From Candidatus Omnitrophota bacterium (GTDB taxonomy: Bacteria > Omnitrophota > Gorgyraeia > Tantalellales > Tantalellaceae), in assembly GCA_024277375.1 (NCBI GenBank), contig JAJRVD010000023.1, forward strand, positions 1 through 38,690: a stretch of DNA of 38,690 bases. The letters are read 5' to 3'. A program made the position numbers and the translations under genes. The notes beneath the pieces were generated by a model. It had not been told where the DNA came from. It searched no databases and was given only the letters and a program-made list of their open reading frames with translations. Numbering within the stretch: position 1 is the stretch's first letter; every line of letters begins with the position of its first letter. This document shows positions 1 through 38,690 of this stretch, piece by piece.

Positions 1-3000
1 CAGGCAGGGGGGACGTTTGTCTGCGCGTATCCCTTGAATTACACTTTCAGCGCGGGCGGGAGTTTTAGTATACCCGACTCGGCGGGCGCTTTCAACCGTT
101 TTACCGGCGCGGGAACGAGCGGTGATCCTTACATGGTGCGTGACGTGTATGATCTCCAGGCGATGCAGAGTTTCTTAAGCTCGTATTTTGAGCTTGCCGG
201 TGATATTGACGCCTCGATAACGAATACCCAGACCTGGAATTCCGGAGAGGGGTTTGATCCGATAGGAAACGTGAGCCCGTGGTTTACCGGTTCGCTTGAC
301 GGGAAAGGATACATTATCACGGGTCTTTACATAAACCGGCCTGGTACAAATTATGTGGGTCTGTTCGGCAATGCGGAGGCCGCTACGATAAATGATCTTG
401 GATTAATTGGAGGTGATGTGACCGGCAGTCAGCAGGTGGGTGGATTGATAGGCAGGAATCGATCTAATGTTGTCGATACACAGATCACGAATTGTTATTA
501 TACCGGTTCGGTGACGGGGAGTATTGATACCGGAGGACTGGTTGGCTATGGAATGGACGTAACTATTGACAACTCATATTCCGCGGGAAAAGTGGCAGGA
601 ACAGCCGATATTGGAGGTCTTGCGGGCTATGTTGAGGAAGCCACTATTGCAAACTCTTATTCTACCGCAACGGTGAGCGGGATTTCAGCTCTCGGCGGCC
701 TGGTCGGTACCGCGGACACGGATAATAGTATCACAGGCAGTTACGCGACGGGTAGCGTGACCGGCACGGGTAATTATGTTGGTGGGCTGGTGGGGGATTA
801 TCAGTGGACTTCGACTATTAAAGATTGTTACGCGACAGGGGATGTAACGTCCGACGGTTCCAATGTCGGCGGATTGATAGGGCGTCAAAACAGTAGCGCT
901 ATACTCATTAATTCATATTCCACAGGGTCGGTGAACGGTCAGGATCGTGTAGGAGGCCTCATCGGTTCAATTGACGGCACGTCTTCCGTCAGGAATTCTT
1001 ACGCGACTGGGAATGTAACAGGCAATAGCGTCAACAATTATGTCGGGCCTCTGGTGGGGAACGCCACAGGAACGACCTTTACTAATAACTATTATTACAC
1101 GGGCGCCGCGATTACGAATAATGGCGCGGGCGGCACCAATACGACAGGTGCCACGGCCGAGGCGACGCTTGCTAACTTTTATGTCGCGTCTCACGCGGTT
1201 TACGACGCCGGTGCGACTAACGCATGGGTGTTTCCGACAACATGGGAGGAGTTCTCGAGTACCTACCCTCATTTGGATTATGAATGGGACACGAATATCA
1301 CCACGCTGCTGCAACTTCAGAATATGTCGCTCGACATTGTGGCGGTTTATACGTTAAACGCTGATATAGACGCGCGTCCGACGGAATATATGAATTGGGA
1401 TGGGACTAGGTATCAGGGGTTCAGCCCGGTCGGTAACAGCGGTACGAAGTTCACCGGCACTTTTGACGGTAACGGATTTCATATAAGCGATATTTATATC
1501 AACAGGCCTACGACTCAATATATAGGGCTTTTCGGATATGCTTTAGGAGCTACGATAACAGATGTTGCATTGCTCGGCGGGAGTGTAACTGGAGATTACT
1601 ATGTCGGTAGCCTGGTTGGCTATAATGGGCTAAATTCCACGATCACTAGCTCTTATGCGACGGGTAGTGTAGATGGAGCCTGGAATCTCGGCGGTCTGGT
1701 GGGAAGGAACAATGATGGTTCGATCACCTATTCATACGCTACAGGTGATGTAACGGGTACAGGTTCAGGTGTTGGTGGTTTAGTCGGTGACAATTACCAG
1801 GATGCGGGCATTATTTCTAATTCTTACGCCACCGGCAACGTGACAAGCACCGACTGGTGTGTCGGCGGCCTGGTTGGTGGCAATTACGGGATAATCACTG
1901 ATTCCTATGCGACAGGGGATGTGGTAAGCGGCGATTCATATGTAGGCGGTCTGGTAGGATGGATGGAGAACACCGCATCGCTCTCTAACTCGTATGCTAC
2001 AGGTAATGTAACAGGCGGAAGTTACTACGCCGGCGGCCTGGTTGGAGAAATAGCGGACACGGCAACAATTGATAATTCATATGCGACAGGAAATGTCACC
2101 GGCGTTAGCAATGGAAATAATTATGTAGGACCGTTAGTAGGTCGTCAAGTCGATGGAACGGCGCTCATTACTAATAGCTACTATTCAAATACTGCTGTAG
2201 TTACGAATAACGGTACAGGCGGAGCGACGAATACGCTAGGAACGTCGGATACCCCTGCGAATTTCTATTCGGCAAGTCATAATGTTTACACCGCGAATGC
2301 TCCTGCCTGGAACTTCTCCTTGAATTGGGTCGAGTTTTCGGACCGCTATCCGCGGCTTTCATACGAATGGTCTCTTACGGTGACGACGTATCTCCAGCTT
2401 CAGAATATGTCACTTAACCTCACCGCCGACTATGTGTTGGGCGGCGATATCGACGCGAGCATAAGCCGCCACATGAATTACAATGGCAGCAAATATCTTG
2501 GTTTTGATCCCGCAGGTACGAGCGGCAGTCCATTTACCGGTTCTTTTGACGGTAATGGGTATATTATAGCAGATCTCTATATTGACAGATCTTCCACGGA
2601 TAATGTTGGCCTTTTCGGTAAGACTTCCGGCGCCGCGATAAGCGGCACTGTGATGATGGGAGCGGATATAACCGGTAACAATAATGTAGGCGCCCTTGTC
2701 GGAGATAATGATACCAGCTCTACAATAGCCACATCATTTGTGACGGGAAACATAACCGGTAACGGCAGTAACGTGGGTGGGCTCGTCGGTTACAACCACA
2801 ACAGTTCCACGATCGCTAACTGTTATTCCACCGCGGATACAAGAGGAGCGTCTGTGGTAGGCGGCCTTGTGGGACTTAATGAAAGCATAGTTAACAATTC
2901 ATATGCCGGCGGCACGGTGAGAGCTGCCGGTGTCAATGCCGGAGGGTTCCTCGGAAATAATACCGGTTCCGCTGTCGTAACCAACTGTTACGCATTAGGG

Positions 3001-6000
3001 GATGTAACGGCTTCAAGCGCTAATACCGATGTTGGACCATTTGCCGGAGGGAATGTGGCAAGTATTGTCAACTCGTACTATTCCGGCACGGCCTCCAATA
3101 TCGGCGCCGGAAGCGCGAATACGACTGGCACTCAGGAAGCGGCGCCCGCGAACTTTTACTCGTCGGCGCACAACGTTTACGACACGCAGGCGCCGCTCTG
3201 GGATTTTACCTCTGTCTGGGACGAATTTTCAGGGTCATATCCTCACCTTTCATACGAATGGTCCCTGACGATAACGACGCTCCTGCAATTACAGAACATG
3301 GAGCTTGACCTCGCGGCCGGCTACGTTCTTGGCGGGGATATCGCCGCCGGTATAACGGCGCATATGAACCGGAACGGTTCGGTATATTACGGGTTCGCCC
3401 CTGTCGGGAGTTCGAGCCCATTTTTTACCGGTTCTCTGGACGGGCGGAACTTTACGATCAACGGTCTCTATATAAACCGGCCCGGCACCGATTACGTGGG
3501 GCTTTTCAGCGATGTCACCTCGGCAGGGTCGATAAGTAATGTCGGCCTCTTAGGCGGGAGCGTGACGGGTTACGACAGCGCGGCGGCGCTTGTGGGGTAT
3601 AACCAGGCACCGGTAACCAACAGTTATTCGGATTTACCGGTGACGGGCCTGGGGAACCAGGCGGCGGGGCTTATCGGCGAGAATTACGGTACGCTTACCG
3701 GTTGTTACGCCGCGGGCGACGTAAACGGCGGCCGCCATTACACGGGTGGACTTGTGGGATACAACGAGAGCGATATCACGGACTCGTACGCGACGGGCAA
3801 CGTGACGGGCGCGGGAAAGTATACCGGCGGCCTGATCGGCGGGACTGGAGGAGGCTCCGGTTATTCTATATCCCGCTCGTATACGACGGGGGAGGTAAAA
3901 GGCGCCGGCGATTACACGGGAGGTCTGATAGGCGACGTCGGTGGTTCCGCTACGGCGATAACGGACTCTTACGCCACAGGGGACGTTTCGGTCACCGGGA
4001 CCGGCTCTTACGCGGGAGGCCTTGTAGGCCGGCTCGGCAGCGGGAGCTCGATATCTTGGTCCTACGCGGCGGGCGATGTGACCGGCAACGCGGCCGTCGG
4101 CGGCCTGGTGGGATACAACCTCGGCGTGGTTACGGACTCGTACGCGTCCGGGACGGTGACGGGCCGCGGTGACAAGATCGGCGGCCTGGCGGGGGAATCC
4201 GCCGCCGCTTCTTCGATCACCTCATCATACGCGACGGGTAATGTGACGGGAAAAGGCGATGTCGGCGGCCTTGTCGGAGCGACCAGCGCCACGGTCCGGA
4301 ACTCCTACGCCACGGGGAACGTAACGGGTAATGACGGGTCGAACAGCTATGTCGGCTCCCTGGTGGGGTATGACGCCGGCGGGACTTTCACCAATAACTA
4401 CTATTACAGCGGAGCTACCGTTACGAACAACGGCGCGGGCGGGACGAATACGGCTGGCGGTACGGCCGAGGCGACACTCGCGAACTTTTATTACCCGACA
4501 CACGCGGTTTACGGGGCGGGTACGGCAAATCCGTGGCTTTTTGGCGCTGAATGGGTCGCGTTTTCGGACAGATTGCCGCATCTGGAATATGAGTGGTCTT
4601 TGACGATAACGACACTTCTTCATCTTCAGAACATGTCGCTGGACCTCTCGGCCGATTATGTGCTCGCGAGGGACATCGACGCAAGCGTAACCTCGTATAT
4701 GAACTGGGACGGGACGAGGTATCAGGGATTTGAGCCCGTGGGAAACAGCGGTACGAAATTTACCGGAACTTTTGACGGCGCGGGTTTTCATATAAGCGAT
4801 CTTTATATAAACAGGCCTAATACGATTTATGTGGGGTTGTTTGGGTATCTATCCGGAGCCGCGATAAGCAATGTCGCTTTGCTTGGGGGAAGTGTGACAG
4901 GTGATGACAACACCGGCAGCCTGGTTGGCGACAGTAGGAACAATTCCAGTATCACTAACTGTTATGCCACAGGCAGCGTAACCGGTGCTGGAGCTGTCGG
5001 TGGCCTGGTCGGATTTACCAGGGACAGCTCGATCACTAATTCTTATGCCACCGGGGATGTAACTGGCACATGGAGCGATATCGGCGGCCTTGTGGGTGAC
5101 AATTATTGGAATGGCGTTATCAGTAACTCGTATGCTACGGGTGACGTGACAACCAGCCATTGGGGCGCGGGCGGTCTGGTCGGCGGGAATTACGGGAGGA
5201 TCGTTGATTCTTATGCCACCGGAGACGTTACTATCACAGGTACTTTTTTTATTTCTTATGCCGGCGGTCTGACCAGCTGGAATTACGATGACGCTGAGAT
5301 CATTAACTGTTATGCTACGGGGACGGTAACGGGTATTAACGAATATGTGGGCGGCCTGGTCGGTGAAAACTGGGGTAATGCCGTGATCAGGAACTCCTTC
5401 TCGACAGGCGACGTGACGACTGCTGACAGCACGGATGGTTATATCGGTCCTCTGGTAGGGTTCAACGATACTACCGCGGTCATCGACAACAGTTGGTATT
5501 CCGGTACCGCGTCAAATGGCGGCACAGGAGGAGTAAATAACCTCGGCACTCAAGAAACGACTCCCGCGAATTTTTATTTATCAACCCACAGCGTTTATAC
5601 GCTGAATTCTCCGGTTTGGGATTTCGCTTCGACCTGGGTCGAGTTCTCGGACCGCTATCCGCACTTTTCGTATGAATGGTCGCTGGCGATAACGACGTAT
5701 CTCCAACTTCAAAACATGGCTCTCAATCTTTCGGCCGATTATGTCCTGGGCGGAGACATAGACGCTACGGTAAGCCGGCACATGGATTGGGACGGGAGCG
5801 AATATCAGGGTTTTACCCCGGTCGGCGATAATGGCGCGTCTTTTACGGGCACTTTCGACGGCGCGGGATACATTATCAGCGATCTTTATATCAACAGGCC
5901 CGTGACGGATAATGTGGGCCTGTTCGGCAAGACTTCGGGTGCTTCGGTAAGCGATACGGTTATACTTGGCGCGGCCATAACAGGAGATGATAATGTTGGT

Positions 6001-7395
6001 GGCGTAGTGGGCGATAACGACACGGCAGCAGGAATAACGACTTCTTTTGTAACCGGATATCTAACAGGAAAAGGAAGTAGTGTCGGCGGCCTTGTGGGTT
6101 ATAACCATAATAGCTCTTCGATCGCGAATTCATATTCTACCGCGACAGTTAAAGGGGTCTCTACCGTAGGCGGTCTGGTAGGACTGAACGAAAGCACAAT
6201 TACAAATTCATATGCCACCGGTGCGGTATCGGCTACGGGTACGACGACGGTTATTGGTGCTTATGCCGGAGGGTTCCTTGGCAATAATTCCGGAAGTGCC
6301 GTTGTAACTAATTGTTTTGAGACAGGAAACGTAACTGGTGTGAGCTCAAATAATTATGTAGGGCCTTTTGCCGGCGGTAATTCGGCAAGTATCGTTAATT
6401 CGTATTATTCCGGTACGGCGACAAATAACGGGGCAGGAAGCGTAAACACTACAGGTACACAGGAAGGAACGCCCGCGAACTTTTATCTGTCGACCCACAA
6501 TGTTTACGACATACAATCGCCGCTTTGGGATTTTGCCTCTATATGGGATGAGTTCTCGAACTATTATCCTCACCTTTCGTATGAATGGGCCCTGACGATA
6601 ACGACGCTCCTGCAATTGCAGAATATGTCGCTTGATCTTGCGGCAGATTATGTATTAGGCGGCGATATCGACGCGAAAATAACCGCGCATATGAACCTGA
6701 GCGGCCCGGATTATCTCGGGTTTGATCCGGTCGGCGATAACAGCACGAAGTTCACCGGCACTTTTGACGGGCAGAACAACACCGTAACCGATTTTTATAT
6801 CAATAGGACGTCTGCATCTGCAAATTATAGCGGACTTTTCGGTTATACCGACGGCGCCGCGATCAGTAACGTAGGTATAGTCGGCGGTAAACTAAATGTC
6901 TATGAAGATGCCGGTATCCTCGCCGGCTGGATACTGAACACCACGGTCACCAATAGCTATACTACCGGAGACATAACCGCTGTCAGTTATACCATCGGGG
7001 GGCTTATTGGATATGCCCGGACAGGGTCCGTTATTACAAACTGTTACGCGACAGGCAATGTGACCAGCCCGGATAGTGATATAGGCGGCCTGGTCGGAGA
7101 CCTTGAAGGCAGTTCCTCGATCGTTGATTCGTATGCCACCGGTACGGTTGTCGGCGGTGTCTACGCGGGCGGACTGGTAGGGTCGACCGCCCAGCCCAGT
7201 TTCATCACCGATTCGTACGCGACGGGTGACGTTATAAGCACGGGAAGTTATGCCGGGGGCCTCGTCGGCACTTTTTACGGCAGCGGTTCCGCGATCACGA
7301 GATCCTATGCCACGGGAGATGTGACTTCCTCGGGAAATTATGCCGGCGGCCTGGTGGGGATGTTACAGGCTCCCACGGTCCTTGTTACCGATTAA
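1..7395 (+). CDS. Giant secreted GLUG-repeat surface protein, N-terminal part (5' end outside window, ends at in-frame TAA)
   Basis: The frame is open from the first base, so the true start and any signal peptide or TPS secretion domain lie upstream; the TTG at 34 is not a credible start. About 2,460 residues are visible, rich in Gly, Thr, Ser, Asn and Val. They contain about 48 GLUG-type units of the form SITNSYATGNVTG followed by VGGLVG. These are grouped into seven modules. Modules 2-7 open with YEWSLTITTLLQLQNMSL, then ADYVLGGDIDA, then GFDPVG, FTGTFDG and LYINRP; module 1 shares these later blocks but has a different opening. GLUG proteins are known as secreted beta-solenoid adhesin-like proteins in several bacterial phyla. 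The frame stops at a TAA at 7393-7395, but the same motif continues in the same frame beyond it. This is therefore most likely the upstream part of one broken or misread gene ending at 18708. The ligand is unknown. Confidence 0.85.
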   Translation, partial: QAGGTFVCAYPLNYTFSAGGSFSIPDSAGAFNRFTGAGTSGDPYMVRDVYDLQAMQSFLSSYFELAGDIDASITNTQTWNSGEGFDPIGNVSPWFTGSLDGKGYIITGLYINRPGTNYVGLFGNAEAATINDLGLIGGDVTGSQQVGGLIGRNRSNVVDTQITNCYYTGSVTGSIDTGGLVGYGMDVTIDNSYSAGKVAGTADIGGLAGYVEEATIANSYSTATVSGISALGGLVGTADTDNSITGSYATGSVTGTGNYVGGLVGDYQWTSTIKDCYATGDVTSDGSNVGGLIGRQNSSAILINSYSTGSVNGQDRVGGLIGSIDGTSSVRNSYATGNVTGNSVNNYVGPLVGNATGTTFTNNYYYTGAAITNNGAGGTNTTGATAEATLANFYVASHAVYDAGATNAWVFPTTWEEFSSTYPHLDYEWDTNITTLLQLQNMSLDIVAVYTLNADIDARPTEYMNWDGTRYQGFSPVGNSGTKFTGTFDGNGFHISDIYINRPTTQYIGLFGYALGATITDVALLGGSVTGDYYVGSLVGYNGLNSTITSSYATGSVDGAWNLGGLVGRNNDGSITYSYATGDVTGTGSGVGGLVGDNYQDAGIISNSYATGNVTSTDWCVGGLVGGNYGIITDSYATGDVVSGDSYVGGLVGWMENTASLSNSYATGNVTGGSYYAGGLVGEIADTATIDNSYATGNVTGVSNGNNYVGPLVGRQVDGTALITNSYYSNTAVVTNNGTGGATNTLGTSDTPANFYSASHNVYTANAPAWNFSLNWVEFSDRYPRLSYEWSLTVTTYLQLQNMSLNLTADYVLGGDIDASISRHMNYNGSKYLGFDPAGTSGSPFTGSFDGNGYIIADLYIDRSSTDNVGLFGKTSGAAISGTVMMGADITGNNNVGALVGDNDTSSTIATSFVTGNITGNGSNVGGLVGYNHNSSTIANCYSTADTRGASVVGGLVGLNESIVNNSYAGGTVRAAGVNAGGFLGNNTGSAVVTNCYALGDVTASSANTDVGPFAGGNVASIVNSYYSGTASNIGAGSANTTGTQEAAPANFYSSAHNVYDTQAPLWDFTSVWDEFSGSYPHLSYEWSLTITTLLQLQNMELDLAAGYVLGGDIAAGITAHMNRNGSVYYGFAPVGSSSPFFTGSLDGRNFTINGLYINRPGTDYVGLFSDVTSAGSISNVGLLGGSVTGYDSAAALVGYNQAPVTNSYSDLPVTGLGNQAAGLIGENYGTLTGCYAAGDVNGGRHYTGGLVGYNESDITDSYATGNVTGAGKYTGGLIGGTGGGSGYSISRSYTTGEVKGAGDYTGGLIGDVGGSATAITDSYATGDVSVTGTGSYAGGLVGRLGSGSSISWSYAAGDVTGNAAVGGLVGYNLGVVTDSYASGTVTGRGDKIGGLAGESAAASSITSSYATGNVTGKGDVGGLVGATSATVRNSYATGNVTGNDGSNSYVGSLVGYDAGGTFTNNYYYSGATVTNNGAGGTNTAGGTAEATLANFYYPTHAVYGAGTANPWLFGAEWVAFSDRLPHLEYEWSLTITTLLHLQNMSLDLSADYVLARDIDASVTSYMNWDGTRYQGFEPVGNSGTKFTGTFDGAGFHISDLYINRPNTIYVGLFGYLSGAAISNVALLGGSVTGDDNTGSLVGDSRNNSSITNCYATGSVTGAGAVGGLVGFTRDSSITNSYATGDVTGTWSDIGGLVGDNYWNGVISNSYATGDVTTSHWGAGGLVGGNYGRIVDSYATGDVTITGTFFISYAGGLTSWNYDDAEIINCYATGTVTGINEYVGGLVGENWGNAVIRNSFSTGDVTTADSTDGYIGPLVGFNDTTAVIDNSWYSGTASNGGTGGVNNLGTQETTPANFYLSTHSVYTLNSPVWDFASTWVEFSDRYPHFSYEWSLAITTYLQLQNMALNLSADYVLGGDIDATVSRHMDWDGSEYQGFTPVGDNGASFTGTFDGAGYIISDLYINRPVTDNVGLFGKTSGASVSDTVILGAAITGDDNVGGVVGDNDTAAGITTSFVTGYLTGKGSSVGGLVGYNHNSSSIANSYSTATVKGVSTVGGLVGLNESTITNSYATGAVSATGTTTVIGAYAGGFLGNNSGSAVVTNCFETGNVTGVSSNNYVGPFAGGNSASIVNSYYSGTATNNGAGSVNTTGTQEGTPANFYLSTHNVYDIQSPLWDFASIWDEFSNYYPHLSYEWALTITTLLQLQNMSLDLAADYVLGGDIDAKITAHMNLSGPDYLGFDPVGDNSTKFTGTFDGQNNTVTDFYINRTSASANYSGLFGYTDGAAISNVGIVGGKLNVYEDAGILAGWILNTTVTNSYTTGDITAVSYTIGGLIGYARTGSVITNCYATGNVTSPDSDIGGLVGDLEGSSSIVDSYATGTVVGGVYAGGLVGSTAQPSFITDSYATGDVISTGSYAGGLVGTFYGSGSAITRSYATGDVTSSGNYAGGLVGMLQAPTVLVTD
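100..3252 (+). repeat. GLUG super-module 1 (modules 1-3)
   Basis: Module boundaries are taken at the conserved YEW codons at 1279 and 2362. The three modules carry about 8, 7 and 5 GLUG units. Module 1 ends with NNYYYTG followed by NNGAGGTNTTG, a tail it shares with module 4 but not with its neighbours. Module 2 resembles module 5 and module 3 resembles module 6, so the unit of duplication is three modules. Confidence 0.75.
3253..6579 (+). repeat. GLUG super-module 2 (modules 4-6)
   Basis: The modules start at the YEW codons at 3253, 4588 and 5671 and carry about 10, 7 and 5 GLUG units. The offset from module 2 to 5 and from module 3 to 6 is 3309 bp in both cases. Diagnostic shared stretches include MNWDGTRYQGF in modules 2 and 5, and NVGLFGKTSGA plus GGLVGYNHNSS in modules 3 and 6. 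Module 4 is longer than module 1, so units have been gained or lost since duplication. Confidence 0.75.
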
Positions 7396-7740
7396 TACGC
7401 GACGGGGAACGTGACCGGCGGCGCTTCCGTCGGCGGACTTATCGGGTCTTTTTCCGGCGGTGCCGTTACACGGTCTTATTCGGTCGGTATGCCGACCGGC
7501 GCGCAGAGCGCGACTACCGGCGGGTTGATAGGTTCGGACAGTAACGGTACATACACCGCGAACTACTGGGATACCGAAACGTCCGGTTTGTCGACAGGCG
7601 TAGGCGATCAGAATATGGCTAACGTAACGGGAAAAACGACAGCACAAATGATGACGCAGACAACGTTCATTCCCGGCACAAATGACTGGAATTTTAACAC
7701 TGTATGGGGTATAGTCGCGGATGAGACTTTTCCGTACCAT
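6580..7740 (+). repeat. GLUG module 7 and terminal cap (start of a third super-module)
   Basis: This starts at the YEW codon at 6580, which is 3327 bp after the one at 3253. It contains the in-frame TAA at 7393. After two further GLUG units it ends in NYWDTETSGLSTG, then TTAQMM and a W-x-F-x-x-VWGI stretch leading to FPYHLW. That sequence is typical of the end of a GLUG block in other bacterial proteins. Confidence 0.7.
7393..7395 (+). other. Single in-frame TAA interrupting the giant gene
   Basis: Upstream the frame reads VLVTD and downstream it reads YATGNVTGG, the two halves of the usual VTDSYATGNVTGG motif. The stop replaces the conserved serine and is one base away from TCA. The frame then stays open for about 3,770 codons. 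TAA is the ordinary stop in this window (carB, purF, icd, purL and purQ use it), so reassignment is not supported. It could be a recent nonsense mutation, a consensus error, a population variant or a read-through site. Confidence 0.9.
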
Positions 7741-10700
7741 TTATGGAGGTATGCTTCAGTACCCCACGGTGTGTCCGGTAGAGTTTATCAGGATATGGGT
7801 GTAACTGATATAGGTTCCGGAGTGAATATTCCTCTTCTGGTCAATGGCGCGAGTGTGGACTCGGACAGTACGTACGCTAACGGGTTCTATTATTTTCTTC
7901 TCGAAGGCAGTCAGATCGATGCTTCCGACGCGGTCCTGGTTTATATCGATAATAACGCTGTGGACGGTAATACCGTGACACGGGTGGATACCGGCGGCGC
8001 GGCCGGGGCGGATATCTACGGCGGTACGGTCATCGCGCGCAGTGAGGGTTCGGCCGCGGCGGTGACGTCGTCGTTCAGCGCCGCGCTGGGGGCGCTTTCG
8101 GACAGCGATATTATATATTCCGTAAACGGTACTACGGGCGACCTTACCATAAATGGCAATTTTGCCGTCACGGCGGGCACTTATAGCACGGGTTCGGAGA
8201 ACCTTACGGTAACCGGTACGACCCTTATAGAAAACGGAGGGACGTTCAAACTTGACAGTACAAGCGACGCGTCCACGTTTACCGCAGGCGGTACCATAAC
8301 GAATTCGGGCACGGTTACCCTGGGTGTGGATTATAACGGCTTGACCATAGAGCCTTCATCCGGAGTGGTGATATTTACGGGCAACGATATAGATTACAAT
8401 ACGAATTTGGTTACGTTAAAGGGTATAGATTATGACCCGGACGTTAATATGGACGAAATGGGAGATACGATAGTCCTGGGCGATTCAAATTGTGTATTCG
8501 ACGGCATAACGATAGGGGCGAACACTACCTTTAACGCGGCGGGATTTGACTTCGCGATGAGCGGTAATTTTGTGAATAGCGCTACGGGTACATTCGTGGC
8601 GCCTAGCGGTATAGTAACATTTAACGGAACAAGCGGTGTGCAGCAAATAACAACGGGCGGTACGGACGCGAGTCATGATTTTTACAATATGGTCATAGAT
8701 AATACAGGTACAAGCGTACAATTGCAGGATGACCTTGCGCAGGCAGCAGGCGGCGTATTGACGATGACATCGGGCACACTGGAGTTGAACGGGAACACGT
8801 TGACGCTCGGCGCGGACCTTTCCCCGACAGCCGGAACCATAGCTATCGGTACGGGAACGCTTGACGGAGCGTCAACTTACAACGTGGTCATAGATACGGG
8901 CGGCACGGTTACACACGGCGCGGGGACTCTGAACGCGCTGGACTTTTCGGTGACGGGCACGGGAACATATACATGTTCGGGGACCTCGGCCATAAACGTG
9001 GCGGGTGAGCTGATAATAACTTCGTCTAACTGGACCTCCGGCGGTTCGGCGGTAACGATGACAGGTGCCGCGGGAAGCGTGAACGCTTCACAGGCTCTTA
9101 ATAACCTGACCATAGCTGACGGGGCGACGACAAGTATCCTGACCAACGATCTGACCGTCGGCGGTAATTTAGTTGTGGGAGGCGGCGTGAGCGGTGTGTT
9201 CGACACGAATTCGAAGAACCTTGCGGTTACAGGCACCACTACCGTAAACGCGGGAGCGATATTCAACCTTGACGGTACAAACGCGGCATCGACCATTACG
9301 ATAGCCGATACACTGACGAATAACGGCACGTTCACGTTAGAGAACGGTACGAATACATTGACGATAACCGCCTCCGGCGGAGTGGTCACCTTTACGGGCG
9401 GCGGCATCGACTATAACGGTAACGCGGTAACGCTTACAAGTATAGATTACGATCCTGACGTTAATCTTACCGGCGCGAACAGCGCGATAGTCCTGGGGGA
9501 TGCCAATTGCGTATTTGACGGTATAAATATAGGCGCGGGGACGGTATTCGACACGGCCGGGTATGATTTTACGATGAGCGGTGACTTTGTGAATAACGCC
9601 ACGGGCACGTTCACTTCAGGCACGAACACGGTCACTTTCGCCGGAGTAAGCGGAGTACAGCAAATTACAGCGGGAGGAACGGACGCGAACCACGATTTTT
9701 ACAATATCGTGATAAATAACTCAGGTACAAGTGTACAGCTCCAGGATGACTTTACGCATGCGGCGGGCGGCGTTCTTACGATAACAAGCGGCACGCTGGA
9801 CCTGGGCGGTAACACCTTAACGCTCGGCGCGGACCTTTCGGTCTCGGCGGGTACGATAGCTGTGGGCGCGGGCACATTGAACGGCGGTACAGGTTATGAC
9901 GTAACTGTCGGTACGGGGTCTACCGTGACACAGGGTACCGGTACATTGAACGCTTTGGATCTGTCAATAACAGGAAGCGGTACGTATACGTGTTCAGGCG
10001 CGTCGAGTATAAATGTGGCGGCTAATTTGGTAATAACGTCGACTAACTGGACGGAAGGAATCTCCACAATAACGATGACGGGCGCCGCGAGGACCGTAAA
10101 TGCCACACAGAGTCTGAACAATTTAACCATAGCCGATGACGCTACGACAAGCATTCTGACAAATGATCTGACGGTTGGCGGTAATTTGGTGATAGGTGAT
10201 GGCGCAAGCGGTACACTTGATACCAATTCCGGGAACCTTACAGTGACCGGAACGACGACTATAAATAGCGGAGCTGTTTTCAATCTCGATGGTACAAGCG
10301 CGACGTCAACTCTTGCAATATCGGATACGTTGACAAATAACGGTACGCTCACGTTAGCGAATGACACTAATACCCTAACTATAAGGGGCTCAGGCGGTCT
10401 GGTGATCTTTACAGGCAATGACATTGATTACAATACCAATTCAGTTGTATTAACGCGTATTGATTATGATCCGGATGTAAACATGAACGAGAACGGCGAC
10501 GTGATAGTTCTCGGTGATTCCAATTGTTTATTTGACGACATAACGATAGGGGCGAACACTACCTTTAACGCGGCGGGATTCGACTTCGCGATGAGCGGTA
10601 ATTTTGTGAATAGCGCTACGGGTACATTCGCGGCGCCTAGCGGTATAGTAACATTTAACGGAACAACCGGTGTGCAAAGTATAACCGCGGGCGGTACGGA

Positions 10701-13700
10701 CGCGAGCCATGATTTTTACAATGTGGTTATAAATAACACAGGTACAAGCGTACAATTGCAGGATGACTTTACCCAGGCGGCAGGCGGTACGCTTACTTTG
10801 ACAGCGGGCACTCTGGAACTGAACGGCAACACGCTGACTCTCGGGGCGGACCTTTCGGTTTCGGCAGGTACCATAGCCATAGGAACCGGTATATTATCGG
10901 GTAGTTCGATCCATAACGTAACCGTCGGTACCGGCTCTACGCTAACGCAAGGATCCGGCACATTGAACGTGCTGGATCTGTCTATAACCGGTACCGGGAC
11001 CTATGGCTGTTCAGGCGCCTCGAATATAAACGTCGCGGGGGACCTGTTAATAACGTCATCAAATTGGACCGCCGGAAGTTCCACGGTGACGATGCTGGGG
11101 ATCGGTTCCGACAAGGGCATAAACGCTTCACAAGCGCTGAATGACCTGACGATAGCGGACGGCGCCCTGGTATGGGTCGACACTAACGACCTTGTTGTCG
11201 GCGGCGACCTTGTCGTCGGCGGCGGGGCAAGCGGAGAGTTCGATAACGATTTCCGGAATCTTACGGTGATCGGCACGACAACTGTTAAAAACGGCGCTAT
11301 TCTTGCTCTCGATGATCCATCGGGCAGCTTAACCTTCACCATAGGCGATACTCTTACGAATAACGGTATTGTAAGGTTAATGGGCACCGTGAATCAGTTC
11401 ACCCTCGCGGGTTCAGGCGGTGTAGTGGCCTTCACGGGTAACGACATAGACTACAATGGAAAATCAGTCACGTTCAAGAGCATAGATTATGACCCTGACG
11501 TCAATATGGACGAGACAGGCGACACGATAGTCCTGGGCGACTCCAACTGCGCGTTCGACGGTATAACGATCGGCGCGAATACCCTGTTTGACGCGGCGGG
11601 ATTTGACTTCGCGATCAGTGGAAATTTTGCTAATAGCGGCACCTTTACACCGGGAGCGGGGACAGTGACCTTTAATAACGCCGGAGCGCAAACCCTTAAT
11701 GCCGGAACTTCAAATTTTAACAATATCGTACATTCCGGCACGGGGACTCTCAGTGTCTTAACCAATAATATGGGGGTAAACGGCACATTGCTCAATTCCG
11801 CCGGTATATTTGACGCGAACGGCTTTGCCGTAACGGTTACGGACCTTACAACAATATCTGGCGGGCAGTATTTGGCCAAGACCGGTACGCAAACATTCGA
11901 TGGCGGGCTGACGGTCTCCGGCGGTGTGTTTACCGGGGCAACCGGAGATGTGGATATAAACGGTAACGTTGCCGTCTTAAGCGGAACGTTTACGGCTCCC
12001 GCGGCGGCAGGGACTTTTACTGTTTCCGGGAATTGGGTAAAGACCGGTGGTACGTTCGACAATAACAGCGGTACCATTGTATTTGACGGTTTGACAAGCG
12101 CTATTTTCCAGAGCGGCGGCAGCAATTTTAATAATGTCGAGGTCAATAAAACTGCCTCCGATAACGCTGATGACGACCTTACTTTTCAGACGGATAACCT
12201 TCTGATCACAGGGATCTTGACAGTGACCGACGGGGAACTCGTCCAGAACGGTGTAGATCTTACGTCCGGCGCGGTAACCGTCGCCTCTGGAGGCAAGTGG
12301 ACAAACCATTCCGACGGTGACATTACTTTGTCGGGAGACGTGACGAACGATGGTATGATAGATTTTGACGCGACAACGGACACGACAGGTATACGCATCC
12401 GTTCATCGGTTGACGGGACGTATCGCGACTGGAAGGGGTCAGGCAGCTTCAGTATGGCGGATGTGGATTTTAAAGACCAGTCGAGGACGAGCGGAGTTCC
12501 CACGTATGTCCTGGTCGATAACGGTAAAGATTCCGGACATAACCTGAACTGGGTCATCGCGGGGATAGGCGATATATACGGTGTCGTATTTTCGGACGAG
12601 GGTACGACACCGGAGAGTTCCGGAGTGACGGTAGCTCTCTACGTGTATTTCGCGTCGGGTTCCACTCTCTCCTCGTCCATGACCGTTTCGTCTTCCGGCC
12701 AGTTTTCGTTCGTAAGTACGGGCGCGGGCGAAGGTGATATCCTTATAGCCTATATCGACGGCAACGCCGCGAAAAAAGGCGCGGCCGTTACGCGCATGAC
12801 CGACGCGGCCGTTACGGACTTTGATATCTATATCGGTGATATTATTATCCGCGGCGAGTCAGCGGTGGCTGTAAATAACACCGATCTGGCCAACGCGGAC
12901 AACGGCGATACCGATATCGAATATAATGTCGATGGCAGTGGTGATTTGACGATATCCTCCGGGACGAAACTTCTGGTAAAGTCCGGCGTGTTCACGCCGG
13001 GAGGTAACGTTACGGTGTCGGGCGCCGGATGCGAGATAGACGGTACCTTTAATCTGAATTCCGGTACCCTGACCATAGGCACCGCTAATACACTTGATGT
13101 GGATGGTACGCTTAATATAACGACCGGATCCGTCTCGGCCGCGGGTAGTGTGGATAACTCAGGAATCATAAATATCGACGTAAACGCCGGATCAATGGAC
13201 ATAAATGCCGATTTTATCAATACGGGAACAATTGACCTTACGGGCACATCAAGCACGATAAACGCAGCCGGTAATTGGACAAATTCAGGCACATTCACCG
13301 CCGGCACCGGTACGGTTTATTTTGACGGTACCGGTACACAGAGTCTCGATGCCGGCTTATCCGCTTTTTATAGCATCGAACATTCCGGATCGGGAACTTT
13401 ACAGCTCATAACGAACGATCTTGCCGCAGGCGGTACATTGACGAATTCAGCGGGTACATTTAACGCGAACGGTCGTGCGGTAACAGTTCCGGGCCTGACT
13501 ACCGTATCGGCAGGCGTGTACCAGGCAGGGAGCGGTACACAAGCTTTCAACGGCGGGCTTACGGTATCCGGCACCGGAACATTTATCGCTTCTTCCGGAA
13601 ATGTTGGTATAAGCGATCTTACGGTATCGGGCGGCGCTTTTACCGGTTCGACAGGGGACGTAACCGTGAGCGGTGATGTCGTATTTTCAAACGGCACGTT

Positions 13701-16700
13701 CACGGCACCGGACGCTACAGGAAGTCTTACCGTTTCGGGGGATTGGACAAAAACGGGCGGAACATTCGATAATAGCGGCGGCACGGTCGTCTTTGCCGGC
13801 GCGGGCACGCAAAGCCTTAACTCCGGGGGAACAGGGGCCGCTAATGATTTTAACAATATTACGGTTTCAGGTTTGACCCTTCAGCTTGCCGGAAATGCCC
13901 TGGAAGCAGACGGTACGCTTCTTATCCAGTCAGGAAAGGTAGTAGACTTAAAAGGGCGGAACCTGACACTTGTGACACTGGATAACGAGGGTACGCTCCG
14001 GCTTGTCGGGACAGAGACCGTCAATATAACAACGATGGATTCCGATTCCGGGCTTGTGAAGTATTACGCGCCCTCCGGAGCCGTAAACATTACGAGTGAC
14101 CTTTCGACATATTATAACGTGGAATTTGATTCAGACCTGACCGCGGACGGCACGGCGATATTTACATTGCCGGCGGCGGTCGTAACGCTTAACGGCGCTC
14201 TCACGGTCACGGACGGTACGCTGGCGATAGGCGCGAACACGCTTAATGTAGCGGGCAATGTCGTTAATGACGACACCATCACAATATCTACGGGAACCTT
14301 TGATGTCGACGGAGATTTCGATGTCGGTACGCTTACTTCAACAGACGCGGCCGTTATAAACGCGGGGGGCGATTGGAGCGGTGTTGATGTTTTTAGCGCG
14401 GGAGCGAGTACGGTGACGTTTGACGGCGCGTTGGACCAGATGATAACAACCGGCGGGGATGCCTTTAATAACCTTGTGCTGAACAATACGGGATCTTCCG
14501 GCAGTGACGATATTATCATATCCGGAGCGCTTGATGTGAACGGCACTCTTACCATAACCAACGGTGATCTCGATATTTCAACTAATGACCCCGCGGTGAA
14601 CACTTCAGGTGATGTGACCGTAGGCGCAAACGGTTCGGTAGACGTTTCCTCGAGAACTGCTGACTGGACGTTTGACGGCACAAGTATATTTACGGACCTT
14701 TCAAGCGGGCAGGACCTGGAGGATGTTGTTCTTAGCGGTACATCTCTTACTTTTGTCAGCTCAATGCTGGTAGAGACAATGACAGTTACGTCCGGTACTT
14801 TAGCGCTTGGCAATTCCGGGAACATTTTGACAATAGACGGCACCGGAACGCCATTCAGTGTATCGGGTACGTTTGATGACGGTACGGATTCGAGGGTAAG
14901 GTATACGGGTAACGGCGCCGCAAACATAGCCGCGTTAACATATCATGACCTTGAAGTGAACGATTCCGGTAATGGCGTTATATATACATTGACGGGGGGT
15001 ACAACGGTATCCGGAGCATTATACGTAACAGGTGGTACGATAGCGATAGATGCAAATACGTTCAATGTAATAGAAAATGTTACCAATGACGATACTATAA
15101 CGATATCCACGGGGGCATTTGACGTTAACGGCAACCTTGATGTCGGTACGCTCGATTGTTCGTCCGCGGCTGTAGTAAACGTGGCGGGCAATTGGAGCGG
15201 GGTGGACCTTTTTGCCGCCGGCACAAGCACCGTAACGTTTGACGGGCTTACAAGTGCGGCTCTGACATCCGGTGGTGTCGGTAACAGTTTTTATAACCTT
15301 CGGGTAGACAAGACCGCCGCGGCCGATGCCGATGACAACCTTACTTTCCAGACCGGCGACGTTATGATCACCGGTTCTCTCACCGTGATCGACGGTGAGC
15401 TTGTTCAGGATAATATCAACCTTACTACCGGCGCGGTAACCGTTCAGGCCGCCGGCAAGTGGAGCAATTCTTCGGACGGTGACGTTACTTTGTCCGCGGG
15501 CGTGTCGAATGAAGGCACCATAAGCTTTGACGGACTGACGGACGACGGTATAAGCATACGCTCGAGCGTGGACGGCACGCGCCGGAACTGGTCGGGTCAG
15601 GGTACCTTCGGCATGACGGACGTGGACGTCAAGGACCAGGCCTGGACGGAGACGACGCCGCCTTACATCAGCGTTACAGGAGGCACGGACTCCGGCAATA
15701 ACTCTAACTGGCTTTTTATCGGTCCCGACCAGATAGGAGGTACTGTATATTCTGACGAAGGTGTCAATGTTATCACCAGTGATGTCGATATAACATTGCA
15801 TATTTATTTTGCTTCGAGTTCCATAATAAACTTTACAACGGCGTTAGGCGGTGTAGGTACATACGCGTTCACAGGCCTTGAGTTCAATGCCGGAGATATT
15901 GCGTCGGTGTATATGAATGATCACGCGATTTATGAAGGCACAACCATCGGTCGTCTTGGAAACACTTCGGCCGCAGGGTTTGATATATATGCGGGTGATG
16001 TCATCGTTCGTTCAGAAACCGCTAGCACCATAACTAACGGTAATCTGGCCATCTCGGAAAACGGTGACGATGATATCAAGTACAGTGTGACGGGCGGCGC
16101 TCTCGCGATCGATCCGGGATTTAAACTTCTGGTGTGGGGGTCTGATACTTTTATCCCGGGTGGGGATGTGACGGTGACCGGTGCCGATTGTGAGATAGAT
16201 GGTACGTTCAATATTAATGAGAACACCTTTACGCTTGCTGCTTCAGGCAATCTGGATGTTGAGGGGGCATTGACAATAACTACAGGGGCAGTTGTTCTCG
16301 CGGGTGACATGGATAACGCAGGTACGGTAAATATAGACAATAACACGGGATCTCTTACGGCAGGCGGAAGTATTGTAAATTCCGGCCTTATAGATCTTAC
16401 CGGAACAACAGGTACAATAGGTGTAACCGGTGCCTGGACAAATACCGGAACGTTTACTGCGGGATCAAGTACGGTTACTTTCGATTCCGCAAATGCAGGA
16501 ACGGTCGTGGTAACAGGATCCTCACCATTCTATAATATTACGTTCAATAACGCTTCGGGTGAGTGGGTCTTACAGGATACGCTGGACGTGAACAACACGT
16601 TGAGAATAACCTCGGGAACCTTGGACCTTAATAGTAAGGATCTTGACCTCACAGGGGCAACCTTTATTAATGATGGTACCATGCGAGCTAATGGGGCCGA

Positions 16701-18708
16701 GACAATGACAAACTTTAACAATGATGCCGATTCCGGAACCCTGGAGTACACCGGTGCCGGTGGAGCCGCTCTTAACGCCGGGTATGACTATTATAATCTG
16801 GTATTTTCAGGCGCGGGGAATTATAGTTTGACGAATGACTTGACCATAGCCGGTAATTTTATCAATAGTGCCACGTTCTCAACAATCGGCGCGGTGACTT
16901 TTGATGGGACGGAAACCGGCAAGACCATTACATCCGGCGGAGCGGCTTATGCTGACGTGGTAATTAATGGTTCCGGAGGCGCGTGGAGCCTTCAGGATAC
17001 CGCTGACATAAACGGCAATCTAAGTATTACCACAGGCACTCTGGACCTGGCGGGGAATGACCTTGATCTCGCGGGCACATTCATCGGTGGAGGCACTTTA
17101 AGGCTTACCGGCTCCGAAACCCTGACAGGGTTTACCAACGATGATACTGCCGGGATCGTCGAGTATTACGGAGCGGTCTCTTGTGATCCGGGCCAGTTAA
17201 TGGGCAACAGTTATTACGATCTTGATTTCTCGGGTACGGGAACATACACTTTTACAAACAATTTGGTGATAAATAATGATCTTACCATATCTGATCCCGC
17301 GGGCATAGTAGATCTGGTTGACAATGATCTTACTCTGGCTGTTGGTTCTGTTTTTACAAATAATGGAACATTAAGGACCGACGGGACAGGGGCAATGACC
17401 AATTTTGATAATGATGACGACTCCGGAACCATAGAATATAACGGTACCGGCGGGGTTGCTCTTAACGCCGGATATGATTACTATAATATTGTTTTCTCAG
17501 GGGTGGGTACATACACTTTGACCAACGATTTGACGATTGCCGGTAATTTTACCAATAGTGCCACGTTCTCAACATCTGGCGCGACGACTTTTGACGGAAC
17601 AGAGACGGACAAAACTATTACTTCAGGCGGGGCAAGTTTTGGTAATGTTGAATTGGATGGTGTAGGCGGAGAGTGGATACTCCAGGACGATATGGATATA
17701 AACGGTAATTTAACTATGACAAACGGGATATTGGACCAGAACGGCAATACTCTCAGGTTAAGTGGAGACTATAACGGCGCCGACGGTACATTTACCGCTA
17801 ATTCCGGCGAGGTTATTCTGGATGGTACGGATCAGGCCATAAACGGTGCCGTTACGTTCTATGACCTGACAAAGGTAGATTCCGGTTCGATCACTTTTGA
17901 CAGCTCTGAGGCGGCAATGTTGACAATTGCCGGCACGCTGACATTTAAGGGGCTTGACTCGAACAACAAACTTATTCTTAATAGCGACGTTCCGATGTTA
18001 TACGTCGATGGCCTGCCGATCGGTGGATTGTATTGGAGGATAGATATTGCGAACAATCTGTATGACATAAATTTCCTCGATGTTAATAATTCCCTTAACG
18101 TGGGCGCGACAACCATATACACGGGGGGTAACAGTAAGATCTCCTACTCTTACGGCTGGCAGCTTAATCCGTCAGAGGAAGGGACCACGGAGGTGGAAGA
18201 GCCGATCGATACGCGGCGTGATACCGCAAGCGAAGTGTTTGCCCCCGGCATATTCGATAACATGGGATTTGTCGGCGCTTCAACGGACAATACCAATGTT
18301 GTGAATATCGGAGCTGACCAGTGGACCTCGAGCGAAGATTTTTACCATAAAAAATATAAGTATGGTAAGTACCGTACAGTTGTTATTGTATATGAAGGAA
18401 AAGTCTCGGTGGCGCCGTATGACGAGAAGGGCGCGAAACTTGAGGAAGAAGTTCTTTTAACCGATGGTCAGAAAGCTACGGTTGAGGCGACCATTGCCGA
18501 GAAGGAAAATTTGAAGAGAAGCCGCGAGAAACATTATGGGAGAGAGATGTATTTCTTTAAGAGATTTAAAGTGTCGATAAAGGTGCATGATGACGCCGAC
18601 GGTGAGTTTTTGGTTGTTCCCTATGATAAGAAGGGTCCGCGATATGACGAGGCTCTCCTCATGAAAGCAGGGGACAGCCTCGAGGAGGTCATAGATATTG
18701 AGGATTAA
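7411..18708 (+). CDS. Giant secreted repeat protein, C-terminal part (same frame as the preceding ORF)
   Basis: The nominal start is GTG at 7411, but the frame is open from 7396 and the first residues are mid-motif. There is no signal peptide, so as a separate product it could not be exported; it is best read as the continuation of the upstream ORF. It holds 3,765 residues. In order: the last GLUG units (to about 7740); a B-repeat/Ig-like domain (about 7771-8160); a tandem array of about 339-residue units (about 8140-11640); further Thr/Gly/Asn-rich beta-solenoid repeats of the TLTNNGTF type; two more copies of the Ig-like domain (about 12568 and 15727); and a charged tail (about 18165-18708) with two VxPYDxKG repeats. 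There is no autotransporter barrel or LPXTG signal at the C-terminus, which fits a two-partner-secretion passenger. A TpsB barrel lies 2.3 kb beyond the 3' end on the opposite strand. Confidence 0.8.
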   Translation: MTGGASVGGLIGSFSGGAVTRSYSVGMPTGAQSATTGGLIGSDSNGTYTANYWDTETSGLSTGVGDQNMANVTGKTTAQMMTQTTFIPGTNDWNFNTVWGIVADETFPYHLWRYASVPHGVSGRVYQDMGVTDIGSGVNIPLLVNGASVDSDSTYANGFYYFLLEGSQIDASDAVLVYIDNNAVDGNTVTRVDTGGAAGADIYGGTVIARSEGSAAAVTSSFSAALGALSDSDIIYSVNGTTGDLTINGNFAVTAGTYSTGSENLTVTGTTLIENGGTFKLDSTSDASTFTAGGTITNSGTVTLGVDYNGLTIEPSSGVVIFTGNDIDYNTNLVTLKGIDYDPDVNMDEMGDTIVLGDSNCVFDGITIGANTTFNAAGFDFAMSGNFVNSATGTFVAPSGIVTFNGTSGVQQITTGGTDASHDFYNMVIDNTGTSVQLQDDLAQAAGGVLTMTSGTLELNGNTLTLGADLSPTAGTIAIGTGTLDGASTYNVVIDTGGTVTHGAGTLNALDFSVTGTGTYTCSGTSAINVAGELIITSSNWTSGGSAVTMTGAAGSVNASQALNNLTIADGATTSILTNDLTVGGNLVVGGGVSGVFDTNSKNLAVTGTTTVNAGAIFNLDGTNAASTITIADTLTNNGTFTLENGTNTLTITASGGVVTFTGGGIDYNGNAVTLTSIDYDPDVNLTGANSAIVLGDANCVFDGINIGAGTVFDTAGYDFTMSGDFVNNATGTFTSGTNTVTFAGVSGVQQITAGGTDANHDFYNIVINNSGTSVQLQDDFTHAAGGVLTITSGTLDLGGNTLTLGADLSVSAGTIAVGAGTLNGGTGYDVTVGTGSTVTQGTGTLNALDLSITGSGTYTCSGASSINVAANLVITSTNWTEGISTITMTGAARTVNATQSLNNLTIADDATTSILTNDLTVGGNLVIGDGASGTLDTNSGNLTVTGTTTINSGAVFNLDGTSATSTLAISDTLTNNGTLTLANDTNTLTIRGSGGLVIFTGNDIDYNTNSVVLTRIDYDPDVNMNENGDVIVLGDSNCLFDDITIGANTTFNAAGFDFAMSGNFVNSATGTFAAPSGIVTFNGTTGVQSITAGGTDASHDFYNVVINNTGTSVQLQDDFTQAAGGTLTLTAGTLELNGNTLTLGADLSVSAGTIAIGTGILSGSSIHNVTVGTGSTLTQGSGTLNVLDLSITGTGTYGCSGASNINVAGDLLITSSNWTAGSSTVTMLGIGSDKGINASQALNDLTIADGALVWVDTNDLVVGGDLVVGGGASGEFDNDFRNLTVIGTTTVKNGAILALDDPSGSLTFTIGDTLTNNGIVRLMGTVNQFTLAGSGGVVAFTGNDIDYNGKSVTFKSIDYDPDVNMDETGDTIVLGDSNCAFDGITIGANTLFDAAGFDFAISGNFANSGTFTPGAGTVTFNNAGAQTLNAGTSNFNNIVHSGTGTLSVLTNNMGVNGTLLNSAGIFDANGFAVTVTDLTTISGGQYLAKTGTQTFDGGLTVSGGVFTGATGDVDINGNVAVLSGTFTAPAAAGTFTVSGNWVKTGGTFDNNSGTIVFDGLTSAIFQSGGSNFNNVEVNKTASDNADDDLTFQTDNLLITGILTVTDGELVQNGVDLTSGAVTVASGGKWTNHSDGDITLSGDVTNDGMIDFDATTDTTGIRIRSSVDGTYRDWKGSGSFSMADVDFKDQSRTSGVPTYVLVDNGKDSGHNLNWVIAGIGDIYGVVFSDEGTTPESSGVTVALYVYFASGSTLSSSMTVSSSGQFSFVSTGAGEGDILIAYIDGNAAKKGAAVTRMTDAAVTDFDIYIGDIIIRGESAVAVNNTDLANADNGDTDIEYNVDGSGDLTISSGTKLLVKSGVFTPGGNVTVSGAGCEIDGTFNLNSGTLTIGTANTLDVDGTLNITTGSVSAAGSVDNSGIINIDVNAGSMDINADFINTGTIDLTGTSSTINAAGNWTNSGTFTAGTGTVYFDGTGTQSLDAGLSAFYSIEHSGSGTLQLITNDLAAGGTLTNSAGTFNANGRAVTVPGLTTVSAGVYQAGSGTQAFNGGLTVSGTGTFIASSGNVGISDLTVSGGAFTGSTGDVTVSGDVVFSNGTFTAPDATGSLTVSGDWTKTGGTFDNSGGTVVFAGAGTQSLNSGGTGAANDFNNITVSGLTLQLAGNALEADGTLLIQSGKVVDLKGRNLTLVTLDNEGTLRLVGTETVNITTMDSDSGLVKYYAPSGAVNITSDLSTYYNVEFDSDLTADGTAIFTLPAAVVTLNGALTVTDGTLAIGANTLNVAGNVVNDDTITISTGTFDVDGDFDVGTLTSTDAAVINAGGDWSGVDVFSAGASTVTFDGALDQMITTGGDAFNNLVLNNTGSSGSDDIIISGALDVNGTLTITNGDLDISTNDPAVNTSGDVTVGANGSVDVSSRTADWTFDGTSIFTDLSSGQDLEDVVLSGTSLTFVSSMLVETMTVTSGTLALGNSGNILTIDGTGTPFSVSGTFDDGTDSRVRYTGNGAANIAALTYHDLEVNDSGNGVIYTLTGGTTVSGALYVTGGTIAIDANTFNVIENVTNDDTITISTGAFDVNGNLDVGTLDCSSAAVVNVAGNWSGVDLFAAGTSTVTFDGLTSAALTSGGVGNSFYNLRVDKTAAADADDNLTFQTGDVMITGSLTVIDGELVQDNINLTTGAVTVQAAGKWSNSSDGDVTLSAGVSNEGTISFDGLTDDGISIRSSVDGTRRNWSGQGTFGMTDVDVKDQAWTETTPPYISVTGGTDSGNNSNWLFIGPDQIGGTVYSDEGVNVITSDVDITLHIYFASSSIINFTTALGGVGTYAFTGLEFNAGDIASVYMNDHAIYEGTTIGRLGNTSAAGFDIYAGDVIVRSETASTITNGNLAISENGDDDIKYSVTGGALAIDPGFKLLVWGSDTFIPGGDVTVTGADCEIDGTFNINENTFTLAASGNLDVEGALTITTGAVVLAGDMDNAGTVNIDNNTGSLTAGGSIVNSGLIDLTGTTGTIGVTGAWTNTGTFTAGSSTVTFDSANAGTVVVTGSSPFYNITFNNASGEWVLQDTLDVNNTLRITSGTLDLNSKDLDLTGATFINDGTMRANGAETMTNFNNDADSGTLEYTGAGGAALNAGYDYYNLVFSGAGNYSLTNDLTIAGNFINSATFSTIGAVTFDGTETGKTITSGGAAYADVVINGSGGAWSLQDTADINGNLSITTGTLDLAGNDLDLAGTFIGGGTLRLTGSETLTGFTNDDTAGIVEYYGAVSCDPGQLMGNSYYDLDFSGTGTYTFTNNLVINNDLTISDPAGIVDLVDNDLTLAVGSVFTNNGTLRTDGTGAMTNFDNDDDSGTIEYNGTGGVALNAGYDYYNIVFSGVGTYTLTNDLTIAGNFTNSATFSTSGATTFDGTETDKTITSGGASFGNVELDGVGGEWILQDDMDINGNLTMTNGILDQNGNTLRLSGDYNGADGTFTANSGEVILDGTDQAINGAVTFYDLTKVDSGSITFDSSEAAMLTIAGTLTFKGLDSNNKLILNSDVPMLYVDGLPIGGLYWRIDIANNLYDINFLDVNNSLNVGATTIYTGGNSKISYSYGWQLNPSEEGTTEVEEPIDTRRDTASEVFAPGIFDNMGFVGASTDNTNVVNIGADQWTSSEDFYHKKYKYGKYRTVVIVYEGKVSVAPYDEKGAKLEEEVLLTDGQKATVEATIAEKENLKRSREKHYGREMYFFKRFKVSIKVHDDADGEFLVVPYDKKGPRYDEALLMKAGDSLEEVIDIED
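7771..8160 (+). repeat. B-repeat/Ig-like domain, copy 1
   Basis: This begins VSGRVYQDMGV and runs through VLVYIDNNAVDGNTVTR to ADIYGGTVIARSE and DIIYSVNG. The opening G-x-V-Y-x-D and the Y-F/S-F strand pattern resemble SdrD B-like or carboxypeptidase-regulatory-like folds. It marks the change from GLUG repeats to the second repeat type. Confidence 0.55.
8140..11640 (+). repeat. Tandem array of about 339-residue adhesin units (four copies, last incomplete)
   Basis: The landmark IDYDPDVNM recurs at 8425, 9442, 10459 and 11482, giving periods of 1017, 1017 and 1023 bp. Each unit repeats the order FTGNDIDYN, IDYDPDV, VLGDSNCVFDGI, FDFAMSGNFVN, DASHDFYN, GTSVQLQDD, NTLTLGADLS, TYTCSG, LTIADGATTSILTNDL. 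The fourth copy diverges after about 11640. Copies are kept exactly in frame. Copies 1 and 3 share a nearly identical 127-bp patch. Confidence 0.85.
12568..12980 (+). repeat. B-repeat/Ig-like domain, copy 2
   Basis: This begins GDIYGVVFSDEGT, continues VALYVYFASGS, then VTRMTDAAVTDFDIYIGD and IEYNVDGSGDLTIS. It is followed by GAGCEIDGTFNLN. The stretch before it (SSVDGTYRDWKG, then VDFKDQ and DSGHNLNW) is also duplicated before copy 3. Confidence 0.6.
15727..16130 (+). repeat. B-repeat/Ig-like domain, copy 3
   Basis: This begins DQIGGTVYSDEGV, continues ITLHIYFASSS, then AGFDIYAGDVIVRSE and DDDIKYSVTGG. It is followed by GADCEIDGTFNIN, as in copy 2. Copies 2 and 3 are about 3.16 kb apart, so each starts a new block of solenoid repeats. 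Confidence 0.6.
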
Positions 18709-18710
18709 GT

Positions 18711-18889
18711 AGGGTTGTGCAAAACAACAAAATGTGCCATTTGGGCTGTGTCTTAATTTGTTTTGCGAATAGCCGCATATAACATATTGTAGGGGTTCGA
18801 TTTATCGAACCCGATATAACGGGCTTGATGAATCAAGCCCCTACATTATGACGCAGTTTGAGTGAAAAAACAGCGTTTTGCACAAGCCT
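18711..18889 (+). repeat. MITE-like palindromic element, copy A
   Basis: The terminal inverted repeats are GGGTTGTGCAAAAC (18712-18725) and GTTTTGCACAAGCC (18875-18888). The 56-bp core at 18789-18844 has an outer GTAGGGG/CCCCTAC stem. Inside it are two hairpins, GGTTCGAT/ATCGAACC and GGGCTTGAT/ATCAAGCCC, separated by GATATAAC. The element starts just after the stop of the giant gene and ends about 70 bp before the fecR start codon. It has no coding capacity. Confidence 0.85.
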
Positions 18890-18914
18890 GAATGATAAAG
18901 AATAAATTGATGGC

Positions 18915-18938
18915 AGGGGAACGGCATGCCGTGCCCCT
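18915..18938. repeat. 24-bp palindrome, GGCATGCC family (copy 1)
   Basis: An AGGGGAACGGCA arm is followed by its near-perfect inverse TGCCGTGCCCCT. A perfect version occurs at 38489-38512. An upstream ATG for the next gene at 18926 falls inside this palindrome and is therefore not a credible start. Confidence 0.75.
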
Positions 18939-18958
18939 GTATGAACGAGGAGGCGGAA

Positions 18959-19423
18959 ATGAAAATGCTTAAATTGTTGATCGTTGTTTGTGTGATGACC
19001 GGGCTATTAACTCACAGTGTGTCGGCCGAAGGGGTAAAACGCACCGGAAAGATCATAGAGCTGAATGGTAAGGCGGAGGTTCTATTCTCCGACGGGAAGA
19101 GCCTTCCCGCCTGGCGGGGTATGGTTCTTAATGAAGGTGACACCCTAAAGACATCAAAAGAGTCTTGGATTGTTTTGAGCTTGGGTGGGAAGGAAAGAGC
19201 GACCGTTGAAATAGATGAAAAGTCAGAACTTTTGCTCAGCAGACTCAGGGTAGATGAAGGCGAGGATGATCAAAAGACCCTACTGGATCTCGCAGTAGGT
19301 AAGATCCTTATTAAAGCGAATAAACTGCGTAGTGAAAAATCAAAATTTGAGGTAAAAACACCGACGTCTCTTATCGGAGTGAGAGGTACGACCTTTGAGG
19401 TTAACGTAGAAGAGAAAGAATAG
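18959..19423 (+). CDS. Secreted FecR-domain protein
   Basis: This 154-residue protein has a signal peptide (MKMLKLLIVVCVMTGLL, likely cleaved after VSA at about residue 22). One FecR domain follows. The N-terminal part, GKIIELNGKAEVLFSDGK with a hydrophobic stretch and L-N-E-G-D-T-L-K-T, is typical of the family. So is the C-terminal signature FEVKTPTSLIGVRGTTFEV. FecR domains occur in anti-sigma regulators but also in stand-alone secreted proteins; with no transmembrane or DNA-linked part, this is the latter kind. The start at 18959 is chosen because GAGGAGG at 18947-18953 sits 5 bases upstream and the signal peptide begins there. It follows the giant adhesin gene on the same strand, and the adhesin's tail has FecR-like strands, so a joint role at the cell surface is possible. 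The function is unknown. Confidence 0.8.
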   Translation: MKMLKLLIVVCVMTGLLTHSVSAEGVKRTGKIIELNGKAEVLFSDGKSLPAWRGMVLNEGDTLKTSKESWIVLSLGGKERATVEIDEKSELLLSRLRVDEGEDDQKTLLDLAVGKILIKANKLRSEKSKFEVKTPTSLIGVRGTTFEVNVEEKE

Positions 19424-19474
19424 ATGCATAGCTGTCAGGGGTAAAGAACTTAAGTATTGTTGTTCAAGCGAACA

Positions 19475-19500
19475 GTTAAATAGGGACGTCCCTACTTAAC
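19475..19500. terminator. 26-bp palindrome between convergent genes; candidate bidirectional terminator
   Basis: GTTAAATAGGGAC and its inverse GTCCCTACTTAAC form a 26-bp dyad with one mismatched pair. It lies between fecR and the convergent lysine-rich gene and contains the latter's TAA stop codon. The A/T-rich outer arms give short T-runs on both strands. It also looks like a dispersed repeat (core AGGGACGTCCCT), so termination is inferred. Confidence 0.5.
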
Positions 19501-20938
19501 TGCCATTGTTTTTGCGGGCATTTATAATGTAGTCACATGCCGAAAGATAATATTCCGTGCGAGAATATCCGGGTGAAAGGGTTTTAACCTCTCCAAATTT
19601 GTTGTACGCCTCAGTGTAATTTTTGGATTTGTATAATTTTAGGGCCTCTTTGTATAGCAGGGAGGCTTTTGTTTTGGCGTTGGGTTTCTTTGCGGCTTTT
19701 TTGTCTTTACGTTTTTTGTCCTCCATAGCCTTAAGGGAGGCGGAAGGCTTTGATGTTTGCAGAGCTTCGTCATGTTTCTGTTGTTCGTTCATATAAGCGC
19801 GCCTGGCTTCGACAGCTTTACGTTCGGCTTCGCGTTTAGCCATTTTTGCGGCATGCTTTTTTTGTTTTTCGGCCTTTAGCTTTTCTTTATATGACTCCCG
19901 ATTTTTCTTATAAGAGCGCTTAGCTGCTTTGGCTTTTTTCTTAGAGTTTGCCCTACGAGCAGCTTTTTTATCCGCTAGATTTTGTTTAAGTAGAGCGGCT
20001 TTTGCCTCTTTGTCTTTTTTCCTTTGAGCGACGCGAGCTTTCCTTTTGGCATTACGATCGGATTTTTTTTTGGCAAGTTTAGCTTTTTTCGCGGCTTTTT
20101 CTTCAGCATGCTTTAGCTTTTTAGCTTCGAGAGCGGCCTTTTTCTCCGCACGTTTTTTCTTTAATGCGGCGGTTTTGTCGCGTAGTACTTGTTTGTTTTT
20201 TTCTATTTGAGCTGTTCTTTTCGCGTCACGTTTTTTCTTGTTTTCAGCGCGTTGAGCTTTTTCGGCAGCGCGTTTTTTCTTTAGTTCCGCGGACTTAGCT
20301 TCTTTTGCCGCTTTTTCTTTCTCGAGCTGTATCTTTATTTTCGCGTCGCGGTCTTTCTTTTCTTGTGCGCGTTGAGCCTTTTCGGCAGCGCGTTTTTTCT
20401 TTAGTTCCGCGGCTTTAGCTTCTTTATCTGCCATGTGTTTTTCAAGTTTTGCCTTTTTCTCGGATTCGTGTTTTGCTTGAAGTTCCAGGCGTTCCTGCTT
20501 TTTTTCGTCCCAAGTGTTCTTTAGCTTTCCCAATTTGGCTTTGCGGTCCTGCTTTTCTTTTTTGTCGCGGGCCTTTCTTTCTTGTGACTCGGCTTTACGG
20601 ATAAATCCGCGGAGTTCAGGATCTTTCGTGATCTTAAGGGCTTTTTTCCACTCCGCACGGGCTTCTTTTAACTTGCCTTCTTCAAAAAGCCGGTTTCCTT
20701 CCTCAAACGATTTACGAGCTTCTTCTCTTTTCTCTCGATGTTTTAATTCTTTCTCCACTTTTTTTAGATTTCTTTCCGCCTCTCGGATCAGATCTTTCAT
20801 GCTGCGCATGTAAGAGGGCATCTTTTTCTTTACGGTTTCGGAGGAGGCCTGTATGGTTTCAGATCCTTCCGAGAAGGAAAGGGTGGAAGTGAATAAAACA
20901 ATTAGCGCTGTGGCTACAACGGTGACTCTTCTGGACAT
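19496..20938 (-). CDS. Secreted lysine/alanine-rich long-helix protein with TPR-like ends
   Basis: This 480-residue protein starts with a signal peptide (VTVVATALIVLFTSTLSFS). A TPR-like hairpin follows at about 75-115 (FEEGNRLFEEGKLKEARAEWKKALKI). About 270 residues of highly charged Lys/Ala/Glu/Arg sequence follow, predicted as one continuous helix or coiled coil. A second TPR-like pair ends the protein (LYKEALKLYKSKNYTEAYNKF, then YYLSACDYIINAR). The segment AAELKKKRAAEKAQRA is repeated 40 residues apart and is nearly identical in DNA (around 20247 and 20367). The start has GAGGAG about 6 bases upstream. It lies 120 bp downstream of the TpsB gene on the same strand, so they are probably co-transcribed. 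TolA-like periplasm-spanning or scaffold roles are possible, but there is no recognisable TolA or TonB C-terminal domain. Confidence 0.7.
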   Translation of the reverse strand: MSRRVTVVATALIVLFTSTLSFSEGSETIQASSETVKKKMPSYMRSMKDLIREAERNLKKVEKELKHREKREEARKSFEEGNRLFEEGKLKEARAEWKKALKITKDPELRGFIRKAESQERKARDKKEKQDRKAKLGKLKNTWDEKKQERLELQAKHESEKKAKLEKHMADKEAKAAELKKKRAAEKAQRAQEKKDRDAKIKIQLEKEKAAKEAKSAELKKKRAAEKAQRAENKKKRDAKRTAQIEKNKQVLRDKTAALKKKRAEKKAALEAKKLKHAEEKAAKKAKLAKKKSDRNAKRKARVAQRKKDKEAKAALLKQNLADKKAARRANSKKKAKAAKRSYKKNRESYKEKLKAEKQKKHAAKMAKREAERKAVEARRAYMNEQQKHDEALQTSKPSASLKAMEDKKRKDKKAAKKPNAKTKASLLYKEALKLYKSKNYTEAYNKFGEVKTLSPGYSRTEYYLSACDYIINARKNNGS

Positions 20939-21058
20939 GTTAGCTCCTCATTTATTAGAAGTCTTAAATAGACCTCAAGTAAAAACGGTTGTTCGGGCTT
21001 GGATCATTTGACAAACATTATAGTGAATTTCGCATTTATTGGGAAGAAAAAAAATCAT

Positions 21059-23197
21059 TTACGGGAGTTCAAATGCCAAAGGTCTTATTTTTGCCTCTTC
21101 CTTGATCTTTTGCCATATCTCTTTAGCTTTCTGTACTTTACCGGATTTGTAAAATTGCATTGCCAGGTCATTGTCTGTTTTTAACTTTTTCTCCTGGTCA
21201 ATACTGCCGGATACATATTCACGAGCCTGATCGGACAAGGATTTAATGGTCCGGGTAACTTTTTCGTAATATTTTTTTGCCTCATCGAGATTTCCCTTCG
21301 CTTGCGCGGCCTCGGCCAGCTGCATGTATTCATACAAGTTTTCGCGAAGAGGACTTTTTTTGCGGCTGAGTTCCGCGTCAACTAAGCTTTGAGAGGTTTT
21401 CTTTAAACTGTTTTCATTCATGATCTTCTTTACTCGAAGCATCTCGTCGTATATTTTATCTTCGAAACTTACAGAAAAATGAAAGCGAGAATTAGATGTT
21501 TCGGTTATCCCCTGGGTCGCGCCGGGCATTACAAAGCCCCATTCAAGCCTTATGAGAGCTTGCTGATATAAACGTATTCGAATGCCCGCGCCTAAGCTGG
21601 CAAAATAGACTTCATCCTTGTTTGCGGGGTTTGGATCTTCGCCTTTTCTTTTGCCGTACGCGTAGTCAAAGAAAGTGACGCCGGTGATGTTGTCGCGAAG
21701 AGGGCGCGCGTCGTAGGGGAGTTTCCAGTCTTCGGGCACAAAAAATGCCGGTATTTGCACTTCAAGTCTGCTTTGATAGGCATCATCCGCGGAAAAATCA
21801 CCGGAAGCGTATCCTCTTACGGAGTCAATGCCGCCTAAAGAAAATTCTTCCTGGGACGCCATTTTTTCTGTAGCGAATTGACCCTTTAGCTGCAGGCTTC
21901 CCTGAAGGTTCCAGGGTAAAGGCCTCTTGTGGGTAAGGTCCAGATTGAATTTAGTAAATGTGTTTTCGGCTCCGTTGTCTTTTCCCGTAGAGGTTCTTGA
22001 TGAGAGTCGGCTTTTCCTGTTCGCGCCAAAAGCATTCACGCCTTGTGAAATCTCAGGGCTGAAGTTGGTAACCCCGCCGAAACCCCGGTGAATGAAATTT
22101 CCTCCTATACGTAGGATCCGGAGCCTGTCTCTGCCGGTTGTTCCCGTGATCTGTTTTACGGTTTTATCTTTAACGTCCAGTCCCAGGTAGACCTCGCCTT
22201 TATATTCTTCTTTTTTGAAAAGATCCTGGTACACAAAACCGCTGAAGTTTTCGGAACGGGAACTAAGGCCTACGAACGCGTAATCTTTTTTCGAAGTCGC
22301 TTTGCTGAAACTGTATCCATACATAAAGGTAGTGGCAAAGTTGGTAATGGGAATCCTGTGATAAACGTAATTGCCAAGAAAGTATGTTGAGTACGTGTAG
22401 CCGTAAAGCAGAGTATCGTCAACAAAAAGAAAATTGTTGTCTCTGAATCCGATACCCTTTCTTTCCCGCCCACTGGAAGGGGAGCCTTCTCTGTCGAAAG
22501 AACCTGTTATGTGAATAGGGAAGTGAGGCTCTACGTTCAGGATAACATCGGTTGTTTTTGGCTTTTTGCCGGCCTTAAGGGTAGCCTTGGCCTCTCTGTC
22601 AGGGTTTTTGTTCATAATCTGAAGACTTCGGGACATCGCGTCGTATCGGAGAACATCTCCCGGACGGATGCTCCAATAATTGCGAAGCATGTCGTTCTCA
22701 AAAAAGGCGTGATCCGGAATTTCGAGTTCTCCCATATGAGCTTCCACGACTTGTAGCTTGACGACACCTTCCTTTACATCCTGAGGGGGGATAAAGCAGG
22801 CGGAAATTATGCCGCGTTTAAGGTACTCTCTTTCGAGACGTTTGGCCAGGATGTTCAATCTCTCGATGCTTATTTCCTTTCCTTCATACTTCGCGAGCAC
22901 TTCGGCAAATTCCTCCGGCGGATAACTTTCGCATCCAAGAAGATCTATTTTTTTAACAAAAAAAGCGGCACCGCCTTCAAGCTCATCCGGTTCTTTTTCT
23001 TCATCTTCAATAATTTCCTCAGGTTTAAAACGCAATTTTTCTTCTACTTCTTCACGCACGGGTCGGTCGACCTCTTTCAACGCTCTGTCAGGTGACGTAT
23101 CGGCTTGGGCTTGGAAAAAGGGGTAGGCCATAAAAGAAAAAGCAATACAGCCGACAATAATTTTTGACAGGATCTTTTTTGGTTTGTATGACGACAT
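21059..23197 (-). CDS. TpsB/FhaC/ShlB-family two-partner-secretion outer-membrane transporter with C-terminal helical extension
   Basis: This 712-residue protein starts with a signal peptide (cleavage likely after AQA at about residue 33) and an acidic linker. A POTRA_2 domain follows at about 77-155 (FFVKKIDLLGCESYPPEEF, KGVVKL-type strand) and a ShlB-type second POTRA at about 156-225. A 16-strand-type barrel follows to about 583. The barrel contains LGGIDSVRGYASGDF at about 455, the VRGY/F motif at the tip of loop 6 that defines Omp85/TpsB transporters. After the expected last strand (FHFSVSFE) there are about 129 extra residues with two TPR-like hairpins, which would lie in the periplasm; ordinary TpsB proteins end at the barrel. 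It is the natural candidate exporter of the giant repeat protein, though separated and convergent. The Shine-Dalgarno AAGGAG is about 13 bases from the ATG, somewhat far. Confidence 0.88.
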   Translation of the reverse strand: MSSYKPKKILSKIIVGCIAFSFMAYPFFQAQADTSPDRALKEVDRPVREEVEEKLRFKPEEIIEDEEKEPDELEGGAAFFVKKIDLLGCESYPPEEFAEVLAKYEGKEISIERLNILAKRLEREYLKRGIISACFIPPQDVKEGVVKLQVVEAHMGELEIPDHAFFENDMLRNYWSIRPGDVLRYDAMSRSLQIMNKNPDREAKATLKAGKKPKTTDVILNVEPHFPIHITGSFDREGSPSSGRERKGIGFRDNNFLFVDDTLLYGYTYSTYFLGNYVYHRIPITNFATTFMYGYSFSKATSKKDYAFVGLSSRSENFSGFVYQDLFKKEEYKGEVYLGLDVKDKTVKQITGTTGRDRLRILRIGGNFIHRGFGGVTNFSPEISQGVNAFGANRKSRLSSRTSTGKDNGAENTFTKFNLDLTHKRPLPWNLQGSLQLKGQFATEKMASQEEFSLGGIDSVRGYASGDFSADDAYQSRLEVQIPAFFVPEDWKLPYDARPLRDNITGVTFFDYAYGKRKGEDPNPANKDEVYFASLGAGIRIRLYQQALIRLEWGFVMPGATQGITETSNSRFHFSVSFEDKIYDEMLRVKKIMNENSLKKTSQSLVDAELSRKKSPLRENLYEYMQLAEAAQAKGNLDEAKKYYEKVTRTIKSLSDQAREYVSGSIDQEKKLKTDNDLAMQFYKSGKVQKAKEIWQKIKEEAKIRPLAFELP

Positions 23198-23231
23198 GAT
23201 ATAGTTTCCGCTCCTTTGCTAAGTACTTTCA

Positions 23232-23404
23232 GACTCATGCAAAACGCTGTTTTTAAATCAGACTGTGTCAAAATGTAGGGGCTTGATTCATCAAGCCCGT
23301 TATATCGGGTTCGATAAATCGAACCCGATATAACATATTGTACGCAACCATCCGCAAAACGAATTACGACACAGCCCGAATGACGAAAGTTCCATTTTGC
23401 GGGA
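23232..23404 (-). repeat. MITE-like palindromic element, copy B (reversed), in the tpsB/carA divergent gap
   Basis: On the minus strand it reads GCAAAATGGAACTTTCG at its left end and GTTTTGCATGAGTC at its right end, which lies about 34 bp before the tpsB start codon. The GTAGGGG flank next to the first hairpin is replaced by GTTATATC, making a longer perfect palindrome. The rest of the 415-bp gap (23405-23612) is A/T-rich and holds the carA promoter; no small gene is convincing there. Confidence 0.8.
23299..23334. repeat. Perfect 36-bp palindrome within copy B
   Basis: Two 17-bp arms, GTTATATCGGGTTCGAT and its exact inverse, flank a 2-base AA loop. In the other copies the first arm begins TGTAGGGGTTCG instead, so this version has a longer stem. 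It could form a stable cruciform or RNA hairpin upstream of tpsB. Confidence 0.8.
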
Positions 23405-23542
23405 TACTTAAATATTTTCCAAGTTACATATAGTGTTCAAGCTTCGCAACGAGTTTACATAACTATTCGGTTAAAATCAAATGTTTTGCAAAATTATATG
23501 ACGACACCATGTAAAAATTATGGAAACTATAGAAATTAGCAG

Positions 23543-23570
23543 TTGCAATACTCTGGTTTATGTATATAAT
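23543..23570 (+). promoter_or_regulatory. Sigma-70-like promoter for carA
   Basis: A -35-like TTGCAA (23543-23548) is followed by a 16-bp spacer and a consensus -10 TATAAT (23565-23570). The predicted transcript start is near 23577, about 36 bases before the chosen carA ATG. This placement argues against the longer in-frame start at 23520, which lies upstream of the -10 box. Confidence 0.6.
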
Positions 23571-23612
23571 AGGTTAGATTATTTCGGACATCCACCACAG
23601 AAAGAGAGTAGC

Positions 23613-24713
23613 ATGGTACCCGTAAAAGCAGTTGTAGCATTTGAAGACGGAACAGTGTTTGTTGGGCGGCCCTTCGGATCGATCAAGGATGAGACGTTTG
23701 GAGAGATCGTCTTCAATACGAGCATGGCCGGATATCAAGAGATCATAACTGACCCTTCCTACAAAGGTCAGATCGTTACGATGACATACCCTCTCATAGG
23801 TAACTATGGGGTAAACGACGAAGACGTCGAATCGGAAAAACCTCAAGTTGAGGGCCTCATAGTAAAAGAACTTTGCGACTTTCCCAGTAATTTTAGATCA
23901 ACTCAATCTTTAGACGAATATTTCAAGATCCACGGCATTATGGGCATACAGGATGTTGATACGCGTGCGATAACGCGGCATGTCCGTATGCGAGGTGCTA
24001 TGAAAGGGTGTATCTCTACCGGGTGCGATAATATAGAGGCCCTGGTGCGCAGGATAAAGGATGCGCCCGGTCTTGTGGGTAGGGATCTCCTCAAAGAAGT
24101 AACTCCGGATAAAGAGATGGAGTGGAACACGGAAGGTAGCTTGCGGGTCGCGGTTCTTGATTGCGGGGTCAAATATAACATACTCAGGCATTTGGAAAAA
24201 AGAGGGTGCATTGTAACAAGATTTCCCGCGGAAACTCCTGCTGAAACTATTCTTAAATTCAACCCGGACGGGATCTTCCTCTCAAATGGGCCGGGTGATC
24301 CTGAGGGCGCGCCGTATGTTCATAAGACGGTAGCGGCATTATTGGGGAAACTCCCCATATTCGGGATATGTCTCGGGCAGCAGATGTTGGGCTTGGCCAT
24401 CGGCGGAAAAACTTACAAATTAAAATTTGGTCATCGCGGCGGAAATCAGCCGGTTAAAGATCTGCGTACGGGTAAAGTAAGCATTACTTCGCAGAATCAT
24501 GGGTTTTGTGTTGATTTTGATTCGATTAAAGCTAAAGGAGTAGAGGTTACTCACATAAATCTCAATGATCAGACAGTCGAGGGAATAGAAAGCGAAAAGC
24601 TGAAGTTTTTTAGTGTGCAATTTCATCCCGAGGCCGCGCCGGGTCCGAACGACGCGACGTATCTGTTCGATAAGTTTGTTGAGAACATGAAAATGGCGAA
24701 GAGCAGTCCATAG
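23613..24713 (+). CDS. carA: Carbamoyl-phosphate synthase, small (glutaminase) subunit
   Basis: This subunit hydrolyses glutamine and passes ammonia to CarB to make carbamoyl phosphate for pyrimidines and arginine. It has 366 residues, the usual length. The N-terminal CPSase_sm domain begins KAVVAFEDGTVFVGRPFG and contains GEIVFNTSMAGYQEIITDPSY. The C-terminal class I glutamine amidotransferase domain has the nucleophile in GICLGQQMLG (Cys at about 253) and the His-Glu pair in FHPEAAPGP. The start at 23613 is preferred over 23520 because conservation begins there and a promoter lies between them. It heads the co-directional nucleotide cluster and is followed by carB after a 229-bp gap holding inverted repeats. 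Divergent from tpsB. Confidence 0.95.
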   Translation: MVPVKAVVAFEDGTVFVGRPFGSIKDETFGEIVFNTSMAGYQEIITDPSYKGQIVTMTYPLIGNYGVNDEDVESEKPQVEGLIVKELCDFPSNFRSTQSLDEYFKIHGIMGIQDVDTRAITRHVRMRGAMKGCISTGCDNIEALVRRIKDAPGLVGRDLLKEVTPDKEMEWNTEGSLRVAVLDCGVKYNILRHLEKRGCIVTRFPAETPAETILKFNPDGIFLSNGPGDPEGAPYVHKTVAALLGKLPIFGICLGQQMLGLAIGGKTYKLKFGHRGGNQPVKDLRTGKVSITSQNHGFCVDFDSIKAKGVEVTHINLNDQTVEGIESEKLKFFSVQFHPEAAPGPNDATYLFDKFVENMKMAKSSP

Positions 24714-24740
24714 TCGATGGTTGATAGTCCATAGATGTTG

Positions 24741-24842
24741 AGATTCTTCAGTCGCTTTGCTCCTTCAGAATGACGTGTTGAGTGTTTTGTCATTCTGAAG
24801 TAAAATCGCGACTGCTGTCATTCTGAGCGAAGCGAAGAATCT
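24741..24842. repeat. Inverted pair of CATTCTGA-type repeats between carA and carB
   Basis: AGATTCTTCAGTCGCTTTGC with TCCTTCAGAATGAC (24741-24774) is the approximate inverse of GTCATTCTGAGCGAAGCG with AAGAATCT (24817-24842). A third partial copy, GTCATTCTGAAG, begins at 24789. The pair could fold into a long stem between the two subunit genes. Repeats of this CATTCTGAGCGAAGCGAAGAATCT kind are seen in many unrelated bacterial genomes. Confidence 0.75.
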
Positions 24843-24942
24843 AATGTATTGGTTATAAGTTTTAAATTTTAACGAGGAGAGCTAAAAGCGCAACAGGATA
24901 CCTTAGATTTACCTTTTACGTTTTAGCTTTCAAATTTTTATC

Positions 24943-27900
24943 ATGCCAAAAAGAACAGACATAAAAAGCATTCTCATTATTGGAGCGGGGCCCATAATCA
25001 TCGGGCAGGCTTGCGAATTTGATTATTCAGGATCCCAGGCGTGTAAGGCCTTGAGGGAAGAAGGTTATAAAATTATTTTGGTCAATTCCAATCCGGCAAC
25101 GATAATGACTGACCCTGAGATGGCCGATAAAACTTATGTTGAGCCGGTTACGCCTGAGGTTGTCGCTAAGATAATCGAAAAAGAAAGACCTGACGCGCTC
25201 TTGCCGACACTTGGCGGTCAGACGGGACTTAACACCGCTATGAAACTTTGCGAAATGGGTGTTCTCGAAAAATATAACGTTAAGATGATCGGCGCGGATT
25301 ATGATGTTATAAAAAAAGCGGAAGACCGGGAAGAGTTCAAAAAAGCTATGGAGAGTATCGGTCTCGATCTTCCGAATAGCGGTTTAGCGTGGACAATGGA
25401 AGAAGCCGTTACTGTCGCTGAAGAAATAGGATTTCCTTTAATAGTTCGTCCCAGCTTTACCATGGGTGGTACCGGCGGCGGTATAGTTGACAATATGGAA
25501 GGATTTAAGGAGATAGCCGAGCTGGGGCTTCGTAACAGCATGATAAGCGAGATCCTTATTGAGGAATCCATCGTCGGGTGGAAAGAGTACGAACTGGAGG
25601 TTATGCGGGATAAGAACGATAACGTTGTTATTGTCTGTTCGATCGAGAATCTGGACCCCATGGGTATCCATACCGGTGACAGTATAACGGTAGCTCCGCA
25701 ACAGACGCTTTCAGATAAGGAATATCAGAAAATGAGAGACGCCTCTATCGCAATCATAAGAGAGATAGGGGTTGAGACCGGAGGGTCCAATATACAATTC
25801 GCGATCAATCCGGAAAATGGTCGCATGATAGTTATCGAAATGAATCCCAGGGTTTCACGTTCATCGGCTCTGGCAAGTAAGGCCACAGGTTTCGCGATAG
25901 CGAAATTCGCCGCGAAACTGGCTGTCGGGTATACGCTTGACGAGATCCCCAACGACATTACAAAAGAAACACCCGCGTCATTTGAACCGACGATCGATTA
26001 TTGTGTTGTGAAGATTCCGAGGTTTACTTTTGAAAAGTTCGCGGGAGCGGATCCTACCTTGGGTATTTCAATGAAATCTGTCGGGGAGACGATGGCGATC
26101 GGCCGGACATTTAAGGAAGCTTTTCAGAAAGGTCTGCGCGGTCTTGAAACAGGGAAAGCGGGGCTTGACGACGCGAAAGATTCTGATTCCATCGGAGAAA
26201 AGGATCTTGAGCGCAAACTGACGCATCCCAGTTCTGACAGGATATTTTATCTGAAAGAAGCTTTCCTCCGAGGGTACAGTTTGGAACGCGCGTTTGAATT
26301 AACAAAAATAGATCCGTGGTTCTTGCGTCATATCAAAGGTATTGTCGACCACGAAACCGATCTTAAAAAGAAACTTAACGGTATCGATCTTTCCGCTTAT
26401 CAGTCCGTAGGAGCTGCCTCCGGCAGCGAATTTATAGAAGACAAAGACCTCATTCATACGATTAGAGAGGCTAAGAAGGCCGGTTTTAGCGACGTTCAGC
26501 TTGCGCGTATGGTGGGTTGCGAAGAATTGGATTTTCGTGAATTTCGTAAAAAAGTCGGCGTAGTAGCGACATATAAACTTGTTGATACGTGCGCGGCAGA
26601 GTTTGAAGCATATACGCCGTATTACTATTCAGCGTATGAATCCGAGTGTGAAGTTACGGTATCCGACAGAAAAAAAATAATGATCCTTGGCGGTGGACCG
26701 AACAGAATAGGGCAGGGTATAGAATTTGACTATTGCTGTTGTCATGCTTCGTTCGCGCTTAAAGATATGGGGTATGAAACGATAATGGTCAACTCCAACC
26801 CCGAGACCGTGAGCACCGATTATGATACCTCGGATAAGTTGTACTTTGAGCCGCTTACTTTCGAAGACGTGATGAACATTGTTGAGAAAGAGAGACCCGA
26901 CGGAGTTATTGTTCAGTTCGGAGGGCAAACACCTCTTAACCTCGCTCAAAGGTTGGAATGCGCGGGAGTACCTATAATAGGTACGTCAGTGGGATCTATA
27001 GCTTTTGCGGAAGATCGCGAAAAGTTCAAAGAATTACTTGATTCTTTGAACCTGAAGCAACCGCGTAACGATATCGCTAATTCTCTGGAAGAAGCCGCCG
27101 AGAGAGCCGGAGCGATAGGATACCCCGTCGTTGTCAGGCCCTCTTATGTGCTTGGCGGACGCGCGATGCGGATAGTTTATGACGAGAGTTCTCTTGAGGA
27201 ATTCATGAAAGAGGCGGTTGAGGTTTCTCCGGGGCATCCGATCCTTTTGGATAAGTTTTTGCAGAACGCCATTGAAGTCGATGTGGACGCTTTGAGTGAC
27301 GGCGATGATGTAATAGTTGGCGGCATAATGGAGCATATTGAAGAGGCCGGGATCCACTCGGGGGACTCCGCTTGCGCGCTTCCACCGCATACGATAGCCG
27401 ATACGATCATCGACGACATAAAGGAACAAACGGTAAAACTGGCAAAAGCCCTCAAAATTAATGGGCTTATGAATATCCAATACGCCGTGCAGGGTAATGT
27501 GGTTTATATCCTTGAGGTCAATCCGCGCGCGTCTCGCACCGTGCCGTTCGTTTCGAAGGCCACGGGTGTTCCTCTCGCGAAGATAGCTTCGAGGATAATG
27601 GCCGGTGAGAAGATAAAAGACATGAAAGTACCGGATCCCATGGCAGCGCTCTATTATACAAGTGTTAAGGAGTCGGTACTGCCTTTTACCAGGTTTTCCG
27701 GAGTTGATATACTTCTGGGTCCGGAGATGATGTCGACCGGAGAAGTGATGGGTGTTTCAGAAAATTTCGGAAGCGCTTTCGCGAAGGCGCAATCCGGTGC
27801 CGGTCAGATACTTCCCTCCGGCGGCAAGGTTTTTATATCGGTGCAGGATAGTGATAAACGTAATATAGTTTTTCTGGCAAAAAAATTATATGATTTCGGG

Positions 27901-28296
27901 TTTAAACTTGTCGCGACCGAAGGTACTCATAAAATATTGAAGAATAATAATATGGATGTTGAGGTAGTGAGAAAAGTTAATGAGGGTAAACCGGACGTGT
28001 TGGATATGGTGAAGAGCGGCGAGATCGTCCTTATCATTAATACTGCTTTTGGCAAGAAACCGCATAAGGACGGTGCCTCCATACGAAGTGTAGCCACGAT
28101 GAGAGGTATCCCATGTATAACAACACTTGCCGGAGCGCAGGCGTCTATAAACGGGATAGAGTCCAGTCGTAATTCAGATATTACCGTGAGATCTTTACAA
28201 GAATATTACGGAGTGCATGTCAATAAAAATACCGGGGACAGTCCACGCGCTCGTGTTGCTCGATTGGGACAGTCCCCTGAGCCGATGGAAGAATAA
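24943..28296 (+). CDS. carB: Carbamoyl-phosphate synthase, large subunit
   Basis: This subunit joins bicarbonate, ammonia from CarA and two ATP to give carbamoyl phosphate. It has 1,117 residues. Two homologous ATP-grasp halves are clear. The first starts [22 protein letters not shown] and has [15 protein letters not shown] and [18 protein letters not shown]. The second starts [21 protein letters not shown] and has [14 protein letters not shown] and [20 protein letters not shown]-terminal MGS-like allosteric domain follows ([15 protein letters not shown], then [12 protein letters not shown]-type end). The family normally stops near LQEYY; here about 27 further residues are encoded partly by a GGGGACAGTCC repeat. 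No clear Shine-Dalgarno precedes the ATG, and the frame has no better start upstream before a stop at 24904. Confidence 0.95.
28234..28277. repeat. GGGGACAGTCC-type repeat forming the 3' end of carB
   Basis: GGGGACAGTCC (28234-28244) and GGGACAGTCCCC (28266-28277) flank a 21-bp GC-rich centre. Each end is a near-palindrome. The element lies inside the carB reading frame and supplies part of its extra C-terminal residues ([16 protein letters not shown]). Confidence 0.7.
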
Positions 28297-28333
28297 CGTA
28301 GGAGCGAGATCGCCTTAGGCGATGGGACGCGAA
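28297..28333. repeat. GGAGCGAGATCGCCTTAGGCGAT-type repeat between carB and purF
   Basis: Directly after the carB stop, an ATCGCC-TTA-GGCGAT hairpin (28309-28323) lies in a GTAGGAGCGAG...GGGACGCGAAC context. It looks like another dispersed palindromic family and fills half of the 71-bp gap. It may end or stabilise the carB transcript. Confidence 0.55.
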
Positions 28334-28367
28334 CAATAGAATTTGTATGTGAACAAGGAAATTTAAA

Positions 28368-29756
28368 ATGGCTAAAAAAGAATATTGCGGGGTTTTTGGT
28401 ATATTTGATCATGAGCTTGCCGTTGACTTGACTTATCTGGGACTATATTCGTTGCAGCATAGAGGTGAAGAATCATGCGGCATGGCGGTTTTTAACGGTA
28501 AAAAACTGCGTCAGTTAGCGGGGATGGGGCTGGTCTCGGAAGTATTCAATCAAAGCACACTCAAGAAGCTCAAGGGCCGTACGGCAATAGGACATGTGCG
28601 GTACTCCACGACGGGTTCGAGTATACTCAGAAACGCTCAACCTTTTGTTATAAGTCACAATAAAATATCTTTTTCTATCGCTCATAACGGCAATTTAACA
28701 AATACCGTAAAACTTCGCCGCAAGCTTGAAAGAGAAGGCGCTATTTTTCAGACAACGATGGATTCGGAAATTGTTTTACATCTCCTGGTGAGATCTCAAA
28801 AGAAACTTTTTGAAGATCGTCTGGAAGACGCGCTTCGGCAGTGCGAGGGCGCTTACACAATGCTTTTTCTTAACGAGGAGAAGCTTATAGGGGTGAGGGA
28901 TCCGTACGGGTTCCGGCCTTTGTGTTTAGGTAAAAAAGACGGGAAATATGTTCTCGCGAGTGAGACATGTTCGCTGGACCTTATCGACGCCGAATTTGTA
29001 AGGGAAATAGACCCCGGCGAGATCGTTATTGTTTCTAAAGATGGTATAGAATTCAGGAAACCTTTTGAAAAACAAAAGCCGTCACCATGTATTTTCGAGC
29101 TTATTTATTTTGCGCGTCCCGATAGTCATATTTTTGATGATTGCGTTCATCTGGTACGAAAACGCCTGGGGACAATGTTAGCCAGAGAACACTATACCGA
29201 CGCTGATATGGTTATGTCCATTCCGGATTCCGGGAATTGCGCGGCTTTAGGTTATTCGGAAGAATGCGGTATCCCCTTTGAGATAGGGATGGTCAGGAAC
29301 CATTATATAGGAAGGACCTTTATTCAGCCGTCGCAGGAAATGAGAAAGCACGGTGTGAAAATAAAGCTTAATCCCATAAAAGAAGTCTTGAAGGGCAAAC
29401 GCGTTATCGTGGTGGAAGATTCGATCGTAAGGGGCACGACGACCGGCGGAAGGATCAAAGCCATAAGAGACGCGGGGGCAAAAGAGATACATATGCGCAT
29501 AAGCTGTCCGCCTATAAAATTTCCGTGTTTTTATGGAATAGATTTTCCTAACAGGAAAGAGCTTATCGCCAACCAGCTGGAGTCGATCGATGGGATCGCG
29601 AAGTTCATAGGTGTTGACAGTTTGAAATATTTAAGCCTTGATGGGATGCTTAAGGCCGTAAACGGCTGTGGAAGAAGCTTTTGCGACGCGTGTTTTAGCG
29701 GAAAATATCCGACAAAGATTCGCAAGAGAGCAGGAAAATTGGCATTGGAGAAATAA
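28368..29756 (+). CDS. purF: Amidophosphoribosyltransferase (glutamine PRPP amidotransferase)
   Basis: This enzyme makes phosphoribosylamine from PRPP and glutamine, the first step of purine synthesis. It has 462 residues, typical length. The N-terminal Ntn-type glutaminase has a short propeptide, MAKKEY, ahead of the nucleophile Cys7 in CGVFGIFDH, and the glutamine-site motif LQHRGEESCGM. The C-terminal phosphoribosyltransferase domain has the PRPP loop VVEDSIVRGTTTGG at about 347. Four cysteines match the Bacillus-type 4Fe-4S enzyme: in SPCIFELIYFARPDS, in KFPCFYGID, and in SFCDACFSG near the C-terminus. The ATG has AAGGAA about 8 bases upstream. It lies between carB and pyrG on the same strand. 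Confidence 0.95.
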   Translation: MAKKEYCGVFGIFDHELAVDLTYLGLYSLQHRGEESCGMAVFNGKKLRQLAGMGLVSEVFNQSTLKKLKGRTAIGHVRYSTTGSSILRNAQPFVISHNKISFSIAHNGNLTNTVKLRRKLEREGAIFQTTMDSEIVLHLLVRSQKKLFEDRLEDALRQCEGAYTMLFLNEEKLIGVRDPYGFRPLCLGKKDGKYVLASETCSLDLIDAEFVREIDPGEIVIVSKDGIEFRKPFEKQKPSPCIFELIYFARPDSHIFDDCVHLVRKRLGTMLAREHYTDADMVMSIPDSGNCAALGYSEECGIPFEIGMVRNHYIGRTFIQPSQEMRKHGVKIKLNPIKEVLKGKRVIVVEDSIVRGTTTGGRIKAIRDAGAKEIHMRISCPPIKFPCFYGIDFPNRKELIANQLESIDGIAKFIGVDSLKYLSLDGMLKAVNGCGRSFCDACFSGKYPTKIRKRAGKLALEK

Positions 29757-29760
29757 TACA

Positions 29761-29896
29761 CCTTTGTCATCCGGACTGTGTCAAAAGTCACTTTGTGAAG
29801 GATTGCATACGACATATTGTAGGGGTTCGATTCATCGAACCCGATATAACGGGCTTGATAAATCAAGCCCCTACGTCATGATACAGCCTGATTGAC
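29761..29896 (+). repeat. MITE-like palindromic element, copy C (ends degraded)
   Basis: The 56-bp core at 29819-29874 is intact and both hairpins can form. The flanks CTTTGTCATCCGGACTGTGTC and GATACAGCCTGATTGA match the other copies, but the outer GCAAAAC terminal repeats are lost. It fills the purF-pyrG gap and ends about 18 bp before the pyrG ATG. Confidence 0.8.
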
Positions 29897-29913
29897 GATA
29901 AGAAGGAGAGAAT

Positions 29914-31527
29914 ATGGCTAAATACATTTTTGTAACAGGCGGAGTGGTGTCAAGTTTAGGTAAAGGTATAGCCGCGGCGTCGATCGGCAAACTTCTTGAG
30001 TGGAACGGTTACAAAATAGCGCTTATTAAGTGTGATCCCTATATAAACGTTGATCCCGGAACAATGAATCCTTACCAGCACGGCGAGGTATACGTTACAG
30101 ACGATGGAGCCGAAACCGACCTGGACCTCGGCCATTATCACAGGTATACGTCTTCGCCTCTTTCCAAGTGGAGCAATGTTACGACCGGAAAGGTTTATCA
30201 GAAAGTTATAACTAAAGAACGCCGCGGAGATTTTCTGGGAGGAACGGTACAGGTTATCCCGCATATCACGAACGAGATAAAGCATGAGATCCGTCAGGTT
30301 GAGAAAAAATATGACGTTGATGTTGTCTTGGTCGAGATAGGAGGTACGGTCGGGGATATAGAGAGTCTTCCTTTTCTGGAAAGCATTCGCCAGATGAAGA
30401 ATGAAAAAGGTTTTGGCAACGCGATCAATTTGCATCTTACGTTGGTCCCATATATCAAAGCGGCCGGAGAGATGAAGACAAAGCCTACACAGCATTCCGT
30501 AGGAAAGCTCAGGGAGATCGGTATTCAGCCGGAGATACTGATGGTTCGTACCGAAAAGCATCTTCCTGCCGAGGCCAGAAGCAAGATAGCGCTTTTTTGT
30601 AATGTCGAGGAAGATTGTGTCATAGAAGCGAAGGATGTAGATGACGTTTATGAAATACCACTTATGTTCAAGAAGAACGGTCTGGACAAAATATTACTTG
30701 ATAAGCTTAAACTAAAGCGCAAAAAGGGGGCATCCTCAACCAAATGGCAAAAGGCCATCGATATAAGAAAGTCCGCGAAGAAAAAGGTTAAAATAGGTGT
30801 TATAGGCAAGTACATAGCTCTGCAAGATGCCTATAAATCGATTGATGAGTCTCTGCAGCACGGAGCTATTGCCAATAGGATTAAACTTGATCTGATTAAA
30901 TTAGAGGCGGATGATCTGGAGTCGAAGAAGGCAAGTGAACTTAAAGATGTGTTTAAAGATATAACAGGGATCCTGGTGCCAGGAGGATTCGGGGTAAGAG
31001 GAATAAATGGTAAACTCATAGCGGCGAGATATGCCAGAGAGAACGGTATTCCGTATTTCGGGATATGTCTTGGAATGCAGATCGCGGTTATCGAATTCGC
31101 GCGAAATGTTTGTGGACTTAAAAGCGCGAATTCTACGGAATTTAACGCCAGGACCAAATATCCGGTTATATCGTTATTGACGGAACAGAAAGATATAAAG
31201 TGGATGGGCGGAACAATGCGCCTGGGCCAGTATAAGTGTAACCTTAAAGAGGGAAGTATCGTTAGAGAGGTTTATGACGCTGCTATGGTTATGGAGCGGC
31301 ATCGTCACAGATATGAGTTTAACGGTTCTTATAAAGATAAATTCCGAAAAAAGGGCATGATATTAAGTGGTATCCACCCGAAAGGAAAGTTGGTAGAAAT
31401 AATTGAATTAAAGGATCATCCGTGGTATTTAGCGGTTCAGTTCCATCCTGAGTTCAAGTCAAAACCGGACGCGCCGCATCCTTTATTCAGGGCTTTTGTA
31501 AAAGCGGCAAGTGAGTTGGGGCGATAG
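29914..31527 (+). CDS. pyrG: CTP synthase
   Basis: This enzyme converts UTP to CTP using ATP and glutamine. It has 537 residues, the usual length. The N-terminal synthase domain starts KYIFVTGGVVSSLGKGI and has CDPYINVDPGTMNPYQHGEV, TDDGAETDLDLGHYHRY and TTGKVYQKVITKERRGDFLGGT. The C-terminal class I amidotransferase domain has PGGFGVRG, the nucleophile in GICLGMQ (Cys at about 384) and FHPEFKSKP. A strong AAGGAG lies 5 bases before the ATG. MITE copy C lies immediately upstream and copy D immediately downstream. Confidence 0.96.
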   Translation: MAKYIFVTGGVVSSLGKGIAAASIGKLLEWNGYKIALIKCDPYINVDPGTMNPYQHGEVYVTDDGAETDLDLGHYHRYTSSPLSKWSNVTTGKVYQKVITKERRGDFLGGTVQVIPHITNEIKHEIRQVEKKYDVDVVLVEIGGTVGDIESLPFLESIRQMKNEKGFGNAINLHLTLVPYIKAAGEMKTKPTQHSVGKLREIGIQPEILMVRTEKHLPAEARSKIALFCNVEEDCVIEAKDVDDVYEIPLMFKKNGLDKILLDKLKLKRKKGASSTKWQKAIDIRKSAKKKVKIGVIGKYIALQDAYKSIDESLQHGAIANRIKLDLIKLEADDLESKKASELKDVFKDITGILVPGGFGVRGINGKLIAARYARENGIPYFGICLGMQIAVIEFARNVCGLKSANSTEFNARTKYPVISLLTEQKDIKWMGGTMRLGQYKCNLKEGSIVREVYDAAMVMERHRHRYEFNGSYKDKFRKKGMILSGIHPKGKLVEIIELKDHPWYLAVQFHPEFKSKPDAPHPLFRAFVKAASELGR

Positions 31528-31552
31528 AATTAGCGTACGCTGTGCGCTAAAA

Positions 31553-31729
31553 GGGTCCTGCAAAATGGAACTTTTGTCGTTCGGGTTGTGTTGTAATTTG
31601 TTTTGCGGATGGGCGCATGCAATATGCTGTAGGGGTTCGATTTATCGAACCCGATATAACGGGCTTGATAAAGCCAGTCCCTACGTAATGATATAGTTTG
31701 ATTGAAAAAAACAGCGTTTTGCGGGAGTC
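31553..31729 (+). repeat. MITE-like palindromic element, copy D
   Basis: Left end GGGTCCTGCAAAATGG, right end GTTTTGCGGGAGTC. The core is at 31629-31684. The first hairpin is intact, but the second reads GGGCTTGATAAAGCCAGTCCC and has lost most of its pairing. It lies in the pyrG-icd gap and ends about 31 bp before the icd ATG. A longer in-frame start for icd at 31698 falls inside it and is rejected. Confidence 0.85.
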
Positions 31730-31760
31730 TATGTGCGATAGAAAAAAAGGAGAAAGTATT

Positions 31761-32966
31761 ATGAGTGACGCGGCAATAAAAAAAGCAACGGATCATTTTG
31801 CGGGACTTATTCAGGAGCAGTTGGATCGCATTAAAACAATGAAGGAGCAGGACGATTGGACTGATTATGCTTCTCTTAAGCCCGTCACAATAGGTATATG
31901 CTGGGGTGACGGCATAGGCAAAATAATATCGGATCACGCACAGCGTGTCCTGGAGCATATGCTTAAAGAAGAGGTAGCTGCCGGACGCGTAGAATTCCGG
32001 GCTATCGAAGGGCTTACAATAGAGAACAGGGCAAAACATAACAAGGCAATACCGGACGATGTTTTGGAGGAAATAAAGAAATGTCATGTTATCCTGAAGG
32101 GTCCGACTACTACTCCCCAGGACGGGGACGAGTGGCCAAACATTGAAAGCGCTAACGTAGCTATGCGTCGGGAACTCGACCTTTTTGCCAATGTACGTCC
32201 CGTAAAGATCCCTGCCGAGGGCATCAACTGGTGTTTCTTCCGAGAAAACACTGAGGGCGCGTATGTTTTGGGATCCAGAGGTGTAAATGTGGGTGACGAT
32301 CTGAGTGTAGATTTTAAGGTAATAACCGAACAGGGCGCGGAACGTATAATTCGCATGGCTTTTGAATACGCGAGGAAAAACGGTTTGAAAAAAGTTACGG
32401 CAGTCACGAAGTCAAACGTAATTAAAACGACCGACGGAAGGTTTTCGCGCGTAGCTAAACGCGTTGCTGAGGAATACAAGCAATATGGTATAGAACAGGA
32501 TGAATGGTACATAGATATAATGACGGCAAAATTGATCGATCCTGAACGTCGATCGGACTTTCAGGTTATCACTCTTCCAAACCTTTACGGGGATATTATT
32601 ACCGACGAAGCCGCTCAGCTTCAAGGTGGAGTCGGTACCGCGGGCAGCGCTAATATCGGCAAAAAATGGGCGATGTTCGAGGCGATACACGGCAGTGCGC
32701 CGCGCATGGTAAAAGAGGGACGCGATATTTATGCCGATCCTTCCTCAATGATAAGGGCCGCCGCTATGCTTATCAGGCATATCGGGTTTCCCGAAAGAGC
32801 GGATCAGCTTGATATGGCGCTTGAGGTTTGTGGTCAATTTGAGAAGAAACTCTCTATCACCGGTCGGGATAATGGCGCTACGGGAGAAGAGTTCACCAGA
32901 TATCTGTTGGATTGGGTCGAGAACAGCGCGCTTGAAAATAAATGGAAGGAATGCGTAGGGGTGTAA
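31761..32966 (+). CDS. icd: Isocitrate/isopropylmalate dehydrogenase family protein, probably isocitrate dehydrogenase
   Basis: This 401-residue protein belongs to the beta-decarboxylating dehydrogenases. Motifs in order: GDGIG; the substrate-binding SANVAMRRELDLFANVRP, which matches isocitrate rather than isopropylmalate enzymes; RENTEGAY; the catalytic-lysine region VTKSNVIKTTDGRF; and the metal-binding NLYGDIITDEAAQLQGG. The coenzyme loop reads HGSAPRMVKEGRDIYADPSS. It has neither the Asp-Ile usual in NAD enzymes nor the Lys-Tyr of E. coli NADP enzyme, so coenzyme choice is uncertain. The start at 31761 has AAGGAGA 8 bases upstream. It would supply 2-oxoglutarate for glutamate and glutamine, which fits its place among amidotransferase genes. 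guaA begins 5 bp after its stop. Confidence 0.75.
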   Translation: MSDAAIKKATDHFAGLIQEQLDRIKTMKEQDDWTDYASLKPVTIGICWGDGIGKIISDHAQRVLEHMLKEEVAAGRVEFRAIEGLTIENRAKHNKAIPDDVLEEIKKCHVILKGPTTTPQDGDEWPNIESANVAMRRELDLFANVRPVKIPAEGINWCFFRENTEGAYVLGSRGVNVGDDLSVDFKVITEQGAERIIRMAFEYARKNGLKKVTAVTKSNVIKTTDGRFSRVAKRVAEEYKQYGIEQDEWYIDIMTAKLIDPERRSDFQVITLPNLYGDIITDEAAQLQGGVGTAGSANIGKKWAMFEAIHGSAPRMVKEGRDIYADPSSMIRAAAMLIRHIGFPERADQLDMALEVCGQFEKKLSITGRDNGATGEEFTRYLLDWVENSALENKWKECVGV

Positions 32967-32971
32967 TCAAC

Positions 32972-34519
32972 ATGGCAGAAAATAAAGAGGGCATACTAAT
33001 AATTGATTTCGGATCGCAGTATGTTCAGCTTATCGCGCGCCGCATAAGGGAACAGCGGGTCCATTCGATAGTTGAGCCTCCTACTATATCCATCAAGAAG
33101 ATCAAAGAGATCAATCCTTCGGGAATAATATTTTCAGGAGGACCTTCAAGCGTATATGACAAGGGAGCGCCATCTTTTGACAAGCGTGTGTTCGATCTTG
33201 GCGTTCCGGTTTTGGGTATATGTTACGGCATGCAGTTCATTGGCAAATCTATGAAGGGTAACATCATCAAAAGCGGTAAGAGAGAATATGGACGCACCAT
33301 TATCCGGTTCAAAAGACGAAACAAGTTGTTTAAAGGGATCAATCCGAAAAGTGTGGTCTTGATGAGCCATCGCGATAAGGTAGGTAGATTGCCAAAAGGG
33401 TTTAGTTCTATCGCTTTGAGCGAGAACACAAAATGCGCGGCGTTTCATAACCCAAAACAAGATATCTATGGTGTACAGTTCCATCCGGAGGTAGTACATA
33501 CCGAAGAGGGCAAAAAAATACTCAGGAACTTTTTGTTTGATATCTGCGGGTGTAAAAAGACCTGGACTATGAAGTCGTTCATAGATAAGAAAATTAAGGC
33601 GGTGCAAGAGCGTGTAGGAGATAAGGATGTGATCCTGGGTCTTTCCGGTGGTGTTGATTCGACAGTAAGCGCGGTACTTCTTCATAAGGCGTTGGGGGAA
33701 AGATTGCACTGCATCTTTGTTGATAACGGCCTTTTGCGTAAAGGTGAAGTTGAGAGGGTTGAGAAACTTTTTAAAAAAAATATAAAATTGGATCTTATAA
33801 CAATAGACGCGCGAAAAAGATTTCTAAAGGCGCTCAAAGATGTGACCGATCCGGAGAAAAAACGAAAGATAATCGGGGAGATCTTTATCCGTGTTTTTGA
33901 AGAGGCGTCAAAGAAGATCAAAAACGTGAAATTTCTCGCGCAGGGTACTCTGTATCCCGACGTTATCGAATCACACACATTTTTTGGCGGTCCAAGCAAG
34001 GTTATAAAGTCGCACCATAACGTAGGCGGGCTTCCCAAAAAAATGGGCCTGAAGTTGGTGGAACCCCTCAGGGATCTTTTTAAGGACGAGGTGAGAGAAG
34101 TTGGGAAAGAGTTGGCTTTGGCAGACGAACTAACAGGCCGACAGCCTTTCCCTGGACCCGGGCTCGCGGTCAGGATAGTGGGTGCTATAACGGAAAAACG
34201 ACTGAATATATTGCAGGAAGCCGACTGGATCATAATTGATATAGCGAAAAAGAGAAAGGTCTATTCTAAGACCTGGCAGATATTCGGTGTTTTTCTTCCC
34301 ATAAGGAGCGTTGGTGTTATGGGAGATGCCCGGACATATGAAAACGCTATCGCTATACGGGCCGTAACCAGCGTTGATGGGATGACCGCGGACTGGGCGA
34401 AGATCCCTTACGATGTATTGGGAGAGATGTCAAATCGCATTATTAATCAAATCGAAGGGGTTAACAGAGTCGTTTTTGACATAAGTTCCAAGCCTCCAAG
34501 CACAATCGAGTGGGAGTAG
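32972..34519 (+). CDS. guaA: GMP synthase (glutamine-hydrolysing)
   Basis: This enzyme aminates XMP to GMP using glutamine and ATP. It has 515 residues, the usual length for the two-domain form. The N-terminal class I amidotransferase domain has ILIIDFGSQYVQLIARRIRE, IIFSGGPSSVY, the nucleophile in GICYGMQFIG (Cys at about 84) and FHPEVVHTEEG. The ATP-pyrophosphatase domain has the PP-loop LGLSGGVDSTVSAVLL at about 221. The C-terminal dimerisation domain has KSHHNVGGLP, GRQPFPGPGLAVRI and the terminal KPPSTIEWE. The start at 32972 follows AGGGG by about 10 bases; a longer frame from 32942 would overlap icd and lacks conservation. It is tightly linked to icd, suggesting co-translation. Confidence 0.96.
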   Translation: MAENKEGILIIDFGSQYVQLIARRIREQRVHSIVEPPTISIKKIKEINPSGIIFSGGPSSVYDKGAPSFDKRVFDLGVPVLGICYGMQFIGKSMKGNIIKSGKREYGRTIIRFKRRNKLFKGINPKSVVLMSHRDKVGRLPKGFSSIALSENTKCAAFHNPKQDIYGVQFHPEVVHTEEGKKILRNFLFDICGCKKTWTMKSFIDKKIKAVQERVGDKDVILGLSGGVDSTVSAVLLHKALGERLHCIFVDNGLLRKGEVERVEKLFKKNIKLDLITIDARKRFLKALKDVTDPEKKRKIIGEIFIRVFEEASKKIKNVKFLAQGTLYPDVIESHTFFGGPSKVIKSHHNVGGLPKKMGLKLVEPLRDLFKDEVREVGKELALADELTGRQPFPGPGLAVRIVGAITEKRLNILQEADWIIIDIAKKRKVYSKTWQIFGVFLPIRSVGVMGDARTYENAIAIRAVTSVDGMTADWAKIPYDVLGEMSNRIINQIEGVNRVVFDISSKPPSTIEWE

Positions 34520-34576
34520 TGTTCTAGGTAGGTGGCAGGTTTTAGGTGTTGGGCGACAGGGGAGAGCTACAAAAAT

Positions 34577-34759
34577 TAGACTTGTGCAAAATAGAGTTTT
34601 CGTCATTCAGGCTGTACCGTAATTTGTTTCGAGAATGGACGCATACAACATATTGTAGGGGTTCGTTTCATCAAAACCGATATAACGGGCTTGATGAATC
34701 AAGCCCCTACATTATGACACAGTCTGATCGAAAAAAAACATCGTTTTGCACAAGCCTAA
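34577..34759 (+). repeat. MITE-like palindromic element, copy E
   Basis: The terminal repeats are TTAGACTTGTGCAAAA (34577-34592) and TTTTGCACAAGCCTAA (34744-34759), a 16-bp match with one difference, the clearest ends in the window. The core is at 34655-34710. Here the first hairpin is degraded (GGTTCGTTTCATCAAAACC) and the second is intact, the reverse of copy D. It ends 20 bp before the purL ATG; only the Shine-Dalgarno region lies between. Confidence 0.88.
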
Positions 34760-34779
34760 CAAAAATAAGATAGGAGATC

Positions 34780-37662
34780 ATGAAAACCGCAAGAATTGAA
34801 GTACGAGACAAAAAGGGCATATACGACGCTGTCGCCGAAGGCTTGAAACAGGATATTAGAGACCTGGGCGTCAAAGGCGTGAAGGACGTTGAATATATTC
34901 AAGCGTACACATTAAGAGGAAATTTCAGCAGGCAGAATGTTCTTCTGATAGCCAAAGATGTACTGACTGACAGCGTATCGCAGGAATGTGATCATACCGG
35001 CGGATTTGGAACCAGGGCTTCAAGGAGTTGTCATACCGTCGAGGTGGCCTACAATCCCGGGGTTATGGACCCGGTCGAAGAAAGTGTTATGAAGGCTGTC
35101 AGGGACATGAAGATAAAGGGCATAGAGTCCATAAAGACCTCAAAAAAATACATTATTAAAGGGACTCTTTCTAAGTCGCAAGTCAAAAAAATAACGGACA
35201 GACTTCTTTATAACAAAATTGTGCAGCACGTTGTTTCCGGGGATGAAGACGCGACGGAATTAGAGCCATATAAGTTCAAACATGTTGAGGTCGATCTTTT
35301 GGCGTCTTCAGATAAAGATCTTCTGAAAATAAGCCGCGAGGGGCAATTGTATTTGAGTCTTGAGGAGATGAAGACCGCTCAAAACTATTTCAAAAAGCTT
35401 AAGAGGAATCCGACTGACTGCGAGCTTGAGACAATAGCGCAGACATGGAGTGAGCATTGTAAACATAAAACGATGATGGGCGCCATTCAGTACGAAGGTA
35501 AAAGGTTTAAAAATCTTATTAAAGAAACCGTAATGAAGGTAACGAAAGAACTCAATAAACCGTGGTGCGTATCGGTGTTTGTGGATAACGCGGGGATAAT
35601 AAAATTTGATTCGAAACACGATATTTGTTTTAAAGTCGAAACGCATAACCATCCGTCCGCTCTTGAACCGTATGGAGGGGCTGAAACCGGGATAGGCGGT
35701 GTTATCCGGGACCCGATGGGAACGGGGCGAGGGTCCAAACCCATAATTAATACCGACGTTTTCTGTTTTGGTTTCCCGGATGTATCCGTAGCGTCTACAC
35801 CCAAAGGAGCGCTACATCCAAAGCGTGTTCTTAAGGGAGTAGTAAGCGGCGTGCGTGATTATGGCAACAAAATGGGAATACCTACGGTTAATGGCGCCGT
35901 TTGTTTTGATGAACGATATACAGGGAACCCGCTGGTTTTTTGCGGAAATGTGGGAGTAATGCCCGTGAAATATTCGACTAAGAAGGTGTCGTCCGGGGAT
36001 CTTATTGTCGCTGTCGGCGGCAGGACCGGTCGGGATGGTATACATGGCGCCACATTTTCGTCGGCAGAGCTGACATCGGAATCGGAATCGATCTCTTCTA
36101 CAGCAGTTCAGATAGGTAATCCTATTACGGAGAAAAAGGTTCTGGATACACTTCTTAAGACCCGGGACCTTGATCTCTATGACGCGATCACTGATTGCGG
36201 AGCGGGCGGGTTTTCAAGCGCGGTGGGAGAGATGGGCGAAGAGACGGGAGCCGAAGTGCATCTTGATAAAGCCCCACTGAAATATAACGGTCTTAAGCCG
36301 TGGGAAATATGGGTTTCGGAGGCTCAGGAAAGAATGGTTCTGGCCGTAAAACCCCGAAAGCTAAAACGTCTTATGAGTGTTTTTGAAAGCGAGAATGTTG
36401 AAGCTACCGTAATAGGGAAATTTACAAATACTAAAAAATTGGTTCTCTACTACAAGAAAAACAAAGTAGCTGACATAGACATGTCGTTTGTTCACGGTGG
36501 GATCCCGAGGGTTATTAGAACGGCTACCTGGAAGAAGAGGAAAGAAGATAAAAATATACTGCCCGCGAAAAAAGCGGATCTTACGGATGACTTGAAAAAA
36601 GTTCTTTCAACCTGGAATGTATGCAGCAAAGAGTGGATAATAAGACAGTATGACCATGAAGTACAGGGAGGCAGCGTTCTCAAGCCGCTGATCGGGGTTG
36701 ATAATGACGCTCCGGCAGACGCGTCTGTTACTCGTCCGTTCCTGAATAGCAACAAGGGGATCGTTCTTTCTAATGGGATCAATACCAGATACGGTGATAT
36801 CGATCCTTACTGGATGGCCGCCAGCGTAATAGATGAGGCCTTACGTCAAATAGTTGCCGTAGGTGGCGGTCTGAAACAAGTGGCGATACTGGATAATTTT
36901 TGCTGGGGAAATACGGAAAAAAGTGAACAGCTGGGCGGCCTTGTGCGAGCGTCGCAGGCATGTTATGACATGGCGAAAGTGTATGGGACACCGTTCATAT
37001 CAGGTAAAGACAGTCTGAATAATGAGTTTAATACCGGCAAGAAGACCGTTTCTATCCCTCCGACGTTATTGATATCGGCCATAGGGGTTGTGGATGACGT
37101 TCGTAAGACGATATCTTCTGACGCTAAAAAGCCCGGTAATTCCCTCTATGTTGTGGGAAAAACTTTTCAGGAAATGGGCGGAAGCCAATATTTTCTGGTG
37201 AAGAAAAAAACCGGTGGCCGCGTCCCCAGGGTTGACCCTGTTAAATCTTTAAAACTTATGAAAAAATTAAGTTTGGCGATAAACAAGGGAATAGTGGCTT
37301 CATGTCACGATTGTTCCGAGGGGGGTATAGCGGTTGCCCTCTCGGAGATGCTTTTCGGAGGCGGCATCGGAGCGGAAGTTTCTGTTAAGGGAATACCCCG
37401 GGTAAGTTCAATAAAGCGAGACGATGTTCTTTTGTTCTCTGAATCGAATTCCAGATTTGTTGTAGAAATTCCCTCTGACAAAGAAAAAGCGTTTGAGAGA
37501 GCGATGAAGGGTATCTCTCTTGGAAAAATAGGACACCTTGTCGAACGCCCCGAGTTTGTTGTAACCGGGTCGAATGGTAAGGAGATAGTTAGTGCCAGGA
37601 TAAATACACTTAAAGATAACTGGAAGAAACCATTTAAAAGGCTGATGCATGAAAAAAGTTAA
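34780..37662 (+). CDS. purL: Phosphoribosylformylglycinamidine synthase, PurS-PurS-PurL fusion
   Basis: This protein makes FGAM from FGAR, ATP and ammonia delivered by PurQ. It has 960 residues, between the stand-alone small PurL (about 740) and the large PurL (about 1,300). The first 165 residues hold two PurS-like units, each beta-strand, helix, 'lGvkgv', strand: ARIEVRDKKGIYD to TLRGNF, and HTVEVAYNPGVMDP to IIKGTL. They probably form in one chain the dimer that PurS forms as a separate protein. The linker then reads AQTWSEHCKHKTM (about 220). The synthase core has ETHNHPSALEPYGGAETGIGG (split motif, about 287) and SCHDCSEGGIAVALSEM (about 840). No amidotransferase domain is fused. GGAG lies close to the ATG. 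The end overlaps purQ by 14 bp. Confidence 0.94.
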   Translation: MKTARIEVRDKKGIYDAVAEGLKQDIRDLGVKGVKDVEYIQAYTLRGNFSRQNVLLIAKDVLTDSVSQECDHTGGFGTRASRSCHTVEVAYNPGVMDPVEESVMKAVRDMKIKGIESIKTSKKYIIKGTLSKSQVKKITDRLLYNKIVQHVVSGDEDATELEPYKFKHVEVDLLASSDKDLLKISREGQLYLSLEEMKTAQNYFKKLKRNPTDCELETIAQTWSEHCKHKTMMGAIQYEGKRFKNLIKETVMKVTKELNKPWCVSVFVDNAGIIKFDSKHDICFKVETHNHPSALEPYGGAETGIGGVIRDPMGTGRGSKPIINTDVFCFGFPDVSVASTPKGALHPKRVLKGVVSGVRDYGNKMGIPTVNGAVCFDERYTGNPLVFCGNVGVMPVKYSTKKVSSGDLIVAVGGRTGRDGIHGATFSSAELTSESESISSTAVQIGNPITEKKVLDTLLKTRDLDLYDAITDCGAGGFSSAVGEMGEETGAEVHLDKAPLKYNGLKPWEIWVSEAQERMVLAVKPRKLKRLMSVFESENVEATVIGKFTNTKKLVLYYKKNKVADIDMSFVHGGIPRVIRTATWKKRKEDKNILPAKKADLTDDLKKVLSTWNVCSKEWIIRQYDHEVQGGSVLKPLIGVDNDAPADASVTRPFLNSNKGIVLSNGINTRYGDIDPYWMAASVIDEALRQIVAVGGGLKQVAILDNFCWGNTEKSEQLGGLVRASQACYDMAKVYGTPFISGKDSLNNEFNTGKKTVSIPPTLLISAIGVVDDVRKTISSDAKKPGNSLYVVGKTFQEMGGSQYFLVKKKTGGRVPRVDPVKSLKLMKKLSLAINKGIVASCHDCSEGGIAVALSEMLFGGGIGAEVSVKGIPRVSSIKRDDVLLFSESNSRFVVEIPSDKEKAFERAMKGISLGKIGHLVERPEFVVTGSNGKEIVSARINTLKDNWKKPFKRLMHEKS

Positions 37663-38485
37663 AACGATAATTTTACGTACAGCGGGTACAAATTGTGACA
37701 TTGAGACCGCTTACGCGTTTCAAGCGGCAGGCGCGGAAGCGGACCTGGTGCATATAAACGAGATAATTAAAAAGAAAACGGTCCTTGATAGATATCATAT
37801 ACTCGCTATCCCGGGAGGGTTCACTTATGGCGACGATGTAGCGTCGGGGAAGATCCTGGCGAATGAACTTAAATTTAATCTCGAATCAAAGTTGTCCGGG
37901 TTCGTCAATCGAGGCAAGCTTATAATTGGTATATGCAACGGATTTCAGGTATTGGTAAAAATGGGGTTATTGCCGAGTATTAAGGGAAAGAACAAATATG
38001 ATATCGAAGCTACGCTCAGCCTTAATGATTCAGGTAAATTTAACGCTCGTTGGGTTCATCTCAGTAAAAGGAAAAAGGAAAAAGTAAAAAGTGGGAAGAG
38101 GGAAACGAATGATGATATCTGCGTATGGACTAAAGGGCTTTCTGAGGTAATATATTTGCCTATAGCGCATGCGGAAGGTAAGTTTATACCAAAGGATAGT
38201 AAAGTTCTGGACGCGTTGCGAAAAAAGGGACAAGTCGTATTCAGGTATTCCGATCAAAATGGATGCCTTAAGGGGTATCCTCATAATCCCAACGGTTCGG
38301 TGGACGACATCGCCGGGATCTGTGATCCAACCGGACGGATACTTGGTATGATGCCGCATCCGGAGCGACATATATCGTATCTCCAACATCCGAATTGGCG
38401 TCGTAATCCCGAAGATAAAAAAGCAATGGGCACAGGGCTCGGAATATTTAAAAACGGCGTAAAGTTCGTGAAGGATAATCTGTAA
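37649..38485 (+). CDS. purQ: Phosphoribosylformylglycinamidine synthase, glutaminase subunit
   Basis: This subunit hydrolyses glutamine and supplies ammonia to PurL. It has 278 residues, longer than the usual 225-260. It begins KTIILRTAGTNCDIETAYAF and has IPGGFTYGDDVASGKILAN, the class I nucleophile in GICNGFQVLVK (Cys at about 96) and the catalytic HPERH. The late GYPHNPNGSVDDIAGICDPTGRILGMMPHPER segment is typical. Its ATG lies inside the last codons of purL, so translation is coupled. At about residues 140-155 there is a lysine-rich insertion (SKRKKEKVKSGKRETND) from a purine-only DNA stretch, just where the family normally has a short link before the LPIAHAEG strand. Confidence 0.95.
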   Translation: MKKVKTIILRTAGTNCDIETAYAFQAAGAEADLVHINEIIKKKTVLDRYHILAIPGGFTYGDDVASGKILANELKFNLESKLSGFVNRGKLIIGICNGFQVLVKMGLLPSIKGKNKYDIEATLSLNDSGKFNARWVHLSKRKKEKVKSGKRETNDDICVWTKGLSEVIYLPIAHAEGKFIPKDSKVLDALRKKGQVVFRYSDQNGCLKGYPHNPNGSVDDIAGICDPTGRILGMMPHPERHISYLQHPNWRRNPEDKKAMGTGLGIFKNGVKFVKDNL

Positions 38486-38488
38486 TGC

Positions 38489-38512
38489 AGGGGCACGGCA
38501 TGCCGTGCCCCT
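38489..38512. terminator. Perfect 24-bp palindrome after purQ, GGCATGCC family (copy 2)
   Basis: AGGGGCACGGCA is followed by its exact inverse TGCCGTGCCCCT, starting 3 bases after the purQ stop. It could form a strong hairpin at the end of the cluster transcript, but there is no T-run after it. The same family occurs at 18915, so it is primarily a dispersed repeat. Confidence 0.6.
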
Positions 38513-38530
38513 ACCAATAAAGGGCGAGAT

Positions 38531-38690
38531 AGATTTTCGCAAAACGGAACTTTCGTCATTTGGGCTGTGTCGTAATTTGTTTTGCGGATGGCCGCGTACA
38601 ATATGTTGGCGGATGACCGCGTACAATATGTTTGCGGATGACCGCGTACAATATGTTTGCGGATGACCGCGTACAATATGTTTGCGGATG
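38531..38690 (+). repeat. MITE-like palindromic element, copy F (left part, runs out of window)
   Basis: The left end TTCGCAAAACGGAAC is followed by TTTCGTCATTTGGGCTGTGTC and GTAATTTGTTTTGCGGATGG, matching the left third of the other copies. The 56-bp core is not reached before the window ends, because the sequence turns into a 25-bp tandem array. Confidence 0.8.
38584..38690 (+). repeat. 25-bp tandem array inside MITE copy F
   Basis: The unit GCGGATGACCGCGTAC plus AATATGTTT occurs at 38584, 38609, 38634 and 38659, with a fifth begun at 38684. The first unit differs by two bases; the next three are identical. The unit is an internal segment of the MITE, present once in copies B and D. The array continues beyond the window. 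Confidence 0.92.

Follow-up and report, generated by a model that had tools for sequence, protein, structure and literature searches.

We found that a TpsB transporter encoded in the window, the whole stretch of 38,690 nucleotides analysed here (contig JAJRVD010000023.1 of the Candidatus Omnitrophota assembly GCA_024277375.1), carries about 130 residues beyond the last strand of its barrel, and that this helical extension (ext) is genetically tied to a separate exported helical protein (LYS). The window protein is a variant TpsB, and ext and LYS together probably form a portable barrel-docking module. On balance, and judging from sequence comparisons and structure models, we favour the reading that ext is a periplasmic receptor that binds LYS and that the pair docks barrels and is not an export step. 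The features of the window are collected in Table 1.

Table 1. Features of the window, with positions on the 38,690-nucleotide stretch
Feature	Position	Strand	Remarks
Giant TpsA passenger gene, GLUG and beta-repeat regions	1..18708	+	pI 4.1; 5' part on contig C106
FecR-domain protein with signal peptide	18926..19423	+	
LYS, 480 aa: Sec-type signal peptide, core helix, TPR, lysine-rich charged rod, C-terminal TPR	19496..20938	-	
LYS C-terminal TPR hairpin, residues 424-478	19505..19669	-	
LYS charged helical rod, residues about 120-418	19685..20581	-	30% K, 11% E, 20% A
LYS N-terminal TPR hairpin, residues 73-115	20594..20722	-	
LYS core helix, residues 33-66 (SETVKKKMPSYMRSMKDLIREAERNLKKVEKELK)	20741..20842	-	Retained in the shortest partners and in fusions
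TpsB transporter with C-terminal extension, 712 aa	21059..23197	-	Open frame, Pfam, AlphaFold2, PDB fold match
C-terminal periplasmic extension ext, residues 582-712, four helices as two TPR-like hairpins	21062..21454	-	AlphaFold2, alignment
16-strand beta-barrel, residues 228-578	21464..22516	-	AlphaFold2 model
POTRA_2 domain, residues 79-152	22742..22963	-	Pfam E 1e-16

The window protein has POTRA domains, a 16-strand Omp85 barrel, the VRGY/F loop motif (as GGIDSVRGY) and a TPS-domain passenger, as a TpsB should. A Pfam match to ShlB covers residues 216-492 (E 2e-28), and a genome search showed that this is the sole ShlB-family protein of its source genome. The AlphaFold2 model (21-row input alignment, mean pLDDT 81.5) placed a second POTRA domain at residues 154-224 and the last barrel strand at 570-578; its best PDB fold match was CdiB (6wim, E 3e-30), with FhaC also among the closest. 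The protein departs from other TpsBs in continuing past this strand; since stopping there is a usual and not a defining trait of TpsBs, we class it as a variant. The initial annotation had proposed that some 129 helical residues with two TPR-like hairpins follow the barrel, and the model bore this out, with four helices (residues 582-610, 616-633, 637-684 and 688-701; pLDDT 85-93) after strand 16. Folding of the extension as additional barrel strands, which would have spoken against that proposal, was ruled out by the same helices. A TPR_2 match at residues 624-647 scored 22.1 bits, under the Pfam cut-off of 27, and the model has helical hairpins. Because the strand number is even and the POTRA domains lie on the same side, the topology of the TpsB family suggests that ext is periplasmic. 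A plasmid search with ext alone gave no match, and a viral structure search with the TpsB model returned nothing relevant.

To place the tail among other TpsBs, we compared the residues that follow the barrel. Outside Omnitrophota and Auribacterota, 41 of the 44 TpsBs listed have -1 to 3 such residues, and the remaining three, of the Vampirovibrio type, have 54. In tailed Omnitrophota TpsBs the tail measures 127-137 residues and aligns end to end across 16 related proteins, so it is not a product of chance; mean pairwise identity among these 16 was 36% for ext versus 49% for POTRA plus barrel. Full-length tailed relatives found in a survey of the phylum share 42-58% identity with the window TpsB. 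A contig search with the single sequence found no relatives; an alignment query then found them, and those named were Candidatus Omnitrophota MAGs and one Auribacterota MAG. Searches for ext gave no match in 17 other TpsB-bearing genomes, in 43 further members of the phylum of the Auribacterota MAG G393 or in 241 genomes of the phylum of a Lentisphaerae record. A 2014 survey of the Omp85/TpsB superfamily reported no further domain profiles with the TpsB barrel (PMC4104836). Our literature searches, which took in few subscription journals, turned up no case of a C-terminal TPR domain on a TpsB. One TpsB of an untailed clade (L065, 5401-7467) ends in a 98-residue lysine-rich tail of a different kind.

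To relate the tail to its neighbour, we scanned the surroundings of about 60 Omnitrophota and Auribacterota TpsBs with profiles of the barrel, ext and the LYS N-terminal domain. LYS lay immediately downstream on the same strand (-24 to +533 bp) in 23 of the 24 tailed TpsBs with enough downstream sequence, versus none of 36 untailed ones (Fisher p 1e-15, uncorrected for kinship). In the exception, G098, ext lacks an adjoining LYS and a LYS gene stands at the end of another contig. On the barrel tree, tail status requires 9-10 changes, at least four of them forced by well-supported branches, and LYS changed with the tail in all three supported independent contrasts (p 0.25, too few for significance alone). 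Several untailed relatives (e.g. L042, L064 and L069) retain a stub of 15-18 residues like the start of ext; tail and LYS thus appear to have been lost jointly, several times. Upstream of two untailed TpsBs we observed a different charged-helix protein (L048, 6631-9072, where it bears TPRs; L050, 3-404), which is possibly a parallel solution.

At least two genomes also encode, by sequence, ext and LYS as a single fused protein. In G003, a single chain holds the TpsB barrel, a shortened ext and the LYS N-terminal domain. In G268, on a 1.28-Mb contig, the ext of the host barrel passes straight into YPYNLDKLIKMSEKSIKRIDRKL, the LYS core helix, and then ends; the region read yielded no LYS gene of its own. 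A joint alignment of ext and LYS for this kind of natural fusion was dropped when MAFFT put LYS rows on ext. G344 carries ext and LYS in one frame, but large stretches are missing inside this gene, which could be decayed or misassembled; in G280, a TPR of the LYS C-terminal type comes after a TpsB barrel. The initial annotation had suggested that the extension docks the barrel to the lysine-rich helix protein. Adjacency, joint losses and fusions fit docking as a genetic tie, and physical contact between the two stays the conjectural part of that suggestion.

The conserved element of LYS, as far as the sequences tell, is the core helix (consensus MPSYxxxLKxLIxEAExNIKKVDxEL), usually with one TPR after it, and not the lysine-rich rod: it is retained in the fusions and in the shortest partners, an 89-aa frame in G010 and a 112-aa frame in G008, which hold little besides the signal peptide and this helix. 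Among homologues the rod ranges from almost nothing to about 2000 aa with widely varying net charge, and the longer proteins are strings of TPRs and charged helices. The pI is 10.2 in the window LYS and spans 5.7-10.4 over the homologues, so the label 'lysine-rich', used at the outset, does not describe a conserved property of the partner. The LYS sequences inspected by eye have ordinary signal peptides with no evident lipobox cysteine, which suggests a periplasmic protein. TPR_Slam matched one LYS weakly, and no known peptidoglycan-binding domain was present in the LYS proteins scanned. It had also been remarked that this neighbouring gene has TPR-like ends worded similarly to the extension. 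The TPR-like ends are there and both wordings fall in TPR helices; the likeness between ext and the LYS TPR domain in a profile comparison (probability 91% over 82 columns) could be generic TPR similarity.

To see which proteins carry ext, we searched 384 genomes of the Omnitrophota phylum with the ext profile, independently of LYS. It located ext at 57 places in 56 genomes: 19 of these fall within TpsB-size frames (618-766 aa) and 38 within other frames, most of the latter at the end of frames of 883-4326 aa. More than 30 Omnitrophota genomes have the ext-LYS pair at the end of another kind of protein, a giant beta-barrel, and the Auribacterota MAG G393 has ext both on a TpsB-size frame and on a 2716-aa frame. 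Comparison of the ext and LYS searches by hand showed that LYS adjoins 16 of 17 evaluable TpsB hosts, with the divergent G038 LYS counted by its own profile match, and nearly all other hosts. Special cases among the latter are G268 (the in-cis fusion), G344 (ext and LYS in one frame) and G063 (a decayed fragment). The examined members of the second host type begin with DUF11 and Ig-like domains, continue with an extended series of beta-strands that match outer-membrane barrels weakly, and end in ext. AlphaFold2 modelled its last 986 residues as about 35 strands followed by helices of 28, 18, 48 and 15 residues, versus 29, 18, 48 and 14 in the window TpsB, and ext begins a few residues past the last strand in both models; with a pLDDT of 67.5 and a pTM of 0.40, only the general architecture of the second host model is usable. 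Its top Foldseek matches were outer-membrane barrels (SlpA/SDBC, LptD and TonB receptors), at low TM-score. L179, L181, L182, L194 and their relatives encode such giant single-chain proteins; these combine DUF11/Ig-like domains with some 35 beta-strands predicted at the C-terminal end, a putative barrel without a curated family. The presence of the pair on this second and much larger surface barrel makes it look like an undescribed accessory of outer-membrane barrels. Whether ext-LYS is a host-independent, previously undescribed docking module, common to two unrelated Omnitrophota barrel types and coupling giant surface proteins to the inner envelope, is in our judgement an even call.

In the docking reading, ext would hang beneath the pore as a periplasmic receptor domain for the Sec-exported LYS, encoded just downstream, and the N-terminal core helix of LYS would pack onto ext as the contact. 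More tentatively, the TPR and charged rod of LYS might tie the barrel to the rest of the envelope, either the cell wall or the inner face of the outer membrane, and the pair might brace or position a barrel that bears or exports a very large surface protein. Because the pair also occurs on a barrel that shares its chain with large Ig-like domains, we prefer a role that would suit both hosts, namely keeping the barrel in place in the envelope, to one in export, and bracing is the most likely role on these comparisons. As the LYS proteins scanned hold no known peptidoglycan-binding domain, bracing is deduced from architecture; rod length varies so widely, down to rodless short forms, that an anchor based on the rod would not be universal.

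An alternative concerns the passenger. Over 141 bp, the beginning of the window is identical to the end of contig C106 (L207), and the giant gene continues on C106, where it starts with a TPS secretion domain (PF05860); it is therefore a TpsA. PF05860 is also present in the passenger of a relative (L032), and C106 carries a second TPS-domain frame of 2116 aa. A single in-frame TAA at 7393-7395 breaks the giant gene, with the same frame resuming on either side, and may be a sequencing error, a population variant or a true nonsense mutation. The extension had initially been seen as a possible accessory for exporting very long passengers, a view that its absence from close homologues serving giants would weaken. 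Passengers of at least 1347, 1670, 2548 and 3078 aa do adjoin untailed, LYS-less homologues 48-52% identical to the window TpsB, the tailed G017 TpsB lies near a complete 1398-aa TPS passenger of ordinary size, and the pair also sits on a non-TpsB barrel. The export role for very long passengers is therefore not supported, and a link between the tail and passenger length was rejected. A related possibility, which we hold to be considerably less probable than docking, is that ext and LYS act as a periplasmic chaperone or holdase, in which TPRs and a basic rod hold the acidic unfolded giant and hand it to the POTRA domains. The window passenger is very acidic and the window LYS very basic, the pair adjoins a secretion pore, and TPRs often bind client peptides. 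However, the charge of LYS is not conserved, which weakens a lysine-rich electrostatic holdase as the general function; furthermore, the pair does not follow passenger length, the shortest LYS proteins lack both rod and TPR, and in the second host the large Ig-like part shares the chain with the barrel.

It is unlikely that ext-LYS instead controls the pore, either as a periplasmic cap or gate or as an assembly aid for barrels without a free C-terminal strand signal. The position of ext, just past the last strand in both hosts, is consistent with such control, and the minimal forms, ext plus one helix as in G268 and G010, would suffice as a cap. In addition, a PLxLEF-like motif is conserved at the end of most tailed TpsBs. 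But this motif is modelled as coil by AlphaFold2 and is missing in most giant-barrel hosts, relatives without ext retain the same barrel, and the long LYS rods would be left unexplained. That the tail is neutral TPR decoration and LYS a hitch-hiking neighbour held by operon structure is very improbable. TPR modules are common and mobile, and ext has changed more rapidly than the barrel; but a neutral neighbour would not be expected to be lost jointly with the tail, to fuse with it, or to move with it to a second barrel type.

The docking arrangement has partial counterparts in known systems. FhaC, CdiB and ShlB (type Vb TpsBs) have the POTRA domains, 16-strand barrel, VRGY motif and TPS-domain passenger in common with the window TpsB; they end at the last strand, whereas the window TpsB adds a 130-residue helical domain and a partner gene. 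In BamA-BamD, an Omp85 barrel works with a separate periplasmic TPR partner, which resembles TpsB-LYS; however, BamD is a lipoprotein on the POTRA domains, whereas here the proposed receptor is the C-terminal domain of the barrel protein, and the signal peptide of LYS looks ordinary. Periplasmic TPRs are likewise fused to, or work with, an outer-membrane barrel in Slam, PgaA, BcsC and AlgK/AlgE. In Slam, PgaA and BcsC the TPRs are N-terminal to the barrel, whereas ext is C-terminal, and we know of no LYS-like partner for these three. Deinococcus SlpA/SDBC and other envelope tethers combine a large outer-membrane barrel with a periplasmic helical part linking membrane and wall. SlpA/SDBC is the best fold match of the second host barrel, at a low TM-score (about 0.3), and the helical part of SlpA is N-terminal and in the same chain, whereas here ext is C-terminal and LYS separate. 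Among TPS accessory genes, bcpO and HMW1C, the latter a cytoplasmic glycosyltransferase, are, as LYS would be, third genes that assist two-partner secretion. The parts of a published account of such genes that we consulted describe neither a TPR-rod architecture nor a barrel extension (PMC5422565).

In the usual account, two-partner secretion is a minimal machine of two proteins, and its pore stops at the last strand. A lineage with a putative C-terminal pore receptor and a dedicated third protein, the pair grafted onto another barrel family as well, points to a general way of wiring barrels to the envelope interior. Giant open reading frames of unknown function are a known trait of Omnitrophota (PMC10066038), and the ext-LYS pair may offer a handle on how they hold or handle giant surface proteins.

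Other genes recur at these loci. A FecR-domain protein is found near 15 of 26 tailed versus 4 of 37 untailed TpsBs (with the fused G003 protein placed among the untailed), with such neighbours in the window and at L032, L036, L037, L040, L053-L056, L059, L061 and L071; it matches the LapA retention module weakly. CHASE2-GGDEF proteins were observed at TpsB/TpsA loci (L032, 5299-6978; L036, 1853-3526; L207, 10382-12076, the last by resemblance only), and these neighbours suggest that c-di-GMP controls the surface proteins. Small exported transglutaminase-like proteins with a weak BTLCP/LapG-family match stand beside TpsB and LYS in L038 (997-1485) and L033 (4235-4765). Finally, the stretch between the giant gene and the FecR gene (18711-18939) contains an inverted repeat, in which 18711-18725 pairs with 18875-18889, as well as several short palindromes; together they resemble a small mobile or terminator-type element.
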